Part shown: piece after piece, positions 1 to 64,000 of the stretch
Numbering within the stretch: the stretch's first letter is position 1
Layout of the letters: the number at the start of each line of letters is the position of its first letter
Source of the DNA: Porphyromonas loveana
Lineage (GTDB): Bacteria > Bacteroidota > Bacteroidia > Bacteroidales > Porphyromonadaceae
DNA: 64,000 nt
Direction of reading: 5' to 3'
NCBI RefSeq assembly: GCF_003096695.1
Contig: NZ_QEKY01000007.1
Span: 1 to 64,000, forward strand
The notes under the pieces: model-generated
Database searches by the model: none
What the model was told of the DNA's origin: nothing
What the model saw: the letters and a program-made list of their open reading frames with translations, nothing else
Program-made: the position numbers and the translations under genes

Positions 1-353
1 AACCTTTTGAATACTTTTTTTGCGCCAAAGCAACTCGAAATCATCCCAAACAAAACTACATTATAATAATGATCGCGCGCGCGATGAACAGCCAAAAATT
101 TTCCCAATCAAGAGATATATGAGACCGTCGGGGGGAGGATATCGCCGCCGAAGGATGGCGATTCTCTCTCCCCGACGAGCCGTGCTTCGCCGGCATGCAA
201 CTAAAATCCCCCATCTTCCTACCCCCCGGAAAAAGACTCCTCCGATGGCATCTTTTTTAACAGTGTAATGATATCTGAGAGCTTCCGGGCATACCCCCCC
301 CGAATCTTGCGCCCAAAACAAACAGAATCTCGCGCCGAAACACCTTGAATACT

Positions 354-432
354 TGCGCCAAAACTTTTTCGTTTTGGCGCATAATTTTTCCCGAAATGGC
401 GCCAAAGAAAATCCCTTTGCTCGCGAGTTTTT
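354..432 (+). repeat. GCGCC intergenic element, copy A
   Basis: An ~80-base element opening with a perfect 11-bp stem (354-364 with 371-381, loop 365-370), followed by an A/T run, the palindrome TGGCGCCA at 397-404, and a tail GCGAGTTTTT at 423-432. The same module order recurs at five other intergenic sites in this window, all in this orientation. Function is unknown. Confidence 0.75.
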
Positions 433-566
433 GAGACATAATACACCTAAGAAAATCCACAACTCTCGCGAATGATTTTTTTCGCATAGACCGTACGCAC
501 GATAACATCAAAGAGAGATTGTCCTAGAACCAGACCACAGGGCAGCGGACAGACGCTCTATGTCGT

Positions 567-574
567 TATCTTTG
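567..574 (+). promoter_or_regulatory. Promoter -7 box for the Crp-family gene
   Basis: TATCTTTG matches the Bacteroidetes -7 consensus TAnnTTTG and lies 31 bases before the ATG at 605. No clear TTG -33 element is seen at the usual spacing. Confidence 0.5.
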
Positions 575-604
575 TGAATATAAGAACGACGACGGCATAC
601 GCTC

Positions 605-1210
605 ATGAATGAATACATCTTTACAGACTTTCTGCGCTCGAATGTGGTGCTCAGCAGCGAACAAATGGCTGCACTCTTCGAAGGCAGCCGCGTATTGGAA
701 CCCAAGAAGGGTGAGTTTCTCTTGTCGGCCGGAGAGATTTGTCGGCACCGCTTCTTCATCGAGCGCGGTGCCGTACGCGAGTATTCGATTGACGAGCGCG
801 GACGGGAACATCTGTTACACTTCGCTTTAGAAGGATGGTTCCTGATGAATGTGGAGAGTATATTCTTCGATCAGCCGTCGTCTTACTTCATCGAGGCCAT
901 AGAGCCGTCGCGTGTGCTACTGCTAGACGACAAACAGTTCCGGAAACTCGCAGCGGAGAATGAGGCTTTCGAGCGCTTCGACAAAAGCCTCTTACACGAG
1001 CATATCCACACCCTACAGCATCGCATCACCGCACTACAGAGCAGTTCGGCAGAGGAGCGCTACCGGCTTTTCACCAAGCAGTACCCCGAGGTTATGCTCC
1101 GCGTGCCACAGATGATGATCGCTTCCTATCTGGGCATCACGCCCGAGAGCCTGAGCCGCATCCGCAAGGAGCTGGCACAGCGCAACTGCCGACCGCGCAA
1201 TACTTCTTAA
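605..1210 (+). CDS. Crp/Fnr-family transcriptional regulator
   Basis: A 201-residue cytoplasmic DNA-binding regulator. Residues about 20-115 form a cyclic-nucleotide-type beta-roll sensor domain, and residues about 163-192 form a helix-turn-helix (VPQMMIASYLGITPESLSRI). The ligand is not evident: no cysteine cluster for an Fe-S centre and no clear cAMP-binding signature, so oxygen or cAMP sensing should not be assumed. Length is slightly short for the family (about 210-240) but both domains are complete. The ATG at 605 follows a -7 box by about 30 bases. The pirin gene begins 72 bases downstream with its own promoter, so the regulator may control it; that is inference. Confidence 0.85.
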   Translation: MNEYIFTDFLRSNVVLSSEQMAALFEGSRVLEPKKGEFLLSAGEICRHRFFIERGAVREYSIDERGREHLLHFALEGWFLMNVESIFFDQPSSYFIEAIEPSRVLLLDDKQFRKLAAENEAFERFDKSLLHEHIHTLQHRITALQSSSAEERYRLFTKQYPEVMLRVPQMMIASYLGITPESLSRIRKELAQRNCRPRNTS

Positions 1211-1242
1211 CATAGATCAATGCACAGCAGCGGAGGCGAGAG

Positions 1243-1250
1243 TACATTTG
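1243..1250 (+). promoter_or_regulatory. Promoter -7 box for the pirin gene
   Basis: TACATTTG, a perfect TAnnTTTG, 32 bases before the pirin ATG. It suggests pirin is transcribed independently of the regulator upstream. Confidence 0.5.
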
Positions 1251-1282
1251 TCGTGTAACTCAAAAACAAGAAAGGAAAAACA

Positions 1283-2161
1283 ATGGCAACGAAAAAAAAT
1301 GCATTCGTGACGCATCCGCAAGAGACTCACTGGGTAGGCGATGGCTTCCGCGTACACAACTTCATTCCGGCCATCCCCGGGCTGTCAATGCAGGAGATGG
1401 ATCCCTTCATCCTGCTGGACTACAACGCCAAGAGGATGGTAGCTCCCAGCGAAACACCCGGAGGGGTGGATGTGCACCCGCACCGGGGATTCGAGACCGT
1501 GACCATCGCATACGAAGGAGAGATGGAACATCATGACAGTGCCAAACACGGCGGTGTGATCCGACGAGGCGACGTGCAGTGGATGACAGCTGCAAGCGGT
1601 ATTCTTCACAAGGAGTATCACGCCAAGGAATGGGCCAAGAAAGGCGGTCTCTTCCAGATGGTGCAGCTATGGACCAATCTGCCGGCACGCGACAAAATGT
1701 CCGCCCCCAAATACCAAAGCATCCCCAACGACACCATGGGCAAGCATATACTCCCCGACCATGCAGGCTTGGTCGAGGTGATAGCGGGCGAATACCAAGG
1801 AACGGCAGGGCCGGCACGGACACACTCCCCCATCGCTCTGATGAACGCCAAGCTCAACGAAGGAGGTCGAGCTGAGTTCTCTTTCCCTGCTCATTACAAC
1901 ACGGCTTTGCTTGTTATTCAGGGACATGCAGTGGTAAACGGGACTGATCTGCCCACGGACAACCTACTGAAGTTTGCCAACGAGGGCGAAACCTTCACCA
2001 TCGAGGCCACAGCACCCGAAACGGTGGTACTCGTCATGAGCGGCGAACCGCTGCGCGAACCAATCGCAGCTTACGGACCCTTCGTAATGAACACGAAGCA
2101 GGAAATCATGCAAGCTATGGACGATTACAATCGCGGTGCCTTCGGCCATCTCGAAGACTAA
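1283..2161 (+). CDS. Pirin family protein
   Basis: A 292-residue bicupin of the pirin family. The N-terminal cupin keeps the metal ligands: H65 and H67 in VDVHPHRGFET and H109 and E111 in GILHKEYH, matching the two His pairs and Glu of human and bacterial pirins, so one non-haem iron is expected. Residues about 180-285 are the second cupin (Pirin_C). Family members have been described as quercetin dioxygenases or as redox-responsive partners of transcription or metabolism; which applies here cannot be told from sequence. It follows a Crp-family regulator on the same strand and ends just before a 27-bp perfect hairpin that separates it from a convergent gene. Confidence 0.92.
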   Translation: MATKKNAFVTHPQETHWVGDGFRVHNFIPAIPGLSMQEMDPFILLDYNAKRMVAPSETPGGVDVHPHRGFETVTIAYEGEMEHHDSAKHGGVIRRGDVQWMTAASGILHKEYHAKEWAKKGGLFQMVQLWTNLPARDKMSAPKYQSIPNDTMGKHILPDHAGLVEVIAGEYQGTAGPARTHSPIALMNAKLNEGGRAEFSFPAHYNTALLVIQGHAVVNGTDLPTDNLLKFANEGETFTIEATAPETVVLVMSGEPLREPIAAYGPFVMNTKQEIMQAMDDYNRGAFGHLED

Positions 2162-2170
2162 GGAATAGTC

Positions 2171-2229
2171 ACCAATAGCAATGTCCCCATGAGAACCGAA
2201 ATGGTTCTCATGGGGACATTGCTATTGGT
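2171..2229. terminator. Perfect 27-bp hairpin between convergent genes
   Basis: Left arm 2171-2197 and right arm 2203-2229 are exact reverse complements around a 5-base loop (GAAAT). It sits 9 bases after the pirin stop and 22 bases from the end of the convergent barrel gene, so it probably terminates both. There is no long T run on either side, and the stem is far longer than termination needs. Confidence 0.7.
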
Positions 2230-2251
2230 AAAACAGGGTACTTCTATCGGA

Positions 2252-2923
2252 TCAGAAGCGTACGCCCAGACCTACGTGGAAAGAGGTGTTCTTGAGTGTA
2301 GCGTCTAAGTCCTGTCCGAGGGCCGTCACCTCTTTGAGGCTGTTAACGAGACCGAAGTCAGCTCCAACGAGCAAATAAATTTTGGAATATTCCACCATGG
2401 CTGCGGCACCGAGTCCCATATCGAACTTATTGCCTTTGGCCGTGAGCTGACTGAGGCCTTGTTGATAAATGTCCACAGTGGATCCGTTTGCGTTCGTTCC
2501 CGTTGCTTCACTACTGATCGCATAGGAGAAATAGGGACCTGCCTGCACAGCAACAGAGAGGAGATTGAGCAGATTGACACGGTAACCCAAATGAACAGGT
2601 ATCTCAACATAATGCGTCTGCATCTTGAGAGATTTCAAGCCGATACCTGCTAACGCAATGCCAGCCAAATCGGTTTTCGTTCCTTTGGACTGGAATGCAA
2701 GACCCGGGCTTACATAAAGACCTGCGCTCAGAGGCACTTCTACATTACCGGAAAAGCGATAACCCACGATGGTCTTACCGGCAAAATCTCCAATGCTCTC
2801 TACTTTATAATCCCCTGCACTAAAGCCTACTGCGGCATCGGCACGGAATGAGATTCTCTTCTGAGCCGAAGCTCCTCCTATTACGGCTACTGCCAGAGCA
2901 GCCATCATGATCAACTTTTTCAT
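2252..2923 (-). CDS. Outer-membrane beta-barrel protein (PorT/OmpX-like)
   Basis: A 223-residue small barrel. I chose the ATG at 2923 because it begins a clean signal peptide (MKKLIMMAALAVAVIGGASA, then QKR); the frame stays open nine codons further upstream without adding such a signal. The mature part alternates polar and hydrophobic residues, with typical strands such as YVEIPVHLGYR and a C-terminal FHVGLGVRF ending in aromatic Phe, as expected of the 'outer membrane protein beta-barrel' family of Bacteroidetes. No ligand can be named. The next gene on the same strand is a clear paralogue with its own promoter, so the two are sister genes and not necessarily one transcript. Confidence 0.8.
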   Translation of the reverse strand: MKKLIMMAALAVAVIGGASAQKRISFRADAAVGFSAGDYKVESIGDFAGKTIVGYRFSGNVEVPLSAGLYVSPGLAFQSKGTKTDLAGIALAGIGLKSLKMQTHYVEIPVHLGYRVNLLNLLSVAVQAGPYFSYAISSEATGTNANGSTVDIYQQGLSQLTAKGNKFDMGLGAAAMVEYSKIYLLVGADFGLVNSLKEVTALGQDLDATLKNTSFHVGLGVRF

Positions 2924-2967
2924 TTTTCTTACTCGATTGACATTAAACATATTAGTGCTATCTGCCC

Positions 2968-2975
2968 CAAATATA
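2968..2975 (-). promoter_or_regulatory. Promoter -7 box for the first barrel gene
   Basis: On the minus strand this reads TATATTTG, a perfect TAnnTTTG, about 45 bases before the ATG at 2923. The paralogue upstream carries the identical octamer. Confidence 0.5.
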
Positions 2976-3018
2976 CGATTTTTCGCTTACGAAGCACCAT
3001 ACACGCGCCAAAAGAAGA

Positions 3019-3044
3019 GGGGTGACTGCCGAGACAGCCACCCC
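3019..3044. terminator. Terminator hairpin after the second barrel gene
   Basis: Arms GGGGTGACTG (3019-3028) and CAGCCACCCC (3035-3044) pair at 9 of 10 positions around a 6-base loop. It lies about 30 bases past the stop of the minus-strand gene ending at 3076 and is T-rich on both flanks. Confidence 0.65.
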
Positions 3045-3075
3045 ATTTTTGTGATGTGTTAGGACGTTCGTATGC

Positions 3076-3678
3076 TTAGAAACGGACACCTACGCCTACG
3101 AAGAAATCGTAATTGCGAATGGAGAAATCCGAAGATCCTTTCTGAGCTACGTTGAGAATGCCGTGATCGTAACCCACTTGGAAATAATAGCGTTGGTAGC
3201 CCAATGCTGCAGCGATGCCTAAGCCCATATCGAAACGCTTGAGAGCACCCTTATCTCCAAAAGCATCTACAGAAAGATCTGAGTTCTTGAGTGTGGTGTT
3301 ACCTGCCACCCCGTATGCCAAATAAGGACCTACTTCTAAAGAGACGGTCATATCCTGTGCAAAAGAAGCACGGAAACCGGCATTGATGGGTACCTGCAAA
3401 TAATGCAGACGACTCCTGGCTGCATCATCCTTTGCTCCCTTCATTGTATAAGCCACGCCCGGTGCGATATAAAAACCGTCCTGACCAATGGCAAATTCGG
3501 CAGCACCGCCCACACGGAAACCTGCCAACATAGAGCCAGTTGCAGAAACGCTACCAATCTTTGTAGTCATGTTGCTACCAACGAAGTTAGCATCCAAACG
3601 GAAAGTCGGACGACTCTGTGCACTAACAATACCGATCGAAGCGAGCACGAGGGTTGCTGCTAAAAATAACTTCTTCAT
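3076..3678 (-). CDS. Outer-membrane beta-barrel protein, paralogue
   Basis: A 200-residue barrel with the signal peptide MKKLFLAATLVLASIGIVSA, giving a mature start at QSRPTFRLDANF. The open frame extends 38 codons further upstream, but that part is not a signal sequence and overlaps the promoter, so the ATG at 3678 is preferred. Strand patterns (LQVPINAGFR, FDMGLGIAAALGYQRYYFQVGYD) and the ending FFVGVGVRF parallel the neighbour at 2252-2923 closely, pointing to tandem duplication with divergence. Likely located in the outer membrane; function unknown. It has its own promoter and a strong hairpin after the stop. Confidence 0.78.
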   Translation of the reverse strand: MKKLFLAATLVLASIGIVSAQSRPTFRLDANFVGSNMTTKIGSVSATGSMLAGFRVGGAAEFAIGQDGFYIAPGVAYTMKGAKDDAARSRLHYLQVPINAGFRASFAQDMTVSLEVGPYLAYGVAGNTTLKNSDLSVDAFGDKGALKRFDMGLGIAAALGYQRYYFQVGYDHGILNVAQKGSSDFSIRNYDFFVGVGVRF

Positions 3679-3764
3679 TTCTCTGTTCTGTTTAAGATTC
3701 ATTTCCTTATTAAAACACGCTATTTTGTCATGAAATAAGCCCTCTGGGCTATTTTGCAACATCA

Positions 3765-3772
3765 CAAATATA
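3765..3772 (-). promoter_or_regulatory. Promoter -7 box for the second barrel gene
   Basis: Reads TATATTTG on the minus strand, about 87 bases before the chosen ATG at 3678. The long leader between them is a reason to check the start experimentally. Confidence 0.45.
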
Positions 3773-3884
3773 CAATAGAAACTTAATATCATTCCTTTTT
3801 GAGTCTATAAAAATCAATCATCCCTGCAATACGTCAACCATCCTCCAGATAGGGTCGGCCGAACTCCTGAATTAAAATGGCCAA

Positions 3885-5141
3885 CTATCGGATGAGAATC
3901 TTCTCCGTCGTGGTGCCACTGTGACGCACGATGGAGACAAGATAATGACCTCGGGGCACAGCTTTCAAATCCAACTGACCGTCACTGCCTGTACGGCACA
4001 GCTCACGACCGGCCATATCATACAGAAGCACAGACTCGACACCTGTGGGATCCGTCACGGAGAGCACGCCGCTTTCGATACAGAAGGGCAAACCCACAGT
4101 GGCAGACACCACCCCTGTTACATCGGTCATAACGGGCTGCAAGCTGCGATAAAGGGTGATAGAGGAGCCACTATGAAGCGAGCCGTAAAGGAACCCGCTG
4201 CCGTCGCACTGCAAATCGAACCGCTCATACTCCTCTCCCTTACCGATGAGCGTCCACGTGGCGATGTTGCTGCTGAGGTCGCTTGTAGCGTAAAAGCCGG
4301 GGACACCCCACTGCGTTCCGACTTCGGGGTCGTAAGCGTGCATGATACGGATGTAGAAATTGCCGTCAGGATCGGCCGTAAACTCCTGAATTGACGCTTC
4401 GCCCGTTTCGGCGTAAGTCCACACAGGCGTAGCAGAAGCAAAGTTCATATACACAAGCCGCCTCATCGAACCCGGCATGACGTTAAGAGGATAGACAATG
4501 GCATAGACCCTCCCATCCGCCGTAAAAGCTACAGAGTTGAAGAAGGTATGGTCTGCGAGATTGCCCGTGATGTCAGTGAGGCTTGCCGTCGGAGTGCAGT
4601 CGAGTTTGAAAAGTGTGGTCTTCTGGGGAGCATAAGTGAAGATGAAAAATTCACCTTCGGAGAGCGGATTATACTGCACATAGGCATTGGTGGAGGCTAT
4701 CTCCCGGATCTTGACCCAAGGCGTATTCATATTGCAATCGCTAAAGTAAACAGCTTTATTCGTTATCCAGCATCGATAACGTCCCGAAGCTGAGACAGCC
4801 ATGGACATGACGTGCTCTCCCTCTTCTTTGAAGATGTAGCCCCAGCTCCCATAAGAGAGCCATTCTATCCCGGGACCATAGGCATACAATGTACCGTCGG
4901 CTCCTGCATGAAGCGCATTATTCTGTGACATTGGCTCTGTGCCGATAGACATCCATTCGTTCATGCTCGGCTTATACAGCTCCAGCGCTCCGCCCGCAAA
5001 GAGAGCATAGCACCCTTCGTCTCCTCGCATGGCAGCGGTGGATCGCAGTTTGTCACTTTGCTTGATAGCAAGCCAATACTCCTGCCCCAGAGCCGGAAGG
5101 ATGGAAGCAGCAACCAAAAGTGTAAGGAGTGTTCTTCTCAT
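3885..5141 (-). CDS. Secreted protein with type IX secretion C-terminal domain
   Basis: A 418-residue protein with an N-terminal signal peptide (MRRTLLTLLVAASILPALG) and a C-terminal domain of about 75 residues with the por-secretion pattern: LLYDMAGRELCR, LDLKAVPRGHYLVSIV and the final KILIR. Such domains direct export through the type IX system and, in Porphyromonas, attachment to the surface through A-LPS. The central 300 residues are rich in Trp, Tyr and Gly and look like a repeated beta structure, perhaps a propeller (GRVYAIVYP, GNFYIRIM, GFLYGSLHSG recur at intervals), but no catalytic motif is visible. It is monocistronic, with a -7 box 57 bases upstream of the ATG. Function unknown. 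Confidence 0.8.
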   Translation of the reverse strand: MRRTLLTLLVAASILPALGQEYWLAIKQSDKLRSTAAMRGDEGCYALFAGGALELYKPSMNEWMSIGTEPMSQNNALHAGADGTLYAYGPGIEWLSYGSWGYIFKEEGEHVMSMAVSASGRYRCWITNKAVYFSDCNMNTPWVKIREIASTNAYVQYNPLSEGEFFIFTYAPQKTTLFKLDCTPTASLTDITGNLADHTFFNSVAFTADGRVYAIVYPLNVMPGSMRRLVYMNFASATPVWTYAETGEASIQEFTADPDGNFYIRIMHAYDPEVGTQWGVPGFYATSDLSSNIATWTLIGKGEEYERFDLQCDGSGFLYGSLHSGSSITLYRSLQPVMTDVTGVVSATVGLPFCIESGVLSVTDPTGVESVLLYDMAGRELCRTGSDGQLDLKAVPRGHYLVSIVRHSGTTTEKILIR

Positions 5142-5197
5142 TTTTCATCTTATTTAGCATGAAACATAGCAGGCACAACATAAAGCCTGCACTCCTT

Positions 5198-5205
5198 CAA
5201 AGATA
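5198..5205 (-). promoter_or_regulatory. Promoter -7 box for the type IX cargo gene
   Basis: Reads TATCTTTG on the minus strand, 57 bases from the ATG at 5141. Confidence 0.45.
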
Positions 5206-5301
5206 TGACTTTGTCTGTTAAAAAAGAACAACTATCCGATTTTTCTTTTTTCTCCGACCTAAAAATAGAGGAATATGGCGCGTAATTTTGGATAAAACTC
5301 G

Positions 5302-5380
5302 CACGTAATCGAAAAAATTTTGGCGCATTTTTTTTCGGGAAATGGCGCCATTTCCAAAAGAATTTGGCGTGTGTTTACGC
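5302..5380 (+). repeat. GCGCC intergenic element, copy B
   Basis: Same module order as copy A: TTTTGGCGCA at 5318-5327, an eight-base T run, GAAATGGCGCCA at 5338-5349, and the tail GGCGTGTGTTTACGC ending at 5380. The left arm of the first hairpin is degenerate here. It sits between divergent genes, which argues against a simple terminator role. Confidence 0.65.
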
Positions 5381-5440
5381 ATAGAAAGCGCACCAAAAAA
5401 TCATTTTTTTCTGCCCAATATCTGCAAAAACTGAAATTGC

Positions 5441-5448
5441 TAACTTTG
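5441..5448 (+). promoter_or_regulatory. Promoter -7 box for mnmG
   Basis: TAACTTTG, a perfect TAnnTTTG, 56 bases before the ATG at 5504. A transcript starting just after it could not use the TTG at 5450 efficiently, which supports the ATG. Confidence 0.5.
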
Positions 5449-5503
5449 TTTGCATAAACCATGCCGATCGCCATCGGAACTGACGACAGAGGGGAAACAT
5501 CCT

Positions 5504-7381
5504 ATGCAATTCAAATATGACATCATAGTGGTAGGTGCCGGGCATGCCGGTTGCGAAGCGGCTGCCGCGGCAGCGAAATTGGGTTCGCAGGTGCTGCTCA
5601 TCACGCCGGACATGAACAAAATAGCCCAAATGAGCTGCAATCCGGCAGTGGGTGGCATCGCTAAAGGGCAGATAGTCAGAGAGATAGATGCTCTTGGAGG
5701 CCGTATGGGAATGATTACGGATGCCACGGCTATTCAGTTCCGGATGCTCAACCGCAGCAAGGGGCCTGCCATGTGGAGCCCCCGCGCCCAAAGCGACCGC
5801 ATGCGCTTCATGGAAGCTTGGCGGGAGATAGTGGAGCATGAGCCCAATCTCTTCCTCTGGCAAGATAGCGTGCGAAGCTTGATCATCGGACAAGGCGCAG
5901 TGGCGGGCGTGAGGACGACCCTCGGCGTGGAGTTTCATGCACGCGCCGTAGTGCTGACCACGGGGACCTTCCTCGGCGGCATGATGCACTTCGGAGAGCG
6001 GATGATCGAAGGCGGACGAATAGCCGAACCGGCCTTCCACGGCATCACGGAGCAATTACGGGATCTCGGGTTCAGAACCGATCGCATGAAGACCGGTACA
6101 CCGGCGCGAATCGATGGCAGAAGTGTGGACTTCTCCCTCACGACCGAACAATGTGGCGAAGAAGATCACCACCGTTTCTCCTATATGGACACGCCACGTC
6201 GCGTACTCCGTCAGAGGAGTTGCTACTCACTCTACACAAACACTGAGTGCCACGACATCCTGCGTCAGGAGTTGGATCGCTCGCCACTATACAACGGCCA
6301 AATACAAAGCATCGGGCCGCGCTATTGCCCAAGCATAGAAACGAAGATCGTCACCTTCGCGGACAAGGATATGCATCAGCTCTTCCTCGAACCCGAAGGG
6401 GAGACGAGCAACGAATTTTACCTCAACGGGTTTTCTTCATCCCTGCCATGGGAGGTTCAGATAGCCGCCTTGCAAGCCATTCCGGCACTCCGCCATGTAC
6501 ATATCTACAGGCCGGGCTATGCAATAGAGTACGACTTTTTCGACCCCACACAGCTCAGACACACATTAGAGACCAAGCTCGTCAAGGGACTTTTCTTCGC
6601 GGGTCAGATCAACGGGACTACCGGATATGAAGAGGCCGCGGGGCAAGGACTGATAGCAGGTATCAATGCGCATATGCAATGTCAGGCGGCTGGTGAATTT
6701 ACACTCGGTCGGGACGAAGCGTATATCGGCGTGCTGATTGACGATCTTGTCAATAAAGGAGTGGACGAGCCGTACCGTATGTTTACGTCCCGTGCCGAAT
6801 ACCGCATCCTTCTACGGCAAGATGATGCCGACATGCGACTCACTCCCAAGGCCGAAGCCATCGGTCTGGCAGACTGCAAACGGGTAGAACTCCTCCGCGA
6901 GAAGACGCTCTTACGCGACAAACTAATCGACTTTGCGCACAAATTCTCTCTCAAGCCGGAGCTTATCAATCCACAATTGGAAGCCGTCGGACTACTCCCG
7001 CTCAAACAAGGCATCAAGCTGTACGACCTATTGCTCCGTCCGCAGATCGGCATGAACGAAATTTGCGAAATGGTGCCCTCATTCAAAAGAGTGATTGAGG
7101 AGATTCCAGTCACCAGACGAGACGAAATCGTGGAAGCCGCCGAGATACTGATCAAATACGATGGCTACATCAAGCGCGAAAGAGCAATGGCAGACAAAAT
7201 CAATCGGCTCGAAAGTATCCGCCTGCCACAGCATGTAGATTATATGCAGATGCAGTCGCTTTCTACAGAAGCGCGCCAAAAATTGACCAATATACGCCCG
7301 GAAACTATTGCGCAAGCCTCACGTATTCCCGGTGTTTCACCCCACGATATTAGCATCTTGCTCGTACTTTGCGGGCGATAA
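5504..7381 (+). CDS. mnmG: tRNA uridine-5-carboxymethylaminomethyl modification enzyme MnmG (GidA)
   Basis: A 625-residue FAD- and NADH-dependent enzyme that, with MnmE, installs the (carboxymethyl)aminomethyl group on U34 of certain tRNAs. The start at 5504 (MQFKYDIIVVGAGHAG) places the Rossmann FAD motif GAGHAGCEAAAAA at residues 10-22, as in other MnmG proteins. GGIAKGQIVREIDALGG, GTFLGGMMHFGE, TGTPARIDGRS, GQINGTTGYEEAAGQG and the C-terminal HDIS region are all present, and length is normal (about 620-630). The stop at 7379-7381 is followed immediately by a parS-like palindrome and then uvrC 30 bases on, so the two may share a transcript. The location close to a parS site and a putative oriC fits the frequent origin-proximal position of gidA in bacteria. 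Confidence 0.97.
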   Translation: MQFKYDIIVVGAGHAGCEAAAAAAKLGSQVLLITPDMNKIAQMSCNPAVGGIAKGQIVREIDALGGRMGMITDATAIQFRMLNRSKGPAMWSPRAQSDRMRFMEAWREIVEHEPNLFLWQDSVRSLIIGQGAVAGVRTTLGVEFHARAVVLTTGTFLGGMMHFGERMIEGGRIAEPAFHGITEQLRDLGFRTDRMKTGTPARIDGRSVDFSLTTEQCGEEDHHRFSYMDTPRRVLRQRSCYSLYTNTECHDILRQELDRSPLYNGQIQSIGPRYCPSIETKIVTFADKDMHQLFLEPEGETSNEFYLNGFSSSLPWEVQIAALQAIPALRHVHIYRPGYAIEYDFFDPTQLRHTLETKLVKGLFFAGQINGTTGYEEAAGQGLIAGINAHMQCQAAGEFTLGRDEAYIGVLIDDLVNKGVDEPYRMFTSRAEYRILLRQDDADMRLTPKAEAIGLADCKRVELLREKTLLRDKLIDFAHKFSLKPELINPQLEAVGLLPLKQGIKLYDLLLRPQIGMNEICEMVPSFKRVIEEIPVTRRDEIVEAAEILIKYDGYIKRERAMADKINRLESIRLPQHVDYMQMQSLSTEARQKLTNIRPETIAQASRIPGVSPHDISILLVLCGR

Positions 7382-7397
7382 TGTTTCACGTGAAACG
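7382..7397. promoter_or_regulatory. parS-like ParB-binding palindrome, intergenic
   Basis: TGTTTCACGTGAAACG contains a perfect 14-bp palindrome and matches the classical chromosomal parS consensus (TGTTNCACGTGAAACA) at all but the last base. It lies in the 30-base gap between mnmG and uvrC. parS sites nucleate ParB on origin-proximal DNA for chromosome segregation; the parAB genes are not in this window. Confidence 0.8.
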
Positions 7398-7411
7398 AAA
7401 AGTCGAGTCAA

Positions 7412-9214
7412 ATGATGACGACAGACGAACTTAGCATTATCCTTCCTACCCTGCCGGAGAAACCCGGATGCTACCAGTACTTCGATGAAGACGGGCGGAT
7501 CATATACGTGGGCAAAGCCAAAAACCTCCGTCGTAGGGTTAGCTCCTACTTTCATAAGGAGCATCACGACAGAAAAACTCGCATCCTCGTCCGTCAGATA
7601 AGGAGCATCAAATACATCGTTGTGGACAGCGAAGGCGATGCACTCCTGCTTGAGAATTCGCTCATCAAGGAGTATCAACCGCGTTACAACGTCCTGCTCA
7701 AAGACGGAAAGACATACCCCAGCATCGTAATCAAGGCGGAGGCTTTTCCTCGCATCTACGCCACTCGCGACATCAAGAAGGACGGATCGGAATACTTCGG
7801 CCCCTATCCCGGCGCACTTATTGCCAAGGGAATGCTTCAGCTCATCAAGGAGATTTACCCCATACGTACCTGCAAAATGGATCTGAGTGAAGCGAAAATA
7901 CGACAGGGACGATACCGTGTCTGCCTACAATATCACATCAGACGTTGCAAAGGTCCCTGCACCGGATTGCAAAGCGCAGACGAATACGAAAGCAATGTGG
8001 CCGAAATACGCGATCTCTTACGCGGCAACCTGCACAAACTTATACGCTCATACCGACAGCGGATGCAGGCTTACAGTGATGAATTACGGTTCGAAGAAGC
8101 ACAGTTTTGTAAGGAACGAATCAATTTGCTTGAGCGATACGAAGTCAAGCATACAGTTGTACCGCGAAAGATTGACAACGTAGATGTTTTCTCTTATGAC
8201 GAGGACGAGCACACGGCTTACATCAACTACATGCACATTGAGCACGGAGGAATCAACCGTGTGTACACGCTCGAATACAGAAAACAGATCGAAGAATCGA
8301 AAGAAGAGATGCTGGCTTCTGCGATAACTGAGCTGAGACAGCGATTCGAGAGCACCGCTCAGGAGATTATTCTCCCCTTCGATACAGGTTGGGAAACAGG
8401 AGAAAGTATGACGACTACAGTCCCGCAACGAGGAGACAAGCGGAAACTTCTCGAACTTTCAGAGAAGAATGTAGTTCAATATAAGCTTGACAAACTGAAA
8501 AGATCCGAGAAACTTAATCCCGAGCAACGCGCCTTACGCATCGTCCACGGGATCCAAAAAGATCTGCATTTGGAGCGTCCTCCCAAGCATATTGAGTGCT
8601 TCGACAACTCCAATATACAAGGAACAAGCCCCGTGGCAGCCTGCGTGGTCTTCAAAATGGGGAAGCCCAGCAAAAAAGATTACCGCAAGTTTCACGTGAA
8701 AACAGTTGAAGGTCCCAATGATTTCGCGTCAATGCAAGAAATTATCGGTCGTCGTTATTCCAGACTCATAGAGGAGAATGCTCCCCTACCCGACCTAATT
8801 GTTGTCGATGGAGGTAAGGGACAGCTCAGCTCGGCCTACGACACATTGGAACAATTGGGGCTAATCGGAAAGATTCCTATCGTAGGATTGGCCGAACGAT
8901 TGGAAGAGATTTTCTACCCCAAGGACCCAGTTCCTCTCATTTTGGACAAGAATAGCGAGACACTCAAGGTCATACAACATTTGCGCGACGAGGCACACCG
9001 CTTTGGAATCACCTTCCATCGCAACATAAGAAGCAAGAAACAAATCCACAGTGCGCTGGATGATATAAAGGGAATCGGCAAGAAAACAAAAGAAGACTTG
9101 CTCCTCCACTATAAAAGTGTGAAACGGATTCGCTTAGCAGACGAGGAAGAGCTGAGCACATTGATCGGAAAAAGCAAAGCTAAACTACTATACGAGGCAT
9201 TAAAAGAGAAGTAG
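7412..9214 (+). CDS. uvrC: Excinuclease ABC subunit C
   Basis: A 600-residue UvrC, the dual-incision nuclease of nucleotide excision repair. The GIY-YIG domain (residues about 14-95) shows PGCYQYFDEDGRIIYVGKAK and conserved R/E residues for the 3' cut. A cysteine cluster at about 150-175 (CKMDLSE, CLQYHIRRCKGPC) is followed by a UVR motif (SDELRFEEAQFCKERINLLE). The RNase H-like domain follows (IECFDNSNIQG, LIVVDGGKGQL, HRFGITFHR) for the 5' cut, and a C-terminal helix-hairpin-helix (IKGIGKKTKEDLL). The ATG at 7412 is followed by a second Met. The coding sequence itself contains a second parS-like site at 8688-8703, in the codons for KFHVKT. It sits 30 bases after mnmG and 6 before dtd, so an mnmG-uvrC-dtd-mazG-deoC run is likely. 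Confidence 0.97.
   Translation: MMTTDELSIILPTLPEKPGCYQYFDEDGRIIYVGKAKNLRRRVSSYFHKEHHDRKTRILVRQIRSIKYIVVDSEGDALLLENSLIKEYQPRYNVLLKDGKTYPSIVIKAEAFPRIYATRDIKKDGSEYFGPYPGALIAKGMLQLIKEIYPIRTCKMDLSEAKIRQGRYRVCLQYHIRRCKGPCTGLQSADEYESNVAEIRDLLRGNLHKLIRSYRQRMQAYSDELRFEEAQFCKERINLLERYEVKHTVVPRKIDNVDVFSYDEDEHTAYINYMHIEHGGINRVYTLEYRKQIEESKEEMLASAITELRQRFESTAQEIILPFDTGWETGESMTTTVPQRGDKRKLLELSEKNVVQYKLDKLKRSEKLNPEQRALRIVHGIQKDLHLERPPKHIECFDNSNIQGTSPVAACVVFKMGKPSKKDYRKFHVKTVEGPNDFASMQEIIGRRYSRLIEENAPLPDLIVVDGGKGQLSSAYDTLEQLGLIGKIPIVGLAERLEEIFYPKDPVPLILDKNSETLKVIQHLRDEAHRFGITFHRNIRSKKQIHSALDDIKGIGKKTKEDLLLHYKSVKRIRLADEEELSTLIGKSKAKLLYEALKEK
8688..8703. promoter_or_regulatory. Second parS-like site, inside uvrC
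   Basis: AGTTTCACGTGAAAAC keeps the 12-bp palindromic core TTTCACGTGAAA and differs from the parS consensus at the outer positions. It lies 1.3 kb from the first site. Clusters of parS sites near the origin, some inside genes, are normal in other bacteria. Confidence 0.6.
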
Positions 9215-9220
9215 AAAGAC

Positions 9221-9673
9221 ATGAAAGTAGTCATACAGAGAGTAAGAGAAGCGTCCGTCAGCATACGGGGAGCCGTCCACAGCCGCATCGGACAAGGGCT
9301 GCTGTTACTCGTCGGCATAGAGGACAGGGACGGAGAAGAGGACATAGAATTTCTCACCAGTAAGGTATCTAATCTGCGAATATTCGATGATAGTGAAGGT
9401 GTTATGAACCTCTCTATCAAGGATATAGCAGGAGAAGCATTGGTCGTGAGCCAATTTACACTCATGGCCTCCACCAAGAAAGGCAACAGACCGAGCTATA
9501 TCAAAGCCTCGCGCCCCGAAGTGGCTATCCCGCTATACGAAAGCTTCTGCAGCAGCTTATCCGAAAAGCTCGGCAAACCCGCAGCAGAAGGCGTCTTCGG
9601 GGCGGACATGCAGGTAGCCTTGATAAACGACGGGCCGGTAACCATACTGATGGATACACATAATAAGGAATAA
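9221..9673 (+). CDS. dtd: D-aminoacyl-tRNA deacylase
   Basis: A 150-residue cytoplasmic enzyme that removes D-amino acids (and glycine mischarged on tRNA-Ala) from tRNA. It begins MKVVIQRVREASVSI and carries both signature motifs: VVSQFTLMA at about residues 76-84 and INDGPVTILMDT near the C-terminus, corresponding to the SQFTL and NxGPVT motifs that make the cross-subunit active site with its Gly-cisPro dipeptide. Length is typical. The ATG lies six bases after the uvrC stop, and the stop is four bases before the next gene, so co-transcription is likely. Confidence 0.97.
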   Translation: MKVVIQRVREASVSIRGAVHSRIGQGLLLLVGIEDRDGEEDIEFLTSKVSNLRIFDDSEGVMNLSIKDIAGEALVVSQFTLMASTKKGNRPSYIKASRPEVAIPLYESFCSSLSEKLGKPAAEGVFGADMQVALINDGPVTILMDTHNKE

Positions 9674-9677
9674 GAGG

Positions 9678-10028
9678 ATGGCAGAAATAACGCTGAGAGA
9701 AGCCCAGGAACAGGTCGATAGATGGATTAAAACACTGGGAATCAGATACTTTAACGAGCTGACTAACATGGCAATCCTGACCGAAGAAGTGGGAGAAGTA
9801 GCTCGCATTATTGCCCGTCGATACGGAGAACAGAGCGAAAAAGAGAACGATAAGGGCAAGGATTTGGCCGACGAAATGGCCGATGTGCTCTGGGTATTAC
9901 TCTGCCTCGCCAACCAAACCGGCGTGGATCTGACCACTGCGTTCCACAAGAATATCGAGAAAAAAACCGTTAGAGATAAAGAAAGACATCAACTCAACAC
10001 GAAACTACAAAACGATGGCAGTAAATAA
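9678..10028 (+). CDS. MazG-like nucleotide pyrophosphohydrolase
   Basis: A 116-residue all-alpha NTP pyrophosphohydrolase. The Mg-binding EExxE motif is seen as EEVGEVARIIARRYG (residues about 35-49) and the downstream acidic partner as DLADEMADVLWVL (about 62-74), the arrangement of single-domain MazG / dUTPase-like enzymes. The substrate, whether house-cleaning of abnormal NTPs or dCTP/dUTP, cannot be inferred. The 3' end overlaps the start of deoC by 14 bases, so the two genes are translationally close and probably co-transcribed, which would put a nucleotide-sanitising enzyme next to deoxynucleoside salvage. Confidence 0.88.
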   Translation: MAEITLREAQEQVDRWIKTLGIRYFNELTNMAILTEEVGEVARIIARRYGEQSEKENDKGKDLADEMADVLWVLLCLANQTGVDLTTAFHKNIEKKTVRDKERHQLNTKLQNDGSK

Positions 10029-10884
10029 ATACGAAATGGCGTTCGCACAGTTCGATCCCGCCGAGTCAGAAGAGATCATCACACAGAAAACCAGTCGGAT
10101 AATCAGAGATCACTTTGCACGGTTCGACACACCGGAGACAAAAAAATTCCTGCACGGCGTCATCGACCATACAAGCCTGAATACCACCGACACAGAGGAG
10201 TCCATTGCGCAATTTACCGAGAGAGTCAATGACTTCGAGGATACAGATCCCACCATTCCGTCCGTCGCTGCCATCTGCGTATTCCCCAACTTTGTCGCCT
10301 CCGTGCGCGAAGCCCTTACCGCCGGAGGAGTGCGCGTGGCCTGCGTGTGCGGCAGTTTCCCCACTTCGCAGAGCTTCATCGAGGTCAAACTCGCCGAGAC
10401 TGCCTTGGCCATAGCCGATGGTGCGGATGAGATTGACATCATCCTCAACGTAGGTAAGTTTCTGGCTGGCGACTATGAGAGCGTAGCCACCGAGATTGAG
10501 GAGCAAGTAGCCGCAGCCCACGGAGCGACTGTCAAGGTCATTCTGGAGACTGGAGCCCTGCAAACACCTGAGAATATCCGCCGCGCCACGATCCTCGCCC
10601 TTTTCAGCGGGGCACATTTTGTCAAGACCTCAACAGGCAAAGGATCCGGCGGAGCCACTCCGGAAGCAACCTACACCATCTGTCGCGTCCTAAAGCAGTA
10701 CCACGAACGTTTCGACGAAATCCGCGGCATCAAATTATCGGGCGGCATACAGACGAGCGAAGAAGCAGTGCGATATTTCTGCCTTATCGACACGCTCTTG
10801 GGAAAAGAATGGCATACACCCACCTATTTCCGCATCGGATCGAGCAGATTGGCAGATGCTCTGCGAAAGGATATTATGGCCTAA
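10015..10884 (+). CDS. deoC: Deoxyribose-phosphate aldolase
   Basis: A 289-residue class I aldolase that cleaves 2-deoxyribose-5-phosphate to glyceraldehyde-3-phosphate and acetaldehyde in deoxynucleoside catabolism. The Schiff-base lysine is K204 in HFVKTSTGKG, the general acid-base Asp is D141 in DEIDIILNVG, and the phosphate-binding IKLSGGIQT follows at about 240. It is longer than the E. coli enzyme (259), mainly because of about 35 extra N-terminal residues, as in other Bacteroidetes DeoC proteins. The ATG at 10015 overlaps the MazG-like gene. A small conserved-looking gene follows 41 bases later. Confidence 0.96.
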   Translation: MAVNKYEMAFAQFDPAESEEIITQKTSRIIRDHFARFDTPETKKFLHGVIDHTSLNTTDTEESIAQFTERVNDFEDTDPTIPSVAAICVFPNFVASVREALTAGGVRVACVCGSFPTSQSFIEVKLAETALAIADGADEIDIILNVGKFLAGDYESVATEIEEQVAAAHGATVKVILETGALQTPENIRRATILALFSGAHFVKTSTGKGSGGATPEATYTICRVLKQYHERFDEIRGIKLSGGIQTSEEAVRYFCLIDTLLGKEWHTPTYFRIGSSRLADALRKDIMA

Positions 10885-10925
10885 ATCGGCCTAAAAACAG
10901 GCAAAAAGCATAATTCATTTAGCAC

Positions 10926-11087
10926 ATGGCAATCATCCGCAAGAAGAAAACTCAAGAAGAAAAGGAGCGCGAGAATCTCGGTACCTGCCAGACCTTCACC
11001 GACATGTACTACCGCTACATAGAAGAAGCGGGTCGCAATCGCGAAGAGAAGACCAATCCGCCTGCCAATACCGAGTCTGACAAATAG
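10926..11087 (+). CDS. Small hypothetical protein, 53 residues
   Basis: A short reading frame beginning MAIIRKKKTQEEKEREN, continuing through LGTCQTFTDMYYRYIEEAGR and ending in a charged, proline-containing tail (TESDK). It has no signal peptide or membrane segment, and the composition is highly charged (K, E, R). It lies 41 bases after deoC on the same strand with an A-rich leader, so it may be the last gene of the mnmG-deoC run. I recognise no family. The case for it being real is context, codon usage like its neighbours, and a composition unlike random non-coding sequence here. Confidence 0.5.
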   Translation: MAIIRKKKTQEEKERENLGTCQTFTDMYYRYIEEAGRNREEKTNPPANTESDK

Positions 11088-11202
11088 CGGACAAGTCTCA
11101 TTTAAACTACAGCCTTGGCAAATCCTCGCTCGACTTCCCTCTCGAATTTGAAACATGACGCAGGAAATGAAGAAGTTATGGAGCCAAATCTAAATCAGAA
11201 TT

Positions 11203-11280
11203 CGCGCCAAAAGATTTTCAAAATGGCGCATAATTTGGAGAGAAATAGCGCCAAAACAAATTGGAAAAGGTGCGAGTTTT
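11203..11280 (+). repeat. GCGCC intergenic element, copy C
   Basis: GCGCCA at 11204-11209 pairs with TGGCGC at 11224-11229. It continues with ATAATTT, AAATAGCGCCAAAA and the tail TGCGAGTTTT ending at 11280. Homology with copy E extends further, to about 11316 (CACC, GGCGTGTATTCCG, TTTCCGGC). Confidence 0.7.
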
Positions 11281-11432
11281 CACCGGACTGTGGCGTGTAT
11301 TCCGATCAATTTCCGGCACCATTTGTGAAAACATTGTGAAAGCACACTCCCCTACCCCACCTCGTCAGATAAACTCAAGCTGTGGCATGTATCATTCACA
11401 TCGGAGAACTTGAAAAATGGCTACTATAGAAA

Positions 11433-11478
11433 AAACCTCCCGAGACGGAAATAATTTCTTATCCGTGTCGGGAGGTTT
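11433..11478. terminator. Terminator hairpin
   Basis: AAACCTCCCGAGACGG (11433-11448) pairs with CCGTGTCGGGAGGTTT (11463-11478) at 15 of 16 positions around a 14-base loop, with A and T runs at the flanks. It lies between convergent genes and can serve both strands. Confidence 0.75.
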
Positions 11479-11525
11479 AAGTTTCGAAGCGTAAAACGCT
11501 AACCGAAAGCAATGTGGCGGATAAG

Positions 11526-12500
11526 TTATTTCTTCCGAGCTGCGATAAAGTCTGCGAGCGCAATAAGTGATTGGCGAGCCTCGGAATCTGGAAACTCTGC
11601 CAAAAGAGTTTTCGCCTCTGCGATAATTTCGGCCATTCTCCGCTCCGCATAGCCTATTCCGCCGTTCTCAATAGCGAATGAAGTGAGGAGGCTGAGATCT
11701 TTTTCAGAAAAGGATTTCTGTTGCAACACTGTGAGACAACGATCGCGCAAAGGCGTATCAATATGTTTGAGTGCATATAAGAGCGGTAGCGTTATCTTGC
11801 CCTCACGAATGTCGTTTCCTGTAGGCTTGCCCACATCGTTGCGGAAGTAATCGAATATATCGTCACGTATCTGAAAAGCGTATCCCAGCAACTCCCCCAC
11901 TCGCTTGCAGCGATCTACTACTTCGGTCGGAGCCTTCACGGTAATGGCACCCACCTCTGCACTCGCACTGAAGAGCGTGGCCGTCTTCTGTCTGATAACC
12001 TCCATGTACACATCTTCATCGATCACCACCTTATCGGCTGTTTCAAACTGACGGATCTCCCCCTCAGAGAGTTCGCGTCCGAGCTGCGAAACGATGGTAA
12101 TGATGCGAATATCATTCAATGCAATGGCGCGAAGCAAGGCCGACGAGAGCACGAAATCACCCATCAGGACGGTCACACGATTGTCAAAGAACGCATTGAG
12201 CGTAGGCACCCCGCGTCGCACCGCTGCCTGGTCGATGACGTCGTCATGAATAAGCGTGGCCGTGTGGATCATCTCCAGCAGGACAGCCGCTTCGAGTGTC
12301 GTCTCATTGGTTTTGCCGGCACAGGCAGTAGCCATCAGTCCTGTCAAGAGGGGGCGTACATGCTTACCGGTCGAGCCGTTGAGAACTTCGATGGCCTTGC
12401 TCATCCATTCCGACTTAGAATGGAGCGCATTCTCAAAAGCAAGATGAAAATCTTGGACAAACTGACTTACCGGTGCCTGTATCGCTTCGAGCGTTATCAT
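11526..12500 (-). CDS. Trans-polyprenyl diphosphate synthase (IspB-like)
   Basis: A 324-residue long-chain prenyltransferase that elongates farnesyl diphosphate with isopentenyl units to make the side chain of the respiratory quinone (menaquinone in this group). The first Asp-rich motif is DDVID at 86-90 within ATLIHDDVIDQAAVRRG, the second DDIFD at 213-217, and the GK-H-R substrate loop (TGKHVRPLL) lies at about 45-52. The residue before the first motif region (AVLLEMIHTATL) is small, consistent with a long product, but chain length cannot be fixed from sequence. It is monocistronic, with a -7 box 26 bases upstream and a hairpin beyond the stop. Confidence 0.93.
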   Translation of the reverse strand: MITLEAIQAPVSQFVQDFHLAFENALHSKSEWMSKAIEVLNGSTGKHVRPLLTGLMATACAGKTNETTLEAAVLLEMIHTATLIHDDVIDQAAVRRGVPTLNAFFDNRVTVLMGDFVLSSALLRAIALNDIRIITIVSQLGRELSEGEIRQFETADKVVIDEDVYMEVIRQKTATLFSASAEVGAITVKAPTEVVDRCKRVGELLGYAFQIRDDIFDYFRNDVGKPTGNDIREGKITLPLLYALKHIDTPLRDRCLTVLQQKSFSEKDLSLLTSFAIENGGIGYAERRMAEIIAEAKTLLAEFPDSEARQSLIALADFIAARKK

Positions 12501-12525
12501 AATCTGAATTTATTATCAATGTGAA

Positions 12526-12533
12526 CAAAGATA
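12526..12533 (-). promoter_or_regulatory. Promoter -7 box for the prenyl synthase
   Basis: Reads TATCTTTG on the minus strand, 26 bases before the ATG at 12500. Confidence 0.45.
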
Positions 12534-12601
12534 AAAATTTTTCTAACCGTTCTTTCTCCACCTAAGAAGCAGAGGCGGGGAAAAGGAGGGCCTAAAAAAA
12601 T

Positions 12602-13258
12602 TCAACGTATGGAACGCTGCAATGTCAGAATCGCTGCCGGTCCTTCGTGAAAGATCAGATCGACGATGCTCAAGTGAGGCATGAATCCATACTTGCGAGC
12701 GAAGGTCTGATAATATGGAGTCGGGATGAAGTGTTCGTCTTCGGGCGCTTGTTTTGGACGTATCGTGTAACGATAGTCATTGGGAGGCTCCTCCGTATAT
12801 TCAGAACTAAACATAATTAACGGAGCTATATCCAGCCATTCAAGGCAAAGGGAGAGGAGATCCAAATTAAATTCCCACAAAAAGGTATATTTATGGGTGT
12901 AAAAAGGCTCTAAATCAGTAATATAATAGTCAAAAAACGGTGCCGATCCGTAAGAGCTAATAAGTGCATTCAGGTGCAAATGGCGCCAATTGCCATGATC
13001 GCTGATGCGAATGTCACGAATGGGCGACTTGGGAGAGGGAGATTTTTCGACCGGAACGGTCAGCGGTTGCAAGCCTTCGGGGCCGGCGATGTGGCAGCGG
13101 TTGCGATAACTCTGCTTCACGAAATTTTCAGCTCCTTCCAAAACAACCCCATGCGGATGGAGGAGTTTGGTGAAGTACTGGATCGGAGGCAGGTAAGCCG
13201 TGGAGAGAAAAATGGGAGCGGAAGGGTCGAAATGATTCATACGGTCAAGCACTCCCAT
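12602..13258 (-). CDS. WbqC-like family protein
   Basis: A 218-residue protein of the WbqC-like family. After a short lead it reads FLSTAYLPPIQYFTKLL, then QSYRNRCHIAGPEGLQPLTVPVE, the usual hallmarks. Members are found near polysaccharide or amino-sugar genes in other bacteria, but the reaction is unknown. There is no signal peptide. The ATG at 13258 lies two bases after the upstream lepB-paralogue stop; an alternative ATG six codons later (MNHFDP) is possible. It is the last gene of the dapB-lepB-lepB paralogue run; the combination with signal peptidases may reflect envelope biogenesis, but that is inference. Confidence 0.85.
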   Translation of the reverse strand: MGVLDRMNHFDPSAPIFLSTAYLPPIQYFTKLLHPHGVVLEGAENFVKQSYRNRCHIAGPEGLQPLTVPVEKSPSPKSPIRDIRISDHGNWRHLHLNALISSYGSAPFFDYYITDLEPFYTHKYTFLWEFNLDLLSLCLEWLDIAPLIMFSSEYTEEPPNDYRYTIRPKQAPEDEHFIPTPYYQTFARKYGFMPHLSIVDLIFHEGPAAILTLQRSIR

Positions 13259-13260
13259 AT

Positions 13261-13887
13261 TTAGTTTGCACCCATCACCACCCCAACGATAGACTCGGCA
13301 GGGATGATACCCAGGTGACGCGAATCGGGACCACTCGCAGGATTGTCTGCCAAGAGCCAGTAGTAATCGCGACGGAAATGGAAGAAAACGGTTTCTGCTC
13401 CGTCACGATAAAGCTTACCTTGGTGGAAAGAGATTCCTTCCCCACCCTCTTGAGCAATGGCACCACGGCAGGGAACGAGCGACAAAGGAGTCAGTCGATA
13501 GGTGCGCCCGCTCCGAGGCACGACAAATGAATAGGCCTCTCGCGGGAGCAGAGAGGACGGGACTTCGAGCTTGCGACGGTTCACAAGGACACCATTTGGG
13601 GAGAGATCCAGCGAGTCACCAGGCAGTCCGATCAGTCGTGCCAGGTAATGCTGCGCGCTTCGCTCGCCCTTTTTCTGGTGTTTGATGACGACGACGTCAC
13701 CTCTTTCGGGTGTGGCCTGTCGATTGATCCATAGGAGTTTTCCCGATTTATAGGTAGGCATCATTGCATCCCCCTGCACACGATAAGTAGTGACGAGGCA
13801 GAGACGAATAAGGATTGCCGACAGCACTACCAGCATCGGCAACCCTATGAAAAAAATTCTGTTCTTATGGCGCGAACTAATCTGCAT
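13261..13887 (-). CDS. Signal peptidase I paralogue lacking the catalytic dyad
   Basis: A 208-residue S26-family protein: one N-terminal membrane segment (residues about 11-32), then the SPase fold. The box that should read GxSMxPT reads GDAMMPT, so the nucleophilic serine is Ala41 (codon GCA, seen directly). The box that should read YxKRxIGLPGD reads [11 protein letters not shown], so the general-base lysine is Ala83. The later box is [15 protein letters not shown], keeping DSR but with NP in place of NR. Both dyad positions are thus gone while the fold is otherwise well conserved, which suggests a structural or binding role and not decay. It overlaps lepB (stop 13877) by 11 bases and is followed two bases later by the WbqC-like gene. 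A non-canonical catalytic arrangement cannot be excluded. Confidence 0.85.
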
Positions 13888-15280
13888 TGACCGGTCGCAT
13901 CATTCTTCCGAAACGGATCTTACCGCCAAACAAAGACTTGTCCTTGTCCTTATTCAGAGATAACCAGATGAAAACAGGTTTACCCACAATATGATCCTCT
14001 GGTACAAATCCCCAGTAACGACTATCTGCTGAGTTGTGACGATTGTCACCCATCATAAAATAGTAGTCCATTCGGAAAGTATAGGAGCTTGCCACTTGTC
14101 CGTTGATGAGGACAGTGCCATCAGGTTTTTCCTCTAGTTTATTGCCTTCAAAGTTGCAAATACAACGGCTGTAGAGCGCCAGATTGAGACGATTCAGGGG
14201 TACTGTCATGCCTTTTGCGGGAACAAGTATCGGACCATAGTTGTCACGCGTCCAACCCGTCTCGTAATCCAAAGGATAGAGCGGCCCCAGCGGCGTAGGC
14301 TCTACGACTGCTTTGACAAAAGAAGGCAGCGAAGGCAGCTTAGCGAGCATAGCCTTGGTCAGCGGCAAATGGTAGATAATCTGCGGCTTAGTAGAAGCTG
14401 AATCCAACAGACCGCTGCTTGCCGAAGCTGCAATTTCTTCGCTTTTGGCAGCACGTACGTCGTCGTAGCTGATACCCAACTCATCCACTTGGTCGATGGT
14501 AAGCTCGGACGTCATCTTCACCAGATAGTTCAGCTCCATGTTGCGCGGGTTCTTCTGCGCTTTTCCGTCTATGTAGATCTGATTGTCTCTTATGCTCAGC
14601 GTCTGCCCGGGAAGTGCCACACAGCGCTTCACGTAGTGGTCACGCCTGTCCACTGGACGGTACACGATCTCGCCATAAAAGTCCGGACGATTCCAAAGGT
14701 CCTCGCGACCGACAAGTTTCTTCCACGTATAATAGTCCGGATTGGGCTGCTTCACCGCTACGGTATCCCCTGCGGGGAAATTGAAGACCACCAAATCGCC
14801 CTCCTTTACCTGCCCGAATCCTTTGAGACGCTTGTACGGCAGTTGAGGCTTTTCCATGTAGGATTTGCCACCTATTACCGGCATCGTGTTATGTGTCAGC
14901 GGCATAGTCAGCGGCGTCATGGGCGAGCGAGGACCATAGGAGAGCTTGCTCACGAAGAGATAGTCACCAACGAGCAAAGTTTTCTCCAGCGAAGAAGTAG
15001 GGATGGCGAAGTTCTGAAAGAAAAAAGCGAAGATGAGAGTTACTGCCACAACACAGTAAATAATGTCCGCCACCCAACTACAGATCGTCCGCAGGGTTTT
15101 GTTGCGGATATTCTTATACCACCCCCATTTAATGATGTGGAGGAAGTAGTAATCGATGATCAAGGGCAGAAAAATCAACCAAAATGGCCCTGCCCACAGG
15201 CAGAACAGGAGGTATAGGAGTGAGAAGGCAACGCCTTTTACACGACGCCAAGGCGTCAAATCTTTCCAATGGAAGGTCAT
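13877..15280 (-). CDS. lepB: Signal peptidase I
   Basis: A 467-residue membrane protease that removes signal peptides from exported proteins at the periplasmic face of the inner membrane. Hydrophobic segments lie at about 15-55 and 68-90. The nucleophile is Ser97 in [14 protein letters not shown] and the general base is Lys218 in [11 protein letters not shown]; the box [15 protein letters not shown] lies near the C-terminus. It is longer than E. coli LepB (324) because of a roughly 130-residue insertion after the lysine box, typical of Bacteroidetes. The start overlaps the dapB stop by 4 bases, and the 3' end overlaps the catalytically degenerate paralogue. This is the only active-looking type I peptidase in the window. 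Confidence 0.95.
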
Positions 15281-16011
15281 ATCGTATTGTCTGTTGTATT
15301 GCTTATTAAGTCATTCATCGTCAAGAAACCACTGTGCTCGACTGCATATTCGGCTGCCAAAACCGCACCATGAGCAAATCCCTCGCGACCAAAAGCCTCG
15401 TGCCTGATCGTCAACCGATCCACCGGCGAGGTGTAAGATATGGTGTGCGTGCCCGGAACTTCACCCTCCCGCACTGCTGTGATAGGCAGTTCGTTCGTGG
15501 CCGGTTTCTCCGTCAGGCGCCATGCATCCAGAGCAGGCGTATTGGCTATCAACCCTTCGGCCAAGGTTATAGCCGTACCACTCGGAGCATCCAGCTTGTG
15601 CACGTGGTGAGTCTCCGTCAGATGAGGCCGATACTGCGGCTGCGTACTCATCAGACGGGCAAAAGCACGATTGAGAGCGAAGAAGAGATTGACCCCAATG
15701 CTGAAGTTCGAAGCCCAAAAGAGGGTTTTGCCCTCGCGGCGGCAACGCTCTTCCAGCACTGGCAGATGTTCCCCCCACCCCGTTGTTCCGCATACTACCG
15801 GCACAGAGCGGTCCATGCAACGACTGCAGTTGGCAAAAGCAGCCTCGGGACGCGTAAACTCGATGGCCACATCGGCCGAGCGGAACAGATCCGAGTCGAA
15901 TCGATCCTCCTGACCGGCATCTATCGTCAGCACCACATCGTGGCCGCGCGCTACTGCGATACGCTCGATCACATGTCCCATCTTGCCGTAGCCTATCAGT
16001 ACTATTTTCAT
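15277..16011 (-). CDS. dapB: 4-hydroxy-tetrahydrodipicolinate reductase
   Basis: A 244-residue NAD(P)H-dependent reductase of the diaminopimelate/lysine pathway, needed for peptidoglycan. The Rossmann motif appears at the N-terminus ([12 protein letters not shown]), followed by [11 protein letters not shown], the catalytic region [21 protein letters not shown] with the His-His and Lys characteristic of the family, and the C-terminal [15 protein letters not shown]. Length is normal, slightly short. The 4-base overlap with lepB and the -7 box 47 bases upstream mark it as the first gene of a dapB-lepB-lepB paralogue-WbqC operon, joining cell-wall precursor synthesis with protein export. Confidence 0.96.
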
Positions 16012-16057
16012 CTTGTCGATACCTTAAAGGAAAGCCGACTACTGTCGGCACAAGGGT

Positions 16058-16065
16058 CAAAGATA
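16058..16065 (-). promoter_or_regulatory. Promoter -7 box for the dapB-lepB operon
   Basis: Reads TATCTTTG on the minus strand, 47 bases before the dapB ATG and just outside the end of dgt. Confidence 0.5.
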
Positions 16066-16072
16066 CACAGAT

Positions 16073-17425
16073 TTAGCGCAAATTCATGCCCGTAATCTTT
16101 CGATAGAGATCGAGCGCATATATGTCCGTCATGCCGGATATATAGTCCAGTGTGCACTGTATTTTGCCATACAAGCTCTCCTCCCGCACATTGTACTGGG
16201 TGCTCACCCTACTCAGGAGGGTGCGGCTGTAGGCATGTTCGGGGTGCGTGAGAGCCTCCATCATACGATCGATGAGAGCTCCGAATATCTGATGTCCGGC
16301 CAGCTCTACGTCCACTACGTCACGCGCCACATATATTTTGCTGTAAGCCATGTCCGTACAAGCTCGGTAAGCATCGCGCAATCGCGTCTCCATCCGCCCT
16401 ATCAGACTCCCTTTGAAGGTGCCGGCCAGGATCTCATCCTCGTTTTCGAGGAATACTCGCGTGCAGGTTTCTACCAGCGTATTGATCACCCGCGAACGCA
16501 GATAGGCTATTTGTTCATTGGCATCCGTGATATGCAAGAGTACAGCACGGATATGTAGCAATTCGTTCTTTGGACAAAAGGCAAGGAAAAGGCTTTCCGT
16601 CTCTGCATACGTTAGCAGGCGTAGTTTATAAGCATCCTCTATATCCATGATCTGATAGCAGATGTCATCGGCTGCTTCGACCAGATAGACGAGCGGATAG
16701 CGGGCATAGCGCAGAGGTGCATCGTTCAATCGTAGCATCCCCAACTCCTCGGCAATCATCCGGAAAGTATCTTCTTCTGTTGCAAAGAAGCCGAATTTAC
16801 CTGCCCTACTTGCCAATTCACTACTATAAGGATACTTTACGATCGAAGCCACTGTGCTGTAAGTAAGAGCAAAACCTCCTTTGCGGCGGCCTTGAAACTG
16901 GTGCGTCAGCAATCGAAAAGCATTGGCATTGCCTTCGAAGTGCAGGAAGTCTTCCCAGCGACCACCCTCCTTGCGTACGGCTTCCTCCCACACTCGGCCT
17001 CTGCCCTCGCGGAAATAAGCCGAGATGGCACGCTCACCGCTGTGGCCGAAGGGAGGATTGCCCATATCGTGCGCCAGACAGGCAGCCGAGACAATGGCAC
17101 TAATGGCACCCGACTCCCAAGGCAGATCGCCGTAGCGTGCTTTGAGTCCGCGACTGACATTATTGCCGAGCGAACGCCCCACACAACTCACTTCGAGACT
17201 GTGCGTCAGACGGTTATGTACGAATATATTGCCTGCGAGGGGGAATACTTGAGCTTTATTCTGTAAGCGACGGAAGGGAGAAGAAAAGACCATACGGTCG
17301 TAATCTCGCTCGAAGTCGGTTCTTTCCCATGGCTGTGCCGATTCATTCGGGCGGTGGTAGTCCTCCATCCCTACCCTTTTGTCAGAGAGCAATCGCTCCC
17401 AATGCATCATAGTCATCTGATCCAA
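16073..17425 (-). CDS. dgt: Deoxyguanosinetriphosphate triphosphohydrolase
   Basis: A 450-residue HD-domain dNTPase that hydrolyses dGTP to deoxyguanosine and tripolyphosphate. The metal ligands are visible: H75 in NRLTHSLEVS, H119-D120 in CLAHDMGNPPFGHSGE, and a distal Asp in VEAADDICYQIMD. The N-terminal FERDYDRMVFSSPFRRLQNKAQVF is typical of Dgt and not of other HD hydrolases. The start could be M1, M4, M6 or M7 of the frame (MDQMTMMHW); the first is used here. Upstream lies an 8-bp hairpin (17429-17436 with 17453-17460) and no clear TAnnTTTG box. Confidence 0.93.
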   Translation of the reverse strand: MDQMTMMHWERLLSDKRVGMEDYHRPNESAQPWERTDFERDYDRMVFSSPFRRLQNKAQVFPLAGNIFVHNRLTHSLEVSCVGRSLGNNVSRGLKARYGDLPWESGAISAIVSAACLAHDMGNPPFGHSGERAISAYFREGRGRVWEEAVRKEGGRWEDFLHFEGNANAFRLLTHQFQGRRKGGFALTYSTVASIVKYPYSSELASRAGKFGFFATEEDTFRMIAEELGMLRLNDAPLRYARYPLVYLVEAADDICYQIMDIEDAYKLRLLTYAETESLFLAFCPKNELLHIRAVLLHITDANEQIAYLRSRVINTLVETCTRVFLENEDEILAGTFKGSLIGRMETRLRDAYRACTDMAYSKIYVARDVVDVELAGHQIFGALIDRMMEALTHPEHAYSRTLLSRVSTQYNVREESLYGKIQCTLDYISGMTDIYALDLYRKITGMNLR

Positions 17426-17647
17426 TCTGATTCTTCGTGAGACTAAAGGTAAGAAGAATCGGCATAATGCCCAGCATACTCGCCTGAAACTACTCAGTTA
17501 TGCCCAGTCATCACTGACTACACAGAAAAGAGCAACGGGTCAACAGTTTTTTTAACTCTCGCCCAAGTATGGAGCATCACAAAGCGAAGTCCCATAAATT
17601 ATGCGCTGAAAATCAGAAGAATATCGCGGCAGAAATCGGGAGAAAGG

Positions 17648-17729
17648 TGCGCCAAATCAAAATAGTTTTAGCGCCAAATTTTTCCGGAAATGGCGCCAAA
17701 AGGAAAAAATTCTGGCGCGTGTTTATTCG
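17648..17729 (+). repeat. GCGCC intergenic element, copy D
   Basis: TGCGCCAAA at 17648, then GCGCCAAATTTTTCCGG, GAAATGGCGCCAAAA and the tail GGCGCGTGTTTATTCG ending at about 17729. In this copy the second box is GCGCC and not GGCGC, so the first hairpin differs while the second palindrome is intact. Confidence 0.65.
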
Positions 17730-18036
17730 ACAAATCACACATGAGGAAGATCATAACATATCTGTATACTTTTTGACACTATCCATGTGCAAGAGAGATT
17801 TTTGTCATCAGATTACATTGCTCTTGCATAGAGAATGCGACGTTTGACTACTAAGCCAAGATAATTAGAAAGCAGCGAAAATTTTTTTCTTTCAAGACTT
17901 TGTGGAAGAAAAAGAGGCTTTGATTGTACTCAAAAAGGAGTACCCAACAGTTGATTTCGGTGCCACGGGATTCCCTAATTATTGGGAAACTGCACCTCTA
18001 TGGAAGTGAAAAAGAAGATCATAGGCTCAAAAAAAC

Positions 18037-18044
18037 TACATTTG
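18037..18044 (+). promoter_or_regulatory. Promoter -7 box of the receptor locus
   Basis: TACATTTG, only 7 bases before the ATG at 18052, so a transcript from it would be nearly leaderless. Confidence 0.45.
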
Positions 18045-18051
18045 TAGCCGT

Positions 18052-18411
18052 ATGAAAGAGAGACTGAACCAAACCATCCGCTATTTTCTGCCTATACTTT
18101 TCGCAGTATATGCCGGACTCGTCATCTCCTTCACTCACGTTCATATTATCAACGGTGTCATCATCGCCCACTCACACGTACAGTGGGGTGACAAGGAAAG
18201 CGATCCGCAGGACAATCCACATACCGATTCGGAATTGGTCCTCTACAATCAGCTCTCAGCCATCAGCACCGTTTCCTTAGAAGCTCCGACCATCGACTTG
18301 TCAGATCCTGAGCGGTCTGTCACTGTCTTTCCCTTCGTTTGCAACACAGTCGTTGCCCATCTGTCGGAAGCTATTACCTCCAATCTTCTTCGCGCTCCGC
18401 CGTTAGGCTGA
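18052..18411 (+). CDS. Small His-rich membrane-anchored protein
   Basis: A 119-residue protein with one hydrophobic N-terminal segment (residues about 11-27, FLPILFAVYAGLVISF) that may be an uncleaved anchor or signal. It is followed directly by a histidine-rich stretch with His at roughly 29, 31, 40 and 42 (THVHIINGVIIAHSHV) and further acidic and His residues (NPHTDSE). The rest is polar and suited to the periplasm. No family is recognised with certainty; small proteins of this pattern precede metal- or cobalamin-type TonB receptors in other Bacteroidetes, which fits the receptor 226 bases downstream. A role in metal binding or handing metal to the receptor is inference. Confidence 0.6.
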   Translation: MKERLNQTIRYFLPILFAVYAGLVISFTHVHIINGVIIAHSHVQWGDKESDPQDNPHTDSELVLYNQLSAISTVSLEAPTIDLSDPERSVTVFPFVCNTVVAHLSEAITSNLLRAPPLG

Positions 18412-18441
18412 AAAAACATTCCCCTTCTTTTTTCTTTGCCT

Positions 18442-18476
18442 CACCCTACAAATCTGTAGCGGGTAGGGTATAGGTG
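18442..18476 (+). promoter_or_regulatory. Structured leader before the TonB receptor
   Basis: Three mutually exclusive or nested pairings occur in 35 bases: CACC/GGTG (18442-18445, 18473-18476), ACCCTAC/GTAGGGT (18443-18449, 18463-18469) and CTACA/TGTAG (18446-18450, 18455-18459). It lies 160 bases before the receptor ATG. The alternative stems suggest a regulatory RNA switch or attenuator, but no known riboswitch core is recognisable. Confidence 0.3.
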
Positions 18477-18637
18477 CATCTTCATGAGCTGCTGCGTTGT
18501 CATACAGCTCCGGAAGCAGTAATGATACCTATGTATATCCTGCCACAAGAGGCAGAAGCAAACTAATACTTAATCACTTACTCGGATCAGTAAGAGGTAT
18601 ACTCCTACATGCGATCCAACCTAACAAACAACTAAAA

Positions 18638-21136
18638 ATGAAACATCTTCCTATTATCGGCTACATCATAGCCATTCTTTTTTCGAGCATGACAGCTTAT
18701 GCTCAGCAGACGGGCGGCTCTGTAACGGGCACTGTCGTAGATAAAAGTTCCAAAGAACCTCTTGCCTTCGCTCAAGTATTTATCAAGGGTACTACGCTGG
18801 GTACATCTACCGATGCCAGCGGTAACTATACCATCAAGGGCGTGCCTGCGGGACAGCAGACAGTCGTGGCTCGTTATATGGGTTATGGCTCTTGCGAAGA
18901 ACGCATCCATATAGAAAAAGGTAGCTCACGCCATGTGGATCTCTATCTTGCCGAAGAGACACTTTCACTCGATGGAGTAGTGGTATCTGCCAACAGAAGT
19001 GAAACCTTCCGCCGACAAGCACCTTCGCTCGTGACGGTGCTCTCACCGGAACTTTTCACCAAGACCAACTCCACCACACTGAGTCAAGGATTGAAGTTCC
19101 AACCCGGCCTTCGAGTAGAAGACAATTGCCAAAACTGTGGCTTTAACCAAGTGCGCATCAACGGATTAGAAGGAGCTTACTCGCAAATCCTCATCGACAG
19201 TCATCCCATATTCAGCTCCTTGGCAGGCGTGTATGGTCTGGAACAGCTTCCCGCCAATATGATAGAACGAGTGGAAGTGATACGTGGAGGCGGCTCAGCA
19301 CTCTTCGGTTCTAATGCCGTGGGAGGCGTCATCAATGTAATTACCAAGGAACCACTACGTAATTCGGCAGAGATCAGCCATTCGACTATGACCTTCGACC
19401 ATAACAAAGGGTGGGGGAGCTTCCAGAATACTACTCAGTTCAACGGCTCTATGCTGACGGAAGATCGTAAAGCCGGCGTCATGGTCTTCGGACAACACAA
19501 CTACCGCCCGGGACAGGACATAGACGGCGACAGCTTCACGGAACTGCCCAATCTGCGTAACCGTTCGCTGGGATTCCGTTCCTACTACAAGACGGGCCTC
19601 TACAGCAAAGCCACTCTCGAATACCATAGCATGCAGGAGTATCGCCGCGGGGGCGACAGACTGGACAGACCTCCTTTCGAAGCTCAGATAGCAGAGTACC
19701 TACAGCACTATATCAACGGCGGTAGTCTGAAGTACGATCAGGCATTCAGTGGTGGCAAAGACTTCTTCAGCCTTTATACATCGGCACAGGATGTACAGCG
19801 CAGAAGCTATTACGGTGGCGGTGATTATACCCAAGAAATGCTGAACGCTTTGCTGGAAAGCGGCAGCATCACTTCTGATCAATACCAAAATGCATTCTCG
19901 GCTCTTACTGCCTATGGTACGACAAAGGGATTCGATTTTCAGGGAGGCGGTATGTATCGTCACACCTTCGGAGAGAACTGGGACTATACCGGTGGTGTGG
20001 AATATGTACATGGCAAGCTCGATGACCGCAGCGGATACCGCCCCAACATCATCGACCAACAGACTGCTACATGGAGCCAATACGACCAACTGGAGTATAA
20101 GACAGAGCAATTTAGCGCCTTGATAGGAGGACGATTCGACTATGTGCGACTATTCCAGAACGGAGAGCGCTACATAGATCCCCTCTTCATATTCAGTCCC
20201 CGTGCCAATCTGCGCTACAATCCGCACAGAGACCTCAGCTTCCGCCTCTCATATAGCGAGGGATTCCGCGCACCTCAGTACTTCGATGAAGACCTGCACG
20301 TAGAATTGGCCGGCGGTACGCCCATCAGTCGCATCCTGTCGCCCAATCTCAAAGAAGAGCGTTCGCGAAGCCTCAGTGCCTCATTCGATTGGTACCACCG
20401 TGGCGACAACTGGCAGTTCAACCTGATGGGAGAAACCTTTGCCACCTTTATCAGCAACCAATTCAAGCCTTCCGATACCGAACAAATCATTGACGGACAG
20501 GAATGGATCGTCCGCACCATCTATAATGACAAGGAAGGGGTATCGAAAGTGTACGGTATCAATCTGGAAGGTAGGATAGCTTATAACAAGACCTTCGACC
20601 TCCAACTCGGCGGTACTTGGCAACGCAGCCTCTATGGCAGTCCCTATACGCCCGTAGAAGCAGATGCCGAGACAGGACAGGCAGCCATAACGGTGAAAGA
20701 CTACGTGCGCACTCCCAATCTGTATGGCTACTTTGTGGCTACCTATCGCCCCTCCGAGCACTCAGCCATCAACCTGTCGGGTACTTTCACCGGTAAGATG
20801 AACGTGGTACATGAAGCCTATGAGGGCGATATTCCTGCCGATCAGATAGGACCGGACGGAGCATTCGACTTTGTCCTGGACGGACAGGCATACAAGGGTT
20901 TGGCTCAGGGCTATGCCCAATTGGTCAAGACTCCTGCCTTTGCCGACATAGATATCAAGTTCAGTCATGACTTCCATTTGGGTTCTACCATGACAATAGA
21001 ACTAAACGGTGGTGTCCATAATATCATCAACAGCTACCAAAAGGATCTCGACAAAGGCCCCGGACGTGCCTCTACCTATGTCTATGGTCCCATGCAGCCG
21101 CGACGGATCTTCTTGGGTACGAAGATTAGTTTCTAA
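18638..21136 (+). CDS. TonB-dependent outer-membrane receptor
   Basis: An 832-residue receptor. The ATG at 18638 starts a signal peptide (MKHLPIIGYIIAILFSSMTAYA, then QQTGG); upstream in-frame codons add 47 unrelated residues and are rejected. Residues about 28-110 form a carboxypeptidase-regulatory-like domain (GTVVDKSSKEPLAFAQVFIKG). The plug domain follows (about 120-240) with NCQNCGFNQVRINGLEG and VEVIRGGGSALFGSNAVGGVINVITK, then a 22-strand barrel ending in RRIFLGTKISF. It imports a scarce ligand with TonB energy. The CxxC loop and the upstream His-rich protein hint at a metal or metal-complex substrate, but haem, cobalamin and chelates are all possible. A strong terminator hairpin follows. 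Confidence 0.9.
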   Translation: MKHLPIIGYIIAILFSSMTAYAQQTGGSVTGTVVDKSSKEPLAFAQVFIKGTTLGTSTDASGNYTIKGVPAGQQTVVARYMGYGSCEERIHIEKGSSRHVDLYLAEETLSLDGVVVSANRSETFRRQAPSLVTVLSPELFTKTNSTTLSQGLKFQPGLRVEDNCQNCGFNQVRINGLEGAYSQILIDSHPIFSSLAGVYGLEQLPANMIERVEVIRGGGSALFGSNAVGGVINVITKEPLRNSAEISHSTMTFDHNKGWGSFQNTTQFNGSMLTEDRKAGVMVFGQHNYRPGQDIDGDSFTELPNLRNRSLGFRSYYKTGLYSKATLEYHSMQEYRRGGDRLDRPPFEAQIAEYLQHYINGGSLKYDQAFSGGKDFFSLYTSAQDVQRRSYYGGGDYTQEMLNALLESGSITSDQYQNAFSALTAYGTTKGFDFQGGGMYRHTFGENWDYTGGVEYVHGKLDDRSGYRPNIIDQQTATWSQYDQLEYKTEQFSALIGGRFDYVRLFQNGERYIDPLFIFSPRANLRYNPHRDLSFRLSYSEGFRAPQYFDEDLHVELAGGTPISRILSPNLKEERSRSLSASFDWYHRGDNWQFNLMGETFATFISNQFKPSDTEQIIDGQEWIVRTIYNDKEGVSKVYGINLEGRIAYNKTFDLQLGGTWQRSLYGSPYTPVEADAETGQAAITVKDYVRTPNLYGYFVATYRPSEHSAINLSGTFTGKMNVVHEAYEGDIPADQIGPDGAFDFVLDGQAYKGLAQGYAQLVKTPAFADIDIKFSHDFHLGSTMTIELNGGVHNIINSYQKDLDKGPGRASTYVYGPMQPRRIFLGTKISF

Positions 21137-21180
21137 GGGAACTCACTATCCTACACGTTGTACGTGTCACGAAGCATGAG

Positions 21181-21215
21181 TCGGTTGCTCTACCTTTCAA
21201 CAGGTGAGCAACCGA
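21181..21215 (+). terminator. Terminator of the TonB receptor gene
   Basis: TCGGTTGCTC (21181-21190) pairs perfectly with GAGCAACCGA (21206-21215), with ACCT/AGGT extending the stem inside after one unpaired base, followed by TTCTTTTATT. It lies 45 bases after the stop. Confidence 0.8.
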
Positions 21216-21283
21216 TTCTTTTATTATATGATTCCTTTTCAAAAAAGAAAAATAGATATAGGAAGAATAAAGTCGGTTAATAC

Positions 21284-21292
21284 TGTGGATAA
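21284..21292 (-). promoter_or_regulatory. DnaA box 1
   Basis: Perfect TTATCCACA on the minus strand, the closest of the four to the AT-rich stretch at 21216-21275. Confidence 0.8.
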
Positions 21293-21411
21293 TCTCTGTA
21301 CGAGTAGGATTGAAGGAGTAGGGGATCAACAGGAAAAAAGCGGATATGAATAGGTTACAAACAGGTTATCGACTGTTATCGTCACTCAATATCAGTGAGA
21401 TAACAGCAGAA

Positions 21412-21420
21412 TGTGGATAA
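21412..21420 (-). promoter_or_regulatory. DnaA box 2
   Basis: Perfect TTATCCACA on the minus strand, immediately preceded by TTATCG motifs at 21366 and 21376 that may be weaker sites. Confidence 0.8.
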
Positions 21421-21466
21421 GTCAGATGGCCGAACAAATACCGGACTCTTTCCTACTCTTCGATTC

Positions 21467-21475
21467 TGTGGATAA
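21467..21475 (-). promoter_or_regulatory. DnaA box 3
   Basis: Perfect TTATCCACA on the minus strand, 55 bases from box 2. Confidence 0.8.
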
Positions 21476-21618
21476 ACCTCGGCAAAAGTCGATAAGAACT
21501 TGTTGCTAACTTTTTGTGCATTTTCGGATGATGTTCTTATATGGCATTTGTTTCGGGATATGCAAGCAAATTGGCGAGTTTTTTTCATCTAATTATCAAC
21601 AGGCTTATCGACAGCTCT

Positions 21619-21627
21619 TGTGGATAA
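21619..21627 (-). promoter_or_regulatory. DnaA box 4
   Basis: Perfect TTATCCACA on the minus strand, with two near-matching boxes in the opposite orientation at 21593-21613 just before it. Confidence 0.8.
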
Positions 21628-21679
21628 CCATTGTATCCGAACGATGAATAGACGATATTTGCAACAGACTTAGTATAGT

Positions 21680-22420
21680 ATGCTCATCAATACAAAGGCC
21701 ATCGTCTTACGTCACGCTGCTTATAACGACAGCTATAGTGTAGCCCAGCTCTTCGTGAGGGAGTGCGGTAGGGTGTCTTATCTGATAGCGCGGAGCCCTA
21801 AGCGTGCCAAAGGGGGTGGGGGAGTGCGCCTCTTGATGTCGCCACTGTACGAACTGGAGATAACGGCAGAGCATAAGCCGCATCGCGATCTGCACTTCAT
21901 TCGGGAGGCAAAGCTGTGTGCCGGTAGGGCACGGATCCAATCCGATCCCGTGAAGAACAGTGTAGCGCTTTTCTTGGCTGAGTTCTTATATCTGACTCTT
22001 CGGCTACCGGAAGCAGATACAGAGGTGTATGACTTCATTGCCGACTCGATAAACAGGCTTGAATCAGCCGATTGCTCTGCAGCTAATTTCCATCTCGTTT
22101 TTCTCTATCGGCTGCTTTCTCCTATGGGACTCATACCGGATATGCAACTCGACGGACGACAGAGAAGCGAATGGTTCGACCCCGCAGACGGACGATTTGT
22201 ATCCCACCCGCCTACACATGGCAAGGGTATTCCTCCGCAGGAAGCTGCCTATATGCCGTTATTCAGTCGGATCACCTATGATAATATGTGGGCTTTCCGA
22301 CTCTCACGGCAAGAGCGTAGGCGAGTGTTAGACTATCTGGTGGATTATTATCGCTTCCATCTGCCCGGGTTTCCACAGCTCAAAACCCCCGATATCCTCT
22401 CTGCACTGTTTGATAAGTAG
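21680..22420 (+). CDS. recO: DNA repair protein RecO
   Basis: A 246-residue recombination mediator that works with RecF and RecR to load RecA on SSB-coated single strands. The N-terminal OB fold begins MLINTKAIVLRHAAYNDSYSVAQLFVRECGRVSYLIARSPKR (split here only by domain, residues 1-42), followed by LLMSPLYELEITAEHKP. The helical C-terminal part contains FLAEFLYLTLRLPE and FHLVFLYRLLSPMG. No zinc-finger cysteines are seen, as in many Bacteroidetes RecO proteins. Its ATG lies 52 bases past the last DnaA box, so it is the first rightward gene from the putative origin. pgm follows after 66 bases with its own promoter. Confidence 0.93.
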   Translation: MLINTKAIVLRHAAYNDSYSVAQLFVRECGRVSYLIARSPKRAKGGGGVRLLMSPLYELEITAEHKPHRDLHFIREAKLCAGRARIQSDPVKNSVALFLAEFLYLTLRLPEADTEVYDFIADSINRLESADCSAANFHLVFLYRLLSPMGLIPDMQLDGRQRSEWFDPADGRFVSHPPTHGKGIPPQEAAYMPLFSRITYDNMWAFRLSRQERRRVLDYLVDYYRFHLPGFPQLKTPDILSALFDK

Positions 22421-22450
22421 TATAAGGGGAGAGAGTAGGCGCGGAAAACT

Positions 22451-22458
22451 TATCTTTG
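22451..22458 (+). promoter_or_regulatory. Promoter -7 box for the phosphohexomutase
   Basis: TATCTTTG, 28 bases before the ATG at 22487 and just after the recO stop. Confidence 0.5.
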
Positions 22459-22486
22459 TTCACAGTAGAATAATAGCAATATCATT

Positions 22487-24235
22487 ATGGAATCAGACAA
22501 ATTATTGGAACAAGTGCGTGCCAAAGCTCGGACGTGGCTTGGTTCGGGATATGATGCCTCCACACAAGAGGCCGTACGGGCCATGCTGGACAATGCAGAC
22601 ACGACGGAGTTGGTCGATGCTTTCTATCGCGATCTTGAGTTCGGTACGGGTGGCTTGCGCGGCATCATGGGTGCCGGTAGCAATCGCATGAATCGTTATA
22701 CGGTGGCTGCTGCTACACAGGGACTCGCCAACTATCTCTTGCGAGAATTTGCCACGTTGCCGCAGATCAGCGTGGCTATCGGCTACGACTGTCGCAACAA
22801 TAGTCGCTTCTTTGCCGATACGACAGCGGCGGTCTTCTCGGCCAACGGCATTCGTGTCTATCTATTCGAGGAGCTTCGTCCTACACCGGAAGTATCCTAT
22901 GCCATCCGCAAGCTCGGATGCCAGAGCGGTGTAATGGTGACGGCTTCGCACAATCCCAAGGAATACAACGGCTACAAAGCCTATTGGGAAGATGGTGCGC
23001 AAATCATTGCTCCGCACGACCGCAATATCATTGCTGAGGTCAATAAGATTCGTTCGATAACCGATATTAAGTTCGAGGCCAATCCAGCTCTCATCCGGAT
23101 GATAGGGGAGGATATAGACGCTCCCTTCATTGCCGACGTCAAGGCGCTCAGTCTCTCGCCCGAAAGTATCGCCCGCCATCGCGATATGAAGATCGTCTAT
23201 ACACCCATTCACGGTACGGGCGGTACCATCATACCCCGCGCATTGCAAGAATACGGCTTTGCCAACATTATACATGTCCCCGAACAGGATGTGACCAGCG
23301 GAGACTTCCCCACCGTTCATTCGCCCAATCCTGAAGAACCGGCGGCCTTGGCGATGGCTATAGCAAAAGCTGAAGAGACAGGTGCCGACCTCGTTTTGGC
23401 AAGCGATCCCGATGCCGACCGTATTGGTGTGGCTGCTCGCAACGATCGAGGAGAGATGGTGCTTATCAACGGGAACGAGATTTGCGCCATGCTTATCTAT
23501 TATTCCATCATGCGTCGCAAGGAGCTGGGCGATCTGCAGGCTGATGACTACATCGTCAAGACCATTGTAACGACCGAATTGGTACGCGACATAGCCGATC
23601 GTGAACACGTAACCATGTACGATTGCTATACCGGCTTCAAATGGATAGCAGGCGTTATCCGTGAGAATGAGGGACGTCGTCGCTACATAGGTGGCGGAGA
23701 GGAGAGTTACGGCTTCCTCTGGGAGGACTTCGTTCGTGACAAGAGTTCGGTCTCGGCCTGTGCACTCTTCTGCGAAATGGCAGCTTGGGCTCGCGACAAG
23801 GGGCTTACCGTCTATCAGCTCATGCGCAGCATCTACCTTTCTTATGGTTTCTATCGCGAGAAAGGCGTCAGCGTCGTGCGCAAAGGCAAGTCCGGAGCGG
23901 AAGAGATCGAAGCGATGATGAAGCGCTATCGCGAGCATGCTCCCACCGTCTTGGGCGGCTCTGTTGTAAGCGAAGTGCTCGACTATGCCACGCTCGAAGG
24001 CAAGGATGTAGCCAATGGCGAGACCTTCACCCTCGACATGCCCACGACGAGCAATGTGCTCCAGTACAAGACCGAGGACGGCACCAAGGTATCAGTGCGT
24101 CCTTCCGGCACGGAGCCGAAGATCAAATTCTATATAGGTGTGCGCATCCCCGTCCAAAACGAAGAAGAATTGGACCGCGCCTACACCCTCGCCGACGATA
24201 AGATCGCCGCCATCCTCCGCGACCTCAACGTCTGA
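22487..24235 (+). CDS. Phosphoglucomutase/phosphomannomutase family protein
   Basis: A 582-residue alpha-D-phosphohexomutase, which interconverts hexose 1- and 6-phosphates through a phosphoserine. All four signatures are present: GTGGLRGIMG at 53-62, the phosphoserine loop TASHNP at 152-157 (Ser154), the metal loop DPDADRIG at about 305, and the phosphate-binding RPSGTEPKIKFYI near the C-terminus, plus the sugar-specificity loop GGEESYGFLWED. The length fits the Bacteroidetes/Firmicutes type with about 580 residues (like B. subtilis PgcA). Glucose versus mannose specificity cannot be settled by eye. It probably feeds envelope polysaccharide synthesis. It has its own promoter and no partner downstream. 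Confidence 0.93.
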   Translation: MESDKLLEQVRAKARTWLGSGYDASTQEAVRAMLDNADTTELVDAFYRDLEFGTGGLRGIMGAGSNRMNRYTVAAATQGLANYLLREFATLPQISVAIGYDCRNNSRFFADTTAAVFSANGIRVYLFEELRPTPEVSYAIRKLGCQSGVMVTASHNPKEYNGYKAYWEDGAQIIAPHDRNIIAEVNKIRSITDIKFEANPALIRMIGEDIDAPFIADVKALSLSPESIARHRDMKIVYTPIHGTGGTIIPRALQEYGFANIIHVPEQDVTSGDFPTVHSPNPEEPAALAMAIAKAEETGADLVLASDPDADRIGVAARNDRGEMVLINGNEICAMLIYYSIMRRKELGDLQADDYIVKTIVTTELVRDIADREHVTMYDCYTGFKWIAGVIRENEGRRRYIGGGEESYGFLWEDFVRDKSSVSACALFCEMAAWARDKGLTVYQLMRSIYLSYGFYREKGVSVVRKGKSGAEEIEAMMKRYREHAPTVLGGSVVSEVLDYATLEGKDVANGETFTLDMPTTSNVLQYKTEDGTKVSVRPSGTEPKIKFYIGVRIPVQNEEELDRAYTLADDKIAAILRDLNV

Positions 24236-24412
24236 TCTCCGTCCTCCCAATTCGCAGTCGGATAGGAAGTAAATGCTAATCATAAAAAGCATTTGCTTTC
24301 TACCCGATTTTATTATTATGTTGCACTTACTATAGGAAAATATAAGGCTTGGTACAAGAGGAACCTAGTTTGCATTTTGGAGGCCAGAGGAGTTACCTTT
24401 TTGTTACCTTTG

Positions 24413-24735
24413 TGTGTCGATTAGCGGTGTTACGATCAGTAAATAGTTGAATTTCAGTGTGCAAAAGCGAACAGAATCCAAAGAAATATGAAGTAAATGA
24501 TGAAATGAAGGCAATGATGAATAGCAGACTTATGTGCGAGGGGGGGTACATCCCTTTCTTTTTAACACTTTTCTTTCGGTATGTAATGGTGTGGATTCCG
24601 GCTTTGGCCGAGATCCCTTATCTGTGATAGTCTCCCGGACAGTGAATAAAATGCGATAGAACTTCCCCGAAATTCTATCCAATAGCATCAAGTCCCCGTT
24701 GCGTTCAGGCACGAACGCAACGGGGACTTTTTGTT
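24413..24735 (+). ncRNA. Candidate orphan RNA
   Basis: A perfect -7 box TACCTTTG at 24405-24412 is followed, about 280 bases later, by a perfect 17-bp terminator stem (24690-24706 with 24713-24729) ending in T runs. Between them there is no convincing gene but there is local structure, for example GATAGAA/TTCTATC at 24655-24661 and 24673-24679. It is far enough from pgm (177 bases) to be a separate transcript. It resembles no RNA family that I recognise; an untranslated RNA or a 40-residue peptide message (24505-24627) are both possible. Confidence 0.35.
24690..24735 (+). terminator. Strong intrinsic terminator
   Basis: AAGTCCCCGTTGCGTTC (24690-24706) is perfectly complementary to 24713-24729 around a 6-base loop AGGCAC, followed by TTTTGTTTTT. 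It must end a rightward transcript, either a long pgm tail or the candidate RNA before it. Confidence 0.85.
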
Positions 24736-24791
24736 TTTGGCTCGTTCTCAAGCCTTTTGGGGAGATAAACTATATAAAGGTGAGTTCTAAA

Positions 24792-24865
24792 CTTTATAAA
24801 GATCGGATGCAAAGATTATAATTATCAGAAACGATCTTTATAAAGATTGAATCTGAAGATTATAA
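24792..24865. repeat. AT-rich direct repeat with palindromic core
   Basis: Two copies with a 44-base period: CTTTATAAAGATCGGATG... at 24792 and CTTTATAAAGATTGAATC... at 24836. Over 29 bases they match at about 24 positions, both ending in AAGATTATAA. Each begins with the perfect palindrome CTTTATAAAG. The arrangement suggests paired protein-binding sites. Confidence 0.5.
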
Positions 24866-25071
24866 AGTTCACCATCTAAATGGATAAAGATTGTTTTTCG
24901 ACTCCTTGAATCACCTTTCCGGAATCGTTTTGACCACCGAACGACCTTCAAAAAGCGGCTTATTTGGACTGAATCTAAACAACCCTTCGGTGTTGAAAAG
25001 TTTTTTGGCACCTAACCTATTTGGCGATTGCATTGTTGTCCTAAAAGAGGATAAAGGAGGAGGGATAGAAG

Positions 25072-25127
25072 CTACGCGTACGCAGAGGCAAAAAACGCTG
25101 TTTTTGCGTTCGCGGATGTGTACGTAG
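25072..25127. other. Two-part hairpin
   Basis: An outer stem CTACGcGTAC (25072-25081) pairs with GTACGTAG (25120-25127) with one bulge. An inner stem GCAAAAA (25088-25094) pairs with TTTTTGC (25101-25107). Role unknown. Confidence 0.35.
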
Positions 25128-25254
25128 AGAAAAAAAGAGGATATGCCGAGTGTATATTAAGAATAGTCGAATTCGGGGCTGCTTAGGTTTTGTATTTTGG
25201 TCTAAGATTATCAGCTTTGTTTGCTGCGGAAGAAATGATTCTAATATCAAAGCA

Positions 25255-25284
25255 AAGCCCCTCCTCGTGCTCGAGAAGGGGCTT
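25255..25284 (-). terminator. Terminator of the V-ATPase operon
   Basis: AAGCCCCT (25255-25262) pairs with AGGGGCTT (25277-25284), with CTCG/CGAG inside. On the minus strand the stem is followed by TTGCTTTGATATT. It lies about 70 bases past the ntpK stop. Confidence 0.75.
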
Positions 25285-25355
25285 GGGCCTTATTTGAAGC
25301 CGTGGGGCTTCCTCCTGTTTTAGAACTTAATTACAGGGATTCTGTGTGAGGAGCA

Positions 25356-25835
25356 TTATGCGATTCCTACCATTGCGGGAACGCTACCGAAGATAAGGAT
25401 GGCAACGAGGAGACCCAAGATAGCGTAAAGCTCGGGGAATACGGCCATCACCATCGTGGCACCGAATACGTTGTGACCACCACCGATAGCTTGGATACCG
25501 TTGGCACATACCTGAGCCTGACGAATGGCAGACATCAAACCTACTACACCGAGAGCAACACCGGCGAAGAAAATAGCCCAGCCGGCGAGCATGGTCAGAG
25601 CATTGGCAGCTACGAGCTGGGTAACAAGGTTAGAGGCCATGAAGAAGCCTACGAAACCGTAGAGACCCTGAGAACTGGGAAGAGCGCTAAGACCGATGTA
25701 GAGACCCAGAGAATCGGGGTTCTTCTTCATCGCACCAACGGTAGTGTTACCGCAGATAGTTACGCCAATGGCACTTCCGATACCGGTCAATGCAACCATC
25801 AATGCAATACCGAGATAAGCTAACATTTGTTCCAT
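25356..25835 (-). CDS. V-type ATPase subunit K (rotor proteolipid)
   Basis: A 159-residue, four-helix membrane proteolipid that forms the ion-carrying rotor ring. It is a fused double hairpin. The helix-4 carboxylate is Glu135 in VFPELYAILG, while helix 2 has Gln56 in ALPSSQGLYG. The positions L52, S55, Q56, Q106 and E135 fall at the same spacings as the Na+ ligands L61, T64, Q65, Q110 and E139 of Enterococcus hirae NtpK, so Na+ coupling is likely (inference). It is the last gene of the operon, 54 bases after subunit I, and is followed by a terminator. Confidence 0.95.
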   Translation of the reverse strand: MEQMLAYLGIALMVALTGIGSAIGVTICGNTTVGAMKKNPDSLGLYIGLSALPSSQGLYGFVGFFMASNLVTQLVAANALTMLAGWAIFFAGVALGVVGLMSAIRQAQVCANGIQAIGGGHNVFGATMVMAVFPELYAILGLLVAILIFGSVPAMVGIA

Positions 25836-25889
25836 AATACTTTTTGTGTTGTTTAGTTGTTATGATTTTTTGAATTGTTTCTTTTGTGA

Positions 25890-27722
25890 TTAGGAGCGTT
25901 TGAACGGCGTGTATTCGTTGCCGCCACCCTCGAATTCGCTGTTCTTGTAGAACTCTACGAACGTCAAACGTATGGGGTGTACCAGCGAGCTGATCATACA
26001 GAGTCCGATGTTGAGACCGTGACCGAACAGCAGGATGATAGCCATCACGAGGAAGTTGAGCCCCGTAGGCAGCCCTCCGCCGATCTGTACGGCAAGATTA
26101 TTGAACACTCCTCCCAGAATACCGCCGGTGAGGCCGATGGCAAAGAGACGGATGTAGGACAACGTATCACCTAACAAACCGGAAGCGGTGTTGTAAGTGG
26201 CCCAAAGACCGGCTCCGAAGTTCATGAAGATGTTCTTGCCCGGGCTGTTGTAGAAGAGGGCTATCAAGAGAGCTAAACCAGTGATACCGGTGAAGGCTAA
26301 TGCTACAACACCGAGCTCGGGCTTGCTTTCAGCAAGGGGCTTGATGACAAACGAGAGCGCTCCAAAGAGGATGAATGTGGCCCACGCATAGGTGGCAAGG
26401 GCATACTTGAATCCTTTTTGTATGTGCGTCTTGTAGCCGGCTACATACTTGGCAAATATGATTTGGAGAAGACCCAGCACAACGGAGAGCTTCATCATAT
26501 TGTCCTGATTGAGGAAGTAGTCGTTACGGACAGAGCCCAAGAGGTCGTCTCCGGCCCATGGCATTACCATACCGAATACTGTACCCATCAGCGAACCAAC
26601 GACGGCCGTCGTGCCACCCAACCATTGCAACATGCCGCAGAGCGACTTGATGGCACCGGAGTCGGACTTGATCTTGGCTATGGTGGCTATTACGAAAAGC
26701 AAGAGGCCGTAACCGCCATCACCGAAACAGAGGGCGAAAAACAGCATGAAGAACGGAGCCAACAGGGGCGTGGGGTCCAACTCGCTGTAGTTAGGCATGG
26801 AGTACATCTTGGTGATGGGCTCGAAGAGGCGGGCGAAGGCGTTGTTCTTCAACTTGATGGGCACACTGTCTTCTTCCTTGATCTCCATCTTCTCGATGTA
26901 GTAGCCTTCGGCTGCGATAGCCTGCTCCATGGGAGCGGCATCGGCAGTAGGTACCCAGCCTTCGAGGAGCATGAGTTTGTCGTCGGCCTGACCTTCAGCT
27001 TGCACCATGGCATTGGTGAAAGCGAATTTATCGGCCATCAACATATCGTAAGCCGTGAGTTCGCCCATGCGATTGTCTGCAAAAGCTGTCTTGGCGGCTG
27101 CATTAGCCTGCAATTCGGCTTCCAATGCTTCCTGCTGTTTGTACAGAGTTGACAGATCGTAGTCGGGCAATTTGATGCGCTCGGCATCAGGCTTGGGATC
27201 ATGTTTGTGTCCTACGGTCACGAAATAGACCGTAGAGCGTACAGTATTGATCTCAATAGCTCCATAGATTTCGGCCCATTCGGGCTTGTAAGCCGATGCA
27301 GAAGAGGCATAGAAGTTCATCTCGTAGCCGGCGCTACTTAGGCGTGCAATGGAACTGAAGTCGAACTGACCCCAGAGTTCCATTTGTTCTATTTCTCGCT
27401 TCTTGGCCACTATGGCATTCTTGAGGCGTACTTCTTCGGCAAAAAGATGCTGCACATCCTTTACCGCCTGCTCTCCGGCAGTTTCTGTCACCACGGGAGT
27501 GGTTGTCTGTGCCGGTGCGTTCTCGCTTTTATAGGGGGCGAGCATACGCATCGTTTCAGCTATGCCTTTGCGAAGAAGAAGGAGATTCTGCAATTCGGCA
27601 ACATCCTTGGTCGCCTTTGTTTCCTGGATGTGTACCACACCGGTGTTACGCAGCTTCTCAAGGAAGCTCTCATACTCGCGGTGGTAGATCAGGAAAAGGT
27701 ATTTATTCATTGCGGTAATCAT
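25890..27722 (-). CDS. V-type ATPase subunit I
   Basis: A 610-residue stator subunit (relative of eukaryotic subunit a). The N-terminal 310 residues are a soluble coiled-coil-rich arm (KKREIEQMELWGQF, LYKQQEALEAELQAN). The C-terminal 300 residues are membrane-embedded, with about seven or eight segments beginning at LLAPFFMLFFALCFGDGGYGLLLF, a characteristic subunit I signature, and including the DTLSYIRLFAIGLTGGILG helix with the essential arginine. The start overlaps the subunit D stop by four bases (ATGA), implying translational coupling. It provides the ion half-channels next to rotor subunit K, encoded immediately downstream. Confidence 0.95.
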   Translation of the reverse strand: MITAMNKYLFLIYHREYESFLEKLRNTGVVHIQETKATKDVAELQNLLLLRKGIAETMRMLAPYKSENAPAQTTTPVVTETAGEQAVKDVQHLFAEEVRLKNAIVAKKREIEQMELWGQFDFSSIARLSSAGYEMNFYASSASAYKPEWAEIYGAIEINTVRSTVYFVTVGHKHDPKPDAERIKLPDYDLSTLYKQQEALEAELQANAAAKTAFADNRMGELTAYDMLMADKFAFTNAMVQAEGQADDKLMLLEGWVPTADAAPMEQAIAAEGYYIEKMEIKEEDSVPIKLKNNAFARLFEPITKMYSMPNYSELDPTPLLAPFFMLFFALCFGDGGYGLLLFVIATIAKIKSDSGAIKSLCGMLQWLGGTTAVVGSLMGTVFGMVMPWAGDDLLGSVRNDYFLNQDNMMKLSVVLGLLQIIFAKYVAGYKTHIQKGFKYALATYAWATFILFGALSFVIKPLAESKPELGVVALAFTGITGLALLIALFYNSPGKNIFMNFGAGLWATYNTASGLLGDTLSYIRLFAIGLTGGILGGVFNNLAVQIGGGLPTGLNFLVMAIILLFGHGLNIGLCMISSLVHPIRLTFVEFYKNSEFEGGGNEYTPFKRS

Positions 27723-28333
27723 GCCATCACCTCCTCTTCGTTGTTACGTTTTTCCATATTGGCACGCATAATCTTCTGCGAGGACTTGGACAGGCTCTCT
27801 TCGTCCTCTATGTAGCGCTTGATCTTGCGTATGGCATCTTTATAGCCGGGGATTTGCACTTTCTCGAAGAGATTGACTTTCTGGGTCGTCTTCTTACGTG
27901 CATATTCGAGGAACTCCAACTTGAGACCGAGAAATTCAGCCTCGATTCCCGTATGAGCCAGGTTCTTCAGCAGATCAATGCCTTCGGCGAACCAAGAAGG
28001 TGCATTGAACAGACTGAATGGCTTAATGGTGTATGAAATATCGTCCAGTACGGGAACGATTACGCCCGCGACCTTCTTCGTAGAAAGCTTGACGCCCTCT
28101 ACGCTGATGAGGTCGGGTTTGAATTCGTTCCATAGGCCCACCATATTGCGGTAGCCCACGATTTCTTCTTCCAGTTGGCGTTCCAATCGCTCCACCTCGT
28201 CCTTTGTGCGCTTCACTTCCAGACGCAGTGCGCTCTCCTTGCTCTTGATCGTGGGCAAGGTGCGCTCTCGCATCTTCAGCTGTTTTTCTTGCTGCTGGAG
28301 AGAGGTTTTGTTGTATTGAAACTTAATAGCCAT
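27719..28333 (-). CDS. V-type ATPase subunit D
   Basis: A 204-residue central-shaft subunit that links the A/B hexamer to the rotor ring. It begins MAIKFQYNKTSLQQQEKQLKMRERTLPTIKSKE and has long N- and C-terminal helices of the expected antiparallel coiled coil, with the central region predicted globular. The C-terminal RKIKRYIEDEESLSKSSQKIMRANMEKR stretch is typical. It follows subunit B after 16 bases and overlaps subunit I by 4. No subunit F gene, which usually pairs with D, is seen in the operon. Confidence 0.93.
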   Translation of the reverse strand: MAIKFQYNKTSLQQQEKQLKMRERTLPTIKSKESALRLEVKRTKDEVERLERQLEEEIVGYRNMVGLWNEFKPDLISVEGVKLSTKKVAGVIVPVLDDISYTIKPFSLFNAPSWFAEGIDLLKNLAHTGIEAEFLGLKLEFLEYARKKTTQKVNLFEKVQIPGYKDAIRKIKRYIEDEESLSKSSQKIMRANMEKRNNEEEVMA

Positions 28334-28349
28334 TGTATCGCAAGGTTAT

Positions 28350-29669
28350 TTATTTCTTCCAGTAAGTGTCCACAAGCTGTTGCTTGATGTTCACTTCGGC
28401 CGGTTTGAAGTGCTTAGCGAATAGCTCCCATGCCGTATCTAACATCTCCGTGGTGTTCACGTTCACGTCGATGGCCAAGAGTTGGCGTGAGTAGTCATTG
28501 GCAAATTCGAGAGCGCGGTTGTCGTAGTCTGTCAGGTCGAAACCGTTCTCCATCTTGGTCTGTGCATTGGCAGCGTCGGAGAAGAGACGCACGGCGGCAT
28601 TCATCACCTGTGGGTGGTCTTCGCGAGTCTTCTTGCCGATCACGAGCTGTTTCAGACGAGAGAGGCTTCGGAAGGGGTCCACGATTACCTTACCGACGTT
28701 GCTGTCGCGACGGAGATAGAGCTGACCTTCGGTGATATAACCCGTATTGTCAGGCACGGCATGCGTGATGTCACCACCGGAGAGAGTGGTCACAGCGATA
28801 ATCGTGATAGAACCTCCGTCGGGGAACTGTACCGCTTTCTCGTAGATCTTGGCCAAGTCTGAGTAGAGCGAACCGGGCATAGAGTCCTTAGAAGGGATCT
28901 GGTCCATACGGTTCGATACGATGGCCAAGGCATCAGCATAGTTGGTCATATCGGTGAGCAGAACAAGCACCTTCTCGTGCTTCTCAACGGCAAAGTATTC
29001 GGCAGCAGCCAATGCCATGTCAGGCACGAGGATACGCTCTACCGAGGGGTCTTCGGTGGTGTTGATGAAGCTCACGATGCGGTCGAGTGCACCAGCATTG
29101 CTAAATGTATTCTTGAAGAAGAGGTAGTCGTCATTGGTCATACCCATACCACCGAGGATAATCTTGTCACTCTCGGCACGCAGAGCCACCATGGCCATTA
29201 CCTGGTTGAACGGCTGGTCGGGGTCGGCGAAGAAAGGAATCTTCTGTCCCGTTACGAGCGTATTGTTCAAGTCGATACCGGCGATACCCGTAGCGATCAG
29301 CTCCGAAGGCTGCTTACGACGCACGGGATTCACTGACGGACCACCGATCTCTACTTCCTTACCTTCGGGCTGGGGACCACCATCGATGGGCTCACCATAG
29401 GCGTTGAAGAAGCGACCGGCCAGTTGTTCGCTCACTTTGAGCGAAGGAGCCTTACCCATGAAAATCACTTCGGCATTGGTGGGGATACCTTCCGTACCGG
29501 CAAATACCTGCAAGGTAACGTCCTCGCCTTGGATACGCACCACCTGCGCCAATCGGCCGTCGATAGTGGCCAACTCTTCATTACCTACACCTGTGGCACG
29601 CAGCGAGCACGTAGCCTTGGTGATGTTGGTAATCTTTGTATATATTTTCTGAAAAGCTTGTTTTGACAT
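28350..29669 (-). CDS. V-type ATPase subunit B
   Basis: A 439-residue nucleotide-binding but non-catalytic subunit of the V1 head. Recognisable blocks include RFFNAYGEPIDGGP, IATGIAGIDLNNTLVTGQKIPFFADP (about 125-152), DMTNYADALAIVSNRMDQIPS and the C-terminal DTAWELFAKHFKPAEVNI. The Walker A lysine motif is absent, as expected for B subunits. It lies 11 bases after the subunit A stop and is co-transcribed with it, giving stoichiometric A and B for the A3B3 head. Confidence 0.96.
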   Translation of the reverse strand: MSKQAFQKIYTKITNITKATCSLRATGVGNEELATIDGRLAQVVRIQGEDVTLQVFAGTEGIPTNAEVIFMGKAPSLKVSEQLAGRFFNAYGEPIDGGPQPEGKEVEIGGPSVNPVRRKQPSELIATGIAGIDLNNTLVTGQKIPFFADPDQPFNQVMAMVALRAESDKIILGGMGMTNDDYLFFKNTFSNAGALDRIVSFINTTEDPSVERILVPDMALAAAEYFAVEKHEKVLVLLTDMTNYADALAIVSNRMDQIPSKDSMPGSLYSDLAKIYEKAVQFPDGGSITIIAVTTLSGGDITHAVPDNTGYITEGQLYLRRDSNVGKVIVDPFRSLSRLKQLVIGKKTREDHPQVMNAAVRLFSDAANAQTKMENGFDLTDYDNRALEFANDYSRQLLAIDVNVNTTEMLDTAWELFAKHFKPAEVNIKQQLVDTYWKK

Positions 29670-29680
29670 GACTATCTATG

Positions 29681-31435
29681 TTATTTGATGCGTTCGGCCA
29701 GGATAGCGTCCAATTCTTTATTGTACTTATCGTAATCGGCACTCTTGAATTCGGAATAGTTCACTTGCTTGAAGATGTTGATCACGCGCTTGAAGTAATC
29801 CGATACTTCCAGGAAGTCTTCGAAGTCGAACTCTGTGCGGCAGATGTCCGACACCTTGCTGAGCATGAGTTCCTGGCGCTCCAACGAACTGTTGCAGTCC
29901 ACGCTGTCGAATGCATCCTGCTGGAGGATTACGAAGTCTATAAGCTCGGCCTTCCAGAAGGTCACGTGATAGTTCACGGGCACACCGTCGTCACCGAGAA
30001 TGTTGATCTGTTCGGCGATCTCCTTACCCTGATGCAGACGCATCTTGAGGTCGTTCACTTTCGTGATCCAGTCAGAGGCAATGTGATTGGAGATATAGCT
30101 TTCGAATTCTGGATACTCCAAGTACTTGGAATAACTGTCAATGGGGTTCACGGCCGGATAACGTTTGCGGTCAGCACGATTCTGCTCAAGAGCGTAGAAG
30201 CAACGTGCTACCTTCTTGGTACTCTCCGTCACAGGCTCCTTGAGGTTACCACCGGCAGGAGATACTGTACCGATAAAAGTTACTGATCCCGTAGCACCGT
30301 TGTTCAGGTACACAAACCCTGCACGAGCATAGAAGTTGGCTACGATAGCCGACAAGTCCATCGGGAATGCATCAGGTCCGGGGAGCTCTTCCAAGCGGTT
30401 CGACATTTCACGGAGAGCCTGTGCCCAACGAGAAGTAGAGTCGGCCATCATCAGTACGCGGAGACCCATCGAGCGATAGTATTCAGCGATGGTCATGGCC
30501 GTATATACAGATGCTTCACGAGAGGCCACGGGCATGTTCGAGGTATTGGCGATAATGATCGTACGCTCCATCAGCTTACGGCCGGTGTGCGGGTCGTTCA
30601 AGTGGGGAAATTCTGCGAAGATTTCCACAACCTCATTGGCACGCTCACCACAAGCAGCGATGATCACGATGTCAGCTTCGGCCTGCTTAGAGATGGCGTG
30701 CTGGAGCACAGTCTTACCCGTACCGAAGGGTCCGGGGATGAAGCCCGTACCGCCTTCTACGATGGGGTTGAAGGTATCAATGATGCGAATACCAGTTTCG
30801 AGCAGTTTGAAGGGACGCGGTTTCTCGCGATAGCAAGGGATGGCACGCTTCACGGGCCACTTCTGCACCATCGTTACATTATGATCCTTGCCGTCTGCAT
30901 CGGTGACTACGGCTATTACATCATTCACCTTGTACTGACCGGCCTGAGCCACGCTCTTCACTTTGTAACCACCTTCGAATACGAAAGGTACCATGATTCT
31001 GTGCGGCTGAAAGTTCTCCGTCACCTCACCAAGCCAAGAGCCGGCGATCACGTTGTCGCCCACCTTGGCCAACGGCTTGAAGTCCCACAATTTGTCATCA
31101 TCGAGGGCGGCAGTGTAGTCGCCACGCTTGAGGAAGACCCCGTCCATCTTGTCCAGATCGTGTTGCAGACCGTCATAGTTCTTTGAGAGCATACCGGGGC
31201 CGAGCGTTACTTCGAGCATGCTGCCCACAAACTCAGCCTCGTCTCCTACGTGCATACCGCGGGTACTCTCGAATACCTGCACATAAGCATTCTTACCGAT
31301 CACCTTGATCACCTCGCTCATGAGCTTGGTGCCATTGACATCGATATAGCAAATTTCATTTTGGGAAACCGGCCCATCGACCTCCACGGTCACGAGGTTG
31401 GACACAATCCCCTTAACAACACCTTTTGTAGCCAT
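29681..31435 (-). CDS. V-type ATPase catalytic subunit A
   Basis: A 584-residue catalytic ATPase subunit. The P-loop GPFGTGKT is at 235-242 with Lys241. The catalytic region continues CGERANEVVEIFAEFPHL and MADSTSRWAQALREMSNRLEELPGPDAFP, and the A-specific insertion of about 90 residues (about 110-200) separates it from subunit B. Length is normal. It follows the DUF2764 gene and precedes subunit B. It either hydrolyses ATP to pump ions or makes ATP from an ion gradient; the Na+-type rotor signature in subunit K bears on which ion. Confidence 0.97.
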   Translation of the reverse strand: MATKGVVKGIVSNLVTVEVDGPVSQNEICYIDVNGTKLMSEVIKVIGKNAYVQVFESTRGMHVGDEAEFVGSMLEVTLGPGMLSKNYDGLQHDLDKMDGVFLKRGDYTAALDDDKLWDFKPLAKVGDNVIAGSWLGEVTENFQPHRIMVPFVFEGGYKVKSVAQAGQYKVNDVIAVVTDADGKDHNVTMVQKWPVKRAIPCYREKPRPFKLLETGIRIIDTFNPIVEGGTGFIPGPFGTGKTVLQHAISKQAEADIVIIAACGERANEVVEIFAEFPHLNDPHTGRKLMERTIIIANTSNMPVASREASVYTAMTIAEYYRSMGLRVLMMADSTSRWAQALREMSNRLEELPGPDAFPMDLSAIVANFYARAGFVYLNNGATGSVTFIGTVSPAGGNLKEPVTESTKKVARCFYALEQNRADRKRYPAVNPIDSYSKYLEYPEFESYISNHIASDWITKVNDLKMRLHQGKEIAEQINILGDDGVPVNYHVTFWKAELIDFVILQQDAFDSVDCNSSLERQELMLSKVSDICRTEFDFEDFLEVSDYFKRVINIFKQVNYSEFKSADYDKYNKELDAILAERIK

Positions 31436-31444
31436 TATTCTGAT

Positions 31445-32377
31445 TTATTTCTTTTGATTTCTTTTGAACTCTTCCAAGGACTCTGCACTCTCGTGTTTGA
31501 GTGTCTTGACGATGTGGCGGAAGGTCTCTTCGCCAGTTCTCTCGTCCAGATTCACCCAACGTTCGATGATCGTCAGCTCCAGATAGTAGCATAGCAGACG
31601 TTCGATGGAGAATACGCGGTTGAATACGGACTCTTCCAGCCACTCCCAGCGCAGTACATCCAGCTGACGTTCTCGCTTGGTGATGTCCGTCTCTTCACCT
31701 ACAGCCAGCAGCGACGACATGGCGGAGAAGTCCTCACTCAGGTCGAAGTCGCGCGAACGCGAAGTGCGCAGCTTATTTTCTATTTCGCCGGTCCCCACGA
31801 TGTAGTTGATGGGGTTCCATCCGAGTTTGCGACAGGTGATGGCAGCCAGGATGTTCTTAATGTGCAGGTTGAGGCCGAACCACTCTTCCAAGAACTCGTT
31901 GCCGCACTGCATGGCATACTCGTAGTAGTACATGGCCAGACGGTCTTCGTCGGAGATGGGCAGACGTTCCCGTCCTTCTTCTTCCTCGCTTTGGACGTTC
32001 TGTGCATGCTGGTCGTTTTCTTCGCCCAGAGCTTTCTCGGCCAACTTCTCAGCCATGAAGGTCTGGAAATAGGGCGGCAGTCCTGCCATGCGGGGGACTG
32101 TGCGTTTCTCGCGATAGACGGCCATTATGGCGTCCAGGTTGTCGTAGGAGAAGAGAGTGGGTTGAGCTTCGGCGGTCTTGGCAGCTTCGCTATCCTCGAG
32201 ATAGTCGAGGAGGAAGTGGTTCTCCTGCTCCCAAAGCAGGAGATCGAAGAGTTTGCCGTCGGCTTGGCTAAGGATGGGTCTCAGCTCTTCCAGGAACTGA
32301 GGGGACGTAAACGGCAGTTTCCGATCTTCCACAGCGATGTTGGGCAGACCGGCTACAGTTGCGTAATATTTAGCCAT
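31445..32377 (-). CDS. DUF2764 family V-ATPase-associated protein
   Basis: A 310-residue soluble, largely helical and acidic protein that opens AKYYATVAGLPNIAVEDRKLPFTSPQF. Proteins of this family occur between subunits E and A in V-ATPase operons of Bacteroidetes, spirochaetes and chlamydiae, where subunit C is missing, so it is thought to replace the C (d-like) coupling subunit. That role is inference from position and composition; the helices with Trp and Arg in the C-terminal half (LRWEWLEESVFNRVFSIERLLCYYLELTI) would suit it. It lies three bases after subunit E and nine before subunit A. Confidence 0.88.
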   Translation of the reverse strand: MAKYYATVAGLPNIAVEDRKLPFTSPQFLEELRPILSQADGKLFDLLLWEQENHFLLDYLEDSEAAKTAEAQPTLFSYDNLDAIMAVYREKRTVPRMAGLPPYFQTFMAEKLAEKALGEENDQHAQNVQSEEEEGRERLPISDEDRLAMYYYEYAMQCGNEFLEEWFGLNLHIKNILAAITCRKLGWNPINYIVGTGEIENKLRTSRSRDFDLSEDFSAMSSLLAVGEETDITKRERQLDVLRWEWLEESVFNRVFSIERLLCYYLELTIIERWVNLDERTGEETFRHIVKTLKHESAESLEEFKRNQKK

Positions 32378-32380
32378 GAT

Positions 32381-32971
32381 TTAGAAAAGCATTTCCACCA
32401 ATCGGGGACGCAGGAAGCTTTTGAAGAGATTGATAAATTCTTCTTCTCCGAATTGGATTTTGTAAGAACCGTCTTGGGGTTGGATCGTGTAGGCCACTTG
32501 TTGGTTGTTCACCTCCTTGATGGTCACCTTGCTGTCGAGCAGTTCCTTGGCATTGCTTTCAAAATAGGATTTCAGTGCAGCAGCATTCTGAGTGGAGATG
32601 ACGATTTTCTCGCCCGATGCCCAGTTTTTGGCCATCTCGAGCATCATCTGCTGCATGAATTCGGGGTTGGCTGTGGCGGCTTTTACGTTCGCCGTTGAGA
32701 GCGTACCCGAGATTTGATTGACAATAGTACTCTTGAGCGACTCCAGCATCTGACCGGCATACAGTTTCAGCTCCGACTCAGTGTTCTGCTGAAACTCAGT
32801 CGCTTTCTTCTTTGCATCGCTCACAATGCGCTCGGCCTCGGCCTTGGCATTATTGATTGTCTCTGCGCTTTTGGCTTCGGCCTCAGCGACAATTTTCGCG
32901 GCTTGTTCGTTGCCTTTCTCAACGCCTTCGCGGTAAATCTTGTCAGTTAGTTCCTGGATTTTGGAGTCCAT
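32381..32971 (-). CDS. V-type ATPase subunit E
   Basis: A 196-residue peripheral-stalk subunit. The N-terminal half is a long charged helix rich in Ala, Glu and Lys (AAKIVAEAEAKSAETINNAKAEAERIVSDAKKKA, residues about 24-57) and the C-terminal half a mixed domain (VAYTIQPQDGSYKIQFGEEEF). It normally pairs with subunit G/H, for which no gene is seen here. It is the first gene of the seven-gene operon E-DUF2764-A-B-D-I-K, with a well-formed promoter 50 bases upstream. Confidence 0.92.
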   Translation of the reverse strand: MDSKIQELTDKIYREGVEKGNEQAAKIVAEAEAKSAETINNAKAEAERIVSDAKKKATEFQQNTESELKLYAGQMLESLKSTIVNQISGTLSTANVKAATANPEFMQQMMLEMAKNWASGEKIVISTQNAAALKSYFESNAKELLDSKVTIKEVNNQQVAYTIQPQDGSYKIQFGEEEFINLFKSFLRPRLVEMLF

Positions 32972-33021
32972 TGTTCTTGATTCTTTATTATAGTAGTATT
33001 TGATTCCGATTTAAGCGTCTG

Positions 33022-33050
33022 CAAATATAGTACAATTCTATAAAACACAA
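33022..33050 (-). promoter_or_regulatory. Promoter of the V-ATPase operon
   Basis: On the minus strand, TTG (33048-33050) is followed after 18 bases by TATATTTG (33022-33029), close to the Bacteroidetes -33/-7 pattern. It lies about 50 bases before the subunit E ATG. Confidence 0.65.
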
Positions 33051-33367
33051 GTAGTTTCGTTCCCCTGTCCTTTTCGTTTCGGCGGGCGTGGATACTCATT
33101 ATTTTTGCGCATTCCGAGGCATGATTTTGAGGGGAAAATCTCTACAGAGAGGGAGCTATTCGCATCATGCCTCTCACGTGTCGTCGCAGCCTGTAGAGAA
33201 GATGCCTTCTTCCGCGTATGGCATCGGGATCTATATGCTCGTTGAGCCCTATGACTGATGGCTGACGCATGTCGATTCAAGGAGGCATTTGTCCGTGCCT
33301 ATTGCTTGCCCTGTTGTTTTTTCGTGCGAGAAGCGGACGGATTATGGCGCAGGATTCGACAAAGAAC

Positions 33368-33450
33368 ATGCGCCAAAAGTTTTTTCATTTGGCGCATAAA
33401 TTTTTTCTAAATGGCGCGAAAATAAAATGAAAAAGGCGCGAGTTTTCGCC
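33368..33450 (+). repeat. GCGCC intergenic element, copy E
   Basis: ATGCGCCAAA (33368-33377) and TTTGGCGCAT (33388-33397) form a perfect 10-bp stem, followed by AAATTTTTTCTAAATGGCGCGAAAA and the tail GGCGCGAGTTTTCGCC ending at 33450. The downstream 35 bases (TGGGGCGTATTCGG, TTTTCGGC) resemble those after copy C. Confidence 0.75.
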
Positions 33451-33644
33451 TGATTATGGGGCGTATTCGGTTCGATTTTCGGCGCGCTTTTGACGAGAAA
33501 TCTGGCGTCTCACACATCCCATTCTCCCGAAGAACTTCCTTTATGCCGAGTCTTCTCTGCCTTAGGATGAGAGTGATAGGCAATGGTGAGAGTCGAATAC
33601 TTTTTTCGGTACGTGGAGAATCGTCGTCAAACGGATCGAAAAAA

Positions 33645-33676
33645 GGCTGCATCGTGACCATGGTCACAATGCAGCC
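33645..33676 (-). terminator. Terminator of the helicase gene
   Basis: A near-perfect 32-bp palindrome (GGCTGCAT, GTGACCA and complements, one mismatch pair), followed on the minus strand by TTTTTTCG. It lies 40 bases past the helicase stop and ends the long minus-strand run from yfhO. Confidence 0.85.
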
Positions 33677-33715
33677 TCTCTATGTATGACAGGAGAGAAT
33701 GGGAGCGGTGCTACT

Positions 33716-36700
33716 CTATTCAGCGAGGGAGATCATATGGCGATCGGTGGCACGGAGTTTGCCGCTCTTGATGAGCTGGTCGATGGCATAGTCCACGTGT
33801 GCCTGTACCTTGGCTCCTGTGCGGGCAAAACCGAGCTGTTGGGCTGTGTGCTTGCGCAGCTCTATAAGGGGCATGGCGAGCTGCTCTTCCATGACGTAGC
33901 GGGCAGCATTCATGACTTCGACGGTGGGTATCTCGGTAATGTCCCTCCCTGCGCCGGAGCGATAGCCCTCGAAACCGTCTGCGCTACTGCGATCTATCCA
34001 GAAAGTACGACTCTCTGCAAAGGAGATGGGATCGATATGATACTTCTCCGTCAGCGCATCCACGAGGCTGCGTAGGCGTGTCGAGACGCGTCCGATGCCG
34101 TAGTATTCGGCCAGGCGCCTGCAGAGGAGCGTGTCGGTAATGGGTTGTTCCGTTTGGATGATGCTTTGGATTGTTTTCCGTACTTCGGTCTTCATCTTAA
34201 AGAGGGTAGCCATGTCCATGCCTTCTTTTGTCGGCTTTGAAGCAGCAAACGAACGGTAAGCCTGCTCCTTGGTACCGGTCTCGCGGAGCGGGGCTGCCGA
34301 TTCGACAGAGAATTTCTTGACCGTGGGGGCTGCTGCCTCAGGGGCCGCGGGTGCATGGCTCAGGAGCGACTCCACCTGTTCTGCGATGCGTGAGAGTATG
34401 CGGTCGGGGTTCTCCATCCAGTCTACTGTCCACACGCGATGTATATTCCAGCCCAGCATACGGAGTACTCCGGGCTGTACGATCTCTCTGTCACGGGTAG
34501 TCTTGGTTTCGTAGTAGCTTTTTCCGTCAGAAAGGATGCCAAGGATATATTGGTCGGCTTGATGCGGATGGCGGATGCCGAGGTCGATCTTGAAATTGGA
34601 GCATCCGATCATCGTATCTACCTTATAACCCCGAGCGCGGAGAGCTTTTGCAAGATCGGCCACCACATCACTCTCGGCGCGGAACTGTGCGCTGCGGTTG
34701 GGCAGGTGAGACAGTCCGTGCTTGGCAAACTCCAAGAGCAGACGCAGGCCTTCGACACCAAGAGAATTGGTGCGTTTGAGGTCGATCTGTTCGGGGTTGA
34801 GCGACGTGTATATGATCATTTCGTATCGGGCTCGCGATACGGCTACGTTCAGTCGGCGTTCGCCTCCTTTGTTGTTGAGCGGACCGAAGTTCATGGACAC
34901 TTTCCCGTCTTTGTCCGGTCCGTATCCGATGGAGAAGAGAATGATGTCGCGCTCGTCGCCCTGTACGTTCTCCAAATTCTTGATGAAGATCGGCTCGGCA
35001 CTCTGTAGGGCTTTTTGCTCCAGCTCAGGGCGGTTGCTGAGGGCATCCATCAGTATATCGTCTATCAGGTGCTGTTGCGCTTGGCTGAACGAAACCACGC
35101 CGATGCTTCGCTCCGAGAGGACGGGATCTTCCAGGCGGCGGATGATTTCGTCCACGACAGCTTGTGCTTCTTTCTTGTTGCTTCGCGTCGCCGACTTGTC
35201 GTATACGCCTTCAACCTGTACCATTCGCACCTTCGACACGCGGTCGTCCACAGAGGGGAAGGTGAAGAGCTTGCCGTCGTAGTAGCGACTGTTGCTAAAG
35301 GCGATGAGGCTCTCATGCTTGCTCCTGTAGTGCCAGGTGAGATAGCGGGACGGCATCGAGAGCGAGATGCAGTCGTCGAGAATGCTTTCCATGTCGTCTA
35401 TGTAGGCCTCCTCTTCGTTGCTCTGAGTCGTTGTGAAGAAGCTGGTGGGGGGCATTTGCTTGGGGTCGCCTACGACGACGAGTGCTTTGCCTCGGGCAAT
35501 GGCGCCTACTGATTCGCTTGTGGGCATTTGGGAAGCTTCGTCAAAGATCACGAGGTCGAATTTCTCTGCATTGAGGTCGATGAACTGTGCTACCGACAAG
35601 GGACTCATCAGTATACAGGGGCAGAGCTTGGGCAAGAGGGTCGGGATTTGGTCGATAATCTTGCGAATAGATGTGCCACGACCTCCGTTGGCGATATTCC
35701 GTTTGAGTATCCCTACTTCCGAACCATTGGCTGCTGCCATGGTCAGCTTGGGTATGTTGGCTGCCAGACGGCAGTATAGTTCGTGCTTGGTGAGCTCTTG
35801 GAAGTTAGCGGTGAGGACTCTGTATTTCTCAATGACAGCCTCGAATAAGATGCCGTTGAAGAGTTTGAGCGAGGGATCGGCGGCGATGGCTTCCTCTGCT
35901 ATGCGTTTGTAAAGACTGCGGGCAAAGGCGTCGGCCGCAGAAGCTGCTGTACTATTCTTTCCGCTCCGGCATATCCTCTCGATGGCTGGTGCGGCACCGA
36001 CATCCAAGAGCGCGCGCTTACAGAGAACCCATTGCGACCAATCCTTGATCTGTGGTAGGTGCTCTATCCAAGTGGACAGCTTGCTACCGATCGCTTGGTA
36101 GCCTGTCGGCAAGCTGGTAGTAACGGATTGATGCAGGACGGAGAGGGTCTGCTCCAGCCGGACAATGCAGTCACATATCTCTTGCAGTCGGGGCCTGTGG
36201 CTGTCGAGCATGGGCTGTCGATATTCACCGAGGCGCACCGCCATGGCTTGGCGGATGGTAGCATAGTCCTGTCCTGTTCGGGAGGTATGACTCACGAGTA
36301 GCTGTAGCAGCTGCTCTGAGTGACTCAGATTTTCTTTGGCTTGCTGCCATTCCTCTTCGGTGCCCACGCCTTTGGTGCCGAAGAGGCGGAGCAGATCGGC
36401 TTCTTCGCGAGCTACCGTTTCATTCAGCTCTTGGTAGGAGCACAAGCGTTCGAGGAGCATAGGGATGTCGGCCTTGGCAAGTGCGGGGCGATGGCGTCGC
36501 AGACGTTTGACAAAGCCTCCCGCTGCAAAGAAACGGGGGAGGAACCATTTCATTTCGATGCCTTGCCACTCTGCTCGCAGTTGGCGGGCATCTTCAACGA
36601 ATACAGAGGTAGCATAGTCGCGACTAAGGGCTTCGTGCAGACGCAGACGCTCGGCTGCCGTGTCGAGGAGCGTATGCATACGGGCACTCGCTTGATGGTT

Positions 36701-39508
36701 CTCTGCCAGACGGAGCAGGTCTTCCGATAACGTAGTGATACGGAAGAGATTCTCGATAAGATGACGAGAGAGTCTAAGCCCTTCGACCGATTCGTCGGGT
36801 CGAATGCCTATTAGCGTTTCGAGAAGTTCTGGAGAAGACGATAGCTCTTCGACGAGGCGTTTTACCTCAGACAGGTGGTCGCGCAAGAGAGGAAGGTTCA
36901 GCGTCGTGGGATCGTTCGGCTCCAATCCGTCCAAAGGATGTCCGGCCGGATGTCCGCTTACGCGGAAGACAGTGTCGAGTTTGGACAGTTCTTCGAGGGT
37001 TTTCTCGATAGCTTCCTTCTGTAGGAGGGATGCGGGTACACTGCTGACATCCATTTCTTCGCCCTGATGTCGGATGAAACGGGAGATGCAGTCGTATAAG
37101 GAGAGACCGCTCTCGCGCTCTCTGTGCAGCGCATCCATGTAAGCGATGAGCTTGGAGCGGTGTACGAAGAGTTCCTCAGCACAGCTTTCATAGTCCGTTG
37201 CAGGCTGCAGGCGTTGGATATCCAGAGCCGTCTGCATCTGTGAGAGGAAATGACTTTTGGTCACTTTGTTGGAGTGTAGCTCCAGACAGAAGGGTGCCAA
37301 ACCGATTTTTTCCAGTCGTTTCTGTACCACCGATAGGGCAGCCATCTTTTCCGCAACGAAGAGGACACGTTTGCCTTGATAGAGGGCATTGGCGATCATG
37401 TTGGTAATGGTCTGCGACTTTCCCGTTCCGGGAGGGCCGTGGAGGATGAAGCTATTGCCCCGTCCGGACTCAATCACCGCTTCGAGCTGAGACGAATCTA
37501 CATCTATTGGTATGGCAAAGGCAGTGGGAGATACGCTGCTGTCGATGTCGCGTGCGTCTATCGTTTCCTCATTGGTTTTCTCAAGAGCATGCAGTTGGTT
37601 GTTCATCAATCCGTGCAAAATGGGGTGCTCCTGCAATTTGTCGGCATGAGAATGAATATCATTCCACATGACAAATTTGTTGAAGGAGAACAGTCCCAGC
37701 ATGCTTTCCTCCAGTACATCCCACCCTTTGCGGTCGCGGATCTGAGAGCGGATGGCTGCCAGAACGAGCTGTACGTCGGTGCCTTTCTCGTCTTGAGGCA
37801 GAGGGTTGAGACCGGAGAGGTCTATGCTGTACTGCTGTTTGAGGAGTTCGATCATGGTGATGTTGAGCATGGTCTCCTCATCACGGGTGCGAATCTCATA
37901 TCCCTGTCCCGCACCTCGACGAATAATATCGACCGGCAGGAGGAGGATGGGGGCATAGCGCGGACGATGGCTCTGTTCGGTTTCCATCCATTTAAGGATG
38001 CCGATGGCCAGAAAGAGAGAGTTGGCTCCGTTCTCTTCTATGGCTACTCGTGATTTACGGTACAGCTCTTTGAGCGTCTGTTGGAGTTCATTATCATCCA
38101 AATAGGAGTAGAGCGTATTGTTACGCAGTCCCGTATCTACAGCAGCAGTGACCAAATCCGGATTCGTAGATGAGTCGTATATGCCGTATTCGTTCGGCTT
38201 GGTGCATCCTTCGGAGGGGGCGGGATAGATGGAAAACTTGTTGCCCGAGAAGATAAGATCCTCCAACAGAGGGATGTTGCGGGAGATGAGAGCGAGGGCT
38301 CTGCGGCCGGAACGTATATTGATGAGGTTGTTGCGCAGAGAGATATCCAGTAGTTTTCTCTCCCAAATATCTTGCTTGGTCAGTTCCTTTTCGCTGCTGA
38401 GCATGATGTCCAAGGGGTTGATTTTCATGATCTGCCGGGTAGCATTGTCATGCTTGAGACCCTCATTGACGAGTTCGAAGCCGCTGTCGGTGGCGATGCG
38501 TTGGGGGAGTGGCTTGATATCGTTGAGTCGGCAGGTGGCCACGTTGACGAAGAACAGGAATTTACCCGTTCGCAGCTGCCGGGCAGCCGTCTCCGCAGCT
38601 TGCTCGAAGCTGACCGATTCCGAGGAAGTGAGCATCGTGGTTTCGACAAAGACGATGTCGTGAACACCATCGGCACAGCCCTTCAGTAGGAACTCGCGGT
38701 CGTCTCCCGTTACTTGCGGATAGAAAACTTCGTCCTGCCATACTCCCAGAAAAATATGGCCTTCGAACAATACCAAGAGGGGATATAACCCGATATTCTC
38801 AATACATGAAGCGAAGAGCAATGTCAGATCGAGGCAAGTCCCCAGTTTTTCATTCAGCACCTTGTCCACCAGACGGATGCGCTGCCCCGCCTTTTCGAAG
38901 CTGGCAGGAGGATTGTTGTACACGATTCCTTCCGAACGCAGCGCCTCGAATATTGCGGCTACCTGCCAGCGAACGATGGAAGCGTCCTGTGATTGGTAGC
39001 CCGATAGGGAGTTGGAGCCCGTCCATTTCTCCATGAATTTGGCCGCTTTGACGAGGACTCGGGAGATAATCGGGTGGTTGGGCGTCACGAAAGCGGCTAA
39101 CATTTCCGGCAGTATCTGGGCACCTGTCCATTGGTCATAGGCCATCAGATGGATTTCGTACTCCTGACGGTATGCTTCTTCGTCCCCGATCGTGATAGTG
39201 CAGGTGAATGCGGTGTCGATCCCTTCGGTCAGGGCGATAAGCTCTGCGGCATCAACCTTCAGCTCCATGCCTTCGGCTTCGATCGTCTTGCCTGCAGGGA
39301 TGACATCAATATGGTAGGAAGTGGGCTTGAGATAGGACCCTTCGATGAGGATGGTGGCATCGTTCCAGTCGTGATCGCTCTCGTTCGTGATGGCGCAACG
39401 GCTTATCGTCCTGATGCCGTTATGCTGGATGGCGAAGTTGATGAAGTCGAGATACTCTAATAAAAGACTGCCGGCGTGCCGACCGGAAAAAGCCTTATTC
39501 GGTTCCAT
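33716..39508 (-). CDS. Giant transglutaminase-like/SF1 helicase/Vsr-like nuclease protein (DUF4011, DUF3320)
   Basis: A 1930-residue multidomain protein. Residues about 1-110 are an Ig-like beta domain; about 200-260 a transglutaminase-like fold with Cys225 (KLGTCLDL) and His251 (EGHIFLGVW). About 360-620 is the DUF4011 region. A superfamily 1 helicase follows, with Walker A GPPGTGKS at 691-698, a long helical insertion, Walker B DEAS at 1323-1326, VVVGDPKQMPP, VQGDERDIILFS at about 1515 and RRLNVAVSRAR at 1551-1561. Residues about 1605-1705 match the Vsr/MTES_1575-type nuclease (FKIDLGIRHP, ILSDGKSYYETKTTRDRE, MLGWNIHRVWT). DUF3320 lies at 1760-1830. Architectures of this type have been linked to defence. 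It starts seven bases after a sensor kinase gene and is followed by a strong terminator. Confidence 0.9.
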   Translation of the reverse strand: MEPNKAFSGRHAGSLLLEYLDFINFAIQHNGIRTISRCAITNESDHDWNDATILIEGSYLKPTSYHIDVIPAGKTIEAEGMELKVDAAELIALTEGIDTAFTCTITIGDEEAYRQEYEIHLMAYDQWTGAQILPEMLAAFVTPNHPIISRVLVKAAKFMEKWTGSNSLSGYQSQDASIVRWQVAAIFEALRSEGIVYNNPPASFEKAGQRIRLVDKVLNEKLGTCLDLTLLFASCIENIGLYPLLVLFEGHIFLGVWQDEVFYPQVTGDDREFLLKGCADGVHDIVFVETTMLTSSESVSFEQAAETAARQLRTGKFLFFVNVATCRLNDIKPLPQRIATDSGFELVNEGLKHDNATRQIMKINPLDIMLSSEKELTKQDIWERKLLDISLRNNLINIRSGRRALALISRNIPLLEDLIFSGNKFSIYPAPSEGCTKPNEYGIYDSSTNPDLVTAAVDTGLRNNTLYSYLDDNELQQTLKELYRKSRVAIEENGANSLFLAIGILKWMETEQSHRPRYAPILLLPVDIIRRGAGQGYEIRTRDEETMLNITMIELLKQQYSIDLSGLNPLPQDEKGTDVQLVLAAIRSQIRDRKGWDVLEESMLGLFSFNKFVMWNDIHSHADKLQEHPILHGLMNNQLHALEKTNEETIDARDIDSSVSPTAFAIPIDVDSSQLEAVIESGRGNSFILHGPPGTGKSQTITNMIANALYQGKRVLFVAEKMAALSVVQKRLEKIGLAPFCLELHSNKVTKSHFLSQMQTALDIQRLQPATDYESCAEELFVHRSKLIAYMDALHRERESGLSLYDCISRFIRHQGEEMDVSSVPASLLQKEAIEKTLEELSKLDTVFRVSGHPAGHPLDGLEPNDPTTLNLPLLRDHLSEVKRLVEELSSSPELLETLIGIRPDESVEGLRLSRHLIENLFRITTLSEDLLRLAENHQASARMHTLLDTAAERLRLHEALSRDYATSVFVEDARQLRAEWQGIEMKWFLPRFFAAGGFVKRLRRHRPALAKADIPMLLERLCSYQELNETVAREEADLLRLFGTKGVGTEEEWQQAKENLSHSEQLLQLLVSHTSRTGQDYATIRQAMAVRLGEYRQPMLDSHRPRLQEICDCIVRLEQTLSVLHQSVTTSLPTGYQAIGSKLSTWIEHLPQIKDWSQWVLCKRALLDVGAAPAIERICRSGKNSTAASAADAFARSLYKRIAEEAIAADPSLKLFNGILFEAVIEKYRVLTANFQELTKHELYCRLAANIPKLTMAAANGSEVGILKRNIANGGRGTSIRKIIDQIPTLLPKLCPCILMSPLSVAQFIDLNAEKFDLVIFDEASQMPTSESVGAIARGKALVVVGDPKQMPPTSFFTTTQSNEEEAYIDDMESILDDCISLSMPSRYLTWHYRSKHESLIAFSNSRYYDGKLFTFPSVDDRVSKVRMVQVEGVYDKSATRSNKKEAQAVVDEIIRRLEDPVLSERSIGVVSFSQAQQHLIDDILMDALSNRPELEQKALQSAEPIFIKNLENVQGDERDIILFSIGYGPDKDGKVSMNFGPLNNKGGERRLNVAVSRARYEMIIYTSLNPEQIDLKRTNSLGVEGLRLLLEFAKHGLSHLPNRSAQFRAESDVVADLAKALRARGYKVDTMIGCSNFKIDLGIRHPHQADQYILGILSDGKSYYETKTTRDREIVQPGVLRMLGWNIHRVWTVDWMENPDRILSRIAEQVESLLSHAPAAPEAAAPTVKKFSVESAAPLRETGTKEQAYRSFAASKPTKEGMDMATLFKMKTEVRKTIQSIIQTEQPITDTLLCRRLAEYYGIGRVSTRLRSLVDALTEKYHIDPISFAESRTFWIDRSSADGFEGYRSGAGRDITEIPTVEVMNAARYVMEEQLAMPLIELRKHTAQQLGFARTGAKVQAHVDYAIDQLIKSGKLRATDRHMISLAE

Positions 39509-39515
39509 ATCGTTC

Positions 39516-40709
39516 CTATGCTTGTGGGATTTCGTCCCGACGAGGAAGCACGATGCGGAAGGTCGTACCTATGCCGGGCTCGGATTGCTTCACGCCGATT
39601 CTCCCTTTGTGATACTTTTCTATGATACGTTTTGCCAGAGACAGCCCCAGTCCCCATCCTCTTGTCTTGGTAGAATAACCGGGGCGGAATACATCGCGCA
39701 CCTTTCCTTTGGGTATTCCCTTGCCGGTATCGGCTATTTCGATGACGGCTTGGGTTGCTTTTGCGCGGAGGTCGATGGAGATACTTCCTTTTCCATCCAT
39801 GGCATCGACGGCGTTCTTGATCATATTCTCGATCACCCAACTGAAGAGCGGTGCCGACAGTGCCACTATAACGACTTCGTCCGGCATTCGCAGATGTATC
39901 TGGACTTGTCTCGAAATGCGATAGCGCATGTAGTCCGTGATTTGCCCCAACGCCTCGCGAATGTCCTGGTTTTCGGTCTTGGGCTCTGAACCTACCTTCT
40001 GAAACCGTTCGGCTATCATCCGCAGTCGCTCCACATCCTTCTCCATCTCTTGCGTGATGGATGCATCCACGTCGGAGGTTTTCAGCAGCTCCACCCACGC
40101 CATCAAGCTGGAAATAGGGGTGCCAAGCTGGTGTGCCGTTTCCTTGGACAAACCGTTCCATACGCGGTTTTGCTCCGATCGGCGTTCGGCCAGCAGCGCC
40201 ATGAGGGAAATGCCGAGGAAGATAAACATCACACTCAGCGCTACATAGGGCAGCGCCAAGAGTCGTCGGAGCGTCAGACTGTCCGAGTAATAAAGGAACT
40301 GCGGCTTGTCATCGTTGATTTCGATGCGTATGGGCGGGTAACCCTCTTTGAAGTGGCTGAGTTTCTTGTGGAGGTAGGCTTGTTCAGATTTACCGGCAGG
40401 TATGGTGATATTATTATAGGAGATGATAGAGTCTCGTCCATTGCATAAGATCACAGGGATACTTTCGTTGGACTGGATGATCTGCAGCACAAGATCATTG
40501 GCGAGTACCACGTCGTTTTCCGAGGCAGCCGCTTTCGTAGCTTGTGCCCATAGCTCGATCTTCTGTCGCTCTTCTCCTGCCATTTTGTCGATAAGCTTAT
40601 CCGACGCGATGAGCGTAAAGATGGCAATAGCCATAGCCACGAAGATAAAAGAGACGCGCATCGATATTCGACTGCGCTCGAAGAAGGTCTGATTACCGCT
40701 CCAACCCAT
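39516..40709 (-). CDS. Sensor histidine kinase
   Basis: A 397-residue membrane kinase: one segment at about 18-36, a short periplasmic domain (about 45-150), a second segment at about 152-174, then the kinase core. The phosphoacceptor is His193 in LSKETAHQLGTP. The ATP-binding boxes are ENMIKNAVDAMDG (N), DTGKGIPKG (G1) and GWGLGLSLAKRI (G2). No response regulator is adjacent, so it is an orphan. It begins 66 bases after the LtaS-like gene and ends seven bases before the giant helicase, so it is likely part of the same minus-strand transcript. Its signal cannot be inferred. Confidence 0.92.
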   Translation of the reverse strand: MGWSGNQTFFERSRISMRVSFIFVAMAIAIFTLIASDKLIDKMAGEERQKIELWAQATKAAASENDVVLANDLVLQIIQSNESIPVILCNGRDSIISYNNITIPAGKSEQAYLHKKLSHFKEGYPPIRIEINDDKPQFLYYSDSLTLRRLLALPYVALSVMFIFLGISLMALLAERRSEQNRVWNGLSKETAHQLGTPISSLMAWVELLKTSDVDASITQEMEKDVERLRMIAERFQKVGSEPKTENQDIREALGQITDYMRYRISRQVQIHLRMPDEVVIVALSAPLFSWVIENMIKNAVDAMDGKGSISIDLRAKATQAVIEIADTGKGIPKGKVRDVFRPGYSTKTRGWGLGLSLAKRIIEKYHKGRIGVKQSEPGIGTTFRIVLPRRDEIPQA

Positions 40710-40775
40710 TCTTAGTCACTGTTGTAATGTGTTCAGGGGTGCAAGTTAGGAATTTTACTTCGGAGCTGTTCCCCT

Positions 40776-42707
40776 TCAGCGCGAGAGCATATCTTCCATG
40801 ACGGACTGCAGCATGACGCGGGCATCACCGGCTCGTTGCTCGGCATGGGCGGGGTCATCGTCATAGACAATGGTCTTGCTGTCGAAGTTGTATATGGTCG
40901 TACCCTGCGAAGTCGCCAGCCCTGCCAAACTTGGAAAGGAGAAGTAGGCGAAATGTGGGCTGCCCTTTCGGAAGATGTTCTTGGAGAACTTCATTTCTCC
41001 GTGTGGCAGACCCAATTGTGCCAATAGTGTAGCCGGCAGATCGGACTGGGACACCACCTTGTCGAATACCATGGGACGACGGATGGCTCCTCCCGTCCAA
41101 AGCATCAATATCTTGTATCGATCGGGATGGTCGGGCAGCGCTTTGTCGGCGGGATAGGGGTAGCCATGATCCGAGATGGCGATGATGAGCGTATTCTTCC
41201 ATTCGGGAGATTGCTCCATGGCATGAACGAAGTCTCCCAAGCAACTATCCGTATAGAATACGCTATTGAGGTAAGGATCGCTGTCGTGATGCGAGAGTAC
41301 GTCGAATGGTTCGTGGCTCGACAGTGTAAGATAGCTGTAGAAATAGGGCTTTCCCTGCTTCTCCAGCCGGCGGCAGTCGTCCAATACGCGGGGGAAACTG
41401 ATGTGGTCGGGTGTGCCCCACTTGCTCAATCTCGTTTTGATGGGGAAGTTGCTCACGTCCGTTATCTCGTCATAGCCTGTGGCATAGAGGTAGCTGCGCA
41501 CATTGGTGAAGTCCGCATCGCCGCCGTAAAGATGGTGTGTGCTGTAGCCTGCAGCCCGCAGCGATGCCGCCAAACCGGGCAAGCCTCTCACCTTGTCGGG
41601 ATACTTGATGATGGAAGAATGCGGCTGCGACGGATAGCCGCTGAGTGTAGCCACCGTGCCTCTGTCTGTGCGGAAGCTGCTCGCATAGGTGTTGCTGAAA
41701 AGAATCCCACCCTGCGCGAGCGTGTCTATGCAGGGAGAGTGTCCCGTGGTACCCCCGAGACAACCCACGGCATTAGCCGAAAAACTCTCCATGAGGATGA
41801 GAATGATATTGGGCCGGTCTGTGGTCAGCACCATTTCGGTGCTGTCCGATGCCGCTTCCTGCATGCCACTACCGTCCGAACTGCCGTATCGGTGGAGCCG
41901 CTCGAAGGCAGCATGGCATTCTTCTGTGGGCATGAACTGATAATCCGACAGCTTCTCCTCGCTACGCATACAGGCATAGAGGAAACTGAAACAGGGATTG
42001 ACGGCTGCCTGATTGTGCAGTTGCTTGGGACTGTGGAATACCGAACCCACATTGAGCGTGGCCACTCCGACGCTGCCTCGTATCATCAGAAACAGCAAAG
42101 CCCCTCCGACGACGAGCTTCCAGACACCTATTATATATAGACGTGTAGCCTGCCCGAGCGGGAAGTACTCCCGATGGAATCGTCTCAAGGCGTAAGCCGG
42201 AATGAGAGCAAAGACTGCAAAGAGCACAAGAGCGATCAGCAACTCCGGTGCAGTGGCACTCGCCATGGCTTCTTCCGGCTGGCGGAGATAGAAGAGCGGA
42301 GTCGCATCGAGACGGAAACCCCAGTGACCGAAGAGTACGAGGTCAGCTGTATAGATGAGTCCGAGGACGAGACTGATGAGCAGATAATAGTAATGGAGTA
42401 TTCGCCCCAATGTGCGTCCTACTTTCTTCCGGCCCCAACCTGCGATGCAGAGGACGGAGGTGAGGAGCAAGGGCAGCACCGCCAGATAGGCCGCCACGGC
42501 AGCATCGTGTCTGAGCCCGTGTAGGAAGATGGCAGCGATATCGCCGGCCGTGGTACCCACTGCTGTGAGCTTGCCCGCATAGACGAGCAGGAAGAGGACT
42601 TTCTGCAGGATGAAGTAGAGCAGGAACAGTCCGAATACACCTCCTACATAGCGGAGGTCGCTCCCTCCCGCGGACCAATAACGTGCGGTCTTGCGGTGCA
42701 ATTCCAT
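40776..42707 (-). CDS. LtaS-like membrane phosphatase/transferase (sulfatase fold)
   Basis: A 643-residue protein with five N-terminal membrane segments (about 20-210) and a large extracytoplasmic domain of the alkaline phosphatase/sulfatase superfamily, as in lipoteichoic acid synthases and phosphoethanolamine or phosphoglycerol transferases. Metal-site blocks are NIILILMESFSANAVG, the probable Thr nucleophile in SSFRTDRGTVATLSGYP, and AISDHGYPYPADK with HPDRYKILMLWTGG. Gram-negative members modify lipid A or surface glycans; the substrate here is unknown. It lies three bases after yfhO, suggesting a common envelope-glycan process. Confidence 0.9.
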   Translation of the reverse strand: MELHRKTARYWSAGGSDLRYVGGVFGLFLLYFILQKVLFLLVYAGKLTAVGTTAGDIAAIFLHGLRHDAAVAAYLAVLPLLLTSVLCIAGWGRKKVGRTLGRILHYYYLLISLVLGLIYTADLVLFGHWGFRLDATPLFYLRQPEEAMASATAPELLIALVLFAVFALIPAYALRRFHREYFPLGQATRLYIIGVWKLVVGGALLFLMIRGSVGVATLNVGSVFHSPKQLHNQAAVNPCFSFLYACMRSEEKLSDYQFMPTEECHAAFERLHRYGSSDGSGMQEAASDSTEMVLTTDRPNIILILMESFSANAVGCLGGTTGHSPCIDTLAQGGILFSNTYASSFRTDRGTVATLSGYPSQPHSSIIKYPDKVRGLPGLAASLRAAGYSTHHLYGGDADFTNVRSYLYATGYDEITDVSNFPIKTRLSKWGTPDHISFPRVLDDCRRLEKQGKPYFYSYLTLSSHEPFDVLSHHDSDPYLNSVFYTDSCLGDFVHAMEQSPEWKNTLIIAISDHGYPYPADKALPDHPDRYKILMLWTGGAIRRPMVFDKVVSQSDLPATLLAQLGLPHGEMKFSKNIFRKGSPHFAYFSFPSLAGLATSQGTTIYNFDSKTIVYDDDPAHAEQRAGDARVMLQSVMEDMLSR

Positions 42708-42710
42708 CGA

Positions 42711-45263
42711 TCAGGCTGTCGGGCGTTTCTTGCGCAAGACGAAGGGATAAAGAACCGATGCGACGATCCCGAGCAAGAGGAGTACCAAAGCCGTCTTCGC
42801 TATGGCCTCTGTGATGTGCAAGCTGCGAGGATCGAAGCGGAATTCCACCCGATGTTGTCCCGCCGGCAGCTCCAAGGCACGGAGAACATAGTTGGCGCGG
42901 ATAATGGAGGCAGGCTGGCCGTCGATGGTCGCCGTCCAACCGTGCGGATAGTATATCTCCGAGAATACGCCGAGCATCGCCTGTGCTCCGGAGGTCTCAT
43001 AGACCTGTTTGTTCGGAGTGTACTCCGTCAGTCGTATGGAAGCGGTGGAGTCTGTGAGGGCAGGTAGCTTGCGAAGATTGTCGGAGGCGAAGCGTTCGTC
43101 CACAACGGCTATGCTGCGAGAGAGGCTGCCCGTGTCCAGTGCAGTCATTTCTTCATCCGCATTCTTGACCCATTTGATGCTGCTCACAGGCCAAGCGGGG
43201 CCGTATGCATCGGGGTTCAGCATCGGCACGGGTTGTTGGTTCTCGCCGGGTACGATGATATACTTAGTGTTGAGCATATTCACCACCTCGCGATTGCCTT
43301 TGCTCAGTTGGTGCTCGATCAAGTCCTGATAGCGCTGGAGCTTGGCCGCATGGTAGCCCCCGATGCTGCGGTGCCAGCGGCTTGTCGTGGCATCGTTGTA
43401 TGTGTCTACGGTGAGATTGAGGACACGGAAACCCGGTGTCTTGTCGGCCAAGATTTGCTTGTCGGCTTCAGTCAGCGGTGCTGCCCGCTGGCTTACGAGA
43501 GCGGGATCGATGAAGTGTTCGTCATTGAGGTAGCGCTTGTCCACCGTCCAGAGGTCCAGTAGGGTGATGACCGCCACGCCGATGAGCATGGGCGTAGCCT
43601 GTAGTTTTTTCTTCAGGAAGAGCAGTAGGAGTGCCCCGCATGCGAGCAGAATGCCGAAGCTGCGCCATGCGTCTGCTGCCATGATGTCAGCGCGGACATC
43701 TGTGAGAGCCGTCTTGATGGCACCGGCCTCGGGATGGCCTGCTGCTTCGCGGAACATCATCTCTTCCTCTCCGCTGAGCAGACTGAAGACAGAGGGTACC
43801 AATGCAAAGAGAAGCGAGGCTCCGAGTGTGAGCACTGCGGCCGTGATCCAGCCGGCACGTTCGCGGTTGAGGATGGGAGCGCCCACACGTACGATCTCCA
43901 CCAGTGCCAAAACGGCCAATGCCGGAATGGTAAACTCTGCAATGACAAGGATGGAAGAGACTGTGCGGAACTTATCGTATAAGGGGAAATGATCGATGAA
44001 GAAACTCGTGAGCCACATCAGGTTGTGACCCCATGAGAGCAGGATAGAGAGGACTGTGGCTGCCAGCAATGCCCATTTGACAGGTCCCTTGACAATGAAG
44101 CAACTCAATATAAAGAGGAATAGGACGAAGGCGCCCACATATACAGGGCCGGCTGTGAAGGGCTGGTCGCCCCAGTATTGATTCATCTGCCCGATCGTCT
44201 GCGCATAGGCGGGATTCACCTCGTTCATGGCCTTCTCGTTATAGCCCAGATAGCCGGACGCACCCCCCTTGACATTGGGCACGAGCAGCGTCCACGTCTC
44301 GCCGATGCCATAGCTCCACTGCGTGATGTAGGCCTTGTCCAGACCGTTTTTGTTCTCGTGCGATGCTTGGTCGGCGACATTGCCGCTCTGCTTGAGTGTG
44401 AGTTCGCTGCCGCCGCGCATGGTCTCCTTGCCATACTGATAGGTGTGGAAGAGGTTGGTACTATTCACCGCCACGCCCACGAGGCCGGCAATGATCACCA
44501 CACCGGTGGAGAGCAGGAAGCTGCGCACGCGCTTGGTGCGCACGGCTTCTGCCAAGAATGCCAGCACCAGAAAGAACATGACGAAGAGGAAGTAATAGCT
44601 CATCTGCACGTGATTGGCCAGTACTTGCAGCGCGGTGAAGAAGGCCATGACCACACCACCTGCGAGCCGCTTGCCGTTGTATACCCACACCATGCCCGCG
44701 AGGGTGGGGGGGATGAAGCACAGCGCCGTCAGCTTCCAGATGTGGCCGGCCATGATGAGGATGAGGAAGTAAGAGGAAAAGGCCCAGGCAACGGAGCCGA
44801 TAACGGACGGCAGGATGCGGACGCGGAGCGAGCGCAGGAAAAGGAAAAAGCCGCCCATCAGTGCGAATAGCATCCAGGCGTATGTGCCGAGGAGATACAC
44901 CGGCTTGCGCAGGGTGAGCACATCCTGTATCGTCTGGAGCGTGCCGGTGGAGGGGTAACTGGGCGCGATCTGATACATGGGCATGCCACCGAAGAGGCTG
45001 TTGGTCCAGTAAGAGTGTTCGCCGCTCTGCTCCTGCCAGTCGCGCACGTCCTGAGCCGTGCCGCTGGCTCCTGCCACGTCTCCTTGGAAGAGCACACGTC
45101 CGTCGAATGATGCGGGATAGAAATAGGCCAGCGATATGGTCACGAACAGCAGCACAACGGCTGCATAGGGCCAAATCTTCCGCCAGCTAAGCTTTGCACC
45201 TGCGGGTGCAGATGCGGAGCCGACTGTCTCCGTTGCGGATGTCAACTTCTCGTTTCCTTTCAT
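42711..45263 (-). CDS. YfhO family membrane protein
   Basis: An 850-residue polytopic membrane protein of the YfhO family (GT-C-like glycosyltransferases in Firmicutes that modify lipoteichoic acid). About 12-14 hydrophobic segments are visible, the first at residues about 30-50 (IWPYAAVVLLFVTISLAYF), with extracytoplasmic loops between. It has the acidic loop typical of GT-C enzymes early on (FQGDVAGASGTAQD, FGGMPMYQIAP) and a soluble C-terminal beta domain (YYPHGWTATIDGQPASIIRANYVLRALELPAG). A final segment near the C-terminus ends in KKRPTA. It is the first gene of a minus-strand run with the LtaS-like gene, sensor kinase and helicase, and has a -7 box 23 bases upstream. Confidence 0.9.
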   Translation of the reverse strand: MKGNEKLTSATETVGSASAPAGAKLSWRKIWPYAAVVLLFVTISLAYFYPASFDGRVLFQGDVAGASGTAQDVRDWQEQSGEHSYWTNSLFGGMPMYQIAPSYPSTGTLQTIQDVLTLRKPVYLLGTYAWMLFALMGGFFLFLRSLRVRILPSVIGSVAWAFSSYFLILIMAGHIWKLTALCFIPPTLAGMVWVYNGKRLAGGVVMAFFTALQVLANHVQMSYYFLFVMFFLVLAFLAEAVRTKRVRSFLLSTGVVIIAGLVGVAVNSTNLFHTYQYGKETMRGGSELTLKQSGNVADQASHENKNGLDKAYITQWSYGIGETWTLLVPNVKGGASGYLGYNEKAMNEVNPAYAQTIGQMNQYWGDQPFTAGPVYVGAFVLFLFILSCFIVKGPVKWALLAATVLSILLSWGHNLMWLTSFFIDHFPLYDKFRTVSSILVIAEFTIPALAVLALVEIVRVGAPILNRERAGWITAAVLTLGASLLFALVPSVFSLLSGEEEMMFREAAGHPEAGAIKTALTDVRADIMAADAWRSFGILLACGALLLLFLKKKLQATPMLIGVAVITLLDLWTVDKRYLNDEHFIDPALVSQRAAPLTEADKQILADKTPGFRVLNLTVDTYNDATTSRWHRSIGGYHAAKLQRYQDLIEHQLSKGNREVVNMLNTKYIIVPGENQQPVPMLNPDAYGPAWPVSSIKWVKNADEEMTALDTGSLSRSIAVVDERFASDNLRKLPALTDSTASIRLTEYTPNKQVYETSGAQAMLGVFSEIYYPHGWTATIDGQPASIIRANYVLRALELPAGQHRVEFRFDPRSLHITEAIAKTALVLLLLGIVASVLYPFVLRKKRPTA

Positions 45264-45285
45264 GATGTCGTATTTGTTTTGACCA

Positions 45286-45293
45286 CAAAGTTA
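45286..45293 (-). promoter_or_regulatory. Promoter -7 box for the yfhO operon
   Basis: Reads TAACTTTG on the minus strand, 23 bases before the ATG at 45263. Transcription from here could cover yfhO, the LtaS-like gene, the sensor kinase and the helicase. Confidence 0.5.
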
Positions 45294-45422
45294 AGAATCT
45301 GAGCGATAGACGCATCCGTTACCTTTTTTAACCTGCTGTGATGCTTTGTGGATGAAGAAGCGTGTTGCACGAAATTACAGCCCGAAATCGCGCAAAATCC
45401 GGTGCCGAAAAGAGAGAGAAAT

Positions 45423-45506
45423 GCGCGCCAAAATTTTTTCGATTTGGCGCGAAAATTTTTCTGAAATGGTGCCAAAATAAATTCTTTCTGGCGCGAGTTT
45501 TTGCGC
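45423..45506 (+). repeat. GCGCC intergenic element, copy F
   Basis: CGCGCCAAA (45424-45432) pairs with TTTGGCGCG (45443-45451). Then come AAAATTTTTCTG, AAATGGTGCCAAAA and the tail GGCGCGAGTTTTTGCGC ending at 45506. In this copy the second palindrome is TGGTGCCA, one base away from TGGCGCCA. Confidence 0.7.
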
Positions 45507-45576
45507 TGCTCCAGACAAGTTGAAGATCGTAACTCCTTTGTGCAAATTTTCACATAAACGAGTCTGCATGGAGGAA

Positions 45577-45629
45577 TGGGCAGGGGCGAACACGCAGGTT
45601 TGTCTCACCTGTCTGTTCGCCCCTGCCCA
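45577..45629 (-). terminator. Terminator hairpin of fmt
   Basis: TGGGCAGGGGCGAACA (45577-45592) is perfectly complementary to 45614-45629, with an inner CAGGT/ACCTG stem (45595-45599, 45607-45611). It lies 28 bases past the fmt stop. Confidence 0.75.
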
Positions 45630-45656
45630 AGTCGCTGTATCTGTGCAGCCTTCTCG

Positions 45657-46628
45657 TTACTCGATGTACATATCCGAGGAGAAAGTGAAGCCGTTGAGAA
45701 AGGCGGCAGCGTCCACCTGCTTCTTGCCGGGCATCTGAAGAGAGAGAATGCGTATGACGCCCTTGCGGGTCATGACGTCGAGGGTTTTCTTGTCCGCTAT
45801 GATGGTGCCGAACTTGCCACGGTGGCGGGGTTCGCGCTCGATGACGGTCGTGCGATATATCTTGAGCACGATGGACTCCATGCCAGGGCGGTGGAGCTTG
45901 GTCCAGGCGGTGGGGGCGGGCGAAAGGCTGCGGATAAAGTTGTGCACCTCTTCGGCGGGTAGGTTCCAGTCGATGCGACAGTCATCCTTGAATATCTTGG
46001 GAGCAAGTAGGGCATCAGCGTAGCCGGGCAATTCTTCTTGTGGGGTCGATGTCGGTTTGCCATCGAGGAAGAGATCGACGGTGCGCGTCAGTACGGATGC
46101 GCCGAGTACGCCCATCCGTTCGTATAGTTCCCCGAATGTCTCTTCGGGGCCAATGGCGATTTTTTCTTGCAGGAGCACTTCGCCCGTGTCGATCTCGTGC
46201 TGTAGGAGGAAGGTGGTCACGCCTGTCTCTGCGTCACCGCGGCGCAAGGTGTGATTGATGGGCGCTGCTCCGCGATACATGGGCAGCAGAGAGCCGTGCA
46301 GATTGATGGTACCCATCGGCGGCATCTGCCACACAGCTTTGGGCAGCATACGGAAGGCCACGACGATTTGCAGGTCGGCACGATAGGAGCGTAGCTCATC
46401 GAGAAATGCTTCCTCGTTCAGATTCGCAGGCTGGAGGATCGGCAATCCGTACTCCAGGGCGCATAGCTTCACCGAGCTGGCGCTTAGTTTGTGTCCGCGA
46501 CCCATCGGTTTGTCGGGCATGGTCACGACGGCTGCCACTTGGTATCCTCCCTCGATCAAAGCTCTCAGAGCAGGAACGGCAAAGTCTGCCGTCCCCATAA
46601 AAATCAGTCGTAGATCTTCCTTTTTCAT
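45657..46628 (-). CDS. fmt: Methionyl-tRNA formyltransferase
   Basis: A 323-residue enzyme that formylates initiator Met-tRNA with 10-formyltetrahydrofolate. It starts MKKEDLRLIFMGTADFAVPALRALIEGG. The catalytic block is TINLHGSLLPMYRGAAPINHTL (residues about 109-130), with the folate-site N and H, and ETGVTTFLLQHEIDTG follows. The C-terminal OB-like domain begins at about 210 (LSPAPTAWTKLHRPGMES). Length is normal. It reads away from the ribosomal operon on the opposite strand, so the two diverge from a 424-base region; no peptide deformylase gene is next to it. Confidence 0.96.
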   Translation of the reverse strand: MKKEDLRLIFMGTADFAVPALRALIEGGYQVAAVVTMPDKPMGRGHKLSASSVKLCALEYGLPILQPANLNEEAFLDELRSYRADLQIVVAFRMLPKAVWQMPPMGTINLHGSLLPMYRGAAPINHTLRRGDAETGVTTFLLQHEIDTGEVLLQEKIAIGPEETFGELYERMGVLGASVLTRTVDLFLDGKPTSTPQEELPGYADALLAPKIFKDDCRIDWNLPAEEVHNFIRSLSPAPTAWTKLHRPGMESIVLKIYRTTVIEREPRHRGKFGTIIADKKTLDVMTRKGVIRILSLQMPGKKQVDAAAFLNGFTFSSDMYIE

Positions 46629-47052
46629 TACATGGTCGGGCGGCTCTATCTGCCGTCCTCATTGCAATGATACTAATTATATCCCTAAGCCCCAAGTAAT
46701 GGCGCGGTATGCATCCGCATTGAGTGCCTTGCGGTGTTTTCGGTGCGGTGGTATGCCGTTTGTCTTTCGCGCGCGCGTACATTATATATATGTATAGTCA
46801 GCTGATCAGCTGGGGTATAGGGCGTGTTTTTCTGTTGAAGCCGTAGAGAGGTGCCCACCCGTTGTGTTTGCGCATCGGGCTGCGAACTACCGGTGCTTGG
46901 TCTTGATTCTTAGCTTGTTGCGAATAAAAAAGAAGTGCAGACTGTTGCGGATTAGGAAAATATCCGTACCTTTGCGCCACTGCTCATATTCGTGGGTGGT
47001 GTAAAAGATTAGAAAAGAGATAATTATAATCATAGTTTTAAAGAAAGAAGAA
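46629..47052. other. Divergent region between fmt and rpsL
   Basis: 424 bases. It contains an alternating (CG)n/(TA)n stretch at about 46769-46797, the perfect palindrome CAGCTGATCAGCTG at 46799-46812 and the ribosomal-operon promoter at 46945-46974. No gene is seen. Confidence 0.6.
46945..46974 (+). promoter_or_regulatory. Promoter of the rpsL ribosomal operon
   Basis: TTG (46945-46947), a 19-base spacer and TACCTTTG (46967-46974) match the Bacteroidetes -33/-7 promoter almost exactly. The leader to the rpsL ATG is about 70 bases and ends in an A-rich run. Confidence 0.75.
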
Positions 47053-47457
47053 ATGCCTACAATTCAACAGTTGGTTAGAAAGGGTCGTGAATCTTTCGCG
47101 GATAAGAGCAAGTCGCCTGCACTGAATTCGTGCCCGCAGCGTCGTGGCGTTTGTGTGCGCGTTTACACGACTACGCCCAAGAAGCCGAACTCGGCTATGC
47201 GTAAAGTGGCTCGTGTGCGCTTGACAAACTCTAAGGAAGTCAATGCTTACATCCCGGGAGAGGGACACAACTTGCAGGAACACAGCATCGTGCTGGTTCG
47301 TGGAGGTCGTGTGAAAGACTTGCCCGGTGTGCGCTATCACATCGTACGTGGTACGCTCGATACAGCAGGCGTGAACGGTCGTACGCAGCGTCGCTCTAAA
47401 TACGGAGCTAAGCGTCCGAAGCCGGGTCAGGCCCCTGCCGCAAAAGGAAAGAAGTAA
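47053..47457 (+). CDS. rpsL: Ribosomal protein S12
   Basis: A 134-residue decoding-centre protein of the 30S subunit. It begins [26 protein letters not shown] lies at 40-51, with Lys43 (K42 in mature E. coli numbering) unchanged, the form usually sensitive to streptomycin. [13 protein letters not shown] lies at 84-96, also wild type. The Lys- and Pro-rich tail is about ten residues longer than in E. coli. It is the first gene of the super-operon, with rpsG 215 bases downstream, an unusually wide gap. Confidence 0.98.
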
Positions 47458-47672
47458 TAGCCGCTGAGGCCTGCGGGCCATGCTACGGCAATCACGTTCT
47501 CCCCTAATCTACAATCGCGCTACGAGAGAGTGGCGCAACCAACAAATTATTTAAGAACCGGTTTTGAGTTCAATTGGATAGGCTAAAACAGGGTTGAGTA
47601 AATGCTCCGGCGGGAGCGTTGAAGACAAAACGAAACGGCAACCAATCGACAAAAACGAAATTTTTTGAGACA

Positions 47673-48149
47673 ATGAGAAAAGCAAAACCTAAGAAAAGAC
47701 AGATCCTGCCGGATCCCGTCTATGGTGATGTGAGGGTGACTAAGTTTGTTAATCACCTGATGTATGATGGAAAGAAAAACACTGCTTTCACGATCTTTTA
47801 CGGTGCTCTGGACATCGTGAAGACGAAGCTCTCTAATGAAGAGAAGTCTGCCCTCGAGATTTGGAAGGCGGCTCTCGATAATATCACTCCTCAAGTGGAA
47901 GTAAAGAGCCGCCGTATCGGTGGTGCTACCTTCCAAGTGCCGATGGAAATCCGTCCTGAGCGCAAGGAGTCGATCTCTATGAAGAATCTTATCCTCTACG
48001 CACGTAAGCGTGGCGGAAAGACTATGGCTGATAAATTGGCTGCTGAGATAGTAGATGCATTTAACAACCAGGGTGCCGCCTTCAAGCGTAAGGAAGATAT
48101 GCACCGCATGGCTGAGGCTAACCGTGCATTCGCACACTTCAGATTCTAA
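47673..48149 (+). CDS. rpsG: Ribosomal protein S7
   Basis: A 158-residue primary 16S rRNA-binding protein that nucleates the 30S head. [19 protein letters not shown] gives the family N-terminus at 47673. The open frame extends 18 codons upstream ([12 protein letters not shown]...), but that part is unconserved, so the downstream ATG is preferred. The 215-base gap after rpsL could hold a processing or S7-responsive site. fusA begins 12 bases after the stop. Confidence 0.97.
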
Positions 48150-48161
48150 AGGAACTCCCAG

Positions 48162-50285
48162 ATGGCAATTGATAAGGAATTACAGCTGACAAGAAATATC
48201 GGTATCATGGCTCACATTGATGCCGGTAAGACTACTACATCTGAGCGTATCCTCTTTTATACGGGTCTGACGCACAAGATTGGTGAGGTGCATGACGGTG
48301 CCGCTACCATGGACTGGATGGAGCAAGAGCAGGAGAGAGGGATAACGATCACCTCTGCTGCTACAACTACTTTCTGGAACTACAATAACAATAAGTATAA
48401 GATCAATCTGATCGACACTCCGGGGCACGTGGACTTCACGGTGGAGGTGGAACGATCACTCCGTATCTTGGATGGTGCCGTTGCTGCTTTCTGTGCCGTA
48501 GGTGGTGTAGAACCTCAGAGTGAGACGGTGTGGCGTCAGGCCGAGAAGTACAACGTACCTCGTATTGGCTACGTAAACAAGATGGACCGTTCTGGTGCCA
48601 ACTTCTTCGAAGTAGTGCGTCAGTTGAGAGAAGTCTTGGGCGCTAACCCTTGTCCTATTCAGATACCCATCGGAGCAGAAGAGACGTTCAAGGGTGTAAT
48701 CGACCTCGTGGCGATGAAGGCTCTCGTATGGAACGACGAGACAATGGGGTCTAAGTATGACATGGAAGAGATACCTGATGCTCTGCGTGCAGAGGCAGAA
48801 GAATGGCGTGACAAGATGCTTGAAACGCTGGCTGACTGCGACGACACGCTGATGGAGAAGTATTTCGACGATCCTTCTACTATCACAGAAGACGAGATCC
48901 TCGCTGCGCTGCGTAAGGGTACGCTCGCCATGCAGATCAATCCCATGCTCTGCGGTTCATCGTTCAAGAACAAGGGTGTGCAGACATTGCTCGACGCTGT
49001 ATGTAAGTTCCTCCCCAGTCCGGTGGACACACCGGTGGTTGAGGGTACTGATCCTTCTGACTCCAGCAAGATTATCGAACGTAAGACTCTGCCGAGCGAG
49101 CCTCTCTGTGCTTTGGCGTTTAAGATTGCAACAGACCCCTATGTAGGTCGTCTTTGCTTCTTCCGCGTGTACTCGGGCGAACTGCTTGCAGGCTCATACG
49201 TGTACAACTCACGTTCGGATAAGAAAGAGCGTATCTCACGTCTCTTCCAAATGCACTCTAACAAGCAGAACCCGAAAGATGTTATCGGTTGCGGTGACAT
49301 CGGTGCAGGGGTAGGCTTCAAGGATATTCGTACCGGTGATACGCTTTGCGATGAAAATCACCCGATCGTTCTCGAATCTATGGACTTCCCCGATCCTGTG
49401 ATCGGTATCGCTGTAGAACCGAAGACTCAGAAGGACCTCGATCGTCTGGGTGTGGGCCTTGCCAAGCTGGCAGAAGAAGATCCTACCTTCCGCGTTCAGA
49501 CCAACGAAGATTCTGGTCAGACCGTTATCAGTGGTATGGGTGAGCTTCACCTCGATATCATTATCGACCGTCTGCGTCGTGAGTTCAAAGTGGAATGTAA
49601 TCAAGGTCGTCCTCAGGTTTCTTACAAGGAAGCCATCAATGATCCTGTGGAGCTCCGCGAAGTATATAAGAAGCAGACCGGTGGTCGCGGTAAGTTTGCC
49701 GATATTATTTGTCGTGTAGAACCTGCCGATGCTGACTTCGAAGGCGAACTGCAGTTTGTGGACGAAGTGAAGGGCGGTAACATCCCCAAGGAATTTATCC
49801 CCTCTATTCAGAAGGGCTTCCAGCGTGCCATGAAGAATGGTGTATTGGCCGGCTATCCGCTTGATCAGCTGAAGGTGACCGTTATCGATGGTTCGTTCCA
49901 CCCCGTGGACTCTGACCAGTTGTCATTCGAAATCTGTGCCCTGCAGGCATTCAAGAATGCCTCTGAGAAGGCACGTCCGACGCTCATGGAACCTATCATG
50001 AAGCTGGAAGTAGTGACTCCCGAGGAGAGCATGGGTGACGTGATCGGTGACTTGAACAAGCGTCGTGGTCAGGTAGAAGGAATGGAAAGCAGCCGTACCG
50101 GCGCACGTATCGTGAAGGCTAAGGTGCCTCTGGCTGAAATGTTCGGCTATGTGACAGCTCTGCGTACGATCACCAGTGGTCGTGCTACCAGTACGATGTC
50201 CTTCTCTCATTATTCAGAAGTACCCTCTACCATCGCTAAGCAGGTGCTTACCGAAGCTCAGGGTCGCGTTGATTTGATTAAATAA
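48162..50285 (+). CDS. fusA: Elongation factor G
   Basis: A 707-residue translocase GTPase. G1 is AHIDAGKTT at about 17-25, G2 is [10 protein letters not shown]3 DTPGHVDF at about 86-93 and G4 [10 protein letters not shown]. Domains II-V follow in normal order and length ([52 protein letters not shown]). It couples GTP hydrolysis to tRNA-mRNA movement and, with RRF, ribosome recycling. The order rpsL-rpsG-fusA is ancestral; tuf, which follows in many bacteria, is absent here and rpsJ comes next after 15 bases, as in other Bacteroidetes. Confidence 0.98.
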
Positions 50286-50300
50286 AAGCAACAAAAAGAT

Positions 50301-50606
50301 ATGAGCCAAAAGATTAGAATTAAGCTGAAGTCTTACGATTATATGCTGGTGGACAAGTCCGCAGAAAAGATCGTTAAGACGGTGAAAGCAGCCGGTGCGA
50401 TGGTAAGCGGTCCTATACCCCTGCCCACACACAAGCGTATCTTCACAGTGAACCGCTCTACGTTCGTAAACAAGAAGAGCCGTGAGCAGTTCGAACTCTC
50501 TTCTTATAAGAGACTGATTGATATTTACAACTCTACGGCCAAGACAGTGGACGCTTTGATGAAGTTGGAGCTCCCCAGCGGTGTAGAAGTGGAAATCAAA
50601 GTTTGA
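50301..50606 (+). CDS. rpsJ: Ribosomal protein S10
   Basis: A 101-residue 30S head protein that also serves as NusE in antitermination. It begins [54 protein letters not shown] carries the usual RNA-contact loop. The start of the S10 block lies 15 bases after fusA with no promoter-like box between, so it is probably part of one long transcript. Confidence 0.97.
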
Positions 50607-50629
50607 GAAACGATTTAATAGAAACTGAA

Positions 50630-51247
50630 ATGCCAGGTTTATTAGGAAAGAAAATCGGAATGACATCCGTATTCAGTGCCGAGGGTAAGAATATGCCATG
50701 CACTGTTATCGAAGTTGGTCCTTGTGTGGTTACGCAAGTCAAGACTTTGGAGAATGACGGCTATAGCGCGTTGCAGCTGGGTTTCGTAGATGCCAAAGAA
50801 AAGCATACAACGAAGCCTCTCGCCGGCCATTTCAAGAAAGCTGAAGTAAGCCCCAAGAGACACTTGGCCGAGTTCAAGAATTTCGAAGGAGAGCACAAGC
50901 TCGGTGACGTCCTGAACGTAGAGTTCTTTAGCGACGTTGCCTTTGTGGATGTAGTGGGAACATCTAAGGGTAAGGGTTTCCAAGGTGTTGTTAAGCGTCA
51001 TGGCTTCGGCGGAGTGGGACAGGCCACACACGGTCAGCACAATCGTCTGCGTGCTCCCGGTTCTGTAGGAGCTTGTTCTTATCCCGCCAAGGTGTTCAAG
51101 GGAACACGTATGGCCGGTCAGATGGGTAACGAGCGCGTAACTGTACAGAATCTGGAAATTATTAAGGTGATGCCCGAGCACAATCTGCTCCTTGTGAAAG
51201 GTAGCGTGCCCGGAGCCAAAGGTTCAATCTTGTTAATTGAAAAGTAA
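50630..51247 (+). CDS. rplC: Ribosomal protein L3
   Basis: A 205-residue 50S assembly protein next to the peptidyl transferase centre. It begins [15 protein letters not shown] at 50630; the frame is open nine codons upstream, overlapping rpsJ, but the family start is clear. [29 protein letters not shown] is the extended loop reaching the catalytic centre. Its stop overlaps the rplD start by one base (TAATG), so translation of the two is probably coupled. Confidence 0.97.
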
Positions 51248-51876
51248 TGGAACTGAGCGTATTTAATATCAAGGGAGAAGATACGGGTAAGAAGGTTGTC
51301 TTGGACGACTCTATCTTCGCTATAGAGCCTAACGATCACGCTATCTATCTGGATGTAAAACTGTACATGGCCAATCAACGCCAGGGTACACATAAGTCTA
51401 AGGAGCGTAGCGAGCTGTCTGGTAGCACTCGTAAGCTGATCCGCCAAAAGGGTGGTGGCGGTGCTCGCCGTGGTGACATTAATTCTCCGCTTCTGAACGG
51501 TGGTGCTCGCGTGTTTGGTCCGCGCCCTCGTAGTTACAGTTTCAAATTGAACAAGAAACTGAAGGCTTTGGCGCGTCGCTCTGCGTTGAGCTATAAGGCT
51601 AGAAACAATGAAATTATCGTCGTAGAGGACTTCTCTTTCGAAACACCCAAGACGAAAGCATTCAAGGCAATCTCAACTGCACTGAAAGTGGGTGAAAAGA
51701 AAGTATTGTATGTGCTTCCCGAAATGGACACGAACGTACGTCTCTCTGCTCGCAACTTGCAGAACACTGATCTGATTCTTGCCAATCTGCTCAATACGTA
51801 TGCAGTTCTGGCTTCCAAGAATCTGGTGCTGACAGAAAGCTCTGTAGCTGTTGTTAATGAACTATTTAAAGCATAA
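51247..51876 (+). CDS. rplD: Ribosomal protein L4
   Basis: A 209-residue 50S protein lining the exit tunnel. [32 protein letters not shown] is the tunnel-facing loop (about residues 60-92), near which macrolide resistance arises in other species. In gammaproteobacteria L4 represses its own operon; no matching leader is evident here. One-base overlap with rplC, 14-base gap to rplW. Confidence 0.96.
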
Positions 51877-51890
51877 GGAGGATTTGGTAT

Positions 51891-52184
51891 ATGGGAATCA
51901 TCATTAAACCGATTATTTCGGAAAAGATGACGGCTGTTACGGAAAAAATGTCGGAGCGATATGGCTTCCGCGTTTCTCCTAACGCGAACAAAATAGAGAT
52001 TAAGAAAGCTATTGAGGCTATGTATAATGTGAAAGTCGAAGACGTGAACACGATGAGATATGATGGTAAGCGCAAGAGTCGCTATACCAAGAGTGGACTG
52101 ATTCGCGGAAAAGAGGCTTCTTTCAAGAAAGCGATTGTGACGCTTAAGAAGGGAGACACTATCGACTTCTTCAGCAATATCTAA
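51891..52184 (+). CDS. rplW: Ribosomal protein L23
   Basis: A 97-residue protein at the tunnel exit that docks trigger factor and SRP. It begins [20 protein letters not shown] and ends [12 protein letters not shown]. Unusually for this phylum, a good Shine-Dalgarno-like AAGGAGG lies 10 bases before the ATG. Five-base gap to rplB. Confidence 0.95.
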
Positions 52185-52189
52185 GAAAA

Positions 52190-53014
52190 ATGGGAATACG
52201 TAAACTGAAGCCCACAACCCCGGGGCAAAGACACAAGGTTATTGGTGCGTTTGATAAGATCACTGCAAGCACACCAGAGAAGTCTCTTGTAGTTGGAAAA
52301 AAGAGATCAGGTGGCCGTAACAATACCGGTAAGATGACTATGCGTTATATCGGTGGTGGTCACAAGAAAAAGTATCGTTTCATCGACTTCAAGAGAACAA
52401 AAGATGGCATTCCTGCAACAGTAAAGACTATCGAGTACGATCCTAACCGTTCGTCTCGTATCGCGCTCCTTTACTACGCCGACGGAGCAAAGGCTTATAT
52501 CATCGCTCCCGACGGATTGGAAGTAGGCCAAACAGTGATGTCAGGAGCTGAAGCAGTACCCGAAGTGGGTAACGCTCTTCCATTGGCGAATATTCCTGTC
52601 GGTACTATCGTTCACAACATTGAGTTGCGCCCCGGTCAGGGAGCGAAGATGGTTCGCTCTGCCGGATCATTTGCTCAGCTGACATCTCGTGAGGGTATGT
52701 ATGTAGTGATCAAGATGCCTTCAGGTGAAGTACGTCGTATTTTGTCCGCTTGTAAAGCGACGATCGGTAGTGTGGGCAACTCTGACCATGCACTAGAGAA
52801 GTCCGGTAAGGCCGGTCGTTCACGTTGGTTGGGTCGTAGACCGCACAACCGGGGTGTCGTAATGAACCCAGTGGATCACCCGATGGGTGGTGGTGAAGGC
52901 CGTCAGTCAGGAGGTCATCCCCGTTCACGCAAGGGCTTGTATGCTAAGGGCTTGAAGACAAGAGCTCCTAAGAAGCATTCTTCTAAGTACATCATTGAGA
53001 GAAGGAAAAAGTAA
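52190..53014 (+). CDS. rplB: Ribosomal protein L2
   Basis: A 274-residue 50S core protein essential for subunit joining and peptidyl transfer. It begins [17 protein letters not shown]. The conserved C-terminal block [27 protein letters not shown] holds the His near the catalytic centre. Length is normal. 22 bases to rpsS. Confidence 0.98.
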
Positions 53015-53036
53015 TCTGATTTAATCGAAGAAAATT

Positions 53037-53306
53037 ATGAGTCGTTCACTTAAGAAAGGTCCATATATTAATCTCAAGCTGGAAAAGAAGGTCTTGGCGA
53101 TGAACGAGAGTGGCAAGAAAGCTGTCGTTAAAACGTGGGCTCGTGCCTCAATGATCTCCCCCGACTTTGTGGGACATACCATTGCAGTGCATAACGGTAA
53201 TAAATTTATTCCTGTTTTTGTTACAGAAAACATGGTAGGTCACAAGTTGGGAGAATTCTCTCCTACTCGTACTTTCCGTGGCCACGGTGGTAACAAGAAG
53301 AAGTAA
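53037..53306 (+). CDS. rpsS: Ribosomal protein S19
   Basis: An 89-residue 30S head protein contacting S13 and the A-site finger. It begins [20 protein letters not shown]; the C-terminus [17 protein letters not shown] is canonical. A 54-base gap before rplV is slightly longer than its neighbours. Confidence 0.97.
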
Positions 53307-53360
53307 TTCGGTTGAAGACAAACACTTCAGGAATCTGAAAAATTAAAAGTATTAAGAACA

Positions 53361-53765
53361 ATGGGTGCAAGAAAACATAATTCAGCCGAAGCAAGAAAGG
53401 AAGCCCTAAAGCAGACCTACTTTGCCAAGCTTCGTAACGTGCCGACCTCTCCTCGTAAGATGAGACTGGTTGCCGATATGATTCGTGGCATGGAAGTGAA
53501 TCGTGCTTTGGGTGTGTTGAAGTTCTCAAACAAGGAGGCTTCGGCGCGTGTAGAAAAGCTGTTGCGTTCCGCAGTTGCTAACTGGGAAGAAAAGAATGAA
53601 CGTAAAGCAGAAGAGGGAGAGTTGTTCGTGTCTCACATCAGTGTAGATGGTGCTTCTACGCTGAAGCGTCTCCGTCCTGCTCCGCAAGGTCGTGGCTATC
53701 GAATCCGTAAACGTTCGAATCACGTGACCATATATGTTGATACGCTTAATAACGATAATAACTAA
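53361..53765 (+). CDS. rplV: Ribosomal protein L22
   Basis: A 134-residue exit-tunnel protein. [24 protein letters not shown] is the family core; the beta-hairpin tip [19 protein letters not shown] (about 108-126) reaches into the tunnel. Longer at the N-terminus than E. coli L22 (110), as usual in this phylum. The rpsC start is six bases after the stop. Confidence 0.95.
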
Positions 53766-53771
53766 CAGAGG

Positions 53772-54509
53772 ATGGGACAGAAAATAAATCCGATAAGTAA
53801 TCGTTTGGGAATCATCCGCGGATGGGATTCTAATTGGTATGGCGGCCGCAAGTATGGAGAGACGTTGCTCGAAGACAGCCGTATCCGTCAATATTTGAAC
53901 GCCCGCCTTGCTAAGGCAAGTGTATCGCGTATCGTTATTGAACGTGCTCTTAAGTTGGTGACTATTACCATCTGCACAGCACGCCCCGGTATGATTATCG
54001 GTAAAGCCGGTCAGGAGGTTGATAAGCTTAAAGAAGAGTTGAAGCGCATCACTAACAAGGATATTCAGATCAACATATATGAGATCCGTAAGCCTGAGTT
54101 GGATGCTGCTATCGTGGCTGAGAATATTGCTCGCCAGTTAGAAGGAAAGATCGCTTATCGCCGCGCAGTTAAGATGGCAATCGCATCAGCCATGCGTATG
54201 GGGGCTGAAGGTATCAAGATCTTGGTGTCTGGTCGTTTGAATGGTGCTGAAATGGCTCGTTCTGAGATGTTCAAAGAAGGGCGTACACCTTTGCACACTC
54301 TCCGTGCTGACATTGATTATGCTTTGGCTGAAGCTTTGACCAAGGTTGGTTTGCTCGGGATCAAAGTTTGGATATGTAAAGGGGAAGTTTACGAGAAACG
54401 TGATTTGGCTCCCAACTTTGCAGTAGCCAAGAATCAAGGCCGTCGTCCTAATGCGCAGGGCAACAACCGTGGTGGAGATCGTAACCGGAGAAGAAAAGGT
54501 AATCGCTAA
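53772..54509 (+). CDS. rpsC: Ribosomal protein S3
   Basis: A 245-residue 30S head protein with mRNA helicase activity at the entry tunnel. It begins [21 protein letters not shown]; the KH domain ([21 protein letters not shown]) is at about 75-95, and the C-terminal block [31 protein letters not shown] follows. A basic C-terminal tail ([22 protein letters not shown]) extends the protein. 20 bases to rplP. Confidence 0.97.
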
Positions 54510-54529
54510 CATTTAGAAAGACAGACAAA

Positions 54530-54964
54530 ATGTTACAACCAAAGAAAACAAAGTTTAGAAGACAACAGAAAGGTCGCATGAAGGGTTTTGCTCAGCGAGG
54601 CAACCAGTTGTCTTTTGGTTCTTTTGGAATCAAGTCACTGCAGAGCAAATGGATAACCGGTCGTCAGATTGAGGCTGCTCGTATTGCTGTGACTCGCTAT
54701 ATGCAACGTCAAGGGCAAGTGTGGGTTCGTATTTTCCCTGACAAGCCTATTACCAAGAAAGGTGAAGGTGTTCGTATGGGTAAGGGTAAGGGTGCTCCCG
54801 AAGGTTTCGTGGCCCCTATTACTCCAGGACGAATCATTTTCGAAGTAGAAGGCGTATCTTATGATATCGCTAAAGAAGCACTTCGTTTGGCAGCTCAGAA
54901 GCTCCCGGTAACTACAAAGTTCGTGGTTCGTCACGACTATGATATCCAAAATCAAAATGCGTAA
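54530..54964 (+). CDS. rplP: Ribosomal protein L16
   Basis: A 144-residue 50S protein that organises the A-site tRNA elbow. It begins [27 protein letters not shown] and contains [37 protein letters not shown]. Length is normal. rpmC starts five bases later. Confidence 0.97.
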
Positions 54965-54969
54965 TTGTC

Positions 54970-55167
54970 ATGAAGATTGCAGAAATTAAAGAGCTTGCAA
55001 CGAAAGAACTGCAAGAGCGACTGGATGCAGAAGTAGCTGTTTATGACCAAATGCGAATCAACCATGCGGTATCGCCTTTGGATAGTCCGGCTCAGTTGAA
55101 GCACCAACGTCGTATGATTGCGCAGAAGAGAACAGTGCTGCGCCAACGCGAACTCAATAATAAATAG
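54970..55167 (+). CDS. rpmC: Ribosomal protein L29
   Basis: A 65-residue two-helix protein near the tunnel exit. MKIAEIKELATKELQERLDAE is the first helix, and the second ends RRMIAQKRTVLRQRELNNK. Nine bases separate it from rpsQ. Confidence 0.94.
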   Translation: MKIAEIKELATKELQERLDAEVAVYDQMRINHAVSPLDSPAQLKHQRRMIAQKRTVLRQRELNNK

Positions 55168-55176
55168 AGTGCACAC

Positions 55177-55431
55177 ATGGAAAGAAATCTTAGAAAAGAA
55201 CGTGTGGGTGTTGTTTCAAGTAACAAGATGGATAAGACTATCACAGTTGCAGTGAAGTGGAAAGAAAAACACCCGATATATGGTAAGTTCGTCAACAAGA
55301 CGAAGAAGTATCATGCTCATGACGAAAAGAACGATTGTAATATCGGAGATACTGTACGTATCATGGAGACACGTCCTCTGAGCCGTACGAAGAGATGGAG
55401 ATTAACTGAAATAATCGAAAGGGTAAAATAA
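55177..55431 (+). CDS. rpsQ: Ribosomal protein S17
   Basis: An 84-residue OB-fold protein that binds 16S rRNA early in assembly. It begins [56 protein letters not shown] is the conserved second half. One base separates its stop from rplN. Confidence 0.96.
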
Positions 55432-55432
55432 G

Positions 55433-55798
55433 ATGATACAACAAGAATCAAGACTCGTTGTCGCTGACAATAGTGGAGCGAAAGAAGCTCTTTGTATTCG
55501 TGTCCTAGGAGGTACTCGCAGACGCTATGCTTCTGTAGGCGATATCATCGTGGTTTCGATCAAGAGTGTAATCCCTTCAAGCGATATAAAAAAAGGTGCT
55601 GTTTCTAAAGCAGTAATCGTACGTACGAAGAAAGAAGTGCGTCGTCCTGACGGCTCTTATATCCGTTTTGATGACAATGCCTGCGTTTTGCTGAATGCTG
55701 CCGGCGATATTCGTGGTAGCCGTATCTTTGGTCCTGTAGCACGTGAGTTGCGCGGAACAAATATGAAAATTGTTTCTCTCGCTCCAGAAGTACTATAA
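55433..55798 (+). CDS. rplN: Ribosomal protein L14
   Basis: A 121-residue 50S interface protein. It begins [27 protein letters not shown] and ends [25 protein letters not shown], both diagnostic. Length matches E. coli (123). 22 bases to rplX. Confidence 0.97.
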
Positions 55799-55820
55799 CT
55801 TTATTATTAAGCAAGCAGAA

Positions 55821-56141
55821 ATGAGTAAGTTACATATTAAAAAAGGTGACACCGTCATGGTGATCAGTGGCGAAGACAAAGGCCAGTCTGGTCGTGTATT
55901 GGAGGTGTTGGTAAAGGAACAGCGTGCTATTGTCGAAGGCTTGAATATGATTAAGAAACATGCCAAGCCTAGTGCAAAGAATCCGCAAGGAGGTATCATC
56001 TCCAAAGAAGCTCCTATGCATATTTCAAATTTGAATGTGGTAGATCCCAAGAGCGGAAAGGCCTCTCGCATTGGTCGTCGACTCAATGAGGATGGTAAGT
56101 TAGTTCGTTATGCAAAAAAATCAGGAGAGGAGATTAAATAA
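55821..56141 (+). CDS. rplX: Ribosomal protein L24
   Basis: A 106-residue assembly initiator with a KOW motif ([23 protein letters not shown], residues about 6-28). Start at 55821 ([10 protein letters not shown]); the frame is open 17 codons upstream, inside rplN, and that part is not conserved. Its TAA overlaps the rplE ATG by one base. Confidence 0.96.
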
Positions 56142-56701
56142 TGAGTGCGACTGCTAATCTGAAGAAAGACTATCAGGAAAGAATCGTTCCTGCTCTAATG
56201 CAACAGTTTGGTTATACCAGCGTAATGCAGGTGCCGGTATTAAAGAAGATTGTCATCAACCAAGGGCTTGGTATTGCGACAGGCGATAAGAAAATTATCG
56301 ATGTGGCAGTAAGCGAGTTAACCGCGATCACTGGTCAGAAGGCTGTTCCGACTGTTTCCAAGAAAGATATTTCTAACTTCAAGTTGAGAAAGAAAATGCC
56401 TATCGGCGTAATGGTGACATTGCGCCGGGAGCAGATGTATGAGTTCTTGGAGCGTTTAGTTCGTGTTGCATTACCTCGTATTCGAGACTTTAAGGGAATC
56501 GAAAGCAAGTTAGACGGAAGAGGTAATTATACTCTGGGGATTAATGAGCAGATCATTTTCCCTGAGATAAATATTGATGCGATTACTAAAATTCTCGGAA
56601 TGAATATTACCTTTGTGACCTCTGCGCAGTCGGATGAGGAAGGTTATGCTCTTTTGAAAGAATTTGGCCTACCGTTCAAGAACGCTAAAAAACAAAATTG
56701 A
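56141..56701 (+). CDS. rplE: Ribosomal protein L5
   Basis: A 186-residue 50S central-protuberance protein that binds 5S r[24 protein letters not shown] and [32 protein letters not shown] are the family blocks; [21 protein letters not shown] follows. Translationally coupled to rplX and one base before rpsN. Confidence 0.97.
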
Positions 56702-56702
56702 T

Positions 56703-56972
56703 ATGGCAAAAGAATCAATGAAAGCCCGTGAGGTGAAGCGAGCGAAGCTTGTCGCAAAATATGCTGCAAAGCGTGCACAGTTGAAGGCTGAAGGCAATTA
56801 CGAAGCTTTGCAGTCTCTTCCCAAGAATGCTTCTCCTGTCCGTCTACATAATCGGTGCTCGATGACTGGACGTCCTAAGGGCTATATGCGTCAATTTGGA
56901 ATTTCACGTATTCAGTTTCGTGAAATGGCTTCTGCTGGACTCATCCCCGGCGTTAAAAAGGCAAGTTGGTAA
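56703..56972 (+). CDS. rpsN: Ribosomal protein S14, zinc-free form
   Basis: An 89-residue long-form S14. Start at 56703 ([24 protein letters not shown]); the 13 upstream codons overlap rplE. The C-terminal [30 protein letters not shown] has a single cysteine, so the CxxC pair that binds zinc in short S14 is absent. 52-base gap to rpsH. Confidence 0.96.
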
Positions 56973-57024
56973 GAAAGTGTTTAAATATTGTCCGGTTCTC
57001 TGGATCAATTTAATTTAATTTGTA

Positions 57025-57420
57025 ATGACAGATCCTATTGCAGACTATTTGACGCGGTTGCGTAATGCAATCATGGCTGGTCACAGAGTGGTTAGTGTTC
57101 CTGCGTCAAATATTAAAAAAGAGATCACTAAGATCCTTTTTGACAAAGGGTACATCCTCAATTATAAGTTTGAGGAGAATGACTCACAGGGTGAAATAAA
57201 AGTAGCCCTAAAGTATGATTTGACGCATAAAGTTAATGCGATTAAGTCGCTGAAGCGTGTGTCACGTCCAGGTCTTCGTAAGTACGTTGGTTACCGCGAT
57301 ATGCCGCGCGTATTGAATGGCCTTGGTATTGCGATCGTTTCGACGTCTCGTGGTCTTATGACTGATAAGGAAGCGCGTGAGTTGAAGATCGGGGGCGAAG
57401 TGTTGTGTTACGTTTATTAA
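57025..57420 (+). CDS. rpsH: Ribosomal protein S8
   Basis: A 131-residue 16S-binding protein. It begins MTDPIADYLTRLRNAIMAGHRVVSVPASNIKKE; the C-terminal GLGIAIVSTSRGLMTDKEARELKIGGEVLCYVY is diagnostic. In E. coli S8 represses the spc operon; whether it does so here is unknown. 15 bases to rplF. Confidence 0.97.
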   Translation: MTDPIADYLTRLRNAIMAGHRVVSVPASNIKKEITKILFDKGYILNYKFEENDSQGEIKVALKYDLTHKVNAIKSLKRVSRPGLRKYVGYRDMPRVLNGLGIAIVSTSRGLMTDKEARELKIGGEVLCYVY

Positions 57421-57435
57421 TGGAGGTGCAGAGTT

Positions 57436-57987
57436 ATGTCAAGAATTGGTAAGTTGCCCATCAACATCCCTACTGGAGTAACGGTATCTCACAAAGATGA
57501 AATTGTAACCGTAAAGGGCCCTAAAGGAGAATTATCACAGTATGTAGATCCTAGAATCACTGTTGTGGTAGACAATGGTGTCATTCAGTTGGAGCGTCAG
57601 ACAGATGATCGTATTGAGCGCTCGTTGCACGGTCTCTACCGTTCTCTCATAAATAATATGGTTCAAGGGGTTTCTGCAGGATTCAAAAGAGAGCTTGAAC
57701 TTGTTGGTGTGGGTTATAGAGCATCCAATCAAGGTCAGTTGCTCGAACTTTCTTTGGGCTTTACGCATAGCATCTTCATGCAGTTGCCGAAGGAAGTGGC
57801 AATTGAAACCAAAAGTGAGAGAAACAAAAATCCTTTGATTATCCTTGAAAGTGCTGATAAACAGCTACTAGGGCAGGTATGTATGAAGATTCGTTCTTTT
57901 AGAAAGCCTGAGCCCTATAAAGGAAAGGGTGTTAAGTTCGTCGGAGAACAGATTCGCAGAAAGTCTGGTAAATCTGCCGGTAAATAA
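57436..57987 (+). CDS. rplF: Ribosomal protein L6
   Basis: A 183-residue 50S protein with two similar domains near the factor-binding site. It begins MSRIGKLPINIPTGVTVSHKDEIVTVKGPKGEL and ends with the basic EPYKGKGVKFVGEQIRRKSGKSAGK. A Shine-Dalgarno-like GGAGGTG precedes the ATG by about nine bases. 18 bases to rplR. Confidence 0.97.
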   Translation: MSRIGKLPINIPTGVTVSHKDEIVTVKGPKGELSQYVDPRITVVVDNGVIQLERQTDDRIERSLHGLYRSLINNMVQGVSAGFKRELELVGVGYRASNQGQLLELSLGFTHSIFMQLPKEVAIETKSERNKNPLIILESADKQLLGQVCMKIRSFRKPEPYKGKGVKFVGEQIRRKSGKSAGK

Positions 57988-58005
57988 CCGTAAATAAGAG
58001 CTATC

Positions 58006-58350
58006 ATGGTAACGAAAGAAGAAAGAAGACTAAAAATAAAGGCTCGTGTGCGTGGGAAGATTAGTGGCACACAAGAGAGACCTCGTCTGACAGTTTTCCG
58101 TAGCAACAAGCAGATTTATGCTCAAGTGATTGATGATGTTGCAGGCAAGACGGTTGCTTCAGCATCTTCATTAAAGATGGAAGATGCAGGTACTAAAAAA
58201 GAAATTGCAGCGAAAGTCGGCGAAGAAATTGCAAAGGCGGCGAATGCAGCAGGCGTTTCTACGGTTGTGTTTGATCGTAACGGCTATCTCTTTCATGGCC
58301 GTATTAAAGAATTGGCGGATGCAGCCCGAAAATGCGGTCTCAAATTTTAA
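58006..58350 (+). CDS. rplR: Ribosomal protein L18
   Basis: A 114-residue 5S rRNA-binding protein of the central protuberance. The basic N-terminus ([41 protein letters not shown]) is followed by [28 protein letters not shown]. Five bases separate its stop from rpsE. Confidence 0.96.
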
Positions 58351-58355
58351 TTACT

Positions 58356-58874
58356 ATGGCTAAAGTATATAATCGGGTAAAATCCGCTAATGATCTTGAA
58401 TTGAAAGATCGTTTGGTCGCGATTAATCGTGTAACCAAGGTAACAAAGGGTGGACGAACCTTCACCTTCGCCGCTATAGTTGTCGTCGGCAACGAAGATG
58501 GTGTAATTGGGTGGGGGCTTGGAAAGGCTGGTGAAGTGCCTGCAGCCATTGCAAAAGGAGTTGAGGCAGCCAAGAAAAACCTTATTAGAGTTCCCGTTCA
58601 TAAGGGAACAATTCCTCATGAGCAATCAGCCTCTTATGGAGGAGCAAGTGTGTTCCTAAAACCTGCAACGACGGGTACTGGGGTTAAAGCTGGAGGTGCT
58701 ATGCGTGCTGTTCTTGACAGTGTGGGTGTGACGGATGTCCTTGCAAAGAGTAAAGGGTCCTCAAATCCCCACAATCTTGTCAAGGCGACTATTGAAGCTT
58801 TGGCAGAGTTGCGTAGTCCATTAATGGTTGCCCAGAATCGTGGTATTTCTGTGGAAAAAGTGTTCAAAGGATAA
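58356..58874 (+). CDS. rpsE: Ribosomal protein S5
   Basis: A 172-residue 30S fidelity protein. Start at 58356 ([13 protein letters not shown]); the eight upstream codons overlap rplR and are rejected. Blocks [36 protein letters not shown] and [19 protein letters not shown] are typical, the former including the loop where spectinomycin resistance arises in other species. 15 bases to rpmD. Confidence 0.97.
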
Positions 58875-58889
58875 TTGGAGGGATCAGAA

Positions 58890-59069
58890 ATGACCAAAAT
58901 TAAAGTACAACAGGTTAGAAGTCGAATCAGATGTCCAAAGGACCAGAAGAGAACTTTGGACGCTCTTGGTTTGAAGAAGATGAATCAGATTGTAGAGCAC
59001 GAATCAACACCCAATATTCTTGGGATGATTAGCAAGGTGAGACATTTGGTTCAGATTGTTGAAAGTTAA
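58890..59069 (+). CDS. rpmD: Ribosomal protein L30
   Basis: A 59-residue small 50S protein. Start at 58890 (MTKIKVQQVRSRIRCPKDQKRTLDALGLKKMNQ), preceded by the SD-like TGGAGGGAT; an upstream TTG at 58875 would add five unconserved residues. It ends GMISKVRHLVQIVES. 21 bases to rplO. Confidence 0.96.
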   Translation: MTKIKVQQVRSRIRCPKDQKRTLDALGLKKMNQIVEHESTPNILGMISKVRHLVQIVES

Positions 59070-59090
59070 ACTCTATAAACAGAAGAACAT

Positions 59091-59537
59091 ATGAATCTAT
59101 CGAGTCTAAAGCCTGCAGAGGGATCGATAAAAGCTCGTAAGAGAATTGGTCGTGGCCCTGGTTCTGGTTTGGGAGGGACCTCTACAAGAGGACATAAGGG
59201 TGCGAAGTCTCGCTCTGGCTACTCAAGAAAAATCGGTTTTGAAGGTGGTCAGATGCCAATTCAACGTCGCTTACCAAAATTTGGTTTTAAAAATATCAAC
59301 CGAATAGAATATAAACCCATCAATTTGTCAGTAATTCAGACTTTGTCGGAAGCGAACTCTCTCAGCAAAATAACTGTTGAGGATTTGATTACTGCTGGGT
59401 TTATTTCGAGAAAATCATTGGTTAAAGTATTGGCAAATGGTACTCTAACAGCTGCTCTAACTGTGGAGGCTCATGCATTTTCAAAGAGTGCAGAGGAAGC
59501 TATTGTAAAGGCTGGTGGTACTATTGTAAAATTATAA
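59091..59537 (+). CDS. rplO: Ribosomal protein L15
   Basis: A 148-residue 50S assembly protein. The glycine-rich basic N-terminus (RIGRGPGSGLGGTSTRGHKGAKSRSGYSRKIGFEGGQMPIQRRLPKFGFKN) is diagnostic; EEAIVKAGGTIVKL closes the protein. Four bases to secY. Confidence 0.97.
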   Translation: MNLSSLKPAEGSIKARKRIGRGPGSGLGGTSTRGHKGAKSRSGYSRKIGFEGGQMPIQRRLPKFGFKNINRIEYKPINLSVIQTLSEANSLSKITVEDLITAGFISRKSLVKVLANGTLTAALTVEAHAFSKSAEEAIVKAGGTIVKL

Positions 59538-59541
59538 GCTT

Positions 59542-60882
59542 ATGCGTGCGGTTCAAACACTAAGGAATATATGGAAAATTGAGGATTTGCGACAGCGTAT
59601 TCTCACGACCATATTGTTTGTTGTTATCTATCGCCTCGGATCATTTGTTGTGATTCCTGGTATTGACCCCGCATCGTTGTCAGCTCTAAAAGATCAGACG
59701 TCTGGTGGATTGATGGCTCTCTTGGATATGTTTTCCGGGGGAGCTTTCTCCCATGCTTCTATTTTTGCGTTGGGCATAATGCCTTATATTTCTGCCTCAA
59801 TTGTGATGCAGTTGGCGGCAATTGCTGTCCCCGCAATGCAAAAGTTGCAGAGAGAAGGGGAAAGTGGACGAATGAAGATTAATCAATGGACGCGTTATCT
59901 AACTGTAGCTATTTTGATCCTGCAATCGTTGACCTATTTGGTCAACTTGCGAGTTCAGATGCAATCAGTTGGCGCTACGATGCCTGGTGGCATATGGTTT
60001 CAAATCGTTGCGGTTGCAATTCTCACGGGGGGTAGTATGTTTGTTTTGTGGCTTGGTGAGCGTATTACGGACAAAGGTATTGGTAACGGTATCTCATTGA
60101 TCATCTTAATTGGTATTATAGCTCGTTTGCCTCATGCTTTTGTTGCTGAGTTCACGTCACGTACGACGAGTGCAGTCGGAGGTCTTGTTGCTTTCCTCGC
60201 AGAGATTGTCTTCTTGCTTTTTGTTATTGCTGGTGCAATTCTTTTAGTTCAAGGAACGAGAAAGGTGCCTGTGCAGTATGCGAAACGAGTAGTAGGCAAT
60301 AAACAATATGGTGGTGCGCGTCAGTATATTCCTCTTAAGGTTAATGCTGCAAATGTGATGCCCATCATTTTTGCTCAGGCATTAATGTTCATCCCCATCT
60401 CAATCATGGGTTTTGCCAATATGGACCAGTCTACAGGCTTTCTCAGTGCAATGTCTGACAACACAAGCATTTGGTATAATCTTATCTTTGCTGTATTGAT
60501 TATTCTGTTCACCTATTTTTATACGGCGATCACGATTAATCCCAAGCAGATGGCGGATGACCTAAAAAGGAATAATGGTTTTATACCTGGTATTAAACCT
60601 GGAAAGCAAACGAAAGACTATATCGACACCATTATGGATCGAATAACCCTTCCAGGTGCTTTTTTCCTTGCATTGGTCGCAATTATGCCTGCTTTTGCGG
60701 AAATGTTCGGAATTAGTTCCGCCTTTGCTCAGTTTTTTGGTGGAACGTCGCTGTTGATTTTAGTTGGTGTCGTTTTGGACACATTGCAACAGATTGAGAG
60801 CCATCTATTAATGAGACATTACGATGGCTTATTGAAGAGTGGACGTATCAAAGGTAGAACAGGTTCTGTTTCCGCATATTAA
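59542..60882 (+). CDS. secY: Preprotein translocase subunit SecY
   Basis: A 446-residue inner-membrane channel of the Sec translocon, with ten membrane segments from about residue 20. The plug-side RLGSFVVIPGIDPASL, GIMPYISASIVMQL, the pore-ring loop NGISLIILIGIIAR and the cytosolic loops RKVPVQYAKRVVG and LKRNNGFIPGIKPGKQT are visible; RHYDGLLKSGRIKGR is the conserved C-terminus. Its last base is the first of the map start (TAATG), so the two are coupled. Confidence 0.98.
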   Translation: MRAVQTLRNIWKIEDLRQRILTTILFVVIYRLGSFVVIPGIDPASLSALKDQTSGGLMALLDMFSGGAFSHASIFALGIMPYISASIVMQLAAIAVPAMQKLQREGESGRMKINQWTRYLTVAILILQSLTYLVNLRVQMQSVGATMPGGIWFQIVAVAILTGGSMFVLWLGERITDKGIGNGISLIILIGIIARLPHAFVAEFTSRTTSAVGGLVAFLAEIVFLLFVIAGAILLVQGTRKVPVQYAKRVVGNKQYGGARQYIPLKVNAANVMPIIFAQALMFIPISIMGFANMDQSTGFLSAMSDNTSIWYNLIFAVLIILFTYFYTAITINPKQMADDLKRNNGFIPGIKPGKQTKDYIDTIMDRITLPGAFFLALVAIMPAFAEMFGISSAFAQFFGGTSLLILVGVVLDTLQQIESHLLMRHYDGLLKSGRIKGRTGSVSAY

Positions 60883-61667
60883 TGATCTACCTAAAGACAG
60901 ATGAAGAGATTGCGTTGATGCGCGATGCAAATCAATTGGTTGGAAAGACTCTGGCTGAGGTTGCAAAGAACATTCAGCCAGGTACTTCAACCTTAGAGCT
61001 TGATAAGATAGCTGAAGAATTCATTCGTGACCATGGAGCGGAGCCCGCTTTTTTAGGTTATGGTGGTTTCCCAAACAGCATTTGTGCATCAATTAATGAG
61101 AATGTAGTCCACGGGATCCCGTCAGCAAAGGCCATCCTTCAAGAGGGAGATATCATCTCTGTAGACTGTGGAACTTTTTTGAACGGCTTTACTGGTGATT
61201 CGGCATATACTTTTGCAGTGGGCGAAGTCTCACCAGAAGTGTATATGTTGTTAAAGACAACTAAGGAGTCTCTGTTCGAAGGGATCACTGCTGCAATTGA
61301 AGGCCACCGCACGGGAGACATTGGTAATGCTGTTCAATCATACTGTGAGGCTCGTGGTTATTCCGTCGTTCGTGAGTTAGTTGGACATGGAATAGGTCGG
61401 AAGATGCACGAATCTCCAGAAGTTCCTAATTATGGGCGAGTAGGTACTGGCAGTTTGCTTAAAAATGGAATGTGTATCTGTATAGAGCCTATGATTAATC
61501 TTGGTGGCAAGAACGTTCTTACGGAGAAAGATGGCTGGACTATCAGAACCAAAGATCGAAAACCGTCCGCTCATTTTGAGCATTGTGTCGCAATTCAGGG
61601 GGGAAGGGCACATATCCTTTCTTCTTTCGATTTCATTCAGGAAGTTTTAGGAGATAAAGAGTTTTAG
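60882..61667 (+). CDS. map: Methionine aminopeptidase, type I
   Basis: A 261-residue dinuclear metallopeptidase that trims N-terminal Met from nascent proteins. The five metal ligands are in place: two Asp in [19 protein letters not shown] (about 96-114), the His in [20 protein letters not shown] (about 168-187), Glu in CICIEPMIN and Glu in [13 protein letters not shown]. It lacks a zinc-finger N-terminus, so it is type Ia. Coupled to secY; infA follows after two bases. Confidence 0.97.
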
Positions 61668-61669
61668 AG

Positions 61670-61888
61670 ATGTCAAAACAGACGGCAATAGAGCAAGATG
61701 GTGTGATTTTAGAAGCACTCTCTAATGCGATGTTCAAAGTTGAGCTCCAGAACGGACATGTCATTACGGCCCACATTTCTGGAAAGATGAGGATGCATTA
61801 TATCAAGATTCTTCCCGGAGATAAGGTGAAGGTTGAGATGTCTCCCTATGATTTGACTAAGGGGCGCATTTCTTTTAGGTACAAATAG
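61670..61888 (+). CDS. infA: Translation initiation factor IF-1
   Basis: A 72-residue OB-fold factor that occupies the A site of the 30S subunit during initiation. It begins [45 protein letters not shown] and ends [12 protein letters not shown], both diagnostic. Length is canonical. 14 bases to rpmJ. Confidence 0.98.
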
Positions 61889-61902
61889 TAAAAAATACGA
61901 TA

Positions 61903-62019
61903 ATGAAAGTAAGAGCATCAGTAAAGAAGCGTACTCCTGATTGCAAGATTGTCAGAAGAAAGGGGCGCTTGTATGTAATCAACAAGAAAAATCCCAAATT
62001 CAAGCAACGTCAGGGGTAA
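61903..62019 (+). CDS. rpmJ: Ribosomal protein L36, zinc-free form
   Basis: A 38-residue L36, too short for many gene finders: [38 protein letters not shown]. Of the usual C-x2-C...C-x4-H zinc ligands only one cysteine remains (PDC); the first Cys is Thr, the third is Asn and the His is Phe. It is therefore the Zn-independent form. 32 bases to rpsM. Confidence 0.95.
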
Positions 62020-62051
62020 TCATTTAATTAAGCTATAAAATTCAGTATAGT

Positions 62052-62432
62052 ATGGCAATAAGAATAGTTGGCGTTGACTTGCCACAGAACAAAAGAGGTT
62101 TTATCGCTTTGACCTATATCTACGGAATTGGACGCAGCAGTGCAGCGACTATTTTGGAGAAGGCCGGAGTAGATCCTGATATCAGGGTTAAGGATTGGTC
62201 CGATGATCAGGCTGCGGCCATTCGTGATGTAATCGGAGCTGGCTTTAAGGTTGAAGGTGATTTGCGTTCGGAGGTGCAACTTAACATCAAGCGATTGATG
62301 GACATTGGTTGCTATCGTGGCATACGTCACCGTATCGGCCTTCCTCTTCGTGGACAAAGCACGAAGAATAATGCTCGTACTCGTAAGGGTAAGAAGAAGA
62401 CTGTTGCTAATAAGAAGAAAGCTACTAAATAA
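62052..62432 (+). CDS. rpsM: Ribosomal protein S13
   Basis: A 126-residue 30S head protein at the subunit interface. It begins [65 protein letters not shown] is the conserved basic C-terminus. 11 bases to rpsK. Confidence 0.97.
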
Positions 62433-62443
62433 TAAAGATTGAT

Positions 62444-62830
62444 ATGGCAAAGAAAGCAGTCGCAAAAAAGAAAGTTGTTAAGGTTGATGCTGTAGGTCAG
62501 GCTCACATCCATTCTTCTTTCAACAACATCATCGTATCCTTGGCGAACAGTGAAGGTCAAGTAATCAGTTGGTCATCAGCTGGTAAGATGGGCTTCCGTT
62601 CTTCTAAGAAGAATACACCTTACGCAGCTCAGATGGCTGCCCAAGATTGTGCGAAGGTTGCATATGATATGGGTTTGCGCAAAGTAACGGTCTATGTTAA
62701 GGGGCCTGGTAATGGTCGTGAATCGGCTATCAGAACGATTCATGGTGCGGGAATTGAGGTAATGGAAATCATAGATGTGACTCCGATGCCTCATAATGGT
62801 TGTCGCCCTCCGAAAAAGAGAAGAGTTTAA
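62444..62830 (+). CDS. rpsK: Ribosomal protein S11
   Basis: A 128-residue platform protein of the 30S subunit. [44 protein letters not shown] and [46 protein letters not shown] are diagnostic. A 153-base gap to rpsD follows, the widest in the spc/alpha part. Confidence 0.97.
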
Positions 62831-62983
62831 GAGAGAAGATCTTCTAACATTCAGATACGATTTTCTGTCGATCGGATATGTTTGGTGTATGGATTGCCTA
62901 TAAACTATCAATCTCTCACATAGCAATCGCGGCTGTACCGAGCTTTTCGACCCCACAAAATCATCTGACAAAAACAAATTAAA
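62831..62983 (+). promoter_or_regulatory. Wide intercistronic gap before rpsD
   Basis: Gaps within this operon are mostly 1-50 bases, but here 153 separate rpsK from rpsD. S4 (RpsD) is a known translational repressor of alpha-type operons in other bacteria, so this is a plausible place for a control structure or a second promoter. No exact TAnnTTTG box is seen. Confidence 0.3.
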
Positions 62984-63589
62984 ATGGCAAGATATACAGG
63001 CCCTAAATCCAAGATAGCACGAAAGTTTGGCGATCCCATCTTCGGAGCAGATAAGGTTCTTTCCAAGAAGAATTATCCTCCCGGACAGCATGGTAATAAT
63101 CGTCGTCGCAAGACGAGTGAATACGGTCTTCAGCTTCGTGAAAAGCAGAAAGCTAAGTATACTTATGGTGTTTTGGAGAAGCAATTCCGTCATTTGTTCC
63201 ATCGTGCGCAGCGTGCAAAGGGTGTAACGGGTGAGTTGTTAATCCAGTTTTTGGAAACACGTTTGGACAATGTTGTATTCCGTTTGGGAATTGCCCCGAC
63301 GCGTTCTTCAGCACGCCAACTTGTTTCGCACCGCCACATTACCGTAGACGGAAGTGTGGTTAACATCCCCTCTTATTCTGTTAAACCAGGTCAAGTCATC
63401 GGTGTTCGTGAGCGTTCGAAGTCTTTGGAGGTTATCTCAGATGCGTTGGCTGGCTTCAACCACAGCAAGTACCCTTGGATGGAATGGGACCAGCCCTCTC
63501 TGTCTGGTAAACTTCTGCATATGCCCGAGCGCGCTGACATTCCTGAGAACATTAAAGAGCAGCTGATCGTTGAATTGTATTCAAAGTAA
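62984..63589 (+). CDS. rpsD: Ribosomal protein S4, zinc-free form
   Basis: A 201-residue primary 16S-binding protein and fidelity factor. It begins [37 protein letters not shown]; the S4 RNA-binding domain is at about 90-150 ([40 protein letters not shown]). No Cys-x2-Cys pair is present in the N-terminal region, so it is the zinc-free type. It lies 153 bases after rpsK and 12 before rpoA. Confidence 0.97.
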
Positions 63590-63601
63590 TCCATAGATCC
63601 C

Positions 63602-64000
63602 ATGGCAATATTAGCATTTCAGAAACCCGAAAATGTATTGATGATGGAGACATCGGACTCGATAGCCAAGTTCGAGTTCAAACCATTGGAGCCTGGTTAT
63701 GGCATTACCATTGGCAATGCGCTTCGTCGAATACTCTTGTCTTCACTTGAAGGTTTTGCTATTACAGCAATCAAGATCGAAGGTGTAGAGCATGAATTTG
63801 CTACTATTCCGGGTGTATTGGAGGATGTTACTAACATTATCCTTAATCTCAAACAAGTTCGTTTCAAGCAAATCGTTTCCGAAGCTGATGCGGAGAAAAC
63901 TACTATAGTTATCTCTAATTCGGATACATTCCATGCCGGAGATTTGAATGCTCAGCTTTCAAATTTCGAGGTGTTGAACACGGATTTGGTCATTTGCCAT
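63602..64000 (+). CDS. rpoA: RNA polymerase alpha subunit, N-terminal part (cut by window edge)
   Basis: The first 133 codons of RpoA, interrupted by the right edge. It begins [61 protein letters not shown], which is the alpha NTD dimerisation region: the [16 protein letters not shown] block is a hallmark. Twelve bases after rpsD; rplQ would be expected next. Confidence 0.95.

What the first reader, a model, noticed from the sequence alone, without database searches (positions are those of the whole stretch)
21216..21679. Probable chromosome replication origin between a TonB receptor and recO, away from dnaA
Seen: four perfect, same-orientation DnaA boxes (21284, 21412, 21467, 21619) in 344 bases, near-matches between them, an AT-rich flank at 21216-21275, and two parS-like sites 13-14 kb away. 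Counted by hand in sample 60-base rows, the plus strand has C over G to the left (14761: 22/12; 20221: 22/13) and G over C to the right (23401: 21/14; 36481: 23/15), independent of gene strand. Known: TTATCCACA is the high-affinity DnaA site, and leading strands are usually G-rich. Inference: this is oriC, the ribosomal super-operon lies on the right replichore and is co-oriented with replication, and the mnmG-deoC run lies on the lagging strand. dnaA is not next to it, so gene-position-based origin annotation would miss it.
Basis: partly seen in the sequence, partly recalled or inferred. Interest (0 to 1): 0.85.

Follow-up and report, generated by a model that had tools for sequence, protein, structure and literature searches.

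The report
Chromosome replication origin upstream of recO
The stretch just before the recO gene is very probably where this Porphyromonas chromosome starts to replicate; it is built like a classical DnaA-driven origin but lies far from dnaA, an arrangement already known to be common in this phylum.

Summary
Four perfect TTATCCACA boxes, all on the minus strand, lie in 344 bp at 21284-21627. They are 4 of only 24 in the 2.28 Mb genome; chance would give about 2e-7 such clusters. The AT-rich flank (21214-21273) is among the least stable 0.03% of sampled sequence and borders the first box. The cumulative GC-skew minimum of contig C7 is at 21240, and the sign change holds for both gene strands and for intergenic DNA. 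The genome's only two parS-like sites lie 12.6-13.9 kb away. The locus is conserved in P. gulae and in a complete 2,354,886-bp genome (probably P. gingivalis ATCC 33277): box positions are kept while box letters have drifted. In that genome the skew minimum is 480 bp upstream of recO, 178 kb from dnaA. No box cluster lies upstream of recO in 17 other Porphyromonas or 28 other Bacteroidales genomes. This is an ordinary DnaA-type oriC away from dnaA, published as common in Bacteroidetes. The useful correction is that a P. gingivalis reference paper places oriC at dnaA. There is no experimental proof here (no marker frequency, no DnaA footprint).

The parts
21214..21273 (.). Candidate DNA unwinding element: AT-rich stretch, 80% AT in 60 bp, T-rich on the + strand at its left end
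   Evidence: Least stable 60-mer of the region by nearest-neighbour energy; 0.03% of 505 kb of sampled own sequence is as unstable. Largely conserved in two related species.
21178..21218 (+). Inverted repeat (GAGTCGGTTGCTC / GAGCAACCGATTC) followed by T-rich DNA; probable transcription terminator of the TonB receptor gene at the origin edge
   Evidence: Arms 92% complementary, 15-nt loop; nearly invariant in three species. The simple terminator scan did not list it; its loop limit is 8.
21284..21292 (-). DnaA box TTATCCACA next to the AT-rich flank (R1-like)
   Evidence: same position in P. gulae and G154 as TTATCAACA.
21366..21374 (+). Weak DnaA box TTATCGACT
   Evidence: TTATCCACT / TTATTCACT at the same column in G154 and P. 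gulae.
21412..21420 (-). DnaA box TTATCCACA
   Evidence: TTTTCCACA in both relatives.
21467..21475 (-). DnaA box TTATCCACA
   Evidence: TTATTCACA in G154, TTATCCACA in P. gulae.
21487..21495 (-). Doubtful weak box TTATCGACT
   Evidence: 2 mismatches here, 3 in both relatives, same column.
21593..21601 (+). DnaA box TTATCAACA (1 mismatch)
   Evidence: TTTTCAACA in relatives.
21605..21613 (+). DnaA box TTATCGACA (1 mismatch), identical in all three species
21619..21627 (-). DnaA box TTATCCACA
   Evidence: TTTTCCACA in relatives.
21137..21679 (.). Whole intergenic origin region between TonB receptor and recO, including the skew minimum at 21240
18497..21136 (+). TonB-dependent outer-membrane receptor (left neighbour)
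   Evidence: NCBIfam TonB models, E about 1e-26, below curated cut-offs.
21680..22420 (+). recO (right neighbour)
   Evidence: TIGR00613, E 2.7e-7, below cut-off; a homologue is found in 146 of 149 genomes of the order.
7382..7397 (.). parS-like site TGTTTCACGTGAAACG directly after mnmG
   Evidence: same place relative to the origin in G154 and P. gulae.
8688..8703 (.). Second parS-like site AGTTTCACGTGAAAAC inside uvrC

Best explanation
The 21.14-21.68 kb intergenic region is the chromosomal oriC. DnaA, made from a gene elsewhere on the chromosome, binds the strong same-orientation boxes and the weaker interspersed ones, oligomerises towards the AT-rich flank beside the R1-like box at 21284, and opens the adjacent 21214-21273 element, where the helicase is loaded. 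Two forks then leave in both directions. The right fork runs co-directionally through recO and the ribosomal operon; the left fork runs past the parS sites, which tie the origin region to ParB. Shown here: the motif cluster, low duplex stability, skew switch, parS proximity and positional conservation. Inferred: DnaA binding, unwinding, helicase loading and the initiation itself.
For: The box cluster is unique in the genome. The cumulative GC-skew minimum of C7 is at 21240 and the keto-skew minimum at 21498; the shift appears in both gene strands and in intergenic DNA. The least stable DNA of the region borders the first box. The only parS-like sites of the genome are within 14 kb, and the same holds in G154 and P. 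gulae; parB is present on C15. The orthologous locus keeps the box positions at about -397, -269, -214, -76 and -62 from recO in two related species. In the complete genome G154 the GC-skew minimum over 495 contiguous kb, including dnaA, is at 2,176,677, 480 bp before recO, and the coarse skew maximum lies near 1.09 Mb. The organism's DnaA aligns to E. coli DnaA domain IV (1J1V) with GGRNHATVLHGCR against GGRDHTTVLHACR, so TTATCCACA is a plausible target.
Against: No replication data. Skew is weak (about -0.035 to +0.05). A likelihood change-point on the whole 64 kb prefers 32 kb, pulled by the strongly skewed right part, although on 1-33 kb and 1-42.9 kb it falls at 21240. Only 21 kb of contig lie to the left. 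Keto-skew in G154 does not have its wide-range minimum at this locus. The G154 cluster has no perfect box. No clear DnaA-trio was found.
Confidence: 0.93

Rival explanations
1. A DnaA-titration or DnaA-reactivation locus (like datA or DARS of E. coli) that binds DnaA but does not initiate.
For: Clusters of DnaA boxes occur at such loci (own knowledge). Boxes here are spread over 344 bp.
Against: It coincides with the GC-skew minimum in two diverged genomes, a very unstable flank and the only parS sites nearby.
Confidence: 0.03
2. oriC is at dnaA, as P. gingivalis genome maps assume, and this cluster is a DnaA-regulated promoter of recO.
For: A published P. gingivalis map places oriC at the first base of dnaA (PMC5771137). 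Two other Porphyromonas have a pair of perfect boxes at dnaA.
Against: C1 around dnaA has one-sided positive skew. In G154 the GC-skew minimum is 178 kb from dnaA. No clustered boxes at dnaA in the sampled own sequence. The cluster is far larger than a promoter needs.
Confidence: 0.03
3. A former or accessory origin: the motifs and skew record an origin that is no longer the main one.
For: Skew is slow to change; the boxes in G154 are all imperfect.
Against: Boxes are perfect in the window species and box positions are conserved, which suggests current selection.
Confidence: 0.01

Closest known systems
DnaA-dependent oriC of bacteria (E. coli oriC as type)
   Same: Cluster of TTATCCACA boxes, an AT-rich unwinding-type element directly left of an R1-oriented box, weaker boxes in between, intergenic position, skew minimum.
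   Different: Boxes are spread over about 344 bp and four of them are perfect and in one orientation; IHF/Fis sites and a GATC/SeqA system were not tested.
oriC of other Bacteroidetes, e.g. Prevotella intermedia large chromosome (PMC4755523)
   Same: Multiple DnaA boxes at a GC-skew transition, dnaA not nearby; the authors state this is common in the phylum.
   Different: Neighbouring genes of that origin were not compared; recO adjacency was found here only in the P. gingivalis/P. gulae/window group.

Membership tests
Bacterial DnaA-type oriC | Cluster of DnaA boxes well above chance | tested here: met
   4 of 24 genome-wide perfect boxes in 344 bp plus two 1-mismatch boxes; 1.9e-7 expected.
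Bacterial DnaA-type oriC | AT-rich, easily melted element adjacent to the boxes | tested here: met
   21214-21273, about 0.03% tail of sampled own sequence.
Bacterial DnaA-type oriC | GC-skew switch from C-rich to G-rich at the site | tested here: met
   C7 minimum at 21240, gene-strand independent; G154 minimum 480 bp before recO. The own genome could only be sampled, and its contigs are unordered.
Bacterial DnaA-type oriC | Intergenic and conserved between related species | tested here: met
   Alignment with P. gulae and G154.
Bacterial DnaA-type oriC | DnaA-trio beside the boxes | tested here: inconclusive
   Only short W-A-R runs, AAAAAGAAA at 21242 and TAATAAAAG on the minus strand at 21226.
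Bacterial DnaA-type oriC | Origin-proximal parS (usual companion, not strictly defining) | tested here: met
   Only parS-like sites of the genome, 12.6-13.9 kb away.
Bacterial DnaA-type oriC | Replication starts here and DnaA binds | not testable with these tools
   Needs marker frequency, ChIP or footprinting.
dnaA-adjacent oriC subtype | Next to dnaA (or dnaN) | tested here: not met
   dnaA at C1:75086 on another contig; 178 kb away in G154.

The most novel reading that the evidence does not exclude
Within Porphyromonas the origin has changed its gene neighbourhood: recO adjacency is private to the P. gingivalis group. Inside that group box positions are fixed while box strength turns over, from four perfect boxes here to none in the probable P. 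gingivalis genome, which would suggest that spacing is under stronger selection than the affinity of single boxes.
Probability: 0.4. Interest if true: 0.45.

Novelty: new member of a known kind. Interest (0 to 1): 0.35.

Why it matters
It gives a concrete, testable oriC for the P. gingivalis group, where genome maps place oriC at dnaA. Copy-number growth estimates, strand-bias analyses and DnaA work depend on the right coordinate. It does not change the general picture of bacterial origins.

Tried and rejected
The single scan of genome contigs with RecO returned only P. gulae DSM 15663. Box pairs at G162:230 kb and G070:C3:236 kb fall in coding sequence and were not taken as origins. Rfam found no RNA family in the window. 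The P. gingivalis ATCC 33277 genome paper is not held. A whole-window likelihood change-point gave 32 kb rather than 21 kb; I give more weight to the cumulative minimum and the gene-strand-controlled values, but this is a weakness.

Full report
Observation. With TTATCAACA (+21593) and TTATCGACA (+21605) the cluster has six boxes of at most one mismatch. The genome (2,275,291 bp, 39 contigs) holds 24 perfect boxes against 22 for the reversed control word, so the word is not enriched; what is unusual is that four lie in 344 bp. About 2e-7 such clusters are expected by chance. In 505 kb of sampled own sequence the best other 400-bp window scores 3 against 10 here.

Flank. The least stable 60-mer of the region is 21214-21273 (80% AT); about 0.03% of sampled own positions are as unstable. 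It lies directly left of the box at 21284, which reads TGTGGATAA on the plus strand. From my own knowledge of E. coli oriC, the AT-rich 13-mers and R1 have the same order and orientation. An inverted repeat at 21178-21218 separates it from the TonB receptor gene.

Skew. On C7 (124 kb read) the cumulative GC-skew minimum is at 21240 and the keto-skew minimum at 21498. The shift is independent of gene strand: third-position skew moves by about +0.23 in plus-strand genes and +0.16 in minus-strand genes, and intergenic skew goes from -0.061 to +0.133. A likelihood change-point gives 21240 on 1-33 kb and on 1-42.9 kb, but 32 kb on the whole window, so the skew alone is not sharp. The contig with dnaA (C1) is positive in every sampled stretch from 0 to 220 kb, including around dnaA at 75 kb.

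parS. The genome has only two sites within one mismatch of GTTTCACGTGAAAC: 7383 and 8689, right after mnmG and inside uvrC. The same two sites are present in G154 (2,162,123 and 2,163,429, about 14 kb left of its cluster) and in P. gulae. A parB gene is on contig C15.

Conservation. P. gulae DSM 15663 (L060; G155 has the same sequence here) and the single-contig genome G154 (2,354,886 bp; by length, from memory, P. gingivalis ATCC 33277) have the orthologous locus; RecO is 71-73% identical. Eight box-like columns are shared: 21284-, 21366+, 21412-, 21467-, 21487- (doubtful), 21593+, 21605+, 21619-. The letters drift (TTATCAACA, TTTTCCACA, TTATTCACA), and G154 has no perfect box, but the positions stay. 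In G154 the 400-bp window with six boxes upstream of recO is the best in 1.1 Mb sampled. Over 495 contiguous kb spanning dnaA, its GC-skew minimum is at 2,176,677, 480 bp before recO; dnaA is at 409, 178 kb away. Coarse sampling of the whole chromosome puts the skew maximum near 1.09 Mb. The keto-skew there does not have its regional minimum at this site.

Outside the group. No box cluster lies within 1.5 kb upstream of recO in 17 other Porphyromonas or in 28 other Bacteroidales. Where the origin sits in those species was not settled.

DnaA. The window's genome has one DnaA. Its C-terminal domain matches E. coli DnaA domain IV (structure 1J1V) at E 1e-13, with GGRNHATVLHGCR against GGRDHTTVLHACR.

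Mechanism. Shown: motif cluster, melting-prone flank, skew switch, parS proximity, conservation. Inferred: DnaA assembly on the boxes, opening at 21214-21273, helicase loading and two forks. By the same logic the V-type ATPase and anti-phage genes to the right, on the minus strand, are head-on.

Known or new. The Prevotella intermedia genome paper predicts an oriC with multiple DnaA boxes at a skew transition away from dnaA and states that oriC is commonly far from dnaA in Bacteroidetes, citing DoriC (PMC4755523). So this is a new member of a known kind. The practical point is that a P. gingivalis reference paper draws oriC at the first base of dnaA (PMC5771137), which the G154 data contradict.

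Noticed in passing
window 33716-45263 (-): Large protein (33716-39508) matching NCBIfam anti-phage protein ProA (1957 bits, over cut-off), with further minus-strand genes beside it (39516-45263), two of which (643 and 850 aa) have no NCBIfam match: a probable defence operon 12-24 kb from the origin, head-on to replication.
   Followed up: no
window 25356-32971 (-): V-type ATPase operon (subunit I at 25890-27722) on the right replichore, transcribed against the fork.
   Followed up: no
L062 (G154:C1 2176760-2177095): The probable P. gingivalis ATCC 33277 origin has six boxes of one mismatch and no perfect TTATCCACA, so exact-word searches would miss it.
   Followed up: yes
G070:C2:269501-269780 and G162:C1:1904902-1905179: Two other Porphyromonas have a pair of same-orientation perfect DnaA boxes about 270 bp apart beside dnaA; may be autoregulation or origin.
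   Followed up: partly
G157:C1:2905073-2905177 (L173): Three perfect and one near DnaA box in 105 bp, but at no skew minimum of the stretch read.
   Followed up: partly
G000:C15:14800-15333 (L186): parB lies on a different contig from the only parS sites.
   Followed up: no

Follow-up and report, generated by a model that had tools for sequence, protein, structure and literature searches.

The unit under study lies on the plus strand of the window, the whole 64,000-nucleotide stretch of Porphyromonas loveana DNA that was analyzed. It is flanked by an open reading frame called pgm, which ends at 24235, and by a long convergent frame on the minus strand from 25356, which an earlier sequence-only reading ascribed to a V-ATPase. 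The landmarks given in that reading are all present, namely the promoter box TACCTTTG at 24405–24412 (inside TTTTTGTTACCTTTG at 24398–24412), a hairpin with 17 pairs at 24690–24729 followed by TTTGTTTTTG, and a 40-codon frame at 24505–24627. It had taken the unit for an orphan, which is wrong, as the genome carries 34 copies.

The unit is almost certainly one copy of a dispersed, repeated cassette of ∼620 bp that, as far as searched, is restricted to the P. gingivalis clade. Conservation between copies begins at the promoter box and drops after ∼25015. Within these limits the order is fixed: a −7 promoter box, a predicted transcript of ∼310 nt, a terminator, palindromes arrayed every 22 bp, and a 3′ module that contains a palindrome resembling a Fur box. 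The window copy comprises the following features.

24398..24412, plus strand: promoter −7 box TTTTTGTTACCTTTG; bases farther upstream are not conserved between the P. loveana copies
24413..24735, plus strand: transcript body to the T run, with a start predicted from the position between box and terminator in aligned copies
24505..24627, plus strand: short open reading frame of 40 codons and a stop, open here in 26/26 aligned copies, with no Pfam or PADLOC match
24690..24735, plus strand: intrinsic terminator with a 17-bp stem and T run, from the fold and the aligned copies
24768..24870, no strand assigned: AT-rich palindrome array, with units spaced 22 bp apart across the family; in the window copy it goes unreported by Tandem Repeats Finder
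24959..24980, no strand assigned: Fur-box-like palindrome, degenerate in the window copy (CTTATTTGGACTGAATCTAAAC)
24986..25015, plus strand: 3′ end motif TTCGGTGTTGAAAAGTTTTTTGGCACCTAA, where conservation between copies falls off

Copy number and distribution of the cassette

A self-search of the P. loveana genome (G000; 2.28 Mb, 39 contigs) gave 22 matches, and a profile built from the copies raised the count to 33 places, 29 of which span nearly the whole profile and 4 of which are partial. One more near-full copy at 205.3 kb of contig C1 was detected by two models and confirmed by the profile, bringing the total to 34 cassettes (30 near full length). About 20 kb, or 0.9% of this genome, therefore consists of one repeated, ordered cassette. 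The mean column identity among the copies is ∼62–66%. Four alignments were used, comprising 18 of the 24 copies then known (A1), 26 of 29 five-prime hits (A2), 32 of 33 copies (A3), and all 30 of the 30 found (A4).

Among 38 genomes of the family, a model of the 3′ module (E ≤ 1e-4) matched 34 places in P. loveana, 33 in G006, 43 in G008, and a single weak one in G011; the other 34 genomes gave none. A few of the hits counted for P. loveana and G006 lie outside cassettes, for example in a module upstream of dnaA. Both published clpB EMSA primers match G006 exactly, which identifies it as P. gingivalis; the other six primers are absent from the fetched loci, and most of their targets lie outside these. 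Of its 33 hits, 30 reach E < 1e-9, and P. gingivalis carries about 30 cassettes. Judged by a DnaA 99% identical to that of G006, G008 is probably P. gulae; two of its 43 hits are cut at contig ends, and 10 of the 43 were examined. P. loveana represents a further species (DnaA 89% identity). At a laxer threshold (E ≤ 0.01) within the genus, weak matches appear in G011 (three), G007 (one), and G010 (one).

A model of the 5′ part found 29 places in P. loveana, 6 in P. gingivalis, 9 in G008, and 1 weak match in G023. The 6 hits in P. gingivalis versus 29 at home indicate that the transcript body has strongly diverged between species. In the P. gingivalis cassette the order is the same but the sequences differ: the terminator stem is another one, the arrays are of the TATATATAAATCGAAAACGATT type, and the palindrome is GGAATCATTCC. 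Beyond the clade, the pgm neighborhoods of 80 named relatives gave a best E of 0.18, and phage and plasmid collections gave no cassette match. Pattern scans of IMG/VR returned 18 exact hits to the palindrome pattern, with profile matches that extend scarcely past the pattern (mostly about 20–60 nt, best E 0.001), and none to the end motif.

Comparison with known repeats

The cassette is of a known general kind, the chromosomal repeat, with an unusual fixed architecture; our literature searches found no description of it as a unit. Bacterial repeats of the REP/BIME and MITE types likewise occur in many dispersed copies with palindromes. Unlike these, the cassette also has a promoter, an open reading frame, and a terminator of its own, arranged in constant order with candidate binding sites of two kinds.

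The closest comparison is BrickBuilt, a MITE of P. gingivalis described by Klein 2015 (PMC4596501) with 23-nt units (1 to 22.8 of them), 19 copies in strain ATCC 33277, and IS5-like termini such as GAGACCTTTGCA. Like the cassette, BrickBuilt is dispersed in P. gingivalis and P. gulae and has a tandem-repeat core with flanks, for which promoter activity was reported (PMC4596501). About 30 cassettes occur in the same genome. An identity of the two was rejected by period and by termini. The cassette period is 22 and not 23 in all three species, and the nine terminal 12-mers in Table 2 of Klein, searched as exact matches, rarely lie near cassettes: they occur in 2 of 30 P. gingivalis loci of ∼4 kb (L230 and L244) and in 1 of 10 G008 loci (L258). 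Two of the nine have one exact hit each in the P. loveana loci.

At locus L230 (∼1.81 Mb in P. gingivalis), a cassette fragment (profile match 3694–3392) abuts a BrickBuilt-type terminus at 3382, suggesting that one repeat was inserted in or beside the other. According to Klein, 22-nt direct repeats were reported for strain W83 by Nelson 2003, their exact locations not being identified (PMC4596501). These are probably the array of the cassette.

Promoter box and terminator

Allowing up to two mismatches, the promoter box together with its T tract matches nowhere else in the window (0.12 expected). Upstream, no −33 element could be recognized at its normal distance; if the TTTG within the T tract is disregarded, the closest one stops 25 nt short of the box. 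A scan for σ70-type promoters was set aside as unsuited to this phylum.

Among the aligned copies, 26 retain the box and 30 the terminator. In the terminator stem, 14 of the 17 pairs show double changes, and 97.1% of the cells are paired. None of 500 shuffles scored as high on four measures and one of 500 did on a fifth; slid controls were all much worse. In these alignments the stem is preserved by compensatory changes, as expected for a transcription unit bounded by an intrinsic terminator. The proposal of a self-contained transcription unit in the sequence-only reading is supported to this extent, except that the unit continues to ∼25015 and is repeated.

A partial cassette without the RNA part (L181, contig C6 at 11591 in P. 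loveana) lies directly after an acetyl-CoA hydrolase/transferase gene, and its terminator probably ends that gene.

Transcript body and small reading frame

RNAalifold on aligned copies recovers the terminator only. Outside it, no conserved structure was found in 18 copies, and the 5′ module (158 columns, 26 copies) contains no conserved pairs. A local stem noted earlier at 24655–24679 is present in the window copy and absent from the consensus structure of either 18 or 30 copies. The suggested comparison with 6S RNA and other Rfam families gave 0 matches in the window at the gathering thresholds; with permissive ones, the top score within 24200–24900 was AniS, with 23.1 bits against the 50 required. 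The idea of a regulatory or housekeeping RNA is weakened by these results, by the diverged body, and by the open reading frame; in its favor, the window copy folds somewhat better than its shuffles (z −2.25, 3 of 100).

Two stretches of the 5′ part are conserved in the 26-copy alignment, GTAAATA..TGAATATCA and GCAATGATGAATA, and one of them is the start of the reading frame. In all 26 aligned P. loveana copies, an ATG frame of 30–51 codons starts ∼80–95 nt after the box and is open. Its mean length is 44.5 codons versus 16.3 ± 3.3 in shuffles (0/300). At the G006 and G008 loci, the longest frames average 44.4 codons versus 24.4 ± 3.0 (0/200), with 24 of 40 loci testable and the same frame not established; the 16 others were dropped because no box or terminator was found automatically. 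Owing to the shared ancestry of the copies, such shuffle tests overstate significance.

Substitutions within the frame are somewhat conservative (BLOSUM −0.56 versus −0.93 ± 0.09, a null lowered by stops), which speaks for purifying selection on the peptide. Synonymous changes are not in excess (synonymous fraction 0.089 versus 0.083 ± 0.008), so that no constraint shows at synonymous sites, and 22 copies tested earlier by alignment columns lent that frame no coding support. Ten of the peptides have no Pfam match and five no PADLOC match. By the shuffle tests the frame is kept open beyond chance, as in a small-protein gene, with the kinship of the copies still contained in the statistic. We regard the transcript as mRNA-like with moderate confidence.

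Palindrome array and 3′ module

At a shift of 22, the self-identity of the array is 0.432 in P. loveana (31 of 33 copies taken), 0.504 in P. gingivalis, and 0.529 in G008, versus 0.20–0.38 at other shifts. Tandem Repeats Finder, applied to 40 loci of G006 and G008, reported periods of mostly 22 or 44. As 22 bp make up roughly two turns of the helix, the palindromes would all be exposed on one face of the DNA.

The 3′ module consists of a palindrome followed by TGTTGAAAACTTTTTTGGC. With up to one mismatch allowed, P. gingivalis has 32 occurrences of the palindrome TTTRGAATNATTCYAAA, of which cassettes contain 30, and no occurrence of its reversed control. The same pattern is found at 43 places in G008 and 22 in P. 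loveana, not sorted into those inside and outside cassettes. The P. loveana consensus ATTTAGAATGAATCTAAAC shares 16 of 19 positions with the Bacteroidota Fur box ATTTAGAATTATTCTAAAT from Riemerella anatipestifer (PMC5609570); the window copy is more degenerate. This match makes the palindrome a candidate Fur operator. The Riemerella Fur box was reported with four promoters chosen for EMSA (PMC5609570). In contrast, the cassette palindrome was not seen at an iron-gene promoter here, and its places in P. gingivalis are almost all cassettes.

In G011, two loci (L273 and L274) carry Fur-box-like palindromes of 23 bp, of the type TTATTTAGACTTAGTCTAAATAA, which are nearly or fully symmetric in L273. 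They show no match to the cassette profile beyond a weak model hit.

The module upstream of dnaA

A solo 3′ module, TTATTT-N11-AAATAA followed by TGTTGAAAA, lies 335–337 nt upstream of dnaA in all three clade species (L269, L281, and L282), with model E-values of 3.3e-6 in P. loveana, 6.7e-4 in P. gingivalis, and 0.0016 in G008. In G011 (L283), a similar arrangement, in which the second motif is altered, lies 320 nt upstream of dnaA. Har, the Fur orthologue of P. gingivalis, binds a 240-bp fragment of the dnaA promoter (PMC4222909). The primer of this fragment starts downstream of the palindrome (PMC4222909), so that the experiment does not demonstrate binding of Har to the palindrome. A cluster of DnaA boxes was looked for in the 700 nt upstream of dnaA and not supported; in this region TTATCCACA is absent from all three clade species, and TTWTCAACA occurs just once or twice in each.

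The cassettes of P. gingivalis are weakly clustered with respect to their distance from position 1 (KS p 0.025). Sixteen of the 30 strong ones fall within 595 kb (940–1535 kb), in the chromosome quarter opposite position 1 (scan p 0.035, with the window chosen post hoc). With the origin assumed near dnaA, 18 of the 30 copies point against replication, which is no clear strand bias.

Genomic neighbors and loci shared between species

The 5′ neighbor points away from the cassette at 25 of 33 P. loveana copies (p 0.0046; 33 of the 34 copies counted), at 20 of 30 in P. gingivalis (p 0.10), and at 5 of 9 in G008 (9 of the 10 fetched loci). In P. loveana, the 3′ neighbor points away in 18 cases and towards the cassette in 15. 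As the 3′ neighbor has no preferred direction, the operator-like site does not simply belong to the promoter of that gene; nor is it located at the promoter of the transcript itself. Frames overlapping the cassette by at least 150 nt were excluded from neighbor calling. Open reading frames of at least 100 amino acids, which need not be genes, overlap the cassette at 10 of 24 copies.

Few cassette positions are common to the species. Eleven of 33 P. loveana copies have any neighbor in common with the 40 fetched loci, and only one (C6 at 11591, with L245) has both sides in common, within flanks of 2–3.5 kb. In P. gingivalis, ∼205 kb separate pgm from the V-ATPase region, so the junction in the window, which contains the cassette, differs from that genome. 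A G008 cassette (L263) likewise sits between flanks that lie 65 kb apart in P. gingivalis, and for another (L265) only one flank was found there. At the P. gulae-like locus L262, one flank matches sequence adjoining the P. gingivalis cassette L243, though on the opposite side of it; the other flank matches at L255 over only 699 nt (89.6%), which could be another repeat. With one match short and the other on the opposite side, recombination between copies is only suggested.

Homology between L260 and L226 and between L257 and L238 ends ∼25–50 nt upstream of the T tract of the box. No terminal inverted repeats joining the two ends were present in three copies examined, and no clean empty site appeared in the few loci tried, where the flanks were apart or one was missing in the other genome. 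Transposition is therefore unproven.

Interpretation of the cassette

We tentatively read the cassette as a small, mRNA-like gene tied to a protein-binding chromosomal site and dispersed since the species split, a reading to which, taken whole and resting on sequence comparison, we give slightly less than even credence. The promoter would produce a ∼310-nt mRNA-like transcript for a peptide of 30–51 amino acids that is free to vary in sequence, and the terminator would stop transcription before the array and the operator. The array could be bound by a multimeric DNA-binding protein with its sites on one face of the helix, and the operator-like palindrome by a Fur-type dimer. Each cassette would thus be an insulated chromosomal site for a nucleoprotein complex. 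Its copies may have spread since the species split, some of them at rearrangement junctions.

Alternatively, the cassette could be a parasitic, non-autonomous repeat that spread without benefit, its promoter, reading frame, and terminator being kept only through joint spread. The scarcity of loci common to the species (11/33 sharing a neighbor, one on both sides), copy numbers that differ among near relatives, and the coincidence of some junctions with rearrangements are consistent with such an element, as is the identity of only ∼62–66% among the home copies, which points to a spread that is old or repeated. However, compensatory changes in the terminator, the openness of the frame, palindromes whose period stays fixed while their sequence is specific to each species, and the lack of terminal inverted repeats in the three copies examined argue against it, and we consider a parasite rather unlikely.

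A replication-linked chromosomal site, which titrates or positions an initiator or nucleoid protein, would account for the 3′ module upstream of dnaA in three clade species and the related arrangement in G011, for the AT-rich, helically phased array, and for the weak clustering in P. gingivalis. We find this improbable, given the near absence of DnaA boxes upstream of dnaA, a clustering window picked after seeing the data with an origin assumed near dnaA, and copies without clear replication bias (18/30 against). A family of regulatory RNAs acting in trans by base pairing would likewise explain why promoter, terminator, and 5′ stretches are conserved and why the window copy folds better than its shuffles (z −2.25). 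Against it stand the 158 columns of the 5′ module without conserved structure, the poor conservation of the body in P. gingivalis, the lack of an Rfam family, and the coincidence of one conserved stretch with the start of the frame; we consider such a family similarly improbable.

The reading as a gene tied to a binding site can be carried further, to a clade-specific set of 30-odd control sites that share the dnaA-upstream module. Each peptide or its transcription would modulate the bound complex, and the dispersed system would link heme or metal sensing to chromosome replication or organization in P. gingivalis. We offer this as speculation with a slim chance of being correct. P. gingivalis, which also has the cassette, is a major oral pathogen in gum disease. 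If a Fur-type regulator binds, about 30 chromosomal addresses would exist for a heme or metal regulator, unlike an ordinary promoter regulon. Even a parasitic cassette may account in part for certain rearrangement junctions between these species and for certain small "hypothetical" reading frames.

A separate, post hoc observation concerns three P. loveana cassettes that lie divergently upstream of dnaK, grpE, and clpB (C2 at 45.7 kb, C5 at 73.2 kb, and C21 at 14.1 kb; L196, L188, and L202, respectively). In P. gingivalis, the expression of these three genes has been tied to RprY, which bound the dnaK and clpB promoters (PMC3646045).
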